Source: Liolophura sinensis (taxonomy: Eukaryota > Mollusca > Polyplacophora > Chitonida > Chitonidae). From it: a stretch of DNA of 64,000 bases. This document shows positions 1 through 64,000 of the stretch, in pieces. The position numbers and the translations under genes are program-made. The stretch lies in NCBI RefSeq assembly GCF_032854445.1, contig NC_088301.1, positions 21,013,808 to 21,077,807 on the forward strand. Reading direction: 5' to 3'. Every line of letters begins with the position of its first letter. The stretch's first letter is position 1. The notes under the pieces are model-generated. The model saw only the letters and a program-made list of their open reading frames with translations, was not told the DNA's origin and did not search any database.

Positions 1-289
1 ATGATTGAGCCTAGATGCACACAAAACAAAAAGTTATCTTTTTAAAGTTCGGTCTTTTTCGTTATAGCAGGCCCTATAGACCTAATGGTTAACTATTGAC
101 CTACAGGCTGTTTTGAAAAAATGAAAGAAAGAAGAACCAGAAAAACACCACACCGTGCACACTGAGGGAATGTCCCACATTCTACTAGCTTTTGTTGACC
201 ATAGACTCGTTCGTTCGGTAATCAGTCCAGGCTCCTGACTGTAAGTATGCGTGTGAAGGCCTGGCTACGAGTTGGCCCAGGCGTGTATA

Positions 290-747
290 AGGACACAGAC
301 CCCCATTACAACTTCCGTTTTTCAGTAGGGACGATTGTAGTTCTGTGTATTTTAGGGTGTAAAGTCTTTTTTTGCTGCCAGCCTGCCGTTTTTGGTGTAC
401 AGGTGCATGCTTGGTATCAAAATGATGGAAATTGTCTAAGCTTTGGGCAGGTATGAGTTTTAATGGTGAAAGTTTGAAATTCTGGGCGAGAGGACACAAG
501 GAGACAGGTGGTGATGAGGCTGCGAGTGACGTCCCCTTGGCGTTGCTAGGCACCCCTCCCAGCTGCCGGGATGTAAAGGTCCAGATTTTGACGGTCAACC
601 TATGTCAAGATTTTTACAGCTTCTTTCTCACAGGCTGGGCCAGGTATGCACCAAAGCTTATTGGCCTGGGAATGTTTGGGACTGAGCTACAGCGCTAAAC
701 GTTAACATTGTCGCTTATGGAAAACTAATGGGGGTCTGTGGCCTGAT
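290..747. repeat. 458-bp direct repeat, copy 1
   Basis: This block recurs at 3201-3658 with a constant offset of 2911 bp, and I see no difference between the copies by eye. It starts near AGGACACAGACCCCC and ends at GGGTCTGTGGCCTGAT. It has no recognisable protein similarity; the overlapping open frames on both strands are conserved only because the DNA is. Copy 2 abuts the 5' end of the coiled-coil gene, whereas copy 1 is followed by unrelated sequence. It is either a recent dispersed duplication or two haplotypes placed in series by the assembler. No LTR-type TG...CA ends or target duplication were seen. Confidence 0.95.
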
Positions 748-3200
748 CTGTCCACTTGTGCCAAAACATGTAATATGTCACTGTGTGCTCAGATTTCGCA
801 GCAGCCTGATAATATTTGGTGGGTACATCTGCGATGTGGTTTGCATTGACATGGAACTTGATTGAGTAGTTTTAAAGCTTTTTAATTCTATATTTTCCCC
901 ACATATCCATTTTGTCTAAAAATCGGCTAAAACGCTCTGTGGTCAAGGGTAGTACAGGAGTATAAACAGACTGGAACAAACACAGACCATGTTTCATTGT
1001 TCCTGGTTTTTAAAATGTCTCTTTTGGGGCTGACATTTGATAAATAATGCAAAATTTGAGTGCTGCGAGTGAAATTGGAGTATGTGGCTGATAGATAGGG
1101 TGGTGTGATTAAGGATGGTCAATAAGGCCTTGCATCACATATAAGGGCCCAGCCTCACACAGGTGGATAAAAACACATCAGCAGATTAATTTACTTGGCT
1201 AGAGTAGTAGAGAGGGCCAGTGTGCATTTAATTTACAAACCAAGTCAGGTTCCTCCCATGTGTGCCACCACACACTAGGTAAATGTGCTTCAAATCATCC
1301 TGCAGGTCACAAAACATTAAAAACAGGCATCTCTGCTGCAACACTGTCTGCTGTTTTGGGCATAGACTTGAAGTGGACAAGGTAAATTTTCCTCTTTAAA
1401 CTTAAAAATAAACCACTGTAGGCATGTAGTTTTCATTGCATGTGTATATTCATGCCCCTGACAAGTTACATGTGCACTCACACAGTATGTGCGGCGTTGG
1501 AACAAAAATGATCAATTTCAAGTTTCTAGCATACATGTAAGTGTGATCTGTTGGAATATTGCCCTTGTGAAAATGAGTCTCTGCCCCACCAGGTGTCTGT
1601 TTCTCCACCAGAACATAGTACGCTGTTCCTGCGACATCTCAAGGAGTTTTTGTTTTAGTATCTGGCCCAGTGTGGCATCCACCTCCCTGGGCAACTGGGA
1701 TTTTTTTTTATGTTTCCAAAGTCCTCACACACAAGTTAGAAATTAGACAGCTACATATGGCTTTCACATCCTAGTTTAATACCTATTGAGCTTTTGTCTT
1801 GGTTTCCCTCTTTAGATCTTGTCTCCCAAACATGGCGTCAGTGAACTTTGCCTGGTTTATGCATATATTGAACTGGGATCTACCTAGGTGAGTGGGGTCT
1901 GCTAGCCGTTCAGCTTCCTCAAAGGCCTGACCATTCGGATGCAGTCTTCCACTCCCTTGGCCGACCTAGAATCCCCGTCATTGGTCCGGTACTACACCAT
2001 GACACATACCCCTCCAGCCCCCCCCCCCCCCCCCCCAACCGGGGAAACGTCACAGGTTTCTCATATATGTACGGACAGTTTGAATGTCCATTCCTCATGC
2101 CCACCCAGGAACACCCAGTGTGGAACCTGATTACGGATGTAATTTCTCACTGATTATTTGAGGATTTCTATGTTGTTACAGGTTAAAAAGTATAGCTTTT
2201 CCCCTCTTCTTGGGTCCCTTCAACATGTCTTGGGAGGGTTGCCTTGCTGACTGTCTGAATGACCAATGTGGATGTACTGTGTGGCTTTATTTTTGTAAGT
2301 GGCAAATTCGTATTTCTCCCCTCTACTTATCTCTTGTAGATGCCAGTGTCACACTTTGGTGTTTGTTATGTGGAAAGTACTAATTTAGTCTGAGGCAACA
2401 ACACAGGTGGTGGGATTCTTTTGCACTGTGAGTTGAGGTAAGCCAGCCAACCAATGGCAGCCATGGGGGAGACGGGAAAGGGGGGGTAGTGGTGGGGGGG
2501 GGGGGGGGGGGGTAGTGGGTGATCTTTTAAAGGGTTTTATCATGTGAATCACTATGTAAAAGGGATACTAGTCTTTTCTTTAGCCCTATCCATGGAAACT
2601 GTGCCTATGAGCATTTCTGTATCAATTTGGATGCATATGTTTACTTTGATGGTGATCAAAATGTACTTTTCTGGAATTTTGAAACTCCGCTTTGCTACCC
2701 ACCTGTATCACTTTAAGTCAAATTTTGCACAAAGTTGCTAAAAGGTATGTCCTATATTTTGTAAGTGAATTATCAGATAAATTACCTGTCTTTTGATATA
2801 TATTTTGACACTTTTGGCTTTTAAGTATTTTCTTAACACTGCTGTAAACAAGAAAATCTACTTGAAAATCCATAATTTTCTAAATGTTTGTCAATGGAAA
2901 ATGTAAAATACTTTGTCATTGGAATTTTTTCATTTTTCTTGCAGATATACATACCAGCTTTCCAAAACATTTGACCTGGTTAAGATATTTTGAACGGTAT
3001 GTGCACTACAGAGCTTTGAACTTCGTGCTTGAGGACGGACAAACAGACACATTTCCAAGATAGGGGTACCCCAAGTTAAATTCCTCCTACTCAAAAGTTT
3101 TTGCATGTATCAAGCTGTAACTTTATGTGTGAGGTTTAGAGGTAGTAAGCATTATGTGGTGCAAAAATCATTGATTTTGAAAAAAGTTGGCTGGTGTGAT
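748..3200. other. Non-coding stretch between the two copies of the 458-bp block
   Basis: No exon, SINE or long ORF with recognisable similarity was found. It holds a poly-C run near 2019-2037 and a poly-G run near 2495-2512. The rest is AT-rich unique-looking DNA, possibly the 5' flank of the gene that follows. Bases 1-289 are equally featureless. Confidence 0.6.
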
Positions 3201-3658
3201 AGGACACAGACCCCCATTACAACTTCCGTTTTTCAGTAGGGACGATTGTAGTTCTGTGTATTTTAGGGTGTAAAGTCTTTTTTTGCTGCCAGCCTGCCGT
3301 TTTTGGTGTACAGGTGCATGCTTGGTATCAAAATGATGGAAATTGTCTAAGCTTTGGGCAGGTATGAGTTTTAATGGTGAAAGTTTGAAATTCTGGGCGA
3401 GAGGACACAAGGAGACAGGTGGTGATGAGGCTGCGAGTGACGTCCCCTTGGCGTTGCTAGGCACCCCTCCCAGCTGCCGGGATGTAAAGGTCCAGATTTT
3501 GACGGTCAACCTATGTCAAGATTTTTACAGCTTCTTTCTCACAGGCTGGGCCAGGTATGCACCAAAGCTTATTGGCCTGGGAATGTTTGGGACTGAGCTA
3601 CAGCGCTAAACGTTAACATTGTCGCTTATGGAAAACTAATGGGGGTCTGTGGCCTGAT
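3201..3658. repeat. 458-bp direct repeat, copy 2, in the presumed promoter region of the coiled-coil gene
   Basis: Second copy of the block at 290-747. It ends 101 bp before the start codon at 3760, so it probably covers the proximal promoter or first transcribed bases of that gene. No TATA box was identified. Whether the block itself is regulatory is inference. Confidence 0.95.
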
Positions 3659-3759
3659 AAGCCGGCCTGTTGTGCTTTGCTCTACGAAGTATTCTCCCCT
3701 TTCCAGTCACGTGGGTTGAGAGGAAGCGGCGACTGCAAACTGTCAAAAAACACACCGCA

Positions 3760-6700
3760 ATGGACTGGGAGAAAAAGTTTCAGTCGATTGTGGAGGAAAC
3801 GGATGCAAACTTAGCGAAAGTGAAGGTGAGTGAAAATCAAGAAGGTGACATATCCGGGAAACTATCGTCATTTGATAGAATGTGTGTTTGACGTGCAAGT
3901 TCAAAGCGAAATTTAAATATGCAACGACAACAACAACACAGGTACAAGACCAACATCTTATGTTATGACATAACCAATAACTTCAGAAAGCAGTATGGCA
4001 TTGTTACTTTGGCCTTTTATTTTTTTTAGAACCATGATTTCTTTGCATCACCATCCCCTTCGTGTATTCATTCTAGATGGACTCTAGTGTGCAGTTTTTA
4101 TGTTGTATGATAGGTATATATCATAGCGCTCTGAGTCCTAAATGTTGAGGTCTATTTTCAACAATTTCTGATACTTACCTGCCTCGGCGTTTAATAATTT
4201 AATTCAAGAAGCCAGTGAGTCCATTCCATGCGGCACATTGAAGTGGGCATTTAAATCCATTTTAAAACAGCTGCACACTGCTTAAATGTTGAAGCAGGTA
4301 ACTATCAGAAATTGGTGAAAATGGACGTAAATGATTAATTTAATCTAACTGCCTAAGGCCTTCTACGAACAGTTCACTAGCTGCTCATCTGTGACGAAGA
4401 AAACTGGAGTGCTGAAGGTACGTGTAGTTCACCAAGTGAAACGATCCACTGCTATTCGTTTGCCACAGGACCAAAAACATGAATAAAAAGAAAATATTTA
4501 AGTTGGTATCTGTCCCTGTGGCTAAAAGCCATAAAACAAAGCAGACTAAACTGTGTGTTAAATAAAAAAAAAAAAACTGAAGGGTCTTGACTCGATCCAA
4601 CATGTGTTTTAATGTTATAGATTGACAAAAACAATCACACAGATACTGGTACAGAATTTAGCATAACTAATATACACCTGAAGCATTCAGCAGCGTCAGT
4701 TGTATTTGAAGTTAGTTACTCCATTTCAGTTTTTGTCAGTATAACATGACTGCACGGGGCGTCATGTCTGATGTCTTCGGGGTGATACTTCAGTGCTGGC
4801 AGCACTTTAGCTACATGGACTTGCTACAAGAAGACACGGTATATGTACACACACATATAACTGAAAAATTTGCTAAATACAACATGCAGATGTAGCTCTT
4901 TGTATAGAGAACGGGTTATCGATCATCTTTACTTAATATATCCGTCATCTTAATGATGATGCAGTTTGAAGCTTGTTTTCATTGATTTATGTTTAGATGA
5001 CTTTGGGTAAAGGAGGGAGTCTTGTTGATTCATCAAGCATTCCAACTGGAGACAGTAATTACTGGCCGACTAAATGTAAGTACAACCACTTTTATTTCAG
5101 ATACAGGTACATGTTACAGTGCTCAATATACCCTATTTCTTCTTAAATTTGGAACGCCTGGTCTGCTCATTTTAACATGTACATGTAATTCTCAAAGGAA
5201 TACTGCTTTTTCTTGTTTCTAACATGGTTAGACCATCTAATGAAGAACATACCAGTACTCATATCATTACTTTTCTGAAATCCTGATAAAGAAATGTAAT
5301 ATTCTACTTTCAACACTACTAATATTTGTCACAAATTTTAGAAGAATTACGGTAAAGAGAGTTGTGCATTGTAAAAAGCAAAAGATCACATGTCACAGCC
5401 TCACACAGCTGTTGGGAAAGTTGCTTTTATGAGAAATTTGTAGATTTCCCCGCTCTCACTGTTCTTTAATAGGGGCTACACACACTGAATAAGCTGTTGA
5501 CTGCACTTATACAGTCATGTGTGCAGTTGAAGATTTGTTTAACATCGTCATGTCTGTTCATCACTCTTGAGAAAGTTCATTAGTAATTTGCTAAAGGTTA
5601 ATATTTAACCACAAACACTTTGGTTTCCCCCAAGTTCAGTAAAACTGACTAGCATTTATTTATTTAATTATTTGATTGGTGTTTTACACTGTAACTCAAG
5701 AATATCTCACTTATACGATGGCGGCCAGCATTATGGTGGGTACCAGAAACCGGGCACAGCCTGGGGGAAACCCATGACCATCCGCAGGTTGCTGACAGAC
5801 CTTCCCATGCACGGCCAGAAAGGAAGCCAGCATGAGCTGGACTTGAACTCACAGCGACCGCATTGGTGAGAGACTCCTAGGTCATAATGCTGCGCTAGCA
5901 CGCTAACCAACTGAGCCATGGAGGCCCTACTAACATTTATTATGTAACTGATGAATTCTTAAGAACAACTAATCAGTCAGTTGAATCTTTCAGTTTTTGT
6001 CAATCAGTTAAAAGCTATGTTTCACGTTCCAGTTTCTCCTCTTGTGAGAGATCCAATCTTCACAGAAAACCTGGCACCCACAATGTCACTGAAACCTAAC
6101 ATGGTTGAGCACAGCAGTTTTATTTCTACTCTGTCACCCCTCCCGCACCCTGTCAGTTTGGCGGATTCATACAGTCAGGGGACATCACTCAGTGCAAAAG
6201 TCCTGGAGGAGAGACTTGAACGACAGAACAAGGTAACATTGGAATATTTCATGTTAAATGTGTATTCATGCAATGACGTGTATTAAACTGGCAACAAAAA
6301 ATTATTTCCCTTACAACTAAGAGACCAACTGGAAAACAAAACCACTGCTGTAAGGATGGAATTAAATGAAATTGTTTTCTTTACCTTTTTTGCCTTGATA
6401 TGGTTGCACTGTTGCTAGAATGACATTAAGCCTTAATCAGTCATTCTTTATACCCTCAGCCCTATATTTAGAGAGTGTTGGTTTATATATTATGGCTCTT
6501 ATCTTTCAGTCCTGGAGTCACCCAAAGTTCATAAGAGTACATGCATATGTGCACTGTTTAGCTGGAAACTGGCTGTGTTGACTGAAATACAATTGTCATA
6601 GGCTATTTATTGACTAATGTGGATTTGTCCCAAAAGAGAGAAAAAAGTATGTGTAGGAGTGCTGTCTGTTCCGATTTTAGATTTACTACTATTATAGTTG

Positions 6701-9700
6701 TGCAGCACACGAACAGTGTCAAACAAACGGTGCTGGATGAAAAATATGCAGATTTGAAAAAAAAAAAAATATTAAGTAGTAGGTACATTCAATAAAGTTG
6801 CAGAATAGTGTATATATAGCCATTTCTCAGTGTGTGCATGTATCGGTGTGTAGTTTTGCCTGCCTGTTTATGTTTCAGGCTATAGAGCGACTGAGTAAAG
6901 TGGTGGAAAGGCTGGAGTCTGAGAGGGACCAGTACAGAGATCACATCAGGGAACTACAGCGTGAGACAAACTTTATTATTACATCAGAAAAAAATGATGG
7001 AATTTATTTCCTTTGGTATAGTACCATTGGTACTAGTATTGTAATGTTGGAGCAGTTTACATGTGTGTGTACAATCATTATTTTACAAGTAGGCCAGCAA
7101 TATTTAGATGCAAATGGGAATGTCAGTAACAGTATGACTGTGTACGTGTGTGTAATTGTATAATTACAATTTATCTATTACTATAATTCTTCAACCTTTT
7201 CACATTTGCAGTGTGTTTATTCAAGCTTATTCTGAAGGCATTATTCTTCGTTGACGGATAAAACTGTTCTTTTCATGAAGCCCTGAAACTGGCTACTCCA
7301 ACCAATGCAGTTTTGTCTTCAACGTCAAATTAAAAATATGCAAAAGTGTCACTGAAAGTTGTTCTTTCATATGGGAAAAGGTTGAGGAATTAGGGCATGT
7401 TATAATTGCCATTTCAATGTTAGTGTGATTTCTAATAATTTATCTGTCAATTCTTTTCAGATCAAGTTCGGCATGTTAACAGTCGGTTGTCAGATAGCAG
7501 TTTGGAATCCGCCAATGACAGGCGTCTGGAGTTGTGGAAGAGAGAGGTGATGACAGAGCTGGATTCTATTCATAAACAGCTTCGTAACCATGTAAAGGCT
7601 GGCAGTGGCAGTGAGTTTACAGACAGCCAAGTGCTTCAGCACAGCAGAGAGCTTCTGGAACTGTAAGATTGCTTTGTTGGCTTGAACTGTTTTTTTTTTG
7701 GGGGGGGGGTGAAGGGAGAGCTTTTGTTTTTTTTCGTTGTTAGGTTTCAATTTGTTCTTACTTTGTACCAGAAATATATATCTAATTTTTTCAACTGCCA
7801 CATTTTATACAAAAAGCATAAAGAATATATTATCCCTGTTTGTAGCTTAAGTGCCCATAGGTTGTTGGCGGGGCAAAACTGTGGAGGATGGTCGTGTGTT
7901 TCTCCTGGGATTTGCCTGTTTTCCTCCCACTGCAATGGTGGCCGCCATCATTTAAGTGAAACATTCTTGAGTATGGCGTAAAACATCAATCAAATAAATA
8001 AATAAATGAATCAAAAATGTGGAAGCTTAAAGTGTTTAATGTGTTATTGTGTTTCAGTCGACGGTTGCAAAGAGAAGACACAGACTCCCTAAGGAAAGAT
8101 ATAGATGGACTGAAGAGTAGAATAAGTGAGAATATTTAATGCTTGTGCTTCAGCTGCATTTTATACATATAATTCTGAAGCCACATCTTGGCATCAACCT
8201 ATTCCCTAATTCCTCAACCTTATGAAATTTCGCATATGAAAGAGCAAATTTCAATGCAATTTATGCACATTTTTAATTTGGTTTTGAAAACAAAATTGCA
8301 TCGGTTTTAAACTATTAAAAACATATTTGTTGGTACTATGCATTTTTAACTGTTTAACTTTTTGCAGCTGGATTGGAACTAAGAGTGCCCGAAACTGAAA
8401 GTCAGAGAAGTCGTAATACATGTATGCAGAGCAAATTAGACAGGGTAAGGATTATGACAATTACATGAATAAAAAGTGGGTCCTTCATAATGTTTGTATG
8501 ATGTAACTTGTTGTTAAAAATGCCCTATAGATGACCAAAATTTGACATTGTCATAATGGAAAAGTCTTATCTTCGTGTCCAAAAAGTGCCAATTACACGG
8601 CCAGAAAACACCAACTAAATGTCCAGAAAGTATCACCTTCAATGTTATAACACATGTATGCCATGAAACGGTGGTGTTTTTGTCTGATTTTCACATCATC
8701 AAGTACAGCTATATTTTGGTAGGATTTTCCGGCTGCATTTCAAGGTGAAGTGGTTTCACCCAAGCTCTGGTTTCCTCCAGCCATTAACCTGGCCATTGTA
8801 GATTTCCTGGCTGTAATTTCAAGGTGAAGTGGTTTCACCCAAGCCTTGGTTTCCTCTACCCATTAACCTCGCCATTGTAGATTTCCCGGCTGCATTTTTA
8901 GGTGAAGTGGTTTCACCCAAGCTCTGGTTTCCTCTACCCATTATCCTCGCCATTGTAGATTTCCCGGCTGCATTTTAAGGTGAAGTGGTTTCACCCAAGC
9001 TCTGGATTCCTCCACCCATTAATCTGGCCATTGTAGACGTCACAAGGAAATACTGTTAAGTGTGGTAAAAAACAGTTAAACACTTTTATACAAGCCTGAA
9101 AATATTTGCTTGACATTTTGGAGAACACCCGTTTAGAGAAAGTGGTGAGACCCATATTGTCCCAGGCTATTGCGTAATATTAGACAAAAGTTATTTGGGT
9201 ATAATATTGACACTATAGCTGTTACTGCTTTCTCAAAAGGTGACATGTGTTTCCCAAATTGCCAGGCACCTTCTTGCAGTCTTGAAAATAAGGGGTTAAT
9301 ATGTTACATTCATGTACATTCATTGTTTACAATTTACAATTTTTGTTTACTTTTTTGTTTACAATTTTGTTTACTTTGTTTCCATAGTCAAATGATGTCA
9401 GCTGTTACCATGGACACAAATCCTTGGGTCAAATGGAGATGACTGAGCTCAGGTATTGATTTTCAATCTGTCTTTGCAGTGTACTGTATTTGCCCAAATG
9501 TGTCCCTAAAAGGTTCATTTTTAGAGGCAAAATATTTTTGGGTGTTGAAATTGACTTTTTTTCTAGTATGTACATGTAGGATGTTCCGCTATCCTTCAAA
9601 CAAACTATAAAGCCAGGGACAAAATTTTAAAGTTCAGTATTGTATTAATTTGCTTGCCTGTGGTTTGTATGTCACTTTCAGCGTTATTTCAGTTTATATC

Positions 9701-12700
9701 ACGGAGCTTTTGGACAATAGTAAATCATGACAGCATGGCCAATGGTGTTCAGAACAAGTTTGTTTTCACCATTATTGGGTGCAGCATTTATACAGGACTC
9801 AGACCCTTTATACAAGGATCATGGGCATAATTATGATTCAGCATCAGCAGATTTTCTTTTTGGCATGTGTTGAAAATGAAATGCATACTTGAAGTAAAGC
9901 TTGGAGATAATATATGACATGTTAACACGAGCAGTGATCAAGCTAAGATATGTTGTGGCCAGCCTGCGGGTATTTCCCCTTGCCGTCTGTGGAGATTAAC
10001 TTTGCCCCTGGCAGGAGAGAGCTAGCATGTTGATGGTTGCTCACAGTCGATTATATCGGTGGTTGAGCTCTTACTTTTTATAAGTGATTTGTTGATTGGT
10101 GTTTTACACTGTAACTCAAGAATACAAGTATTTCACTTATACAATGACGGCCAGCATTGTGGTGGGAGGAAACCGGGCAGAGCGGGGGAAACCCACGACC
10201 ATCCCCAGGTTGCCGGCAGACCCCCTGGCAGGAGGGAGCTAGCATACACGTATGTCTGTTGATGGTTGCTTGCAGTCGATTATGACGGTGATTTAACTCT
10301 TACGGACATGACAATTTATAAGTGAGTTATTTGATGAGTGTTTTACACTGTAACTCAAGAATGCAAGTATTTCACTTATAAGACAGTGTCCAGGATTATT
10401 ATGGAAGGAAACAAGGAAGAACAGGTACTAAAAGCCCTTCTCACTTTGGTCTATAAGTGCTATGACTTCAAAGTATGATATGCCAGTCCCATGTTCTTGT
10501 ATTCTGTGACTGTAGGACAAATGTGTTGTGTCTGAAGCATAAAGTGGATGCCATGGAGATGTTGATCTTGTCAAACGGCACTGGTGATAGCAGGAAAGAG
10601 AACAAATATGGTGAGTTTACAGATTTTCCAAGTGATGCAGATGTTGATTTGTAGTAAATTATTTGATTTATGTAGTTATTTGATGAGTGTTTTATGCCAT
10701 ACTCAAGAATATTTCATTTATACCTCGGTGGCCAGCATTATGGTGGGAGGAAACCAGGCAGAACCCGGGGGAAACCCACGACCATCCACAGGTTGCTGGA
10801 AAACCTTCCCACATACAACCAGAAAGGAAGAGAGTATGAGTTGGACTTGGATTCCTGTCTAGACTGCCAGCAACATGTGGTTGGGCGTGGGTTTCTTCCA
10901 GGCTCTGTTTGCTTTCCTGTCGCTATAATGCTGGCTGCCATGGTATAAGTGAAATATTAGTGAAATAGTCTTAAGTATGGCATGAAACACCAGTCAAATA
11001 AACAAATAAATGCTGTATCTAGATTAAAGAAGGTAAAATCTCAGAACTCTTTTAATACCCTGTATTGTGCTATAGGGGAAATCTGAACACCTTGTACTGA
11101 TTACACATGGTGAATTTTTAACACTGGTCAGATTACAGTAAGTGAAATAAGTTATTAAACAACCTATAACTTACAACAGGTCATCCTCAGGAGCATCCTA
11201 ATGGGTTCTGCCATAATTCAAATATTCAATCTGTTTGAGGTTGCAAGTCTATTAAACTCAGACCGATGTGACACCCTTAAATCTGAATGTCATGCTATAA
11301 CTGAAATATTCTGATCGTTAGTATCGTCTAGGTAAGTAAATGCAGTTGTATGGTCATGGTACATGATAGAGTTTTGTTTATGGGTGACTTCATGCAGTTA
11401 CAGATATTTGTAAAATTCCAGTTTTAGAGATGAGGGGCATAACTTGGACGTTAATTGTTAACTTTAAAATCCTCAATGTTCCTCTCTGGGCGTAAGTGGG
11501 AAGGCCTTCCAGCAACCTCTTGATCGTCGTGGGTTTCCCTCGGGCACGGCCGGTTTCCTCCCACCATAATGCTGTCATATAAGTGAAATATTCTTGAGGA
11601 AAACGTAAAACACCAATCAAATAAATAAATAAATAAATAAAATCCTCAATGTATTTCTGAATGCAGAAGGATCCAGAAAAAGACAGCAGGCTCGACTGCC
11701 TGTGGCAGAACTGTTATCAGATGACGACAGCTTAGACCTGGCAGACTATCATGACAGCTCAGACTTGTCACTGGCCCCCAAGCATAAACCCAGTCAAGAT
11801 ACCTTGGGTAAGTAGGGGGAAGAATGCTTGTGTTATCATGCTTATAGTTTCAGTAGGAGAAGAATGCTGATGGTTTCAGTTAGGGAAGAATGCTTATGAT
11901 TTCAGTAGGGGAAGAATGGTTATGGTGTCAGTAGGGGAAGAATGCTTATGGTTTCAGTAGGGGAAGAATGTTTATGGTGTCAGTAGGAGAAGAATGCTTA
12001 TGGTTTCAGTAGGGGAAGAATGCTTATGGTGTCAGTAGGGGAAGAATGCTTATGGTTTCAGTAGGGGAAGAATGGTATTGTTCTCAGTAGGGGAAGAATG
12101 GTATTGTTCTCAGTAGGTAAACAGTGCTTATGGTTTATGGTTTCAGTAGGGGAAGAATGGTTATGGTTTCAGTAGGGGAAGAATGCTTATGGTGTCAGTA
12201 GGGGAAGAATGCTTATGGTTTCAGTAGGGGAAGAATGCTTATGGTGTCAGTAGGGGAAGAATGCTTACGGTGTCAATAGGGAAAGAATGGTTATGGTGTC
12301 AGTAGGGGAAGAATGCTTATGGCGTCAGTAGGGGAAGAATGGTTATGGTGTTAGTAGGCGAAGAATGCTTATGGTGTCAGTAGAGGAAGAATGCTTATGG
12401 TTTATGGTTTCAGTAGGGGAAGAATGCTTATGGTGTCAGTAGGGGAAGAATGCTTATGGTGTCAGTAGGGGAAGAATGGTTATGGTGTCAGTAGGGGAAG
12501 ATGCTTATGGTGTCAGTAGGGGAAGAATGCTTATGGTGTCAGTAGGGGAAGAATGGTTTTGTTCTCATTAGGTAAACAGTGCTTATGGTTTATGGTTTCA
12601 GTAGGGGAAGAATGGTTATGGTTTCAGTAGGGGAAGAATGCTTATGGTGTCAGTAGGGGAAGAATGCTTATGGTTTCAGTAGGGGAAGAATGCTTATGGT

Positions 12701-13846
12701 GTCAGTAGGGGAAGAATGCTTACGGTGTCAATAGGGAAAGAATGGTTATGGTGTCAGTAGGGGAAGAATGCTTATGGCGTCAGTAGGGGAAGAATGGTTA
12801 TGGTGTTAGTAGGCGAAGAATGCTTATGGTGTCAGTAGAGGAAGAATGCTTATGGTTTATGGTTTCAGTAGGGGAAGAATGCTTATGGTGTCAGTAGGGG
12901 AAGAATGCTTATGGTGTCAGTAGGGGAAGAATGGTTATGGTGTCAGTAGGGGAAGATGCTTATGGTGTCAGTAGGGGAAGAATGCTTATGGTGTCAGTAG
13001 GGGAAGAATGGTTTTGTTCTCATTAGGTAAACAGTGCTTATGGTATATGGTTTCAGTAGGGGAAGAATGTTTACAGTTTCATTAGGGAATATAAATGTTG
13101 ATGTGCTTTTTGCCTTTCATTCTTGTATGAAAAACCACGTGCTTCTTTTGATGCCTTAGTTGTTTATTCACAGGCATGTGAGTTAGATTGAGATTAGGTC
13201 ATTGTTCTACGCATCCTTTTGGGCGGTATTGTGGTTTTATACAACTTCCACAAGGAACGGGTGTAAAATATACTATGTATTTAGGGGAACCCATTATGAA
13301 GGACATTTTCTGGTTGCCCGAGTAACTCTTGTTATTAAGTTAATAAAGCCACTCTGGATGGATTTACATTAGATAGTTAACTTCTTAACATCCTGGGGGA
13401 ATGTATGGTGTAATTGTCATTGTGCAAGTTCACATCAATAGTGTGCGTCAACCAAACAATTACTTTTACTGGCCTTTATAGGGTTAGTCCAGATATTCAA
13501 GTGGACAGGTGAAATAGAGATTTAGTGCTATTTTGACTCTCTGCTTTTAAGCACTTTTAAAATGGTAATGTAAATTTTGCTCCAACAAAATGGTCTCAGA
13601 AAGAGCTGTTTTGACACCATGCTCACATTTCTGGCTAATCCTCCTGGTTATTGTCATATTATGACTCTAAAACTTACAAATGATTAAAACGGAAATGAAA
13701 TGTAATAGAAGAAGAGTATTTATGGGCTTTTTTTTTTTTTAACAGTGCATGACAGTGATGAGGAGCTTGATCTGAATGACCTTGACCTGAGTGATGATAA
13801 GGATGACTTATCAGATGATGATCTTCTCACTGTGGATGATATATGA
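3760..13846 (+). CDS. Coiled-coil protein with acidic C-terminus, 404 aa, 11 exons (function unknown)
   Basis: Exons: 3760-3825, 4997-5075, 5994-6232, 6879-6960, 7461-7662, 8058-8125, 8368-8444, 9388-9452, 10516-10610, 11667-11807, 13746-13846. Every junction is GT-AG and phases chain without a stop, which is the main evidence. The start is the first ATG of the MDWEKKFQ exon, in the good context CACACCGCAATGG; the frame stays open upstream to 3670, so a longer N-terminus is possible. After about 60 low-complexity residues come heptad-like helices (from KVLEERLERQNK through IERLSKVVERLESERDQ, then RLELWKREVMTELDSIHKQL and DSLRKDIDGLKSRI). The last 80 residues hold two Asp/Ser clusters, ending in DDLLTVDDI. 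There is no signal peptide, membrane segment or catalytic motif. The layout loosely resembles CCDC159-type proteins, but that is a weak guess and no symbol is given. Introns carry several SINEs and a large minisatellite. Confidence 0.77.
4740..4890 (+). mobile_element. SINE fragment, family D (body only)
   Basis: Shares the order GGCGTCATGTCTG, ATGTCTTCGGGGTGAT, TACATGGACT, ATATGTACACACAC and CTGAAAAATT with the body of the longer copy at 32501-32845. The tRNA-like head is missing. It lies in intron 1 of the coiled-coil gene. Confidence 0.6.
5659..5928 (-). mobile_element. Family A tRNA-derived SINE (MetaSINE-like), full length, minus strand
   Basis: Read on the minus strand it starts with a tRNA-like head (box A near GTGGCTCAGTTGG, box B near GAGTTCAAGTCC). 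It continues through a conserved central module (GGATGGTCATGGGTTTCCC, CCATAATGCTGGCCGCCAT, GTGAAATATTCTTGAG) and ends in an ATAAATAA tail. Near-identical flanks ACTAGCATTTA (5648-5658) and ACTAACATTTA (5929-5939) are a target-site duplication with one mismatch. It sits in intron 2. The MetaSINE assignment is from memory of that superfamily's central domain. Confidence 0.88.
7850..8010 (+). mobile_element. Family A SINE, 5'-truncated, plus strand
   Basis: Only the 3' part remains: the central module (GGATGGTCGTGTGTTTC, GGTGGCCGCCATCAT, GTGAAACATTCTTGAG) followed by CAATCAAATAAATAAATAA. It lies in intron 5 of the coiled-coil gene, about 50 bp before exon 6. Confidence 0.8.
8715..9050 (+). repeat. 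Tandem repeat, 78-79 bp unit, four copies
   Basis: TGGTTTCACCCAAGC recurs at 8751, 8830, 8908 and 8986, giving spacings of 79, 78 and 78 bp. Each unit reads roughly 'TTTCCCGGCTGCATTTTAAG' followed by 'GTGAAGTGGTTTCACCCAAG', then a CCCATTAACCTCGCCATTGT segment. It lies in intron 7. The unit resembles a piece of a SINE body that was duplicated in place. Confidence 0.85.
10015..10430. repeat. Local duplication of about 220 bp carrying two minus-strand family A SINE remnants
   Basis: The order GAGAGCTAGCATG ... GTTGATGGTTGCT ... CAGTCGATTAT ... followed by GTGTTTTACACTGTAACTCA and a family A SINE start occurs twice (about 10015-10230 and 10225-10430). The first SINE remnant is 10087-10230 and the second is 10322-10420. 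The second is more decayed: its body ends in GACAGTGTCCAGGATTATTA. Both lie in intron 8. Confidence 0.75.
10676..10858 (-). mobile_element. Family A SINE, minus strand, left arm of an inverted pair
   Basis: On the plus strand it runs from GATGAGTGTTTTATGCCATA through GGCCAGCATTATGGTGGG to ATGAGTTGGACTTGGATTCC, so the tRNA-like end is cut just inside the head. A plus-strand copy follows within 10 bp, making a tail-out inverted pair in intron 9. Confidence 0.82.
10866..11015 (+). mobile_element. Family A SINE, plus strand, right arm of an inverted pair
   Basis: A diverged 3' part: CCAGCAACATGTGGTTGGGC, GTGGGTTTCTTCCAGGCTCT, ATAATGCTGGCTGCCATGG, then GTGAAATA (partly duplicated) and CAGTCAAATAAACAAATAAA. 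It is complementary to the preceding SINE over most of its length, so intron-9 RNA could form a long stem here. Confidence 0.8.
11480..11638 (+). mobile_element. Family A SINE, 5'-truncated, with a perfect 14-bp target duplication
   Basis: AAAATCCTCAATGT occurs at 11466-11479 and again at 11639-11652, exactly flanking a SINE that starts inside the body (CTGGGCGTAAGTGGGAAGG) and ends in (AATA)n. The insertion lies in intron 9 and its downstream duplication stops only 14 bp before exon 10 (11667). The presumed branch-point region therefore lies in the SINE tail or the duplicated target site. Confidence 0.93.
11815..13095 (+). repeat. 26-bp minisatellite with a 455-bp higher-order period (intron 10)
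   Basis: The unit is about CAGTAGGGGAAGAATGCTTA plus TGGTGT or TGGTTT, repeated about 45-50 times. A rarer variant, AGGTAAACAGTGCTTATGG, occurs at 12117, 12572 and 13027 (as GTAAACAGTGC), exactly 455 bp apart, so blocks of about 17 units were duplicated together. The array starts within the donor region of exon 10, GTAAGTAGGGGGAAGAATGC, which already contains most of a unit. Confidence 0.97.
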
Positions 13847-13869
13847 TCATGGTTATGTAGGCCTATCAC

Positions 13870-15315
13870 TGTTCCGAGTCATCAGTTGATGACATATCAT
13901 GGGGAAGGCTTCATCAAAATTCCTGGGTACGAAATGATAGAACAGTGAATATATTTTGACTCTACACCGTAATATTCCCAGTCGATTCGTTTGACTAACT
14001 ATGACAGGGAAGGCAGAATTCCTGATTACTAAAATGATGGGAGATTCACCTGTCATGATATCACTGTTGAATATATTTTGACTCTACTTGTACACTGTAA
14101 TGTTCCCAGTTGATTTGTTTGACTAACTATGACAGGGAAGGCAAAATTCCTGATTACTAAAATGATGGGAGATTCACACGTCATGATATCACTGTTGAAT
14201 ATATTTTGACTCTACTTGTACACTGTAATGTTCCCAGTTGATTCGTTTGACTAACTATGACAGGGAAGGCAGAATTCCTGATTACTAAAATGATGGGAGA
14301 TTCACCTGTCATGATATCACTGTTGAATATATTTTGACTCTACTTGTACACTGTAATGTTCCCAGTTGATTTGTTTGACTAACTATGACAGGGAAGGCAG
14401 AATTTCTGATTACTAAATGATGGGAGACTCACATGTCATGATATCACTGTTGAATATATTTTGACTCTACATGTACACTGTAATGTTCCCAGTCAATTTG
14501 TTCGACTAACTGTGACAGGGAAGGCAGAATTCCTGGTTGCTAAAATGATGGGAGACTCACACGTCATGATATGACTGTTGAATATATTTTGACTCTACAT
14601 GTACACTGTAATGTTCCCAGTCAATTTGTTTGACTAACTATGACAGGGAAGGCAGAATTCCTGGTTGCTAAAATGATGGGAGACTCACACGTCATGATAT
14701 CACTGTTGAATATATTTTGACTCTACATGTACACTGTAATGTTCCCAGTCAATTTGTTTGACTAACTATGACAGGGAAGGCAGAATTCCTGGTTGCTAAA
14801 ATGATGGGAGACTCACACGTCATGATATCACTGTTGAATATATTTTGACTCTACATGTACACTGTAATGTTCCCAGTCAATTTGTTTGACTAACTATGAC
14901 AGGGAAGGCAGAATTCCTGGTTGCTAAAATGATGGGAGACTCACACGTCATGATATCACTGTTGAATATATTTTGACTCTACATGAACACTATAATGTTC
15001 CCAGTCAATGTGTTTGACTAACTATGACAGGGAAGGCAGAATTCCTGGTTTCTAAAATGATGGGAGACTCACACGTCATGATATGACTGTTGAATATATT
15101 TTGACTCTACATGTACACTGTAATGTTCCCAGTCAATTTGTTTGACTAACTATGACAAGGAAGGCAGAATTCCTGGTTGCTAAAATGATGGGAGACTCAC
15201 ACATCATGATATGACTGTTGAATATATTTTGACTGTACGCAGTAATATTCCCAGTCAATTCGTTTCACTAACTGTGACAGGAAAGGCAGAATTCCTGGTT
15301 ACTTAATGACTAAAC
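13870..15315 (+). repeat. 128-bp tandem repeat, about 11 copies, immediately after the stop codon
   Basis: The motif GAATATATTTTGACTCTAC starts at 13947, 14069, 14197, 14325, 14452, 14580, 14708, 14836, 14964, 15092 and 15220: 128-bp spacing after the first, with one 127. The unit holds TGTTCCCAGTCAATTTGTTT, GACTAACTATGACAGGGAAG and ATGATGGGAGACTCACACGT. The middle copies are almost identical and the outer ones diverged, as expected for expansion by unequal exchange. It starts 24 bp after the stop at 13846, so it probably forms much of the 3' UTR. Confidence 0.96.
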
Positions 15316-17110
15316 TATTGATAGTGAATATAATATCACTATAATATTCTCACATTATATCAGTTGATGATGCTCTCAGGTAGATGATACATGTACATGA
15401 CACACTCTTCTTGATGTCAAAACGTTTCATTTCCAACTCATCATATTGAAGTCACGTTAAAGACATTAGACATTTCACTACAATTGCTGGCATGACAATT
15501 TGTCACTTGTATGTCAGTGTTAGGTTTGAGTTGTTCAGCATTCATAGTCACACTTTACCCTATTTTATTAGGAAGTGTCAGTTGTCTTTGGACGAAGGTG
15601 TAGACCGAGTCCAAAAACAATGGACACTTCCTTTTTTACTGCAATTATCACAGTGTACATGCAGTGAATGAAGCCATTATTTCTTAAGTATATGTGCAGT
15701 TTGGTTTAAAGTACAAGCTAGGTTTAAACTTCTTTAGGAGTAACCCAGCAGTGTACCTTTAGTTTGCCAGTGGTGTGCCTGTAGTCCTCCAGTGGTGTGA
15801 GTGTAGTCGGCCAGTGTTATGTCTGTAGTCTGCCTGTAGTCTCAGTTTTGTGCATGTAGTCTGTCATTGGGGTGCCTACAGTAGACCGGCATATTTTGTA
15901 CACCAAAAAAAAAAGCACAAAGTAACTTACAGTGAGAAATTCTTGAACAAGCACCCCTTTATAATTCTCAGACTTACAGCGCCACAACTGGAAAATCCAC
16001 ACATTATCAGTACAGGAAAATTTTAGGGTATCCATATACATGTATGTGACATTTGTACACATGAAGTTTGATTTGTACACGTCATCATGAGTGTTTGTAG
16101 ACATTACATTCACTAGGGGTAGGCATGTCTGCTGTAGTGTGCCAATGGTGTGCCTGTGGTCTGCCAGTAGTTTGCCTGTGGAACGGTTAACATTATGGCC
16201 CACTGGCCTTAATATTCCAGACAGGTGCAGTGCCAACACTCTCATCATGTGAAAGCAAGTGGAATGTGGAACTTTTGGTGTATGTTAACCATTTCTTATC
16301 AGTCATTTAAGTTTTAACATGGCCTTCACAGTAGATGTGTGTTTTATCTGTTATGGCTCCCGGTGTTGTTAAAAGTTCAGATTTTCATCGCAAAGAGAAT
16401 TATATGGTTGAATGTGGAATATTCTTTGTGTTCCTTATAGTGTAAATATGCATTTTTTTTTTACATAATTATATTAAATTTGACATTCATGGGATGAAAA
16501 TGTAAAGTATTGTAGATCCTTCTCACCCTTTACAGCATTATTGCCAAAAAGAAATCTTTAGGGATCGAGGTTTGGGATGAATTTTCAAATTGGCACTGTT
16601 ATTGAACTATTTTGACTACAGGGTATAATGTATGAAGGGTATCATACAGGTTTTCTGTTTGTGCATTCATGTAACTGCTGTATTAGAAGGGTAAGATAGG
16701 GATTCAGTCTCAGGCCCTATATGTCCATGCATGTCAATATATAGGCTCTGCTTTAGTGATGTGGTTGGTCGGGAGAAGGAGGGAGGGAGGGAGTCATGTC
16801 CAGTGTCCTCAACATGGTGTCTTCAGTAGGAAAGCAGTATGCACATCACACTAGCCTGCACGGGGACCTCGTCATGGCATGAGTATTTTGAAATCAGTAT
16901 TGAACTGCAAGCAAACGCCTACCTCTTTGCTTTTGGTGTCATACTTATTGTCAGGCCTTATGATTCCTCAGGGTCTGATTTGAGTATGTTTAGGGTGAAA
17001 GTTTTGGGGCCGGCCTGAGTGCTCAGGGTAATTTTTTTAGGAAATTTTTTCCTCAAACTTAATTTATATCATTAACAACAGCAACATGGGGTTTAGTCTT
17101 AGCTATTATT
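15316..17110 (+). other. Probable continuation of the 3' UTR or downstream flank of the coiled-coil gene
   Basis: No exon or mobile element was recognised. 15730-15880 and 16080-16200 contain degenerate repeats of the type GTAGTCTGCCAGTGGTGTGC. A (GGGA)n run lies near 16776-16794. The minus-strand ORF at 15817-16248 has no recognisable similarity. Confidence 0.45.
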
Positions 17111-17116
17111 ACTCAG

Positions 17117-17343
17117 TTGAGGCCCTCAGTGGCCAAAGGGGTTAGCATGCCAGGGTAGCATGATGACCCAGGGGACTCTCACCGACACAGTTGCTGTGAG
17201 TTCACCAATGCATTTGCACTGGGTCCCCCCCCCTGGTGTTTTGCCTAGTTTCTTCCCACCATAATGCTCAGGCTGCCGTTGTATAAGTGAAATATTCTGA
17301 AGCATGGTGTAAAACGTCAACCAAATAAATAAATAAATAAACG
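17117..17343 (+). mobile_element. Family A SINE, diverged full-length copy
   Basis: The tRNA-like head (AGGCCCTCAGTGGCCAAAGG, GTTGCTGTGAGTTCA) is followed by a shortened middle with a poly-C tract. The conserved 3' module (CCACCATAATGCTC, GTGAAATATTCTGAAGCATG) and CAAATAAATAAATAAATAAA follow. TTACTCA flanks it at 17109 and 17344, a possible short target duplication. Confidence 0.8.
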
Positions 17344-18171
17344 TTACTCAATTACGTTGAGTTGGTCACATGTAGCTTAGATTTTCTCAGTCATTACATT
17401 CATGTATGGCAATTAGCTTTATAATAATTATGTATCAAGTTATTGTGAATCTCCAAATGTTGTTATCAGTGCAACAGGAAGCATGTTGACAATTTCATAA
17501 CGTGAATGGATGCCAGGCACATCTATGCATCAAACATTTTCCTGAACATTTTTAGTCTTTATAGTACCCTTACAAATACTAGTTCATGTACTGTTTTGTT
17601 TGAAATCCGTCCATGTGATAAGTGTGATACGATAAAGCTCGACATCTAAAATATATATATAAGGTACAAATATCCATATCTTTATTATACGTACACTGTC
17701 TTCTTTGCTTTTTTATTTTCTTTCATATTTTTGTGTTTAATTGGTGTTTTTGTTATTGTATTTTACCTTTTTTGTACACGCTACACATTTTTAACCTTCT
17801 TTTCCCTACGCAAAGTGTTAAAATGCATTGAATCCATATACATGAAGTTACATATTGTGATTACTCTGTGTGTACATATCTGCTACTCAATTAGGCTATG
17901 TTGTAATGGTAATTAAATCTGATAGTTAAGAATTTTTATAGTAGGACATGCAGTGCCGATTTCACGAACCATGCACCTGACCCTAATGTACTGTCAGGTA
18001 TCACATGTTGTTTGAGTGAGTGAGTGAGTGCTTGAGGTTTAACGTCGTACTACATATTGTTTGACCTCATCACAGTTTATCCAAGGGAGGGAAATACGTT
18101 CGTATGTACACACATGAATTTACATGTGGTATCTATCCCTGTATCCAGTATTGCCAAAGATAGATGTACCA

Positions 18172-18177
18172 AATAAA
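18172..18177 (+). terminator. Candidate poly(A) signal of the coiled-coil gene
   Basis: AATAAA is followed within 25-40 bp by a T/G-rich stretch (TTTGATTGTTTGTGTTG). It is the first clear signal outside a SINE after the stop, which would give a 3' UTR of about 4.3 kb including the 128-bp array. Use of this site is inferred. Confidence 0.35.
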
Positions 18178-18194
18178 TCTGTAATTAATCAATA

Positions 18195-20020
18195 TTTGAT
18201 TGTTTGTGTTGAGTAAAATGCTTGTCTCAAGCCAATGTAACAGAGTGTTATGACTTCACTTCCAGCATAGCAACCGCAGCTAAATAAAATGGTGGTCATT
18301 CAAGGTTTGTAGAGAAAAGTGAAAGCTGCATGTGGAGATGTGGCATCTTACGACGTCAAAGTCATTGGATATATATTTTTGTGGTCGAAGTTGCCAAATT
18401 TACTGTATAAATAATAAGGAAAATCAATGCGCTCGTGTAAGCTGTGAAGTAAGTTACGTTAAATCTTGCTAGATCACTGACCTGTAAATTTAATGCACCA
18501 CTACTTCACATTTCATGTCTCTTTGATTGTGAGCATAGCAGCCTGAAGAACCTGATTTGACCAGTCAGATTGTGGTTCGACATTTTTGTTTACAGAACTG
18601 AACCAAAGTTTTACCATAAGACACGTACATGTTTACATCTAAATACTTTGTTCCGGGGTCTACTCAGGTTACATTTAATAATGTACCGGCCTTGGACAAG
18701 GAATTTGTAGATTCCACTGCTTTTGCTGCTTTGCCAGCGATGCTGTTCTTGTGACAATGTGCGCAATCTAAAGTTTGATGAAGACCACGTGTTTCCAACC
18801 AATATATGGTGTGCAGATCGACGTCGTATGTGTGGATGCTCGATTTCCACTAACTTTATAACACTGAAATACCTTTGTATGCCGATGTGTTAAATTTATT
18901 TACGGGGATGTTGTTTAACGAACAACATGGTTCCCCGGATAATGCTATCATCGGATGACCTGCACGTAACGTGAACAATTAAGCGTTGGTCCATTTAATT
19001 GAGACCAGCAAGTGTAATTCGCAAATTTAGCCTGTCAACCTGAGAAGTAATACCTCAATTAGCCTTTTTAGCATGAATATTTTTGGAATACACAGGCTTG
19101 TTGCAATTGTCACTTGATACTTTAATTTTAATTCATTAGTAAAAACAAAGGCGTGTGTGATCGGGAAAGCTTTAAACCTCACTCTCAAGTACTGTAGTTG
19201 ACCCCCGTATGGTGCGGATTAGCAACCTAATAAAGCCTTCATGAAGTTTAATGCGGATAAAGGGAGCTAATATCTCATATGTCATGCTGCCCCCACCTTA
19301 TACTGCGCAGAAGTAATCGACGGAGGGAATTTTAGATAATATTTCTGCAAGTTATTTCACAAAATTGAATGCTGTCGTATTAGGGAGAGATTGAGGCAAA
19401 ACATCACCAATCAGGTCTTATGAATTAATGCACCGAAATAGCGTGCATATATACAGAAACACAAAGAACAGTAAGCTGTTGCCAAGGTAGCTGTTTATTG
19501 TTTGTAGTTTCAATGCTGGACACATTACATTATTTTATGGAGGAATTTTTTAGCTGCAACCATAAACAGCTGTATGAGTAAGTAGTTGTTTGTTGATAGA
19601 ATTTTTGGAATTCTCTATTTCTTTAACATTGGTCATTCAGTTAACCATGCAGTGGCCTGTGAGTAAGATGATACGAAAAGTTATGCAAGTCAGGTATTGC
19701 AGCTGTTGTGAATGTCTTCTTTTTTTTTTTTTACATGCATACCTTAAGGATTCCTTCACCAAAGTGATATCAATTTTAAAGGATATGTATGTGTTTACCA
19801 CACAAACTTGTGCAGCATTTTAAAAGTTATATTTACAGTCTATATGCTGGTACAGTGAAGATAAAAAACAAGTATGGAAAGAGTAATTCTTTGTGCATGA
19901 ATTAAGTCAGTTTGAACGACTTCTGAGTTGACATTTCCACCATTGATATTCTTTGTGAGAATGATGACAACTTTTTATTTTGGGATCTTGTTAATATATC
20001 TTCATGTGGCTATAATAGCT
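18195..20020. other. Convergent intergenic spacer, left part
   Basis: AT-rich DNA without a recognised gene. 18012-18060 is a short SINE fragment (GAGTGAGTGAGTGAGTGCTT then GAGGTTTAACGTCGTAC), the reverse of a family B end seen near 48440-48480. Nothing else was recognised. Confidence 0.5.
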
Positions 20021-20024
20021 AGCT

Positions 20025-20190
20025 GGGAAACCCATGACCATCAGTCAGCAGGTTGCTAGCAGGTCTGCCCACGTATGATCGCACAGGAAGCCAAGCCTGG
20101 ACATGAACTCACACCGACAGCATTGGTGAGAGGCTCCTGGTCATAGCGCCACACTGACTTGCTAACCACCTCAGCCATGGAAGTCCTGGA
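20025..20190 (-). mobile_element. Family A SINE, minus strand, 3'-truncated
   Basis: It keeps GAAACCCATGACCATC, ACATGAACTCACACCGAC, the tRNA-like head region and CTCAGCCATGGAAGTCC. The usual right-hand module and tail (GTGTTTTAC...) are absent. It lies 50 bp from a younger copy in opposite orientation. Confidence 0.78.
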
Positions 20191-20240
20191 CAGCATTTTT
20201 GCAACTGCACCATTGTTATTTCTTACACATTCATAGTTAA

Positions 20241-20511
20241 GCGGGGCCTCTGTGGCTCAGTCAGTTATCGCACTAGCCTAGCGTAATGACCCAGGAGTCT
20301 CTCGCCAATGCAGTCACTGTGAGTTCAAGTCCAGCTCATGCTGGCTTCCTCTCCAGCTGTACATGGGAAGGTTTTGCAGCAACCTGCGGATGGTCGTGGG
20401 TTTCCCCCCGGCTCTGCCCGGTTTCCACCCACCATAATGCTGGCCGCCATCATATAAGTGAAATGTTCTTGAGTACGGTGTAAAACACCAATCAAGTAAA
20501 TAAATAAATAA
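20241..20511 (+). mobile_element. Family A SINE, full length, with a perfect 12-bp target duplication
   Basis: ATTCATAGTTAA flanks it at 20229-20240 and 20512-20523. From the 5' end: GGGGCCTCTGTGGCTCAGTC (box A region), GTGAGTTCAAGTCC (box B region), GCTGGCTTCC body, GGATGGTCGTGGGTTTCCCC, CCATAATGCTGGCCGCC, GTGAAATGTTCTTGAG and (AAAT)n. This is one of the two best reference copies in the window. Confidence 0.95.
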
Positions 20512-20527
20512 ATTCATAGTTAAACCG

Positions 20528-20549
20528 TTTATTGTAAACATGTTTTATT
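20528..20549 (-). terminator. Candidate poly(A) signals of DHCR24
   Basis: On the minus strand two AATAAA hexamers (plus-strand TTTATT at 20528-20533 and 20544-20549) lie downstream of the DHCR24 stop. A 3' UTR ending here would be about 2.6 kb. Nearer, weaker signals cannot be excluded. Confidence 0.3.
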
Positions 20550-20868
20550 ACTGATCAATTAGTTTCAAACAAACAGTGAAAGCAAAAAGCTACATACATG
20601 TAGCTATACCGAGTCTTCATATACAGTGATGGTAACATACATCCACATCCAGTAAATGAACTTCAAAATAAAACATTAGCAAATGGTAATAAGAAATCCA
20701 ATCATGTAGAATATCTCAATACATAAATTCTAAATCAAGCCGCTATGATAAGATGGGTGTAAACTCAAAACGAAAATGTCTTAATAAACAATGGTACTAT
20801 TTAAAATTTTATACAACACAGGAAAAAGGGTTAAAAATTCAGATTCACAAAAGAGATGGATGGTTGAT
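20550..20868. other. AT-rich stretch without recognised features
   Basis: No ORF, SINE or array was recognised. It may belong to the DHCR24 3' UTR on the minus strand. Confidence 0.4.
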
Positions 20869-21180
20869 TCATGAGTACAGGTGGATTCATGTATGCAGTC
20901 ATGAATACAGGTAGAATTCATGCATGAAGTCATGAGTACATGTGGATTCATGCATTAGTACAGGTGGATTCATGTATGCAGTCATGAGTACAGGTGGATT
21001 CATGCATGTAGTCATGAGTACATGTGGATTCATGCATGTAGTCATGAGTACATGTGGATTCATGCATGCAGTCATGAGTACACGTGGGTTCATGCATGCA
21101 GTCATGAGTACACGTGGGTTCATGCATGCAGTCATGAGTACACATGGATTCATGTATGCAGTCATGAATACAGGTGCACT
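20869..21180. repeat. 30-bp minisatellite, about 10 copies
   Basis: The unit is roughly CATGAGTACACGTGGGTTCA plus TGCATGCAGT. Because 30 is divisible by 3 and the unit lacks stops in several frames, it opens frames of 60-95 codons on both strands (for example GFMHAVMSTR and MTACMNPRVL repeats). The unit is rich in the palindromes CATG, GCATGC and TGCATGCA. It may lie in the DHCR24 3' UTR. Confidence 0.95.
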
Positions 21181-23110
21181 TGGCAAGCATTTATGAAAAT
21201 AAAAACCATTTAAAATCTACACCCTGTATATGTGTCGCATTTAATATATTCACATCACATGTAGAACTAAAAAATACCTAAAACATCAGTGCAAACACAT
21301 TCTTGTTACATCTGATGGGTGAAAAGTTACAGAGAAAAGGTACGAAAACAAATAAATAAATACATGTACAATGAAACCAAAATGTGATCATTGAATTCAT
21401 GATAAAAAATCAAACTTGTGTACAATGTTGCAGAGTGCAGCCTGCCTTCTGACATTTGTTCGACATATATGTATACAAAAAACAATCAGCTGATACATAA
21501 AGTAAACATTACATTGCTTCATAAGCCCAAGTCCAATATGCAGCTTTGTGGTACAATTATCTTCAATTTGTTGTGTTCTTGTACACCTGTACACACAGGC
21601 ATAAGGCTTCCGCATAATTATTTACCTGTATATAATCATCTATACCACCTGAACGTGCACAGACAAATACATGTACAATACAAGCATTGTGAAAAAGTTA
21701 AATTCTTTATAGACATATGAATATGTGAATGATCATGTAAAAAAAAAAACAAAAACAAAAAAAACACCCTAATCGGTGTAGGCAAACAATTTTTTATGAG
21801 TGACTTCAAACTGCTATAAAAAAGAATCACCAACCAATGAAACGGAGCTGAGAAAAAGATCATCACACTTCACCCCTGGCAGTTTTTCGTGCTTTTTGCT
21901 CTTTTATCATTGTTCTGTATCAGGTATAACTGGTATAAGGAAAAATCTCGATCAAAAACATTCATTTTACAGTCATAGTTTTGTCTCTTTCACCACTACA
22001 TAACTACAAGTATAAAATGATCTTAATAGGTACACCCCCCTCCCACTACACCCACCCCACCCACCCAAACCAACCAACCAACCGCCCACTCACTGCTCAC
22101 CCACCCACCCACTCACCCACCCAAAAGGTAAAACATGCGGAGGGTGGTATACAGGGGAATTGAAATCCAAACTACATGTACCCATGTACATGTACTGTCC
22201 AATGGCTTTCTGTAAACACTAGTCCAGATCATGTCAGTATAATTTCAGCTATATATATATAGGCATATTTAAAATATGTATTTTTGTTATTTTTTGGTGG
22301 ATCTATATGACATGTATTAGCTGTTATCAAAAAGCCATCAGCAGTGGTCTGGTCCACGTCTGCTCAAAGATGCCCTCCTCTTCCTCCCCCAATTAAAAAG
22401 CCTCTACCGTTATTCAACCAGGGATACATCAATGTAGACATAAAGATTTTGCAAGATTAACACTTTCACGACTCAAATTCATCAAAAAATATTGACACAA
22501 AATGGAAATATATATGATAGCATAATTGTGTCATTATGCCAGTCATATTTCACCGGAATAAAGCCAAGTATGTCTGCAAACTGTACCTTTGCCCATTGTG
22601 CCTTATGATGATGATGACAGTTGTATGTAACTCTGGTCAGTGCAACCATTCAGCAATATGTGAATATAAATAAACAGGAAATTTCATTGCACTGTTCATT
22701 CTGTAAATACTGATATCAATATAAATACATTTTGCTTAATTCAAAGCTGAATAAATGTTGGAGTTTCAGTCTTATTCTTCTAAAACGCACATGTACAATG
22801 TGTTTGATACAGCGTTGTTCTAATGTAGGCCACTAAGGAAACAGTAAATCATGTAAATTTTTTATATGAATATGTATGTATATATGTACATGTAGTTAGA
22901 ACATCTTGGGGAGGTCAGTTGTATCTGTTAACGCTTTCAAGGTCTGCCTATAAACCCAGTGGCAGACTTATGGGGGAACTTTCACGTCAGGTGCTTAAAT
23001 CCCTTTTCAGGAAAAATCTTTAAAGTTCTGTGACGGTTGCCCCTGATACTGAGTGTGGAGAAAGGGCCAGTCTTTCAGGTGCCGATGTGGAGTTGGCCTC
23101 CTGGAGATTT
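21181..23110. other. Presumed 3' UTR / downstream region of DHCR24
   Basis: No further exon or ORF was recognised. It holds A-rich runs near 21740-21770 and a CCCACC/CCAACC simple repeat near 22028-22125. Many short TACATGTA words occur. The 3' UTR probably starts at 23110 and runs leftwards. Confidence 0.45.
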
Positions 23111-23264
23111 TTATTCACGAGCCTTTCTGCTCACTTTATCGTAGACCTCTGGGAACGCTGTGGTACACTGGAGCCTCTTTCTCATTTTGTCGTACAAGGA
23201 ATGGTCGAACATGTCGCGGAACTCCTCCCTGGTCATGTAAGAGTCAGCATACAACATCTGGAAT
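23111..23264 (-). CDS. DHCR24: DHCR24 exon 8 (residues 473-523 and stop)
   Basis: Encodes [20 protein letters not shown], then [11 protein letters not shown] and [14 protein letters not shown] before TAA at 23113-23111. The C-terminus has the length and ending expected for the family. Confidence 0.96.
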
Positions 23265-26200
23265 CTGAGGCAGATGTAATAAAATCTTAATAAAATGAAC
23301 CAATATTACTGCTACATGTAACTGGGACATGAATTAGTAAAAGAAAGCTGAGGTTCGAGACAGCACTGGAGAAGTGCTGATTACATCAGCCATATAGAAT
23401 TTAAAAGCTCTCGATGGGAGTTGATTGTGCTACTAACAGTATAAGCTGAATTGGCATTTCATGAATCCTGTTCACCCATTAGGGTTTAGGCAAGACATTA
23501 GGGGACACAAATCGCGGCTAAGAGGTGGTGAATGAATCATTACATGTACCATAGTGGTCATAGCATCTGGAATAAGCTGAAGATTTATGGTGGTTCAGAC
23601 AGAACATACCGAAGGTTTGTGATGGTCCAGACAGAAAATACTGAAGGTTTGTGGTGGTTCAGACAGAACATACCAAAGGTTTGTGGTGGTTCAGACAGAA
23701 CATGCTGAAGGTTTGTGGTGGTTCAGACAGAACATGCTGAAGGTTTGTGGCAGTTAAGACAGACAATGCTGAAGGTTTGTGGTGGTTCAGACAGAACATG
23801 CTGAAGGTTTGTGGCAGTTAAGACAGAATATGCTGAAAATTTGTGGTGGTTAAGACAGAGCATGTTGAAGGTTTGTGGTGGTTCAGGGGGAACATGCTTA
23901 AGGTTTATAAGAAAACAGGCCTAGGCCAACATTATATGTGGATGAGTACTTTCTCTGTCAAGAACAGCTAGTTCTCCCCGACAAAAACTGTAGCATAGAG
24001 GCATACAGTAAAACTAAGGGGTTTGCAATAGTGCGAACACGCAGGTACGCATGTACCAGTGCAATCTCAATACGGCACGCACAGATATGAGCATGCATTT
24101 TGTGAAGCTTTCTACATAAACTGTATGGTACACATGTAGCTGATTGTCAACACTCAGACGTGTACTGAACTTACCCATTCACACTTCGGACGAATGCCTC
24201 AATGGCCCTTGTAGAAGGGATAGTGGAGAACCTGGGGGACTTAGGGGTACCATACGCGCCGATGTCTACATACATCTGACCTTCACCTGAAGCAGGGTGC
24301 ACCATGCCGGGCAGACTGGGCAGGTAGAAAGGGCACAGCCAGAGAGGGTACAACTGAAACATGTTATAGCCAAGACATTGATATGTCATCATGTTTGCTG
24401 AAGAATCGAAATTGACCATTTATTGATTGCAGTACATTTTTTTCTGGTAAAATATATAATATTTTGAAAAAGAAAATGGTGTTTTTTCTCACCTATCAGG
24501 TATACATGTAACTATATGTAGAGAGATAGTCATTTTCAAATGTGGATGTTGATTAATCATTGCTGAGATTGGTTAGCAGTGGAGATATGAGATCCTAAGT
24601 TTAAAGGTGTCTACAATGTACAACTCCGCAGCTCCGGGTAAAACAGGCTTCTCAGAAAATCCCGTCATTTATTTCACTCGAGTAAAATCAGATGTTTTCT
24701 AAACCTTATCAACTGACCCACAGTGACTTTTGATTTCTTTAATTCACAACATTAGCACATTGCTTAACTTACATTTAACTCTTTGTGGAAGCATTGCAGA
24801 GACTCGTCCAGTTTGTCCATACGAACCAACATGTCCTGAATGACCTGGTGTTTCTCATACATCCGCTTGATTGTCTCCCCTTGGGTTAGTTTCAGCAAGG
24901 AAATTTTCGGAGGAACCATCCAGCCAAAAAGGTAACGGAAAAGCGGGTGGTTTCCAAAAGGTATGATGTCCTATGGAATGACAATCAGGGTAAAACAATG
25001 TCGTATGCATAGTTTCTAAAACGAAATATTACGCCTTTTAATTATCACAATAAACAATATCCTAATCAGTTATACCTGTATGTATAATATACAATACATG
25101 AAAAAAATGACTAAATTTTTGGAATTATTTGATTGCTTTGATTATTTTTATATGTTAAAATGAATAATTTAATTTAACTTATTGTAAGATCTAAAAAGTA
25201 TGCCAAATTGAAAATCTATATTTTATTCATCCTGGTATATGTGTACTCTAATCTGTGCTGAAACACCACCTGGTAACTAAGACAACCCAGACACGTTAAA
25301 GTCCAAACTACCTGGAGTTCCCAGAAGATGCTCTTGGTATGGCGATGGTAGTAGTGACGCAGTGGCAGATACTCCACCCCAGGGCCGCTCTCCAGGAACG
25401 ATTCCACGTGCTTGAAAAACCATGGCTTCCAAAACTTACCAATGGGATTTACCTGAAAGAGGATAAATGCATTTCTGGTGAGTATCAAAAACAGAAACTT
25501 TAAACACCTTTCAAAAGCTGAGTAAGTCATTAGCATAAGAAACTAAAGTTAACACAAACACTGACACCATGTAAGAAACTGTTATCCATAAAAGTTTTGG
25601 CCTCTCTGTCCGTACATGCCTGCGCAAGCTGTGGATGGTCGCGCGTTTCCATCAGGTTATGCCCAGTTTCGACCCACCATAGTACTGGCTGCTGTTGTAT
25701 AAGTGAAATATTTCTCTGTACGGCATAAAACACAAATCATCTAAATAAATAAATAAATCTTTTGATCTGAGTTTATGGTCATAAATAAATACCCTGCACC
25801 AAGTGAAAATACATGTGCAGTGTCCACTAAGTCAAAGTTTCATTTCTGCTTTGAAAACATTGATCCGTATGTCAAAATGCAAGGGTTTATATATACCTGC
25901 CCAAATTATGAAAAAACATACGGTAGCTTCTGAATGAATTTTGAACATACACGTATCAATTCAGGTGTCTGTTAAGTTTCAGCCATACCTTATTCAAATT
26001 AACGTCGTCCGTCATGTTTGCTGTCATGACAACAGCTTTATTTCTGGAGTAAACCAAACACTCCACAAACTGATTGTCAGATCGCTTCTCAGTTTCTTCT
26101 TCAAACTTCTTGATCATGTCGTCCTTGGAATGAACAGGGAAGTATTCCAGTTTGACATACTTTTTGGCAGGTATGATTCTCAGCTCCGCTGACACCAGGA

Positions 26201-29200
26201 AGCCCAGGGTTCCATATGACCAAGGTACAGAATAGAACAGGTCAGGATTTTCTGTCTGATAAGAAAATTATGAATGATGATAAATACAGCTACATGTAGT
26301 CCTTGATTGTCAAATAAAGTATCTTACAAGTAAAAGTGTAATGGTTGAAGGATTTGACGACATGGGTGACACCAGGATTCGAACTCGGGTCTCAGTAGCC
26401 CAAGTGACGTCAGAGTTCCTAGATACCATCAGTATGGTTCATACAGCCCACCATAGTAATCAAATATTTGAATGCCTTTCAACACTCAAAAATCTTAACA
26501 AATAAATGAAAGCATTTTTACACATAGTTTTCACTTGCCTGTATGTTAAACCTTACTTCATATTTTAGCTTTCTTTTACTTTAAAAATACACAAAATTAT
26601 TTTCCCCTGGGGGCTTCACCCCTAGACAAGCTAGTCCCCCTCCAGGAATTAGCTCTTGTGAACGCATGGTCACGTTGTCGGCTGTCAGCACTAGTTCCCC
26701 CAGAATCTCAGATGTCCCTGTGGACACTTTGTCACACTATCAGCACTACTTCCCTCAGATGTCAGATGTCTTGCCTATGAACACCTGGTCACACAGTCAA
26801 CTCTCAGCACTAGTTCCTCCAGACTGTCAGATGTCTAACCTGTGCACATCTGCTTACACTGTCAACTGTCAGCACGAGTTCTCTCAGATTGTCAGGTGTC
26901 TTACCTGTGAACATCTGGTCACAATGTCAGCTGTCAGCAGTCGGCACTGGTTCCCTGAGACTGTCATATGTCTTGCTTGTGAATACCTCGTCTGTCATCT
27001 GTCATCCTCACACTGTCTTACCTTTGAACACCTGGTCACACTGTCAGCTGTCAGCACTGGTTCCCTCAGACTGTCATATGTCTTGCTTGTGAATACCTCG
27101 TCTGTCATCTGTCATCCTCACAGTGTCTTACCCTTGAACACCTGGTCACACTGTCAGCAGTCAGCACTGGTTGCCTCAGACTGTCATATGTATTGCTTGT
27201 GAATACCTTGTCTGTCATCTGTCATCCTCATAGTGTCTTACCTTTGAACACCTGGTCACACTGTCAGCAGTCAGCACTGGTTCCCTCAGACTGTCATATG
27301 TCTTGCTTGTGAATACCTCATCTGTCATCTGTCATCCTCACAGTGTCTTACCTTTGAACACCTGGTCACACTGTCAGCAGTCAGCACTGGTTCCCTCAGA
27401 CTGGCATATGTCTTGCTTGTGAATACCTCGTCTGTCATCTGTCATCCTCACAGTGTCTTACCCTTGAACACCTGGTCACACTGTCAGCTGTAAGCTGTCA
27501 GCACTGGTTCCCCCAGAATCTCAGATGTCCCTGTGAACACTATGTCACACTATCAGCACTAGTTCCCTCAGATGTCAGATGTCTTACCTATGAACACCTG
27601 GTCACACAGTCAGCACTCAGCACTACTTCCTCCAGACTGTCAGATGTCTAACCTGTGCACACCTGCTTACACTGTCAACTGTCAGCATGAATTCTCTCAG
27701 ATTGTCAGGTGTCTAACCTGTGCACATCTGCTTACACTGTCAACTGTCAGCACGAGTTCTCTCAGATTGTCAGGTGTCTTACCTGTGAACATCTGGTCAC
27801 AATGTCAGCTGTCAGCAGTCGGCACTGGTTCCCTGAGACTGTCATATGTCTTGCTTGTGAATACCTCGTCTGTCATCTGTCATCCTCACACTGTCTTACC
27901 TTTGAACACCTGGTCACACTGTCAGCTGTCAGCACTGGTTCCCTCAGACTGTCATATGTCTTGCTTGTGAATACCTCGTCTGTCATCTGTCATCCTCACA
28001 GTGTCTTACCCTTGAACACCTGGTCACACTGTCAGCAGTCAGCACTGGTTGCCTCAGACTGTCATATGTATTGCTTGTGAATACCTTGTCTGTCATCTGT
28101 CATCCTCATAGTGTCTTACCTTTGAACACCTGGTCACACTGTCAGCAGTCAGCACTGGTTCCCTCAGACTGTCATATGTCTTGCTTGTGAATACCTCATC
28201 TGTCATCTGTCATCCTCACAGTGTCTTACCTTTGAACACCTGGTCACACTGTCAGCAGTCAGCACTGGTTCCCTCAGACTGGCATATGTCTTGCTTGTGA
28301 ATACCTCGTCTGTCATCTGTCATCCTCACAGTGTCTTACCCTTGAACACCTGGTCACACTGTCAGCTGTAAGCTGTCAGCACTGGTTCCCCCAGAATCTC
28401 AGATGTCCCTGTGAACACTATGTCACACTATCAGCACTAGTTCCCTCAGATGTCAGATGTCTTACCTATGAACACCTGGTCACACAGTCAGCACTCAGCA
28501 CTACTTCCTCCAGACTGTCAGATGTCTAACCTGTGCACATCTGCTTACACTGTCAACTGTCAGCATGAATTCTCTCAGATTGTCAGGTGTCTTACCTGTG
28601 AACATCTGGTCACAAAGTCAGCTGTCAGCAGTCGGCACTGGTTCCCTGAGACTGTCATATGTCTTGCTTGTGAATACCTCGTCTGTCATCTGTCATCCTC
28701 ACACTGTCTTACCTTTGAACACCTGGTCACACTGTCAGCAGTCAGCACTGGTTCCCTCAGACTGTCATATGTCTTGCTTGTGAATACCTCGTCTGTCATC
28801 TGTCATCCTCACAGTGTCTTACCCTTGAACACCTGGTCACACTGTCAGCAGTCAGCACTGGTTCCCTCAGACTGTCATATGTCTTGCTTGTGAATACCTC
28901 GTCTGTCATCTGTCATCCTCACAGTGTCTTACCCTTGAACACCTGGTCACACTGTCAGCAGTCAGCACTGGTTCCCTCAGACTGTCATATGTCTTGCTTG
29001 TGAGTACCTCGTCTGTCATCTGTCATCCTCACAGTGTCTTACCTTTGAACACCTGGTCACACTGTCAGCAGTCAGCACTGGTTCCCTCAGACTGGCATAT
29101 GTCTTGCTTGTGAATACCACGTCTGTCATCTGTCATCCTCACAGTGTCTTACCTTTGAACACCTGGTCACACTGTCAGCTGTCAGCACTAGTTCCCCCAG

Positions 29201-32200
29201 AATCTCAGATGTCCCTGTGAACACTATGTCACACTATCAGCACTAGTTCCCTCAGATGTCAGATGTCTTACCTATGAACACCTGGTCACACAGTCAGCTC
29301 TCAGCACAAGTTCCTCCAGACTGTCTGATGTCTAACCTGTGCACACCTGCTTACACTGTCAACTGTCAGCACGAGTTCTCTCAGATTGTCAGGTGTCTTA
29401 CCTGTGAACATCTGGTCACAATGTCAGCTGTCAGCAGTCGGCACTGGTTCCCTGAGACTGTCATATGTCTTGCTTGTGAATACCTCGTCTGTCATGTGTC
29501 ATCCTCACAGTGTCTTACCTTTGAACACCTGGTCACACTGTCAGCATTCAGCACTGGTTCCCTCAGACTGTCATATGTCTTGCTTGTGAGTACCTCGTCT
29601 GTCATCTGTCATCCTCACAGTGTCTTACCTTTGAACACCTGGTCACACTGTCAGCATTCAGCACTGGTTCCCTCAGACTGTCATATGTCTTGCTTGTGAG
29701 TACCTCGTCTGTCATCTGTCATCCTCACAGTGTCTTACCTTTGAACACCTGGTCACACTGTCAGCATTCAGCACTGGTTCCCTCAGACTGTCATATGTCT
29801 TGCTTGTGAGTACCTCGTCTGTCATCTGTCATCCTCACAGTGTCTTACCTTTGAACACCTGGTCACACTGTCAGCATTCAGCACTGGTTCCCTCAGACTG
29901 TCATATGTCTTGCTTGTAAGTACCTCGTCTGTCATCTGTCATCCTCACAGTGTCTTACCTTTGAACACCTGGTCACACTGTCAGCATTCAGCACTGGTTC
30001 CCTCAGACTGTCATATGTCTTGCTTGTGAGTACCTCGTCTGTCATCTGTCATCCTCACAGTGTCTTACCTTTGAACACCTGGTCACACTGTCAGCATTCA
30101 GCACTGGTTCCCTCAGACTGTCATATGTCTTGCTTGTGAGTACCTCATCTGTCATCTGTCATCCTCACAGTGTCTTACCTTTGAACACCTGGTCACACTG
30201 TCAGCATTCAGCACTGGTTCCCTCAGACTGTCATATGTCTTGCTTGTGAGTACCTCGTCTGTCATCTGTCATCCTCACAGTGTCTTACCTTTGAACACCT
30301 GGTCACACTGTCAGCATTCAGCACTGGTTCCCTCAGACTGTCATATGTCTTGCTTGTGATAATCTCGTCACTCACACTGTCAGCTGAAGCATTATTTGTT
30401 TGTGTCTTACCCTTGAACACCTGGTCACACTGTCAGCTGTCAGCACAAGTTCCTTCAGACTGTCACATGTTTGTTTTGACCTCCTCAAACTGAGTAGCTG
30501 GCACTATTTGTCCAGGGGTCTTACCTTTGAACACCTGGTGACACTACCATCAGCCAAAACCAGTTCAAAGCTGACACAACAGTGTTGGAACAGGCCATAC
30601 TTGTGGGAAGATGTCTCTATTCCTACACCCATAATCAGCCCACCTGGCAACACAAAATATTGATACACATATAAAATAATGTTTAATTGCAATTAACTGT
30701 CACATAATTATTATCCTATCAGTGAGTGACCATGTAACAAATTAATATCCTGCAAAAAACCCATCACTTCAGCGCAGAGAGACAAAGTACTGACAAATCA
30801 CTTCCGAGGCATCACTGTTTTCACAGCCGCACAAACAGAGATGACCAAGTGAACAGGCAGATATGACCTCTGCTGCAGGATGCTGGAATATACAAGTCCC
30901 CAATGTGCTTGAAGTAGATTGCCTCATGCTCGAAAGCGTAAATGATACCAGCGTGGGTACACTACTTGATCTTAAGTTGAGAAGATTAGTAATTTCATTA
31001 GCTCGACGTGCGAGTAGAAATGTTCACCTGCTAATAATGAAATATTAGGCTCAGGATCACAGGGCTCTGCTCGAGATCTTAGTTGAACTGAGAGAAAATA
31101 CCTGCTTTAGTGAGCAGCTAGTTTTATAGTCATTTTAGACCCCATTCACAAGGGTGTATAAATGTTAACTGCTGAATCATTAGAAAAACACTTCTGAAAA
31201 TGTAGGCAAGAAAAGATACTGACTAGTACATTGGCAACACGCATTGCTATGAGCCGGTGCATTTGACTCAGAAAAAGGTAAACAGAAAAAAATTTCCTCC
31301 ACCTGGGCTGTATTCCTCACGTGTTTCAGCAAATGAATTAGCTTATCTAAGGCAGCTTGACCAATCGGAGGCCTGGAATTTTCTCAGAGTTGTGATAAAG
31401 CGACACCACTCACCCACAGTGAGATCATCTAACTCAGGGAGTACCGGCAGAGTCCAGCCCAGGGGATTGAGGGTGGCTGTGATTTGCCCCATGGTGGTCA
31501 ATGGCTCCACGCGGACAATCTGCCGGTTAGCGTCCATGTCCAGTATGTCCACTAGGTTCACCTGAATCTTCTGGAAGGTTTTCTTGTACACAGCGTTTCT
31601 CAGGCAAACATTCATCCAGCCGGGACGAGCCGTGCACATGTAAGAACGAGCACCACCATCCCTCCATTGTCGTACCTGGTAATCACATGACAGACTTCAG
31701 TCTTAACAACAAATTAGTTGTTTAACGTTACCTGTACCTTAATAATATTTATGCAGCTGTGTTCATTGGGATCATCGAGCACTCAGAGCTGACCTCATTA
31801 AGTAAATGGCTAAATATGTTGAAACATACATACATGAAGTAAAAAATATGACCAACCATCCACTGGTCGATAAGTGAGAATTTTTTTTATTGGTCTGGCT
31901 AATGCATGAGAAGGTAAGGATTTCAAACAAACGGACAAAGAGAAATAAAATTTAAGAAAAAAAAAAAACAAACAAAATTCTAATAAAAGCTTTCAAGAGA
32001 GTAAATTTCCCTTCTTTGGCTGGCTTACATCCAACAAATATATTTATATTTATAAATATAACCTGACAAAGAGAAAATTTTTTTTAGAAAAACAACAAAA
32101 TTCTAATAAAAGCTTTCAAGAGAGTACAGGGCCCGTTTTTAGTTCGCTTACATCCAACGAATATATTTTAAATGATGGCCTAATGAGCTATGCTGGGGTG

Positions 32201-35200
32201 TTCTTATGAGTCAGGCAATGGTAGAAATTTTCACATTTCAGAAATACTCTGTGGAACACAAGATTTTGGATATTAAATCTTCACTTTAAATTAAAAGTAC
32301 CGATATGTATAATATTAATAGGATATGGTCACAATGTTATTTGAAGATTGTTTATTATTTTGCATACATGTCACAATGGCAAAGTTTACTCGTATTAGAT
32401 CTCATGGCTTTCATTCATGTCTTATATACTAATTAGTTAAACCATGTTAAAAATTTAGCAAATGTAGTATATGGATACAAATTTTTTTTGCATATCTCAG
32501 ACTTCAGTGGCCTATTGGTTGGAGCATATGCCTTTAAGTTGGGAGACCCGGGATCAAACCCAAGTCTGGCTCTACCAAAGACTGTTAAAGTCGTAATTGC
32601 TGTGGTCTTTCTTGGCGCTCAACACGAAGAGGTTAGAGCAAGGAAACAGGACTGTTAGTTAGTATAATATGACTGGGTGGGGTGTCATGTCTGGTGTCTT
32701 AGGCATGATTCTCCAGTGGTGTCAGCACTTTGGTTACATGAACTCACACTGCCACAAGAACACACAGTATATGTACACACACCTAACGATGACTCCTCAT
32801 CATGTGGCTGAAAAATTGACTGATAAGTACGATTTTAAATGCCATTCATTCATTCATTCATTCGTCTTAGGGCACCCCCTCAACAAAACCAAAATACAGA
32901 GCCATCTCCCTATATAACCGAGTGTCTATCAGTTTGAAAAGCATGGTCAGATGACCTTTTTTTCCCCCTTTGTATTCATCTCAGGTGATTTCTTTTAGAA
33001 AGTCATATAAGTACCACTCCTCTTTTTACCTGTGTGTAATAAGGACTAGTCCAACATTAAAGGCAATGTTGGGAAAAACTTCTTGTGGCATATTTAGGTG
33101 TACACGCACCTAAACACCAGTTATATGTACACGAATACATTTTAATACATTTATCTCTTTTTTAAAAAAATTTCAAAAATAATTTAATTTTTTTTTTTTT
33201 TTTATGCGAACAGTTTTCAGTTGTCCATCTGATGAACCTTACTTCATGATTTAAAGATTTCTTTCACTGAGTACTGAGGGCCAATAAGAACAATCTCCGG
33301 GCATTATTTGCTCCCTACAAATGACACAAATAAGTCTAATAAATTTTTTTTTTTTTTTTTTTTTTGATTGGTGTTTTACGCCGTACTCAAGAACATTTCA
33401 CTTATACGACGGCGGCCAGGATTATGGTGGGAGGAAACTGGGCAGAGCCCGGGGGAAACCCACGACCATCCGCAGGTTGCTGGAAGACCTTCCCACGTAC
33501 GGCCGGAGAGGAAGCCAGCATGAGCTGGACTTGAACTCACAGCGACCGCATTGGTGAGAGACTGCTGGGTCATTACGCTGCGCTAGCGCGCTAACCAACT
33601 GAGCCACGGAGGCCCCAAATAAGTCTATACTCAGTGTGTGCATATTGCCCTGTTTGGTATTAAGTCTTAAATATATCTGTCTGGCTTTTGGTACCATATG
33701 TAACATGTTTATGCTGGCACACGCACAGGTAGATGTGGGGGCTACCTTGGTATGTATGCACCTGTAATCAAGGTGATGAGCCATTGATCCATCTCTTCAC
33801 CCACCCAGATAAGATTAACTAAGGTACAAAGGTATGTAGTTATGGGGTACATAACAGCTACGCATGTATGGACATGATGAAAGTTTTGACAGCTCAGCCA
33901 GCACCTGTTACCCGCTCTCTCAAGCAGGTGAGGCTAAGGCGAGTGGTTCTATTTGGGTTAGCAGGTGAACAGGTCAAGGCAAACAGTAAACAGTCAATAT
34001 TCTGAAGATCAACAACTGAGTATCAAAATCCGAGCTGATAGACCACCTGAAGATCTGTGCCCAGTTAGAGATCACGTAAACTATTCAGTTAGTATGAAAT
34101 TAAGTTCTTTATGCCACATAGTGTGTATGGTGCAATCCATCCATCTTTAATAAAACCCAAATCAGTCACACTGCCATATCTACTTCTGTACTGAATTTCC
34201 CTCTCAGTCTATATGGCATACCCCTCCCTGTCTCTTTGCATGCTGTACCCGACCCTGTCTGCATGTTGTACTCCCACCCTCTCTCTCTGTCTCTTTTGCA
34301 CTGCCATTCTACATATATCTATTTCCCTACTGTCTGTTTGTCTGCCCTTACTCCACCCTGTTTGTCTGTATGCTATGCCCCACCCTGTCCATTTGTCTGC
34401 ATGCTGCATTTCCACCCGTCTGTTTGACTGTATGTTGTATCCCCACCATCTGTTTGTCTGTATGCTGTACCCCAGCCTGTCTGTTTGTCTGTATGCTGTA
34501 CTCCCACCCTGTCTGTACTACCACCCTGTCTGTTTGTCTGTATGCTGTACCCCCACCCTGTCTGTATGCTCTACACCAACCTGTCTGCTTGTCTGTATGC
34601 TGTAACCCCACCCTGTCTGTTTGTCTGTTTGCTGTACCCCCACCCTGTCTGTTTGTCTGCTTGCTACTTTGTCTGCCTATTTGTCTGTACCCCCACCCTG
34701 TCTATCAGTCTGTATGCTGTACCCCACCGTGTCTTTATGTCTGTATGCTGTACCCCCACCCTCTCTGTTTGTCTGTATGCCGTACCTGACCCTGTCTGTA
34801 TGCTGTACCCTGACACTGTCTCTCTGCCTTTTTTGCACCCCCATTATCTATCCTCTTGCTGTCTTTTTGTCTGCCCTTACTCCACCCTGTTTGTCAGCAT
34901 GCTATGCCCCACCCTGTCTGTCTGTATGCTGTACCCCCATCCAGTCTGTCTGTATGCTGTATCCCCAACTTTCTGTTTGTATGTTGTATCCCCCACCCTG
35001 TCTGCTGTACCCCCAATCCACCCTGTCTCTATGCTGTACCCCATCCTGCCGGTCTGTATGTTGTACCCTACCCTGCCTGTCTATATGCTGTACCCCCATC
35101 CTGTCTGCCGGTCTGTATGTTGTACCCTCAGCTTGTCTGTCTGTATGCTGTACCCTCACTCTCCCTACTGTACCCTATGCTGTCTGCCGTATCCCCAGCC

Positions 35201-38200
35201 TGTCTGTCTGTGTGCTGTACTCCCATCTTGTCTGCTGTACCCACTGAGCCTATCTTCAACCTTTTCAACCACCAAAGCTTTTTTTCTGTGGAATTAATGC
35301 ATAGAATTATTATATAAATAATGCTAAAATGATTTGTTTGTGTCCCAAAAGCTTCACCCTTCACAAACTGTGCAGATTATATATTTACACCCATAGTTCT
35401 TTCAGAAAGTTTCAAAATATTGGTTGCAGTGGTGGTTGAAAAGATTGAAGAATTAGGGTAGTTACTATTAAGGAACCAGGAAGGTTAATTTCCCCTGTGA
35501 TAATATATTTATGCTGCAATGTCCAAGATGTCATTGTTTCAAGGTGAACATTTCAAAGTGTGTTATATATCCATCTGCTGGTGTTACGTCTTGTGACAGG
35601 ACTGGGGGGCAGTGGGAGGTGGGGGGAAGGGGGTGGCTTCTGTGTCACTAGTGTCAGGTGTAGCTTGTGTGATAATCCTGAGAGTAGGTCAGTTAAGCTA
35701 TATCCACATCTGTCCTAAATCCTGGATAATCCTGTGTCCTCAGCTAGTTGATCAGTCCTTAGATGAGGCAGCCACCCAGGTGACAGATTTGCTTCTCAAG
35801 TACCTGTATGTGTGGGATGTGAATTGTAGGTACTTGTATCTCCACTTACTGAAACAAGTTCATTAAATAAAGTTCCTTAAATACCAGAAACATATATCAC
35901 AATAGATAGGGTACTATATATTTATGGTGTTTTGATATTACTTTTATATCAAGTTTAACAGAGGAGTTTAAGAGGAGAATACCGCACAGACTGGAAGGGG
36001 TGTATTGAAATATACAATGGATGGGGTACTTTATGTGAAAGTAAATGAGTGGGATATATTATATACAGAATACACTATGGAATACACTATGGCATGCTGG
36101 GACTGTCGTACAAACAGTTGGCTATATCGCTAGGTTGGGTGTACCAGACTTACTAGGCAGGATATAACATACAAAGTGGGTGCATGGGTAAACCATAGGG
36201 TATATACTGGGTGTGGTATACCATATGGATTGGGTGGTGAACATTTTATGGGCTGAGTAGGGTAAATGTCATACAGACTGGGTGGGGTACATCTCCCAGA
36301 CCATGTATATATGTATACCATATAGGGGGTGGGGTACATCTCCCAGACCATGTATATATGTATATCATATAGGATGGGGTACATCGTCCAGACCATGTAT
36401 ATATGTATACCATATAGGGTGGGGTACATATTCCAGACCATGTATATATGTATACCATATAGGGTGGGGTACATCTTCCAGACCATGTATATATACATGT
36501 ATGTATACCATATAGGATGGGGTACATCTCCCAGACCATGTATATATGTATACCATATAGGATGGGGTACATCGTCCAGACCATGTATATATGTATACCA
36601 TATAGGGTGGGGTACATCGTCCAGACCATGTATATATGTATACCATATAGGGTGAGGTACATCTTCCAGACTATGTATATACATATATGTATACCATATA
36701 GGGTGGGGTACATCTTCCAGACCATGTATATACATATATGTATACCATATAGGGTGGGGTACATACACAACATACAGAGAGAGAGGATAGAGCATATATA
36801 TACAGTGGTGGTACAGCATACAGACAGACAATTGGGGTTGGGGTACAGCTTACAAGCAGATAAACGGGGCGAGGGTACAGCATACAGATAGGCAGGGTGT
36901 GGTACAGCATACAGATAGGCAGGGTGGGGTACAGCATACCGATAGGCAGGGTGGGGCCACAGCATACAGACATACATGGTGGGGTATAGCATACAGCATA
37001 TCATTTACACAATAATTCTATGCATAAATTCCTCTGAAAAAAAGTGCTTTAGTGGCTGAAAATGTTGAAGATTTAAAGTACCTCACTTGACAAGACTAAC
37101 ATCACAACTGGTGAAGACTGTGTTCCAAGTGCAAGAGGTAAAACAGGTCTTTTCACATTTGTTTTTTTTTATATCTTACATTCTTTCATGAGAAAAATTA
37201 ATTGCTTTTATACAGGAAGCCCATCTCCATGTGTTGGACATTTACAATGTCATTTGTTTTTGGTCACAAATGTCACAATTAAGTGAACACAACAAAGAAA
37301 GGCTAACTGAAAGAAAGGAATGCAGACAATAAATCACACGGCTAGAAAATAAACCTTGAACCCACCCCCTCCCCTGAAAATAAGAGCATTTAAACTTGCT
37401 TGAAATTATAAAGTTTTGTAAATTTCATGATTTTTTACATATATTTTTTATTTAACTCTTCGTAGTGTTATTTAGTCACAGGAATTTCTTAAGTTTCTCT
37501 TAGTTATTAACCTGTATACTTATATTACAAGTTCTACATATGTGTGTAAATCTGAGAATCTCATTTCATGAGTCATGGTAAAAGCGAAAACAAGTCACTT
37601 CATTTGTTCACCTATTGTTTGATTATTGTAATTTGTAATATAGGCCTACCTATACGTTATATATGCGTAACTTAAAGACTCATTACTGGCTGGCCTAACC
37701 ATCCACGCATGCAATGGCTTCTATCAAACGACTCCAACGGAATATAAAATAGGCAATACATCTGTCTCATCACTTAAATTTTTGTCATATACATGTAGGT
37801 TGTAAAATTTTCCATATCGCAACACACACGAAACTGCGCGCGAGGGATTAGCTCTAATTAACAACATTAAGTTCTGATTCATCTTGTGGCATAGCCGTGT
37901 AGCCCGGCTGCGGAGGCCCCCGAGGGTGGGACGCGCCGAGTCATAACGACGCGCAATATTGGTAAAACACAAATCGCTGCAGGAAATGTCTTAATTAGTA
38001 CTACTTCAATAAAGTTGCTATCTTACCTGCCTTTGGACATCTTGTACTTTTTGATCGTGTCTTTTGGGAGCCGAACTGAGCTTAAATATGATGTAATTGC
38101 GAAGGTAGTACCAGACATCGTATACAACCGACACGGGAAGCAGGAACAAACAGACGAAAATCCAGCGATAGTTCATCAAGATGTATTCCAAACCTCGATA

Positions 38201-38278
38201 TTTTGCCCAGGAGATGGACAGCAGTGCAGGGATCAGGATGCACACCAAATATGTCGACAAACCTTCCATGGCGACCAT
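23111..38278 (-). CDS. DHCR24: Delta(24)-sterol reductase, complete, 8 exons, 523 aa
   Basis: FAD-dependent reductase that saturates the 24(25) double bond of sterol side chains (desmosterol to cholesterol in animals), anchored in the endoplasmic reticulum. Coding exons on the minus strand, 5' to 3': 38278-38027, 31675-31414, 30643-30525, 26255-25989, 25452-25312, 24970-24773, 24353-24175, 23264-23111. All are GT-AG and phases chain to 524 codons, against about 516 residues in vertebrates. Landmarks include [11 protein letters not shown] near the membrane anchor, [20 protein letters not shown] and [10 protein letters not shown] in the FAD-binding domain, [43 protein letters not shown] and VDIGAYG. 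The start is MVAMEGLS (38278), with a second in-frame Met at 38269 nearer the vertebrate start. The large introns 1 and 3 are filled by tandem arrays. Confidence 0.97.
23560..23905 (-). repeat. 32-bp minisatellite, about 10 copies, in DHCR24 intron 7
   Basis: On the plus strand the unit is GAAGGTTTGTGGTGGTTCAG plus ACAGAACATGCT. Neighbouring GAAGG starts at 23707 and 23739 give the 32-bp period. Variants carry CAGTTAAGACAG. It is unrelated to the flanking exons. Confidence 0.9.
24175..24353 (-). CDS. DHCR24: DHCR24 exon 7 (residues 414-473)
   Basis: Encodes [20 protein letters not shown], then [16 protein letters not shown] and EAFVRSVNG, ending in phase 2. It corresponds to the YPIWLCPF...DIGAYG region of vertebrate DHCR24. 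Confidence 0.96.
24773..24970 (-). CDS. DHCR24: DHCR24 exon 6 (residues 348-413)
   Basis: Encodes [20 protein letters not shown], then [20 protein letters not shown] and a helix ending LQCFHKELN. Phase 0 at both ends, donor GTAAGT. Confidence 0.95.
25312..25452 (-). CDS. DHCR24: DHCR24 exon 5 (residues 301-347)
   Basis: Encodes [20 protein letters not shown] and [20 protein letters not shown], ending ELQ in phase 0. These are among the most conserved stretches of the family. Confidence 0.96.
25595..25757 (+). mobile_element. Family A SINE, 5'-truncated, in DHCR24 intron 4
   Basis: Starts inside the body (CTCTCTGTCCGTACATGCC), then GTGGATGGTCGCGCGTTTCC, GTACTGGCTGCTGTTGTA, GTGAAATATTTCTCTGTACG and (AAAT)n. 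It is antisense to DHCR24. Confidence 0.82.
25989..26255 (-). CDS. DHCR24: DHCR24 exon 4 (residues 212-300)
   Basis: Begins [20 protein letters not shown], then [20 protein letters not shown] and [20 protein letters not shown]. Phase 0 at both ends; it matches the end of the FAD-binding domain and the start of the C-terminal domain in vertebrate DHCR24. Confidence 0.96.
26345..26510 (-). mobile_element. Family C tRNA-derived SINE (CRE-bearing), minus strand
   Basis: On the plus strand CAGGATTCGAACTCGGGTCT is the complement of a tRNA box B region, followed by GTGACGTCAGAGTTCCTA, CAGTATGGTTCATACAGCCC and a CAAATAAATGA tail-like end. The module TGACGTCAGAGTTCCTA with AGTATGGT.CATA is shared with 45930-46040. 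It lies in DHCR24 intron 3, at its downstream (3') end. Confidence 0.6.
26650..30500 (-). repeat. ~110-bp tandem array filling DHCR24 intron 3, each unit carrying a copy of the exon-3 donor
   Basis: The basic unit on the plus strand runs GTCTTACCTTTGAACACCTG, GTCACACTGTCAGC, AGCACTGGTTCCCTCAGACT, GTCATATGTCTTGCTTGTGA, ATACCTCGTCTGTCATCTGT and CATCCTCACA. Units group into higher-order blocks of about 811-878 bp (the variant CACCTGGTCACACAGTCA near 26783, 27594, 28472 and 29280), while 29500-30360 is a nearly homogeneous run. GTCTTACC...GAACA is the complement of the exon-3 end plus donor (TGTTC...GGTAAGAC), present 31 times with TTACC intact, plus the real one at 30525. Frames of 67-178 codons opened by the array are not genes. 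Confidence 0.96.
30525..30643 (-). CDS. DHCR24: DHCR24 exon 3 (residues 172-211)
   Basis: Encodes [19 protein letters not shown], then [15 protein letters not shown], and ends GTGTTCAAAG|GTAAGA in phase 0. Its last bases and this donor are the seed sequence repeated across intron 3. Reading past the junction gives a stop seven codons on, so missing the real donor would be truncating. Confidence 0.96.
30644..31413 (-). other. DHCR24 intron 2
   Basis: About 770 bp of unique-looking AT-rich DNA, with no repeat or ORF of note. Confidence 0.7.
31414..31675 (-). CDS. DHCR24: DHCR24 exon 2 (residues 85-172)
   Basis: Begins [20 protein letters not shown] and carries the first half of the FAD-binding domain, through [16 protein letters not shown] and [14 protein letters not shown]. 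It ends in phase 1 with a GTGAGT donor; the split Gly codon is completed by exon 3. Confidence 0.96.
32501..32845 (+). mobile_element. Family D tRNA-derived SINE, near full length
   Basis: The head CAGTGGCCTATTGGTTGGAG and GGGATCAAACCCAAGTCTGG matches tRNA box A and box B. The body includes CTTGGCGCTCAACACGAAGA, GGTGTCATGTCTGGTGTCTT, GTGGTGTCAGCACTTTGG, ATATGTACACACACCTAACG and GGCTGAAAAATTGACTGATA. It lies in DHCR24 intron 1, antisense to the gene. A (CATT)n run follows near 32843-32862. Confidence 0.78.
33341..33616 (-). mobile_element. Family A SINE, full length, minus strand, best preserved copy
   Basis: Flanked by AAATAAGTCTA at 33328 and 33617 (target duplication). On the plus strand it runs from a poly-T, GATTGGTGTTTTACGCCGTA, CACTTATACGACGGCGGCCA, the central module, GAGCTGGACTTGAACTCACA, to CTAACCAACTGAGCCACGGA and GGCCCC. 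The tail on the coding strand is poly-A rather than ATAAATAA. Confidence 0.95.
34200..35245 (+). repeat. Degenerate pyrimidine-rich tandem array (Y), plus orientation, in DHCR24 intron 1
   Basis: Built from TGTCTGTATGCTGTACCCCC and ACCCTGTCTGTTTGTC units of irregular length (about 26-60 bp). It opens long Cys/Pro/Val-rich frames (up to 270 codons at 34485-35297, of the type [19 protein letters not shown]). The repeat explains the frames, so they are not called as genes. The reverse complement of the unit makes up 36785-37000. Confidence 0.93.
35252..35325 (+). repeat. Inverted-repeat module Z, left copy
   Basis: ATCTTCAACCTTTTCAACCA through GAATTAATGCATAGAATTAT aligns with the reverse complement of 37000-37073 with about 85% identity by eye. 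It directly follows the Y array. A weaker inverted copy lies at 35385-35455 (GTGGTTGAAAAGATTGAAGA). Confidence 0.8.
35456..36270. other. Unique DNA between the two oppositely oriented arrays
   Basis: No gene or repeat was recognised except a G-rich run near 35600-35635. 36000-36270 holds loose words similar to the following array (GGGTGGTGAACA, GGGTGTACCAGAC). Confidence 0.5.
36275..36780. repeat. ~45-bp tandem array, about 11 copies, in DHCR24 intron 1
   Basis: The unit is GGTGGGGTACATCTCCCAGA, CCATGTATATATGTATACCA, TATAG, at 44-50 bp spacing. It includes the near-palindromic stretch TATATATGTATACCATATA. The frames it opens on both strands (up to 252 codons at 36246-37004, [15 protein letters not shown]-type) are artefacts of the repeat. 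Confidence 0.94.
36785..37000 (-). repeat. Y array, inverted copy
   Basis: GTACAGCATACAGATAGGCA and GGGTGGGGT units are the reverse complement of the CTGTATGCTGTACCCC units at 34200-35245. It is followed at once by the inverted Z module (37000-37073). Confidence 0.9.
37000..37073 (-). repeat. Inverted-repeat module Z, right copy
   Basis: TACACAATAATTCTATGCAT through GTGGCTGAAAATGTTGAAGA, inverted relative to 35252-35325. In both places Z follows Y on the plus strand although both modules are inverted, so this is not one simple inverted duplication. Confidence 0.8.
38027..38278 (-). CDS. DHCR24: DHCR24 exon 1 (residues 1-84)
   Basis: Encodes the N-terminal hydrophobic anchor ([17 protein letters not shown]), the [20 protein letters not shown] segment and a second hydrophobic patch, ending in [11 protein letters not shown]. 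It ends in phase 0 before the donor GTAAGA. No acceptor is implied upstream, so this is the first coding exon. Confidence 0.95.
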
Positions 38279-38750
38279 TTTTGCGATTGACAATGTCCCT
38301 GTTTTAGAAAAACAGTATACCGGTATATGTGTTTACACTGACTTGCCCTTCAGCAGCACGTATTCCCGCTCGGGTAATGCTCAGAGATTGTCTAGTCCGT
38401 TGCCATTCGCAATTTATCTCAGTTATATGTGCCTCACATGGATTCGCCGCGCAAGCAGTCGGGATTTCCCGTCTACGCGGCGCTACAGTAATGGTGGCCA
38501 CAGTGAGGCGCTAGGGCTGGGGTGCACATTTTATGTAAATACACAACACGTGCTGTATGGGCTGATGCCAGTTGGGGCGCACGACGGTAATAAGGAATTT
38601 GCTGCCGATAAGTTGAGCTTTGTAACATACCGGTACTGCAGGGATGAGGAAGCCTAATATTATACATTACACCATACAAAGCATGTGATATCCTTATTTG
38701 TGGCTCTGGTGACAATTAAGTACTGCTATGAGAAAATATATCACTGGTTT

Positions 38751-38804
<54 letters not shown>

Positions 38805-39590
38805 AAACCCGCTCTGATCGGGACTTGTAGGGCCTACATGTTCTTTAGGCTTACCTCGCCTCCTTACAGTTGCCTCTATTTTGACTTTATCAATTCATTA
38901 ACGATAATATTATAGCCCAATGACCTTGTCCCTGTACTTAATTTGTCTTTTCCGTCACCCATTATAATTGCCCATACACAAATTGAGGCTGTTAATTGTG
39001 AACCATGTACTTGTAGACGGATTACACATTCGGGCACTGACCTCAAAGAATGACTATCTCTGGGAGCATTCCTTGCAGAAAATGGGTGTGATCGTACGCT
39101 TGTTAGAGGAGCAGTGTGTGTTGTCTTATTGACTCGGCTTAGCTTCTACCATATGTAGAGCCGCGCTATGCACCTATAGAACGTTATGATTTATTTCGTG
39201 CTATGACGACGACATATTTTACACCGTGTTTTCCACTATTTTATATACCGGTACACGTCACGTGAATAATTTTCGGCTCTACACGTAAATATATGGGGTT
39301 ACCCGTGTACGTCTTAATAATTAGAGCATGGCGTGATATATAAACGGGGTATGTACATCATACTGTGGTGGCTGGACATTATAACAGAACTCGCTCGCCT
39401 ATATGAAATTGTTTTCCTCAGAACTGCAATGCGCCTACATGTACATGAAGTCCCACTTAAAGCCGGATTCACACTGTGCAATTTGCCTAAACTTCTCGTC
39501 GAATTCGGCTAATCGATTAAAAATAAATCAGACTGGAGATACAAGTAGTCTAATTATACAAATGAACTGAAATAGCTTTAAATTGGCATA
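38279..39590. other. DHCR24 5' flank and intergenic DNA
   Basis: The presumed DHCR24 promoter lies to the right of 38278; no sterol-response element or TATA box could be named with confidence. A (TA)n(TG)n microsatellite lies at about 38753-38804. No ORF with recognisable similarity. Confidence 0.5.
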
Positions 39591-39809
39591 CACTCAAAAA
39601 TTAATCTGTTAATTTTAACAGAAATTAAGTCTGTTGTCTGAGTGATGCTAGAATGTATTCTATTATAACATAACATTCGGTCATATTCAGCATAATATCC
39701 TTTTAGTGTAATTCAGTATAATCTAGTTCAATAGAACAATCTGCTGCATTAACTGCATCACTCAGACAACCGGCTCTGTGTTAAAATTTACAGATTATTT
39801 TTTTGAATG
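39591..39809. mobile_element. Palindromic MITE, copy 1 (219 bp)
   Basis: Ends CACTCAAAAATTAATCTGTT and GATTATTTTTTTGAATG are inverted repeats. Inside, GTCTGAGTGATGCTAGAATG is mirrored by GCATCACTCAGACAAC, so most of the element folds on itself. CATA flanks both ends and may be the target duplication. There is no ORF, so it would depend on a transposase elsewhere. Confidence 0.85.
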
Positions 39810-39954
39810 CATATTTTCCGGCATTCGACTGTAGTTGAATACGACAGGTTGAGACGACAAATCGCACGGTGCGAACGCAGTTTTAGGGTTATGCTGAAAC
39901 TCATAGCAATACAATGATGATAAATATATCGTAGAAGCTGAAAAGTTTTGTGCA

Positions 39955-40160
39955 GTGTTTTATTTTATCGTTGTTTAACGTCATAGACGAGACGTTTTCA
40001 CTTACATACACGTTATCGGTCAGTTTGACGGGCCGAAAAATTAAAGAGCAGTGCCTGACGTAAACCACATACCGTTGACAAGTGACACAGACTTTCCCAA
40101 GTGTGACATAAATTTATACCACACTGGTGGAAAACAAGTGGTCTTTAACGAACGTACGTT
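39955..40160 (-). mobile_element. Family B SINE remnant
   Basis: Carries ATCGTTGTTTAACGTCATAG, then ACACTGGTGGAAAACAAGTG and GTCTTTAACGAACG, words shared with 47590-47830, 48195-48480, 50485-50680 and 52495-52630. Strongly decayed. Confidence 0.5.
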
Positions 40161-40162
40161 GT

Positions 40163-40415
40163 CTCAAACAAATAATGTTAAATTTAAGAGAATGCTTGTT
40201 ATCTAAGTGATGCTAAAATGTATAACTTTATTGCAACAGATTGCTCTGTTAAATATAACACATATATTTTATTAATTCATTTATAACGATTCTATTGGAC
40301 TAACAGGATATTATGTTGAATATGACACAGTATTGTGTTATAATAACAGAATACATTCTGACATGACTCAGACCACAGATTTTCTGTTAAATTAAACAGA
40401 TTGATTGTTTGAATG
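40163..40415. mobile_element. Palindromic MITE, copy 2
   Basis: Shares the internal words AACAGATTGCTCTGTTAAAT, ATTCTATTGGACTAACAGGA, TATTATGTTGAATATGACAC and the terminal TTTCTGTTAAATTAAACAGA with the other four copies. The left end is eroded. It starts 3 bp after the family B SINE remnant. Confidence 0.8.
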
Positions 40416-41000
40416 AAAAAAATCGGCTACATGTATGTAAACGATCACTTGAACGAGCGCAAACAGTGAGAGCGGGGGGAATCCAGAAATCCACTGTCAA
40501 CACCCAGGATCGAACTCCAAACAATCCGAAAATCGTCGATCTGTCTGTCTGTCAGAGGTTTAGTGAACAGATTAGCCTAGGCCCAAGCGACGATCCATTA
40601 AAGTTTGGAGGTGATCCCTCTCTGGATCCGTATCTTTAAACGACTCTTCCTGTCAATTTTCTGTCAGCAACATTATACGGATTTTGATGAAAGGACCCCT
40701 AGTTGCAGCAACGAGATGGGAAATCGTCCCTTGGTGGTACACTAATGAGATGGCATTTGTTTTTCTTGCATAAAAACTGGGGTAAATTAACATAACTGAA
40801 TTTCACTGGTGGCGTGTGACCTTTTGCCAAAGATGACAAGGTCGTCGCTGATCCGGTTTTATACTCCACAGTGTACGTGAAGTCTGTATCTAATTCAGTT
40901 AGGCCGCAGTTATCTTGCGGAATTTATTCTAACGAACTGTCTGTATAGATATTAGATCCTATAGGCAGTCGGCACACTGATCCTATTTAATGTAATGTCG
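40416..41000. other. Intergenic DNA between MITE copies
   Basis: No gene was recognised. The 76-codon frame at 40409-40639 starts in the MITE and has no recognisable similarity. Confidence 0.45.
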
Positions 41001-41313
41001 TTGTTAAATTAAACAGATACGTTTTTTTTAGAGTTCTATTCTGTTATATGGAATAGCACTCTAAAAAAACGAATCTGTTTAATTTAACACAAAGTCTAAT
41101 GAGTGACCCTAAAATGTAGGCCTATTCTGTTATTGCAGCAGATTGTTCTTTTAGATAAAGCACACATATTCTGTTAACTCAACATAAAGGTTGTATTAGA
41201 CCAACAGGATATTACGTTGAATATGACAAGAGTATTTTGTTATGACAACATCATACATTATAGTACCACGTATGCCACAGACTTTCTGTTAACTTTAACA
41301 GATTATTTTTTGG
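41001..41313. mobile_element. Palindromic MITE, copy 3, with a second foldback at its left end
   Basis: TTGTTAAATTAAACAGATAC (41001) is mirrored by GAATCTGTTTAATTTAACAC (near 41073-41092), a foldback of about 90 bp at the left terminus. The usual body follows (GCAGCAGATTGTTC, GACCAACAGGATATTA, GTTAACTTTAACAGATTATT). The left end seems to have been duplicated and inverted. Confidence 0.78.
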
Positions 41314-42680
41314 CGGGGTGAAAAATCTTTGTGGCACAATTTGACTGAACGTAACAAATTTTTAGCTGGGCCTACACTTGTAGGCCTTAAGCGACTTCAA
41401 CCTCATGCTAGAGAATACCTCACGTCATTCGGCAGAGGATCTGCCACTATATGAGCAGACTAGTGAACGGCCTGGGTGACAATTTTGGGGGCGGTTTTCC
41501 ATGTATGAGTTCCAGTAAACCACATGCTGGAGAATATCTCATGTCATTCCGCAGAATTTCTTTTCTGTTTGTTTCTAGACCGTTGGGATATCAGCCTATG
41601 TTGCCCGCCAGTTGTCCACATGTATGAATGTTTATGACGAGAAGAGAATAAATACGCTCAAGTGAAATAAACTTGAACTTGACAAAACCGTGAAGAGTTT
41701 GGTCTTGACCCAGGCACCACTCCGGCTGGTTCTTTTTCAACGGTTGTTTGCCGTTGTCAGATGTCAGCCACAAAGGATACTGCACGGCCTATAATGCCAC
41801 TTTATGCAGAGCTTGGAAATTCACGAATTACATTTTGGTGGTGGCTCGGCTTTGCATACTTCATGACTGCATGAAGTCTTTAATACATTGTGGCTACAAG
41901 CAATTATGGATCGACGTTACGACAAAGAGTGAGATGGAAGAACTTGGGAATTTTGTGACATGAGAGTTATCTCCCTTGCATGTCAACATTTCTTTGACAG
42001 ATAGCCCTATAAAGCCGATGTGATTCATCCAAATGCATGGAATCGGTGTGTTGTTTGGGAGTTTTGACATTAACCAGGGATCCATCCATATCTCTCATTT
42101 TCCAACGTCGACTCAATGGAACTGGTTCCAATGAGAGTACTGACGAACTCTCCCCAATGTGATCACAAATAAAGCCATTGAGCCCCCTCCCTACTCCTCC
42201 CCAAAGAATAAAATAACCACTGCATGGCGATCCGTAAGAAAGGTCATGGTTCTTAAAATTGGACAAAAATAAGCTGAGTATGATCTGCTATGTTAAATCA
42301 GTACTAGCTTCTCTAGTTTATTGTCAGGTTTGTCCCTTTATGAATTCGTTTTTTTTTCCCGGAAAGGACACTTTCGGCAGTTTTTAAGCATATTAGAGCG
42401 TATCTGTTTTGACGAGTTGTAGATGCTAGCCCATTGGGTGATCTAATTGCATTATTCTTCTCCAAACCCATGTGTATTGTATGGAAGTCTGGATATAATG
42501 TAAAAGTTTTTTCGCAGATAAAGAACTTACATCATTAAAAGTATTAAAAAGAAAAAAGTGAAATATAATAACACAAAGAGCGATTTTAATGATTATATAT
42601 CTACATGTGCATTCACTAACATACATTGACTGAAGTGAAGGTGGGGTTTTCAAAATTGCATAAATCCCCAAATAAAGCTC
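41314..42680. other. Intergenic DNA
   Basis: No gene, SINE or array was recognised. The short frames here overlap on both strands and show no family motif. Confidence 0.45.
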
Positions 42681-42746
42681 GCTTTGTTTTGGGGTCAAGA
42701 AGCTGTGGCATCAAATTTGTATCTAGTCTCTAAACGAAGGCACTAC

Positions 42747-43430
42747 ATGAAGTACAGTCATTTTGGGAAAAGTACTGTGATGAAATTGCAGAGAATTCAA
42801 GCGTCAAGTGTACATGTACGTGGATTCCTAGAAACTCCAACGAAGAACTTGATGCTCGAATACACGAACAGTATAAAGATATCTCTACTTGGGATTTCTG
42901 CACTCTCAATACCACTTCTCTTTACACTGATTATTTTAATTGATAGAATTCTTCCGGTGTTTAATAAATTCGCTACATTAATATCAATAACAATCTTTAG
43001 TTCTACTGTAAATAAGCGTTACTATTCATGGGATCTTTCATTGTTTATCGAGGTGCTTGAATTTCTCATTAATAGTATCTGTGTGAAATTCGGAGGAAGC
43101 CATATGTCAACAATGTACAGGTATTCTGATGGTTGCAAATTGCATCCCTCCACGGAAACCCATTTCTTGGCCGACCTATGCCTTTTCTCGTATGAATACC
43201 ACTATACGCAGAAATTATTTAAAATTAATCTTCATCAGGTACGATGTTTTTCATTCACTAAACGGTATGTTGATGTTTCAGCTATAAACAACCTATATGT
43301 AGCAAAGGCTGTAAATGACGTACGTCTACCTTTAGAGGTCTTTATAGGTCTCTCCATCTTCTTGGTACATCTTATCTGGACATCTAATTGTTTTATTTAT
43401 TTATTTAATTGGTGTTTTACGCCGCACTAA
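42747..43430 (+). CDS. Unexplained ORF, 227 codons from the first ATG, ending inside a SINE
   Basis: The open frame starts at 42684 (no ATG there) and its first Met is at 42747 (MKYSHFGKSTVMKLQRIQ). It is the longest frame in the window not explained by a repeat or a recognised exon. It contains one hydrophobic segment (ISLLGISALSIPLLFTLI) that could span a membrane. The last 16 codons are antisense family A SINE sequence, so the natural C-terminus, if any, was replaced. Composition (L, I, S, F, Y) is what AT-rich random DNA would give. No family is recognised; it may be chance, an orphan gene or a gene remnant. Confidence 0.2.
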   Translation: MKYSHFGKSTVMKLQRIQASSVHVRGFLETPTKNLMLEYTNSIKISLLGISALSIPLLFTLIILIDRILPVFNKFATLISITIFSSTVNKRYYSWDLSLFIEVLEFLINSICVKFGGSHMSTMYRYSDGCKLHPSTETHFLADLCLFSYEYHYTQKLFKINLHQVRCFSFTKRYVDVSAINNLYVAKAVNDVRLPLEVFIGLSIFLVHLIWTSNCFIYLFNWCFTPH

Positions 43431-43558
43431 AGAATATTTCACTTATACGACGGCGGCCACCATTATGGTGGGAGAAAACCGGGCAGAGCCCGTAGGGAAC
43501 CCATAACCATTCGCAGGTTGCTGATGGACCCTCCCTCTTACGGCCGGACAGGCACATT
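43392..43558 (-). mobile_element. Family A SINE, minus strand, 5'-truncated
   Basis: On the plus strand: TTTATTTATTTATTTAATTG, GTGTTTTACGCCGCAC, CACTTATACGACGGCGGCCA, CGGGCAGAGCCCGTAGGGAA, TTACGGCCGGACAGG. TCTAATTG at 43384 and 43559 may be the target duplication. The tRNA-like head is missing. Confidence 0.85.
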
Positions 43559-43566
43559 TCTAATTG

Positions 43567-45181
43567 CACAGAGATCAAAATGGTTTCCTGTCACAGCGAC
43601 TTCGTGATAAGAGGAATAGTTTCAGCTCACATATATTAAATTATCCTTACTTGGCATTCTCTGTTGAAGGCACTTTGGTGAGTGTCGCAGTGTAAGAAAT
43701 TGTTTAAATATATATATCCGGTTGACCAGATTACAGATCTAAGGCTCTGTAATATGTTAATATCTATGCATATCAAAATTAAGTCTTGAAGATGAAAACA
43801 CTATATTGCACGTCAAAATTTACATAAGAGTACACCAGTATGCCGTTGTGTACATACGGCTAAAGAGACAGAGACTCCATAAATATACATGTATCCGTTA
43901 CACAAGCGTGTACGCTTGTACGCATGCGCAAGTTCTGTCGGAATAATTTTGCGTTTTATCATTCGTTACAAATGTTTTACAAGTCTATGTTCTCAAAAAT
44001 ATATATTAATATGTGTATAAATATAGAAGAAAGACAACTTTGCCACCAAGACTATAGAAATGACACTTGTTACAAAGTATCAACATAATGACAGATGTTT
44101 TAAAACAGCCGTGGGACATATAAATGAGATAAAAACATGAGATAAAAGCATAACAAAAAAAAAATAATAAAAACATTCGCAGACAATGTCATTCCATTTT
44201 ATAAGGCACACGTATAGATAAGGCACAATGTATTCTAGCACTGTTCATGTTCATAATATATGAAAGGATGGACTCGCTAAATCCTCACAACATAAACCGA
44301 TGAGTTTTTGCGAGTATACCTAGCTTTATGGTGTGCCCAGTTTGGAGAGGCCTTTCCAGGGCAGGTGTACTATTACGCCTCGCCTAATCACTACAAACAT
44401 GATGCTTTCATTCACTATAAAATAGACCTGTGCGAGCAACTCGTCGTCATGGCAACACAGGTGAGGCTTTTCGTACCTCCACTATCATTCTATAGTCCAC
44501 GGCCTCTGTCTTACAAAGGCACAAAGGTACAAAGGAATCCATGGGCGACGGATATCTCATTCCAAACAAAGTGGTCAGGTAACTGATACATGTATGTCTC
44601 TCCTCCGAGTCTCAGGTTAAAGTATCTTTTACAGCAGCACAGCGGGGTACATATTCATTCGGCATGTAGGTTACCATCGTTTCCATGCAGGGCACAAGGC
44701 GCGTGGAGCTGTGAGAAGACGCCGATGTAAGCAGAGACAATAATACACATTTTCGTCCAAGGTGCATAAGGAACACACGCGCCGTTGGAGTGATCATTCC
44801 ACTCTGATACATACATATTAATTGCTGTTTCTCATTCAGTACTTATTTCAACAGCTTACGCTAACTCACGGCTAACTCTCTACGAAATATTACATGTCGC
44901 ATAAAATTTATCAACTCCACAAAATCATGGCGCGAAACTCGTTACTCTCAAACGCTACGAAGATTGAAGACGAAAAGAGATTAAAACTGACGTGCACAAT
45001 GCAAGTAAAAGATTTTCAATCATACTCGATGGAAAAGTGTTGTTTTTGACAGGATCCTTGCATCAAACCGACGGTAATCATATAAAAATCAATAAGCATG
45101 CGTCGTGTCCAATGTACGTCACTTCCGCGAAGCCCATGCCCATTAACATCGTTTTCTCAGCGCGTGCATGACGTGAGGCTT
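43567..45181. other. Alpha-arrestin 3' flank, probable 3' UTR near its right end
   Basis: No exon or mobile element was recognised. The alpha-arrestin 3' UTR should begin at 45181 and run leftwards; no convincing poly(A) signal was chosen. Confidence 0.45.
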
Positions 45182-45472
45182 TCAAGGTGAATATGGCGGT
45201 GGGGGCGGAGCGCTTGGAATAAGTGCTGGGGCGGAGTTCTCATGTATCAAATGGGTGGTGCTCTGACCTGCGACTGACCACCTGTGCGGACTGTCATCTT
45301 TCCCGCCAGTTTGTCCATACTCTGACCAGCGGCGAGATGTCATTCCTGTCCAGTTCGGAGCTGAAGCGCCTGTCCAGTCTGCGACAGTGCCTGGAGCGTT
45401 GATTGGCACAGAGCCAACAGCTATTTCTAACTTACTTTTTAGATGTCTTCGCCTACTCATGGAGACTTTGAT
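45182..45472 (-). CDS. Alpha-arrestin exon 6 (residues 285-380 and stop)
   Basis: IKVSMSRRRHLKSKLEIAVG completes the C-domain; a tail with repeated Trp (DWTGASAPNWTGMTSRRWSE) follows and ends in the PPxY motif. TGA at 45184-45182. Confidence 0.93.
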   Translation of the reverse strand: MKVSMSRRRHLKSKLEIAVGSVPINAPGTVADWTGASAPNWTGMTSRRWSEYGQTGGKDDSPHRWSVAGQSTTHLIHENSAPALIPSAPPPPPYSP

Positions 45473-48400
45473 CTGAAATAATAAAGTTGACGTCAAGACC
45501 TTGATATTGCAGGATTCAGGAATGAATCAGGTTATTACCTTTGTCATTCATTGGGAGAAATTTCTCGTGCAGTTAAAATAAATCTGACAAAAACTTGGCA
45601 AGTGGTTTTGATATTTAATCTCTTACTATACATACGTGCAATAAAAATTGTGCATATGTTAAATAACGGTTTCTTGTACATACATGTCAGTAAACTTCTT
45701 CAATAAAAATGCGCAAATTTTTGTTAAAACGTCGACTCTTTTCAATGGCATTTAGAAATTGAGCTGGATAGCAGAAGGAATATATGGAACACAGCTTCTA
45801 TTCATTCAGTGAGCGATCACTATAGGTAGGGGGAATTAGGCGTCCATTGCCTCGGTTAATATGTGGCTTTAACCGGCGTATTTCAATGGCTTCCATCAGC
45901 TTTCTTGTTGTGGTGTTTAGAGTTCGAAAAAAATCTTGTGACGTCAGAGTTCCTAAACTCTGATAGTATGGTCCATAAAGCTCACCTTTGAATTCAAAGG
46001 TATGAACGCCTTTGACTCTTTTAGCAAAAATCTAAAAAAAGGTAAAAGTATACCTATGCACAGTTTTAAGTGGTCTATTTATTGATGCCTACTTCCATTT
46101 TTAGAGGTCTTTTCCTTTAAATACCCATTGCTGTAACCAGTTGATCGTTATGCTTGATAACGGTATAAGAACCTATACCAAAACGTCTCTCACTGAATAA
46201 ATAGAATTTGTGATCCATATATTAGTTCAGTTTTGTTTTGTCAATACGTAGAAATCCTTGGTACTTGGGAAGGTCTGCAAGCAACCTGTGGATGGTTGTG
46301 GGTTTTCCTCGGATTCTGAACGGTTTCCTCCCATCATAATGCTGGCCGCCGTCGTATAAGTCAAATATTCTTGAGTACCGCATAAAACACCAAATAAATA
46401 AATAAATTTCGGCACATTACTCAACCGGAAAATCCGAATGTCAGTAATCATGAAATACGGAACAGAAGTTTATTAAGCGTTGGTGTCACCCCTATGTGAC
46501 ACCTTCTTCTTGGGATGGTAGGTGTACAAATAAAAATTTATTTCACATGTGTACTGAAGATTTCCACATATACATATTCACATATATGTGCAAATAAACC
46601 GAAATACAAATACATTTGTACATATGTGCTAAACAGCTGTACATATGTCCTAGCTCTTAAATTTGTTTACATATACGTGAAATAAACTTATATTGTACAT
46701 AATCTTAAACTAGTGATACTAGTATTCTTCACTTACCCATAATTCATAGCGCAGATCTATGAGATTGCAATGGTCCAGTCGAAATGGCGGGACAGTGAGA
46801 GGAAGTTGAAGCTGTAAGTTTCCGGCCCAGAAATCCTTGTCCGCCTCTGGTACCGGTGACAGTTTTGTTTCGGCAAGCTGCTCCGAATGTACTTTGTTGG
46901 ATTTGTTGGCATGGTATGTTACTGTCTGCGAACAGAAAAATTGTTTCACGTCAGCGAAGTTTTCGGGAAGGCCCGGAGTGAAGGGCGAACATACAATAAA
47001 TATGAAAGATTGCGTATTGACTTCACTGCCTATTGCTTAGTTGCTTCCTTAGCAACTATATGTTTGCTTGCAAGATTTCGGCTGATTGGTTACATATTGC
47101 TTAGCAATATATCGATCAAGTTTGATTTTATGAAGTTATTAAATATGAGTCATATTACTCTACTCACTGGTTCGTAAGATAAACATTGAGCCGTGTTCAT
47201 ATGATTTTGTTCACCATGAACACAATTCAGACAACACTTTTGCATTTCAAACTGTTTTGGGTCACAGCGTTTCTTTAACACCTGTGTTTCATAGGGGGCC
47301 TGATCGTATTAGATTTGTAAAAGCTTGTGAGTGAAATCTTTCACCTCCACGTAGCTGATAAAATATATTCCACTTCACGCAACACATTTGTCCACAGTGC
47401 TTTGTAGTTCAAAAGTGCAGGGATTAATTTGAACAAAGCTCACAGCAGTCTGTACAGAGTGCACAGCATACATACTCTTAAAGAAGCAAAGTAACTCCGA
47501 AGAAATTCATTTGACGACCTCAAAATGAATTTTTTCGGAGTTACTTTGTTTATTTATTATGCTAATCTGTGCAGTGGCTCAATTAGATATGTATTCTTTT
47601 TATCATTTATTTGATCGACGTTAATATCATACTTTATAATTTCCCCCTTTAATACAGTGTAGTCAGTTTTATTGGCGGAGGAAAACGAAGAGCTCGGGTT
47701 AAACTACGGACCTTTGGCATGTTAGTGGCGAACAATCCCATGCGCATGTGACATACGACATTTTGGTGGAAGGCACGAGGTGGAAGGCATAGCTAGGAGA
47801 GCGCCTTCTTGTCACAAAGAACCCGAGAACAATTGAAACAGGTGAATAAACATGGAGAATTCCCTGTCTCAAAATGGGACTAAAATCAGTCTCGTGTCAC
47901 TTGTAGCGACCGAAACGCACCGAAACACTATTTATTAGATTCGTGTTATAGGCTGTACTCAAGAATATTTCAATCACTTATACGACGGCGGCCAGTATGA
48001 TGGTGGGAGGATACCGGTCACGACCATTCGCGGGCTGCTGGTTGACCTTCCCACGTACAGCCGGAGAGGAAGCCAGCGTGAGCTGGACTTGAACTCACAG
48101 TAAGCGCACTGGTGAAAGGCTCCTGGGTCATTGCGCTACTCCTTTATAAACCAGGTGGTTACAATCCGCTATCACCTTTATGGTCACCTGTATATTTATT
48201 TATTTGATTGTTGCTTAACACCATAGTCACTTTCCACATTTTAATGGATGGAAGAAACTTGAATGCCAAGCCGTAACCACCTAATTTTGAGAAGTTACTG
48301 TCCACCCTTTCAAACATGTGACGTACAGGTATGTACACCATGTTTGTTGAAGTCAAGTGGTATGGTTATATAAACTGCGCATACGGCCACACGAGTGTCG

Positions 48401-51400
48401 TCGATCGCTTATGTCGTCGTCATATGACTGAAAAATTTTTGAGTACGACGTTAAACCCCAAGCACTCACTCACTCACTCGATCGCTTATGGTCACCTTGC
48501 AAGGCTCTACGAAATCATATGCAGTCGTAGGGTTATGTGTGATAACATTGTTCCATTTGTAAATGACACAAACTCTAATGGCAAAACCCTCACACTCACG
48601 TCCATTTTGAGCAGTCTGTCGCCTTAATGGTAAGAGACTTTTTTCCTTACAAATCTTGCGGCTCCTGTGTTTGTATATTTATCATGAATTTATAAATTTA
48701 TTTATTTCATTGGTGTTTTACGCCGTGCTAAAAATATTTCACTTATATACACGACAGCAGCCAGCATTAGGATGAGTGGAAACTGGGTAGAGCCCGAGGG
48801 AAACCAACGACCATTCGCAGCTTGCTGGAAGACCTTCCCACATACGTATTATAAATTCATTTAACTTTTACTTATTGGCCAAACTTCCCATCTTGTCAGG
48901 TAAGCTGCCAGCGGAAGTTTATTAGAACAGAGACCCGACATAAAACCTTTAGTTTTAGATCCACATGATCTACTTCATTGACTTTCTGTCTGCATTTATT
49001 TTGCTTTTCGCATAGTATTGTTTTCAGGTCACGACTGACACTTTCAGTAGTGTCTACATCTGTTCAAAATTAAACGATTTGGTGGCAAAACACTAGAAAT
49101 ATTTTATATAGACTGTGTGAAGGTCTAGCTCGTACCTTAAAGAGTTTGACGGAAATACTCTCAATTCCTCTTCCGGTTTGGTTGATAACCTGTCCGTGGA
49201 CTACGATTGGTTCTCCAGGCGTATATCCGGACTTTGATGTGGTCCACGTGACTTGCACAGACCCGGAGAAACAGCACAGTAAGTTGAATGGAAGAGAGCC
49301 TTGGACTTGCTGTGGAATCTGAAAAAATGCATGAAGTGGATTATGGTTTTCGTCCTCATACGACGACATGAAATTGGCATGGAATGTTCCTCGAACAAAA
49401 ATTTACTCTCAAGTCAAACACTATATTAATGTTGTAAATGTTGTACGCTTTTCTTACAAGCAAAAAACTTGCATCATTTTGTTGAAACCGTGTCCGGGGC
49501 CGATTCAAAAAAGCCATTTCTGACTTAAGTCAGAATTTCAAATACGATCTTAAGGCTTATTTTTCAGTTTTATACAGTAAAATTTTGTCCATCTCATCAG
49601 TATTATCTTCAGACAAATGTATCCAAATTTTAACATTCAGTGCCAAAAACTAAGTCTTGTGGAGAGGTTTTAAATTTTGATTTAATTTAGAAATGCCTTT
49701 GTGGAATTGGCCCCTGGTACTTACGTGAGCATTCGGTTCCTTGTTAAGGTCTACATATCTGTGGATGGTGAGCAACAAGGGGTGGGTGGTCTCGTCAAAG
49801 TTCCAGGGACGGTCTATCACAGCTCTCATCCGGTATACGATACTGCCATACTTTCCACGAAACGTCGACGGAATGTTCTCCGGGATGAGAGCCTGGAAGG
49901 GGTACCGAACCGGGCCGACTTGGTGGACAGAGTTCTTCCCCTTGTCTCCGGGAGCTGAAATCAAAAGTTTGCATGAATCCCTGTGAATATGTTGAAATAT
50001 TTACATTCAGTCATTTTCGCGCAAACAGGTATTCGCACAAATTGCACATGGAATACTTAATTATTTTATCACACACCGCCAATCAAGGAACATAAATTGC
50101 CCATGGAATACTTAATCATTTTATCACACACCGCCAATCAAGAAACATAAATTGCCCATGGAATACTTAATCATTTTATCACACACCGCCAAAAAAGGAA
50201 CATCAATTGCTCATGGAATACTTAATCATTTTATCACACACCGCCAAACACTGAACATAAATTGTCCATGAAACACTTAATCATTTTATCACACCCCGCC
50301 AAACACTGAACATAAATTGCTGTTGATATATTCACGTTTCATACGCTCATTTAATCATGTAACCAAGGGATGACCTCAACTAAAGCAAAATAAACCAAAT
50401 TTCTTATCTGGTCACAACAAAAGCCGTGAAGTACGGCCACGTGACATCGCTTCTCTTTCACATCAGAGTTGTATCCTTACAATTTATTGCCTTACTTATT
50501 TAACGCCTTACTGAAGAGTTCTCAATTTTTTATACATGGGTGAAGGGTATCCAGCTTAAACCATCGACCTTTGGCAAGTTGCTGACGAACTTTCCCACCT
50601 GTGACGCGCAGATATATGCACACCATGTTGGTGGAAGACTAGTGGTCCTCAACGAATTTTACACGGCACAAACGGGCTGTGGGTTAGTTATTCTCATCCG
50701 AAGGGGTCACTCAGAGTGGGGGAATGTAAAATTTATCGATTTAACCACAGTCCTTGGGGTAAACCAACTAGCTTGGGCAAGTTCCTTTTATTTATTTATT
50801 TATTTGAATGGTCTTTCACGTCCTACTCAAGAATGCCTCACTTACAAGACGGCGGCCAACATTATGATGGGAGGAAACACATGACCATCCAAACATTGCT
50901 GGTGGATATGTGTGGCCAAAGAAGCTTGCATGAGATGGACAAACTTACTGATATTGATCTTCATACCTGTACAGAAATTCACACATCCTCTGCGTTTTTG
51001 AATGTGGTATATTACACCTATATACACCTTATAGCCACTTACCTTTGCCATATATAATGATTGTTTGATCTACATATTTCTCGCTCGTCTTCAGAATCAG
51101 CCTACTGTCATCGGGATTTTTCTTCCACTTCACATTGGCCTCACCAGAGAAGTACAATCGAATACCTGTAGTGAAACGACATCATTTATTTACTAGTTCT
51201 TTTTGTCTAATCCTTGTTTAACACCATACTGAAGAATTTTTCATTTAATTGCATCGGGTACAAAACCTGATAATTTGAATAAAAATGCAAACATGGATAA
51301 ATTTATAATTAGAATGAGTAAATGTCCAAGTCATGTTTATCATTCTCGCGAAGTTTCATTAAGGTGATGTGAAAACTGTGAGACTACCAGGCCCAAACAT

Positions 51401-54400
51401 AAAACCTTACTCAACTGACCCAAACAAAAAGCTTACTCGGACACTGACACCACTTTCCCCCCACACGCACAATACCTCGCCTTACTTCGTAACGGCGAGC
51501 TAAAATTTTTATGTACGACGCAAAATTATAACCATACATACACATTTTAATTGCATAATGGCGGTGAGTTTTATCGATGAACGAAACGAAGTGCCTTGAG
51601 AAAACCGCCGACTTTGACAATAACGAACTTTTCAACGGATAACCGAGAGATATACGTCATATTGGTGTTAGACTGTGCAATCTGCCCTACAAGTATTATC
51701 ACTGATAGCATGGACAGTGACAGTCAGGGATAAGTCACAAAGCCCCTGTAAACACTTTGATAAAGTAGTGTGGACAATGATAAGATACACAACCCAAATT
51801 TTTGTAAGCCCGCATGCAAATAATGGTCTAACTTCCTCGAGCGCTCTGGACGTTATGTAGGCGTTCATTTTGAACCAATCTAAGATACACTATTTGTTTT
51901 AGGTCAACTCATCTCAACGGGGATTCCCCTAAAATCCAGAGACACGTTCATTGATTGGTTAGTATTATGGTACACTCTCTAGTACAATGAGATGAGCCCA
52001 TACTGGACTATTTTTTACTTCCCTGAAATTTTTACTGAGTTTCACACTTAAGAATATTTCCTAACACATCGTCAGCTTTGTGATTCATATACGACCTCGT
52101 ATAAATTAGATATAGCTGACAATGATTTATTTATTTATTGATTTATTTAACTGATGTTTTACGCCCTAATCAAGAATATTTCACTTATACGACGGCAGCC
52201 CGAATATATTATGGTGGGAGGAAATCGGGCGGCAAAAGTCCGCGGCAAACTAGCTGATAATGTGATGTTTAACATACAGTCTTGACGGTGTATATAGCCT
52301 TTGTTCCATTTGATTACAGTAAACATTGTTGAACCAAAGATTATATTTTGTCTTTATTGGTTCAAAAAAGTTTTGTAGTTGTCAATGTAGTAGTGGTGAA
52401 GCTGAAAGCTACATTTAACACAAGTTATATGCCTACTCCAGCTTCAAAATCTTTGCATGCCTTTAAAAGATGAGGTTTTCCCTTGATTTGATCATATTGT
52501 TTAAAAACCTTACGCAAGCATATTTCGCGACAAAGGCCGGTATATATTATAGGTAAAGGAAACCGACGATGTCATATTGGTGGAAGGCAAGTGGTCTCCC
52601 TTGATGAACTGAATTAATACACGAACAATGGCAGCAGGGGAAGCTTTAAAATTTCTGGCCGCAGCTTGTATTTAAATATATCACATGATAAAGCATAAAC
52701 TGAAAACTTGATAGCATTGCTGTAAAAGCATCCTATTCAATCCAACGCAATTGCAAATATACCTTCTGGCTCCTTCGTATGAATGTACATATATACACCT
52801 TCCCTATTTTCTTGGTAATTTCGTACATTTAAAGGAAAGTTTTTAAAGAGACAACTATTTGTGCGGCATTAAAATTATATTTTCTTTTCAATTAAGGTCC
52901 TCCAAATTTTTCTTGATTTTTCAAATATAATAAATGTCTGTAAGAAAAACGAATATAATTTCTCTGAAAACTGAATATTACATATACTGAAATACAATTA
53001 TTTTAACGAAGCTGCTGAAGTTTTTTTTATTCGGTATGTTACATTTTAGCGCAAATCAACGAGACTTTTCAAGACAAGGAATTTTTTAAGTACGACGTAA
53101 AACCCTAAGCTTATACATGCATACATACATTCGTATAGTCTGTGACTTCGATAGCGATCATTAAAACACCTACACAGATAGATCTAATAAACTATTCTGT
53201 ACTATTCTATTGACGACTGTATCACAGCTATACATGATGGACAGGAGCACAGGAACTGAACAATGAATTGTGACATGCTATCAATCCATGAACCGAACCC
53301 CTGAAGGATTGAATGGTTCTCACGCGACCGTATGCAGTCAGCAAAGTGCAGATCTACCCGCACGTATTTATTTATTGGCCTAGAGCACATATTTGCACAG
53401 AGCATACATGCCTTTCATGAAAATATGGTGACTATACAAGGACTTCGTGGGGAGATGGCTGGACTGGAAATTGTCAGCAAAATATCCAAACTCCCTTATC
53501 AAACGAAATGTTCTGTATCTAGCAAAAATAACTCAAATCATTGCCTTTCACACTCAAAAAAATAATCTGTTAATTTCAACAGAAAATTTGTTGTCTGAGT
53601 GATGCTAGAGTGTATTCTGCTATTGCAGCAGATTGTTCTGTTAAATATAACACGCATATTCCATTAATTCAACATAAACATTCTATTAGACTAACAGGAT
53701 ATTATGTTGGATATAACAGAATATTGTGTTTATAATAACAAAATACATTCCAGCATCACTAAAAAAAAGCAAACTTTTTATTAAAATCAAAAGATTAATT
53801 TTTTGAGTGCAGTAACTATCAGGCGTACAAATACTATTTACACTGTTAAAATGATTCCAAAGTTCGAAAAAGTTGTAACAGGCGACCCGCTTTATAAATG
53901 ATTTTGACTTATACTAAATTAATGGCAAAACTGCGATTGGATTTGCACTGATCGATTTTATGGCAAAAAATCTCCGATACATAGTCATAATATCGCCTCT
54001 GCAATCGAAGACCAATTAGTCCGTTGTCCTGTTCTATTTATAACACACTATAGCAATCCATAACACGTTGTCAACGCCCATATTTTCTACAGACGTTGAG
54101 TATTTAAGGAAGAGCACGTTAGAATAAATCCGCTTTTTCTGAGTCACGATGTAACATTAGATATTCAGTCTTGTCCAAATACAGGTACGTTTACACCGGT
54201 ATAAGCCTTAACTGCTTCCTTTACCAATGAAAATAATTGGTACATGTATACACCGACACGAATTGATACAGTGTATAGACATGCGTACTGATTGTACTCA
54301 TATACATGATGTATAACCTAGTACTTATTATTATTACTTATTTATTATTGTCACTTATTTATTTCTGTTATAGTATATGCATGTATGTATGCTTGGGGCT

Positions 54401-54916
54401 TTACGTCGTTAGGTGTTTGTACATGCACTGTGTCTTTTTCCTACAGGGATGTAGCATGCCGAATACACCAGACATCACACCTCACCCAGTCACATTGTAC
54501 TGACACCGTGGACTAACCAGTCAAGTTTCCCTGCTCTAACCTCTCAGTGCTGAGCGCCAAGCCAGGCAGCAATAAGTCCAATTTTTAAAGTAATTTGGAA
54601 ATTATCCAACCTAGGCTTGAACACAGGTTTCCCGACTTCAAATGGGACGCTGTAACCACTAGGCCACCGAAAATACGCATTGGTACATGCATGTATATAC
54701 TGATTTTATGCATATACCTGTACAACATGTTTTGGTCTCTCGTCAGCATAACCAATACTGTGTTTGTGTATTTGCTGTACAGCTGATTCGTCCCTAAGTG
54801 ACATGTAAATGGAACACCGTGGTGTATATACAATCGTTGGATCCGTGAAAGATAATGATATAGGATTTAGCCTTTTTATATGTCAACATAACAACTCCAT
54901 GATTGAATAATCCTAT

Positions 54917-54947
<31 letters not shown>

Positions 54948-56987
54948 GCACATTTCATTGGTATTTCTCTCTTATTTTTAATTAATCAAATTGCATCTAT
55001 TAACCGAGCTGTTTAATTAACATTATGCCTGTATAAACAATATTTGGCATGGTCTTTCTCATATCAGATTCGGCTCCAAAATTGGATCAAAGGCTGCCTC
55101 AAAGTACACTTTCTTCACATTCCGTCTATTATCTATTGTATATTATGATTTTAAAGGTGATTTGTGAAATAAAGTGTTCGTGATCTATAACTGAAAATCT
55201 TAAACTACCTACATATATACTGCAGACAGACTTTTATGCATTTACGCATTGCATCCAATGATCACAACTGCTTTTATGCATTGCGTCCAATGATCACAAC
55301 TGCTTTTATGCATTGCGTACGATGATCACAACTGATATTATAAGCTTGAATGGACCAATTATTGCATGGATACATGGATGATCAGTCAACCACTTAAATT
55401 CCAGTTGTTTCTCGAGATTCCCCAAGAGCCGAACTTATATATTTATTTTAATATTTTGTTAATTAATTTGTTAAATTTAACAGAAAGTTTGTTATCTGGG
55501 TGATGCTAAGAATGTACTCTGTTATTATAACACAATATTGTGTCACATTCAACATAATATCCTGTTAGTGTAATGGTTATGCTGAATTAATAAAACATAT
55601 GTGTTATATTTAACAGAATAATCTGCTGCAATAACAGACTACATTCTAACATCACTCAGATAACAGACTTTCTGTTAAATTTAACAGAGTAAATAAGAGT
55701 GTACTAGCATCTTTGATGACGAGCCTGATTTATAGTTCTTCACATAAACACTGTTTAATAGTTTTTAGACATTATATAGCTTTGCTTTTCTGAGGCTGGG
55801 GCGGGTTTAACACAAATGCAACAGAGTACGGACAACCCTTTTGTATCGGAACACTGCACGTTATAGCCGGATGGGGCACAGCTGGCGCGCTCAAACAAAC
55901 CACGGGATAATAAGAACCGGCCAAGTCTGCCAGGGTAATGGGTCATGGATAGAAACTATGTGGGGCAGAGTTTCAGGTGCTTGTGGGCAGCCAGACGCTG
56001 TCCTATAGAATAGGGCTGTACACGCCAGTATATATTTTGTGTCAGGAATACATAAAGCTTATAGCGTGTTTTACGCCCTACAAAATCCGGCTATAAACGT
56101 GTGGTATATAGATTTGCCTGGTCACATTTCTGGGTTTGATAATGTAATGTATAAATACGTGTGCTAAATAAACAAGCGGTACACATGTGGATGTGGACAA
56201 CACAAAGATACCTTTCAGCAAATGCCTCTTACTGTATACATATTTACTTATGTACCTTATACCTATCTCAGTTTGAAATCACCATCCAATATATACACTT
56301 TGATCTGATATCATAGCCCTCCAGCTATATCCTTACTGGCCCACGCACGGGTAGGCCTATATGTCATTATAGGTAAACTGACTCGCATAAGGGAAAGTTC
56401 CCGGATGGAGGTTTTTTTATACACCTGTGACGCACAAAGTGATGATCATTTAGAAGACAACAAAGACCTTCATGTACAGGGTTATATATGTTTAACTACC
56501 GATAGTTGCCTCGGTTGAGAAGACATATATTTGGATGACAGGGTTGCTGGCATAGGCTTATTAGACTGACGGCGCTATAACGAATAAATGGTGAATTTGA
56601 GACCGATTAAATGTGATTTTTTCCCCCAAAACAACGAGAATATTAGATTGTACAGGCCATACATGGTAGGCTCTGCTAACACATGGAGGGCAAACAAAGA
56701 TATAAAAGGAGCCAATCTGAATATTATCTAGTACTTCTATACTGTCTTAGCTATACTCCAGATAGTTTGAGATTATACGTGAATGATCTAAATCACGCCG
56801 TGGCATACCCATGGAACAAAGACAGCTGGGTGTGTGTACCACATCGGACATTAAACCTACCTCGCACTTTCATCTCCTCTTTCAGGTCGACAAGCACCCA
56901 TCCTGTGATCACTTCCCCTGTGTAATACACGCCATTCTGGTGATCACTGGGGTTCAACTCGATCTTAAAACTCCTAATAACGCCCAT
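45182..56987 (-). CDS. Alpha-arrestin (arrestin domain-containing protein, ARRDC2/3/4-TXNIP type), complete, 6 exons, 380 aa
   Basis: Membrane-associated adaptor. Alpha-arrestins of this group bind receptors or transporters through two arrestin folds and recruit NEDD4-type ubiquitin ligases through PPxY motifs, directing endocytosis and sorting. Coding exons 5' to 3': 56987-56861, 51165-51043, 49954-49725, 49318-49136, 46925-46737, 45472-45182; all are GT-AG and phases chain to 381 codons. The N-domain runs from SFKIELNPSDHQNGVYYTGE through GIRLYFSGEANVKW and PFQALIPENIPSTFRGKYGS to about residue 160. The C-domain starts near CCFSGSVQVTWTTSKSGYTP, GEPIVVHGQVINQT and ends after KLEIAVGSVPI. 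The tail is short and finishes PPPPPYSP: one PPxY at about residues 375-378, where vertebrate ARRDC3 has two. The paralogue cannot be decided, so no symbol is given. Confidence 0.95.
45905..46060 (-). mobile_element. Family C SINE remnant (CRE-bearing)
   Basis: TTGTGACGTCAGAGTTCCTA and GATAGTATGGTCCATAAAGC match the module at 26400-26455. The right part (TGAACGCCTTTGACTCTTTT) is also similar to 26470-26500. It lies in alpha-arrestin intron 5. Confidence 0.5.
46263..46410 (+). mobile_element. Family A SINE, 5'-truncated, plus strand
   Basis: GGAAGGTCTGCAAGCAACCT, GTGGATGGTTGTGGGTTTTC, ATAATGCTGGCCGCCGTCGT, CAAATATTCTTGAG and CAAATAAATAAATAAA. In alpha-arrestin intron 5, antisense to the gene. 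Confidence 0.87.
46737..46925 (-). CDS. Alpha-arrestin exon 5 (residues 222-284)
   Basis: TVTYHANKSNKV, KDFWAGNLQLQLPLTVPPFR, CNLIDLRYELW: middle of the arrestin C-domain, with the LPLTVPP strand. Phase 0, donor GTAAGT. Confidence 0.93.
46926..47589. other. Left part of alpha-arrestin intron 4
   Basis: A short inverted repeat (AAAGTAACTCCGAAGAAATT near 47490 against AATTTTTTCGGAGTTACTTT near 47529) could form a stem. Nothing else was recognised. Confidence 0.5.
47590..47830 (-). mobile_element. Family B SINE remnant
   Basis: CTCGGGTTAAACTACGGACC, TTTGGCATGTTAGTGGCGAA and ACATTTTGGTGGAAGGCACG follow the same order as 50485-50680. Decayed, ends not defined. Confidence 0.5.
47945..48145 (-). 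mobile_element. Family A SINE, minus strand, both ends eroded
   Basis: GCTGTACTCAAGAATATTTC, ACTTATACGACGGCGGCCAG, ACGACCATTCGCGGGCTGCT, TGAGCTGGACTTGAACTCAC and GGCTCCTGGGTCATTGCGCT remain. A 4-bp insert (AATC) splits the CACTTATA word. Confidence 0.85.
48195..48480 (-). mobile_element. Family B SINE remnant with a (CACT)n end
   Basis: GATTGTTGCTTAACACCATA, TGTACACCATGTTTGTTGAA, GTCAAGTGGT, then GTACGACGTTAAACCCCAAG and (CACT)n. The end module also occurs in reverse at 18012-18060. Confidence 0.55.
48695..48845 (-). mobile_element. Family A SINE, minus strand, 5'-truncated
   Basis: TTTATTTATTTCATTGGTGT, TTTTACGCCGTGCTAAAAAT, GAAACTGGGTAGAGCCCGAG, CTTGCTGGAAGACCTTCCCA. Flanks TTATAAATTTA and TTATAAATTCA suggest a target duplication. 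Confidence 0.83.
49136..49318 (-). CDS. Alpha-arrestin exon 4 (residues 161-221)
   Basis: PFNLLCCFSGSVQVTWTTSK, GYTPGEPIVVHGQVINQT, GIESISVKLFK: start of the arrestin C-domain, including the CCF-type hinge typical of the family. Phase 0. Confidence 0.94.
49725..49954 (-). CDS. Alpha-arrestin exon 3 (residues 84-160)
   Basis: YPFQALIPENIPSTFRGKYG, IVYRMRAVIDRPWNFD and LTIHRYVDLNKEPNAH: the diagnostic second half of the arrestin N-domain. Ends in phase 0. Confidence 0.95.
50039..50320. repeat. 55-bp tandem repeat, five copies, in alpha-arrestin intron 2
   Basis: ATTGC starts at 50041, 50096, 50151, 50206, 50261 (ATTGT) and 50316, exactly 55 bp apart. The unit is ATTGCCCATGGAATACTTAA, TCATTTTATCACACACCGCC, AATCAAGAAACATAA. 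Confidence 0.96.
50485..50680 (-). mobile_element. Family B SINE
   Basis: TTATTTAACGCCTTACTGAA, AAACCATCGACCTTTGGCAA, GTTGCTGACGAACTTTCCCA, CACCATGTTGGTGGAAGACT and AGTGGTCCTCAACGAA; the clearest family B copy here. Confidence 0.6.
50785..50945 (-). mobile_element. Family A SINE, minus strand, 5'-truncated and deleted
   Basis: TTTATTTATTTATTTATTTG, CTCAAGAATGCCTCACTTAC, AAGACGGCGGCCAACATTAT, ACATGACCATCC, TTGCATGAGATGGAC. The GGGCAGAGCCCG part is deleted. It ends about 100 bp before alpha-arrestin exon 2. Confidence 0.8.
51043..51165 (-). CDS. Alpha-arrestin exon 2 (residues 43-84)
   Basis: GIRLYFSGEANVKWKKNPDD, then KYVDQTIIIYGK. Phase 1 at both ends; donor GTAAGT. Confidence 0.93.
51166..52110. 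other. Right part of alpha-arrestin intron 1, nearest exon 2
   Basis: It holds only a short SINE-like scrap near 51200-51250 (TTGTTTAACACCATACTGAA). Otherwise unique-looking. Confidence 0.5.
52125..52250 (-). mobile_element. Family A SINE, minus strand, 5'-truncated
   Basis: GATTTATTTAACTGATGTTT, TACGCCCTAATCAAGAATAT, CACTTATACGACGGCAGCCC, TATGGTGGGAGGAAATCGGG. Flanks TAGCTGACAATGAT (52113) and TAGCTGATAATGTGAT (52251) are a plausible diverged target duplication. Confidence 0.82.
52495..53550. other. Alpha-arrestin intron 1, mostly unique
   Basis: 52550-52630 holds a family B remnant (GATGTCATATTGGTGGAAGG, CAAGTGGTCTCCCTTGATGA), and 53085-53115 a scrap (TAAGTACGACGTAAAACCCT). No coding sequence was recognised. 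Confidence 0.5.
53551..53809. mobile_element. Palindromic MITE, copy 4 (259 bp)
   Basis: Both termini are intact: CACTCAAAAAAATAATCTGT at left and GATTAATTTTTTGAGTG at right. Internal words AGTGATGCTAGAGTGTATTC and TACATTCCAGCATCACT are mirrored. A CA dinucleotide lies on both sides. In alpha-arrestin intron 1. Confidence 0.87.
53810..54515. other. Alpha-arrestin intron 1, unique stretch
   Basis: No feature was recognised apart from TTA/TTTA-rich DNA near 54320-54375. Confidence 0.45.
54520..54680 (-). mobile_element. Family D SINE head, minus strand
   Basis: On the plus strand: CCCTGCTCTAACCTCTCAGT, GCTGAGCGCCAAGCCAGGCA, then CCTAGGCTTGAACACAGGTT (complement of box B) and GTAACCACTAGGCCACCG (complement of box A). 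It matches the head and CTTGGCGCTCAACAC part of 32501-32845. Confidence 0.65.
54913..54952. repeat. (TTTA)n microsatellite
   Basis: About nine TTTA units in alpha-arrestin intron 1. Such runs match the tail of family A SINEs, but no SINE body is attached here. Confidence 0.9.
55228..55335. repeat. 31-bp tandem repeat, three copies
   Basis: CTTTTATGCATTGCGTCCAA plus TGATCACAACTG, repeated three times, with the outer copies diverged (TTTACGCATTGCATCC, ATTGCGTACGATGATC). Confidence 0.9.
55456..55703. mobile_element. Palindromic MITE, copy 5
   Basis: GTTAAATTTAACAGAAAGTT at left and ACTTTCTGTTAAATTTAACA at right are mirror images, as are GGGTGATGCTAAGAATGTAC and TACATTCTAACATCACTC. The CACTCAAAA termini are eroded. 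Confidence 0.83.
55704..56860. other. Right end of alpha-arrestin intron 1, nearest exon 1
   Basis: Unique-looking DNA; no repeats or other exons recognised. Confidence 0.5.
56861..56987 (-). CDS. Alpha-arrestin exon 1 (residues 1-42)
   Basis: MGVIRSFKIELNPSDHQNGV, then YYTGEVITGWVLVDLKEEMK, the typical first beta strands of an alpha-arrestin. Ends in phase 1 before the donor GTAGGT. Confidence 0.94.
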
Positions 56988-57560
56988 GGCGTTAACTCCT
57001 GGTCCGATAGGCTACCCGCTTCACCAGGAGTCCTTGTCGAATACCGGGATGACCAAGGGATACAGGCTAACAACAGCAGCGCTAGCAGGATTAGGTGAAC
57101 ATGACAACCCCGATTATTTTTACCTTCTGCGTCTGACGAACTCACGCGTGACGCCCGTAAGCGTCACAGTGTGTAAATATGATGGGTACAGATGTACCTA
57201 TAGCTGTTACATAGCACAAGTGTACAAGCCTTAGTGGGCAAAAACTTTGCGTAGTCCAAGTGTCGGCTTCGTCAGACCTTAATGCACGACCGCTCTAGCT
57301 ACTAGTGAGCGCACACGTTGATAATCGGTTTACTGGCCTGCAGACAAGATAAGGCTCTGTGGTATTCTGGGTGCATCTGGGTCATTCTACAGTTCGCTCT
57401 ACGTTCGGGGGACGGGAAGTTATGTCATGTATTTGTTTTGTTCTGTTTTATTGATTGAAATTGTTGACCTGCTGGCATGCGGAATGTTGACAGGCACACT
57501 TCGACACATGGTGCAGTTATAGATGCTCTGTCTTGAAACAGCTGTCCATGCAGGGCTGAA
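56988..57560 (-). promoter_or_regulatory. Alpha-arrestin 5' flank (presumed 5' UTR and promoter)
   Basis: Starts immediately upstream of the ATG at 56987. It contains a perfect 7-bp inverted repeat GTGACGC CCGTAA GCGTCAC at 57148-57167, with TGACG half-sites like those bound by bZIP factors. No TATA box was named. The regulatory role is inference. Confidence 0.3.
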
Positions 57561-57564
57561 GATA

Positions 57565-57720
57565 AGGAGAGTGAAATATTTTATTGTCTATTTGATTTAA
57601 ACCACATTCAAGATTATTTTGCTGATTTACTTGATGGCAGTTGTGTTTAATAATTGGAGAAATTTGGACAGAGCCTATAAGAAAGTACCGCCCATCGCCA
57701 GAACTTAATTCTCACTGTAT
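57565..57720 (-). mobile_element. Very decayed family A SINE, minus strand
   Basis: TATTTGATTTAAACCACATT, CAAGATTATTTTGCTGATTT and GAAATTTGGACAGAGCC follow the order of the family A 3' module in reverse. Recognised by order rather than identity. Confidence 0.4.
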
Positions 57721-58480
57721 ATAGCCAGCTCCGGACGCATTGCAGAGCAGCCAAATTGGCGGCCAGAACTCCCTGGTCATGGGTGTCCAGAAGCGAGAGT
57801 GACTTCTTAGACGATTCACCCAGCGAGGGTTCAAGAGAACTGAAGAGAAAGCCTACCACCTAGAATCTGGTATGTCAGCAAGCAGAGGAATTTCGGTCAG
57901 CGGTGAAGATTTTATGTATGTTAGGACTATATTTTAGTCCATGGCATAGCGGGACAGACGGAGGCATGAACTATGGAAGCTAGATAAGGACATATCGTCT
58001 GCGGCGCCTCGCGGTTCAAGACACGCGACACAAGAACGGTACAAATTGCACGCGAAAGGTTCCTTCGTTGTGGCGGATGTCGACTCATGCTGACCTAGGA
58101 ATAACTGCGATCATGGTCGCCATAGCAAAATACCATAAAGGCGCGACTTCTTACACACGCCTATGGACCAAAACCGACACGCACAAACACATATCGTAAG
58201 CTCGAATGGTTAAGATTTCGTGGCACGTAAATGTGGAAATTTGACAAGTGCGTGTCTCATCTTTTCATGGTTCGTGCATGTAGGATACGAGTTGCGCGTT
58301 TTCGTCTCCGTTTTGCATACGCGATGGGATTCCATGGAAAAGACTACATTATTTACAATAAAACTAAAGCAATGACGACAGTGTGATATTTGGCATATGG
58401 TCACACATATCCGGTGAAATCCGGTCTCTGGTCGGTTTACCTCATTTGGGATTTTATTTCAACCATTCATTTCCATTTCC
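57721..58480. other. Intergenic DNA upstream of the alpha-arrestin
   Basis: No gene or repeat was recognised. Confidence 0.45.
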
Positions 58481-58774
58481 ATTTTTTAATCACCATAAAC
58501 CTTTAATTAAGTACATAAGTATACACAAATAATACATTAGGTGGGAATAAAGCTCACAAGAGCTTGTCCTATCCCATGAAAAGTACAATGTTATGTAATA
58601 GAGTATATACATAGATTAATGGTAATGATATAACATTGTGACATACATAAACATACATGGTAACAAACAAATGTTCGCAATTAGGAAGCATAAAAGATAT
58701 TGAAAACCTTATTATGAACTCTAGGGAAGTTTTTTTTTTTCGTCATTAACCTACATAAGCAACCAAAATGCGTC

Positions 58775-58957
58775 TTAATCAAATTGCTCAAGGAGATATA
58801 TTTTAAGCCTGGATTTAAAAAGAGATGTGGAATTTATAATACGAAGAGTGGTGGGTAGTTTATTCCATTCTCGAGGGCAAATTGTTCTTAACGAGAAGTA
58901 CGATATGTTTGTTCTGTACAGATGTCTATTATAATCCAATCGAGTTGCTCTAGTCAC
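58775..58957 (-). pseudogene. LINE ORF2 C-terminus
   Basis: TRATRLDYNRHLYRTNISYF, SLRTICPREWNKLPTTLRII and FKSRLKIYLLEQF match the C-terminal tail common in these LINEs (a WN.LP..LR motif, then F+..LK.YLL). It ends at a stop about 290 bp before the 3' end. Confidence 0.88.
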
Positions 58958-59389
58958 ATAGTGATGGGTAGCAGATTGTTTTAACAGATAAGTTTCGAAG
59001 CTGGGATGAATAAGTTTGGGATGATAAAAAAAACTTGTGTTTACAGTTATGCAGATGGAATGTTCATCTCTCGCAGTAGTAAGATGGATAGTTGAGGAAA
59101 CAGAGGGGACGTTTGATAGTTCGAATAACGCGTTTCTGGAGTATCTGTAAGGGTGTGAGATGAGTTCGATATGTATTGCCCCATATGATGTTTCCGTATG
59201 AAAGGTAAAGATATATAAGAGAAAAATACAGAATGAATAATGTTTTAATGCTTTATGTGGCTTATCAACCCGAGATTCGTAGACACCTTTGCACTAATAT
59301 AGTCGATATGGGAAGTCCAGTTAAGTTTGAAGACCATTCCAAGAACCAAGTATGAAGTTTTTCAAGTTCAATGGACATAGTATTATAGA

Positions 59390-59967
59390 GATCATTTATA
59401 TTATGAGAGGAGTAAATTGTGCCGGTATCATCTGTAAATAAAATAAAAGAAAGTTAGATACGTGAGAGATATCGTTGATATAAAGTAAGAACAAAAAGGT
59501 CCTAAAATAGAGCCCTGTGGAACTCCACATTGTACAGATTCAGTTGATGATAAAGTGTCAGAAAATGATACACACCGAGTTCTGTTATGTAAATAACTTC
59601 AAAACCAAGAGTTACTTATACCTCTAAAACCATACTATTCAATTTTACGCAAAAGTATGGCATGATTTACTGTATCAAATGCCTTTGAAAGGTCGAGAAA
59701 TGTGACTATACTGTGCAGTTTGTTCTCCTTGACAGTCGCTAATTTATCATACAAGGAACAAGCAGCCAGAGATGTGGAGTGATTTGCTTTGAAACCATAT
59801 TGGTTTTTATCAATCATACCATTAGTTTCTGCATGGCTAAATACTGCATTTGAAGTTATTTTCTCAAGTATTTTACCGAAACAGGGAAGTACGAATACAG
59901 GTCGGTAGTTTTCCAGTTGGTTAGCCTCTCCTGCTTTGTATACAGGCGACACTTTAGCAATTTTCAT
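59390..59967 (-). pseudogene. LINE reverse transcriptase domain, frameshifted
   Basis: KIAKVSPVYKAGEANQLENY, PVFVLPCFGKILEKI, NQYGFKANHSTSLAA and FLDLSKAFDTVNHAILLRKI are the fingers and palm A motifs. Downstream, QCGVPQGSILGP and FTDDTGTIY (the catalytic FxDD) are both present, but in different frames separated by single-base changes. Known RT motif order is kept. Confidence 0.93.
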
Positions 59968-59983
59968 GCAGCCAGGAACTTTG

Positions 59984-60441
59984 TCAACATTTGTTTAACA
60001 ACATTCGAATTCCATCAATACTCGCAGAGGCTGAAGACTTAAGGTCCGAGATAACAGAAGTAATATCACTTGGTGTTACGTGTGGAAAGGAAAAATTACT
60101 GGCAAATGGTTCGCTTAAGTAATCTTTAAACTGTTCATTTACTGCAGAAATGTCTGCGTCCAAACTACTGGCTACAGAATGAAAGTATTTATTAAAGCTG
60201 TTTGCTATAGTAACAGTGTCAGTTATATCAGTACCATTTATATTGAAGGACAAATGCAGTTCTCGAGACTTCCTGCGATTCATTAATTCATTTAAAACTT
60301 TCCAGGTACCTATGATATCATTGTTTACCTTACTAAATTTGTTCTCAAAGTAGAGTCTTTTTCCTAAGCGAATGCTATTGATTAACTTGTTCCTGAGGGA
60401 CCTGTATGTTGTTTTCGGATTCTTCATCTCTATATTTAAGT
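59984..60441 (-). pseudogene. LINE pre-RT region
   Basis: TTYRSLRNKLINSIRLGKRL, YFENKFSKVNNDIIGTWKVL, NELMNRRKS, then FNKYFHSVASSLDADI and PSDITSVISDLKSSASASID: the usual segment between endonuclease and reverse transcriptase in CR1/Jockey-type elements. It is in a different frame from the preceding fragment. Confidence 0.9.
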
Positions 60442-61347
60442 TTAAGTCGATATAATCTGTTGTTTTTTTTTTTCAAAGATAGATCTTATAAGGCCGCCTG
60501 TTACCCACGGTTTTATGATCAGATCAAAATCATCGAATCCATCTGATTTAGTTGAACGTCCATGTACAGCACAGATTTTGTTGAGATCCCCAGCTGACGT
60601 GGTTATAGTTAATTTGTCGTCATGAGTTTTCACATGAATTTTACCATCACGTGACCAGACCGATACACCTTTAGAGTTTTCAACAACAGATTGTAAAGGA
60701 AACTGATTTTGTCGAGTGAGATCCTCGCGTATTACAATACCGGATCCCTTCAGTATTTTCCGGTGTTTTATTACCTCCACTTTATTACTTTTAGATAAAA
60801 ACTTTACAATTACGTCCCGTGGATTAGACTGAGAGTTGGGACCCAAGGGGTCAAGTTTATGGGCAATACTTTTATCACTTGTTTTGTTAGTCATCCCCAA
60901 TTTGTTTAGAAGTTCAACAACTTTCTCAGAACAGTCAGCTAACGTTTCTGTCTTCTCGTCACATTGAATTCCATTAATTCGAAGGCTATCTCTTTGTGTG
61001 TATTGTTCAAGATCATTATGATGTTTACATACATCATCATATACTTTTTTACCCGGATTAGTTCTTCACAGTCTTTCTCTCGCTCCAGACACAACGCTTT
61101 GAAGTCCTCCCTTAAAGCGTCATTTTCTTGTTCGAGGTGGAGTATTGCTCGGCATTTCAGCCGTCACAAGATTATTCAGTTTGTCCGCAATGGTCTTAAG
61201 TTGCTCCTCGACTATCATGGTAGTTTTCACCTTCTCCCCAGGAGGTTTACTCATTGTAGCAAGAGAATCGTCATTAGGGCTCGGCGAACTAATAATTCGA
61301 CGTCTAGCTTGAGATTTGGTCTTAGTTTTACATTTGTTCAGTTCCAT
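60442..61347 (-). pseudogene. LINE ORF1 remnant fused in frame to the ORF2 pre-RT region
   Basis: The N-terminal piece (61347-61120) is basic and Ser/Pro-rich. 61120-60900 holds a coiled coil leading to LEQYTQRDSLRINGI in a shifted frame. 60900-60442 carries RDVIVKFLSKSNKVEVIKHR, IVIREDL and VWSRDGKIHVKTH, typical of L1-type ORF1 RNA-binding domains. It then changes to IIKPWVTGGLIRSIFEKK, which belongs to the region before RT. The ORF1 end and the whole endonuclease are missing between them. Confidence 0.88.
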
Positions 61348-61365
61348 TCCCAGTGGAAATAGCTA

Positions 61366-62110
61366 ATGTATGGTAAGTCGGCAGCTGGCCACAAGTTCAG
61401 GTTGCATAGGTAGACCGGTTTGACAAGTTAGGGGAGTCCGTGCAGCCGAATATACAAAGTCCGTGCAGTGTGCATGACCTGTGTCAACACGGTTTGATTA
61501 CCTCATCTTATCTGCCTCCAGCCATTGATCAGGATCTGTAGACCATATTTTCAAAATATGAATAAATTTAGCCCACCTTTATAACAGTTTACATTTGTGT
61601 AGATGATTCATTTTCAGTCAGTATCTTCGGATTGAAGGAACCACAGTCTTAGCCATCGTCATGCTAGTATAGGTGCGGAGCAAATATTTCGTGTCACCTC
61701 TCGGTCGACATGTTGAAAATATAAATACTTAAAAGGTAGCAAGTTAAGCGCCCCCTAATTAACATCACGGCTTAAGCAGGTTTAGTCACAAAGATGCAAT
61801 GATGTTTACTGCGATATATTAGATGTTACTGCTCTAGAATTTCTTAGCACCGTGGAGGTTCGTTCGGCAACCCGCAAGGCGCGGGGAGAGATGTCCTCAT
61901 CCGGCTTCAGTATAATTCACAATATCAGCGAATGATGTTTGTTGCATGTGTCACGCATTCACATGAATATTGAGGACGCTTTTACAGGATGTTCCCTTTC
62001 TGAAAAGCTTTTCTATTGGCTCGATATGTGCCTGAACTTAATTACTGATTCCATATTTTCTAATTTCAATTCCAAAGTAATTTTCTAATTCCAAAGTAAA
62101 CTAGTACGAA
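61366..62110. other. DNA between the LINE and the terminal array
   Basis: No feature was recognised. It may include the LINE 5' UTR near 61366-61500. Confidence 0.4.
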
Positions 62111-64000
62111 ATGTATTCCTCTGACCCATTCAATCATTTATAGCTAAATTGTTTGGGGTCTTCAGGGATTAGTATGCCCCTAATAATTTAAATACGTTCT
62201 AAGCCTCAGTACCCGTTTTTACCCTCACTCTGACATCATAAAACTAACCGAGATTCACTATTTATTTGTTCCTAGTATCAAATCAATTGCTAAAAACAAT
62301 TGACACCTTAAGAAAGAGTTCTTTACGGGTCAGTAAATAACTCGTAGTTGGAATATCAGAAATAAGTTTAAAGTTCAGTATTGCGTGGTGTTTATTCTCC
62401 TTTTGCCACCATGAAACCAGCTCACATTGAATTTAAATGCGTTCCTCTTACCACGTAAACCTTTGAGAACTAAATTTGTAGAGGTTTTCAGGGGTTAAAT
62501 ACCCATTTAAAACCTTACCCATTGGCAAAGAGATATATTGAATCAATACGTTGTCAGGCGCATTAGTTATGCACCTATTACGCCACCATAAAACCAGGTC
62601 ATATCTACTTTTAAGTTCTCCTTCGCATGAAAGCCTTTCAAACTTTGATTGATAAGGGCCTTCATGGGTCAATATGGCCCTAAACATAATCCACTGGAAC
62701 AACGGTATTCTGAACAAAAAAGTTTTAAGGTGTAGTATACTGGATATGCCCGCTTTCTGACAATAAAATGAAATGCAGGTAAAAACCAACACTAATGTTC
62801 TTCGTCTTACCAAAAACAGTCCACATGGAAACTACGTGTAAATTATCAGGGGTCTAAAAAAAATGCGATATTTTAAAGTGAAGCACTGGGTATAGTTACT
62901 TTCTACCACCATGAAACCAGTTAAATTCTACTCTGTAGCCCGTCTTCTTAGAAAAACAGCCCTTGAAACGTAGATTATCAGAGGTCTTTAGAGGATAATA
63001 CCTTCCCAAACATCCACCATTCGAAAAAAAGATATTCCGAATCAAGATGTTTCAAAGTGCAGCATTGGCTATATTTTTATTTTTCCACAATGAAGTCAGG
63101 TAAGATCAATTTTAAGGTCATTGTTCTGAGAACATTAACCAACCTCTAGAGTCTATACTATTAGGGGACTTCAGAGGTGCATACATGTACTTCCCCAAAC
63201 ATCTCGTACTGGAAGTAAAGAAATGGTGATCCAGTGCGTCCTATAAAGTGCAGTTCTGGTTATAGTCCCATTCTGTTACCTTAAATCGAGGTCAAACTAA
63301 TTCTATGGTCATCAAGTGAGTGGTTAGGTGCCTCAAACATCAACCATTGAAAAATAAATTTCCTTTCTGCTGCCCTGAAATGAGGTAACATGAATTCTAA
63401 AGTCTTTCTTAGCAAAACAGCTCTTACAAATTGAAGTTTTATTGGTCTTATTATGGCCTCAAACTTCACCCATTGCAAAAAATGTATTCTAGGGCAATGT
63501 GGTTTGAAGTACCCTATAAGAGCGATATTTTCACCATGAAGCAAAGTAAATTAACTCGAAGATTCTTTTTCTTGACAAAACAGTCAATAAAAACTAGCTT
63601 ATTACTTGTCTTCATGGTCAACGTCTCAAAGTGTAGTATTGGCTATATTTTTATTTTGCTACAATTAATCCAGGTAAAATGAAGTTTAAGGTCGTTTGTT
63701 CTGAGAAAACCAGACCCTAGAAACTAGATTTCAAGGGATCTTCATATGTCTATATATCTGAAGTGCCCCAAACCGGAAATAAAGACATGCTGAATCAGAA
63801 CGTTCTAAAGTGCAGCACTGTCTAGCCTATATAGTCCCTCTGTCCTACCGTAAATTCAGGTAAATTGTATGGTTCTTCTTAGAGAAAAGGATTCCATATA
63901 TCACTTACTGGAAGAAAGTTTTATTTCTTGAGCCAACATAATTACAGGTGCAGTGCTAATCGTAGTCCGTTTAGCTGTACTGCTCGAACTGTTATAGTGC
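62110..64000. repeat. Old, diverged tandem array with a period of about 190 bp, running off the window
   Basis: A phrase like AAAGTGCAGTATTGGCTATA recurs near 62375, 62732, 62878, 63059, 63248, 63632, 63811 and 63949. Each is followed by ACCATGAAACCAGGTAAA-type words, TTCTGAGAAAAC, GAAACTAGATTTTCAGGGGT, CTTCATGGGTCAATAT, CCCCAAACATCACCATTGGA and AAAGATATTCTGAATCA-type words. Spacings vary (about 140-190, one double). Copies are heavily diverged, so the array is old. No coding signal was found; the 60-120 codon frames are chance. Confidence 0.8.

Follow-up and report, generated by a model that had tools for sequence, protein, structure and literature searches.

A mirage-like minisatellite of copied exon-intron junctions in the presumed DHCR24 gene of the chiton Liolophura sinensis

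Introduction

How does an intron come to hold dozens of near copies of its own 5' splice site, and do these copies have a role of their own? The question is raised by intron 3 of a gene on contig NC_088301.1 of the chiton Liolophura sinensis, within a stretch of 64,000 nucleotides that was analysed as a whole (the window; coordinates below are window positions unless a contig is named). A first-pass annotation of the window described the intron as an array of decoy donors copied from the exon-3 junction and suggested that donor choice could control productive mRNA.

The annotation also held the arrangement to be undescribed, which is not the case. In amphioxus, minisatellite-like tandem duplications of exon-intron boundaries, called mirages, have been described in Adh3, the globin genes BflGb6 and BflGb9, troponin C and PGBD5 (PMC3087553, PMC3902484). 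In the available portions of these reports, many mirage units contain AG/GT signals, the arrays are unstable in length and regular splicing is undisturbed; the inner units evolve in concert, with the boundary unit excluded (PMC3087553, PMC3902484). Mirages have also been proposed there as a source of new introns (PMC3087553).

Results

Structure of the gene and of the intron 3 array

The gene is located on the minus strand. We take it to be DHCR24, a name that comes from the first-pass annotation. Family searches returned FAD-linked oxidase and no hit named DHCR24, the exon 3 segment aligns to FAD oxidases, and the end of exon 3, aligned with EncM, lies within the FAD-binding region. A genome search, which gives a lower bound, matched the gene at one locus only. 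Exon 3 (119 nt, 30525..30643, minus strand) ends with SVTRCSK in phase 0, its last base being 30525, and is followed by the 4269-bp intron 3 (26256..30524, minus strand), of which 90.5% is occupied by the array. Exon 4 (25989..26255, minus strand) begins with TENPDLFYS after TTTTCTTATCAG.

The array spans about 3.9 kb inside intron 3 (26660..30539, minus strand) and comprises 38 aligned units including the junction unit, 65 to 148 bp long and mostly 110 bp. Its seed is a 22-mer across the authentic donor, ACCAGGTGTTCAAAG/GTAAGAC (30518..30539, minus strand; the slash marks the exon-intron border and the GT is at 30524-30523). This 22-mer has 32 further copies on the minus strand at up to two mismatches (17 exact, 10 with one and 5 with two), and no match on the plus strand at up to six. 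GTAAG is present in 31 of the 32 near-copies, in agreement with the 31 further places that had been counted before, and the remaining one (26789) has GCAAG. More distant copies are also present in the array: five with GTTAG (4-5 mismatches) and 21 decayed half-unit copies (5-6 mismatches).

The earlier statement that the copy occurs once per ~110-bp unit applies to many units, and elsewhere the spacing varies from 65 to 126 bp. The array mixes units of 110 bp and 65 bp, and the latter half of the longer unit is itself a decayed copy, with 5-6 mismatches and an offset of 45/65 bp; Tandem Repeats Finder likewise gave periods of 110 and 65 bp. Eight successive units with the exact 22-mer, spaced at 110 bp, form a homogeneous stretch (29512..30303, minus strand) that points to recent expansion. 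Further into the intron, a seven-unit block starting at 28480 recurs letter-identical at a distance of 878 bp, from 27602 (26854..28480, minus strand), and is a recent block duplication. Stops are few on the antisense of the array (26585-30493, plus strand), and open frames that overlap one another reach 205 amino acids; these are probably meaningless, because the 110-bp period is no multiple of three.

Origin from the exon-3 junction

Alignments with shuffled controls were used to compare the array with its surroundings. Exon 3 scored 23.5 against the array (shuffle maximum 20.5) and the start of intron 3 scored 28.0 (shuffle maximum 21.0), neither being reached in 500 shuffles, and intron 2, taken as a control, gave 12 of 500. 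When the last 15 nt of exon 3 were removed, the score against the array was not significant (346 of 500 shuffles), so only some 20-25 nt at the exon end are securely shared, and these form the exonic portion of the repeat unit. In a donor test, the segment from -30 to +15 was aligned with the next 3 kb and compared with 1000 shuffles. The exon-3 donor scored 28.0 against a shuffle maximum of 16.5 (0 of 1000). Donors of exons 2, 4, 5, 6 and 7 were unremarkable in the same test (438, 770, 710, 244 and 705 of 1000).

The junction unit aligns with array units along its length and is most divergent in its intronic middle. The flanking context that the first-pass annotation saw in the exon-adjacent unit is confirmed by ACAAATARTGC, which is common to that unit and the start of intron 3. 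Chance identity of junction and array is ruled out by the shuffle tests and the donor test. Lack of any identity beyond GTAAG, named in the annotation as the result that would speak against it, was looked for by alignment and not found. Since the end of exon 3 codes for conserved protein, the exon predates the array, which is its copy; read in this way, the sequences indicate copying from the junction into the array. Descent of the array from the exon-3/intron-3 junction, as first proposed, is thus upheld by the shuffle tests and the conserved coding exon end.

Occurrence of the repeat elsewhere and quality of the assembly

A dispersed satellite or transposon could instead have landed beside exon 3 by chance and merely resemble the junction. 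Minisatellites are indeed frequent in this genome, with 12 arrays in the 64 kb of the window and 12 in 70 kb elsewhere. Genome DNA and pattern searches, which give lower bounds, however found no array of this repeat outside the DHCR24 locus, and the shared stretch is coding and runs on into the intron. In a 20-mer search, 33 of 39 matches fell at the locus; the other six were single sites with two mismatches, around which no array was shown. Occurrence of the same repeat far from the gene, the second contrary result that the annotation had named, was therefore searched for genome-wide, at the level of a lower bound, and not found. Barring copies in masked or missing stretches of the genome, a dispersed repeat is rejected on this placement within what the searches covered, and we regard a chance landing as scarcely credible.

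Inflation of a short repeat by the assembly is a further explanation to be weighed. The assembly analysed has 609,464,459 bases in 632 contigs. In C99 (108,685 bases; locus L001) cox1 appears seven times at intervals of about 15.5 kb, and C632 has one further copy; C99 is a head-to-tail mitochondrial concatemer. The mitochondrial gene order, nad3-nad2-cox1-cox2-atp6 with names assigned by us, fits a mollusc. Such a concatemer in the same assembly, together with the letter-identical seven-unit blocks, would favour an artefact. Against it, many scattered substitutions distinguish the units in ordered patterns, and the HiFi reads are reported, in the available part of the source, to average 8,347 bp, exceeding the array length (PMC11068029). 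An artefact is thus highly unlikely, and an error in copy number would leave the junction origin of the array untouched. The same source gives the published chiton assembly as 609.5 Mb in 632 scaffolds (PMC11068029), and its species was later corrected to Liolophura sinensis (PMC12441733). The array length is that of this one assembly.

Decoy donors and splicing

The triplets before the decoy GTAAGA are AAG (17), AGG (7), CAG (4) and TAG (3). In 17 of the 31 GTAAG decoys, the nine bases around the site are identical to those of the real donor, and the four CAG/GTAAGA decoys exceed the real donor by one match to the U1 complement. By this measure the 31 decoys are about as strong as the real donor, as the first-pass annotation had supposed. 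Past the authentic exon-3 donor the reading frame continues for 6 codons and then stops, which agrees with its prediction of a stop within seven codons on retention.

None of 235 YAG sites in the array was acceptor-like at the threshold of at least 13 pyrimidines of 18, and the best had 10, compared with 12 to 14 at five true acceptors. If used at all, a decoy could therefore serve only as a later end of exon 3, and its use would extend the exon and lead to the stop after 6 codons. Pseudo-exons within the array were rejected because the array is without acceptor-like sites. Recursive or ratchet splice sites were also rejected, the best array YAG having 10 of 18 pyrimidines before GT against the 12 to 14 of true acceptors.

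These features could suit a regulatory array, in which many equal donors compete with the authentic donor for U1 and array length tunes sterol synthesis. The strength of the decoys (31 with GTAAG, 17 with all nine bases of the real donor, four with one additional U1 match), the early stop, and the lack of acceptor-like sites, by which any decoy use would extend exon 3, all speak for it. The donor positions, however, show no sign of being kept more than other positions. Across the aligned units, the donor 9-mer changed at 1.11 parsimony steps per site compared with 1.26 in 43 other well-filled columns and ranked 36 of 57 windows, on a tree that treats conversion-prone units as a phylogeny although converting units follow no true tree. 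Selection on the decoys, for or against, was not seen in this rate test. The same structure occurs at unrelated genes (see below), which speaks for a tendency of the genome to mutate in this way, and amphioxus mirages are reported with undisturbed splicing in the available text of both sources (PMC3087553, PMC3902484), RT-PCR on mirages being said to show normal splicing (PMC3087553). Control of productive DHCR24 mRNA by donor choice therefore finds no support, since the decoy positions drift like other array positions. We consider a regulatory array improbable, and equally so the mechanism by which it would act, namely that decoy use adds a stop and leads to decay of DHCR24 mRNA.

Donor-bearing arrays at other genes

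Seventeen other AGGTRAG arrays were fetched from those listed in the first 2.9 Mb of contig C1. Four of them begin at donors of recognisable exons, namely two RPTOR exons (E values 1.8e-15 and 1.6e-11), an ankyrin exon (Pfam PF12796, 2.1e-11) and a zinc-dehydrogenase exon (Pfam PF00107, 2.4e-9; no match against PDB). Two more are tentative, L012 and L015, and a further tentative array, L015b, was found by chance outside the 17. L012 consists of 81-bp units and has an antistasin match in the Pfam scan; it was kept from the firm count because units of this length preserve the reading frame and could be coding sequence. Open frame and repeat structure make L015 and L015b exon-like, and neither has a significant Pfam match. 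For 11 of the 17 (L002, L003, L004, L005, L006, L008, L010, L011, L013, L014 and L018) there was no exon evidence; among these, L003, L008, L010, L011 and L013 were scanned against Pfam and the others have very short frames.

All seven arrays at recognised or tentative exons (the four firm ones, L012, L015 and L015b) passed the donor test, each with 0 of 1000 shuffles. With its 60 exonic nt taken by themselves, the second RPTOR exon did not rise above its shuffles (13.0 vs 14.5). A splice-donor-derived satellite is thus not special to a sterol synthesis gene, as at least four other arrays start at exon donors, and mirages recur in this minisatellite-rich genome.

Some local features of these loci were also observed. 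The two RPTOR exons, one in L016 (G000:C1:2082800-2085500) and the other in L017 (G000:C1:2110000-2112500), are distinct and separated by about 27 kb, and a donor-derived tandem array directly follows each. At positions 1-1202 of L016 there is a 54-bp array of 22 copies, the joined unit ends of which read TTTCTGCA/GGTATGTTTTACAG, with a CAG/GTATGT-like donor in it. L015 (G000:C1:1901500-1904500) holds two neighbouring coiled-coil-like exons, from 1261 and 2459, both seemingly followed by a junction-derived array with units of 80 and 126 bp.

Donors as birth sites of minisatellites

Donors might be preferred birth sites of minisatellites, for example through R-loops or breaks at exon-intron borders. 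Genome-wide, three AGGTRAG motifs at 87-117 bp spacing gave 8,443 matches, and five control motifs of the same letters gave 3,082, 5,209, 3,461, 2,963 and 3,462. At 52-82 bp spacing there were 8,919 matches compared with 3,211 for the reversed motif, although these figures, like those at the wider spacing, count matches and not arrays, so that a few long arrays weigh heavily. The triple motif thus outnumbers same-letter motifs at both spacings, while the excess of the single motif over the reversed control is only 1.22.

Unselected sequence gives a different picture. AGGTRAG arrays numbered 0 of 12 in an unselected 70 kb; with the window added, the motif was present in 1 of 24 arrays (0.29 expected), and two control motifs did equally well with one each. 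The other eleven minisatellites of the window (8723-9037, 11838-13044, 13963-15303, 20869-21176, 23576-23906, 34358-34828, 34878-35155, 36280-36764, 36873-36996, 50039-50320 and 55237-55341) include none with AGGTRAG in at least 40% of units. Of the many minisatellites in this genome, only a small fraction are donor arrays. With 12 arrays in 70 kb and a mean unit of 57 bp, about 1% of positions, and hence of donors, would fall within a seed unit even if seeding were random, and since births are frequent some must span donors. A preference for donors is accordingly possible but doubtful.

Discussion

Like the mirages of amphioxus, the DHCR24 array consists of tandem, minisatellite-like units, has a unit across the host exon-intron boundary, and contains splice signals in many units (the 31 GTAAG decoys); it is likened to mirages by these three structural features, which are known here from sequence. 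Unlike them, it is found in a mollusc and not in a cephalochordate host, and it is longer, with 38 aligned units over 3.9 kb, than the BflGb6 haplotypes of 6 and 3 units given in the available amphioxus account. As in the reported gain of introns by tandem genomic duplication of AGGT (PMC3443670), the duplication copies splice-site sequence. In that process, as far as the source's available text describes it, an exonic AGGT is doubled and a new intron arises between the copies, whereas here the existing intron 3 swells; the copies sit within the same intron, which has one usable acceptor and no new one, and intron gain was rejected on this ground. A large intronic minisatellite is also reported in intron 1 of an earthworm metallothionein gene (PMC12783039). 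There, too, a long array fills an intron, but the accessible part of that report mentions no exon-intron junction origin, unlike the DHCR24 array (PMC12783039).

Very probably, then, the DHCR24 array is a mirage, that is, a junction-born minisatellite which was amplified and homogenised and has no dedicated function. A short segment across the exon-3/intron-3 boundary would have been duplicated in tandem, and one copy would have fallen into the intron. Amplification and homogenisation may have followed by slippage or unequal exchange, the DNA mechanism being our inference. The first copy would remain the working exon end and donor, and the other copies would be passengers leaving with intron 3. 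The first donor is presumably in use, as it ends a normal-sized exon and is transcribed first, and the amphioxus reports lend support by analogy; selection could tolerate the array if this is so.

The mirages of this genome are most likely neutral. As a counterpoint, GTAAG is retained in 31 of 32 near-copies, a motif that neutral decay could erode, but homogenisation explains the retention. A second counterpoint, here to a passive mirage, is that the four CAG/GTAAGA decoys surpass the real donor in their match to the U1 complement.

In the literature searched, which covered few subscription-journal papers, no published mollusc mirage was found. New here are mirages in a mollusc, recurring within one genome. 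We would go further only tentatively: donors may be preferred, some thousand introns may carry decoy-donor arrays (a rough figure, scaled from the AGGTRAG arrays in the first 2.9 Mb of one contig with a quarter to a third exon-anchored), and lancelets and molluscs may have come to this state independently, a set of claims that we think rather unlikely to hold together. If it were true, such genes would be natural experiments on competition among dozens of near-identical donors, where the choice would have to be made by position alone.

Junction-seeded minisatellites are no mere lancelet curiosity, as a mollusc has them repeatedly, with RPTOR and DHCR24 among the conserved genes concerned. With up to dozens of nearly identical 5' splice sites per transcript, each mirage intron is a natural test of first-donor choice. 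Mirage introns also call for caution in gene annotation and in taking donor strength as what decides usage.
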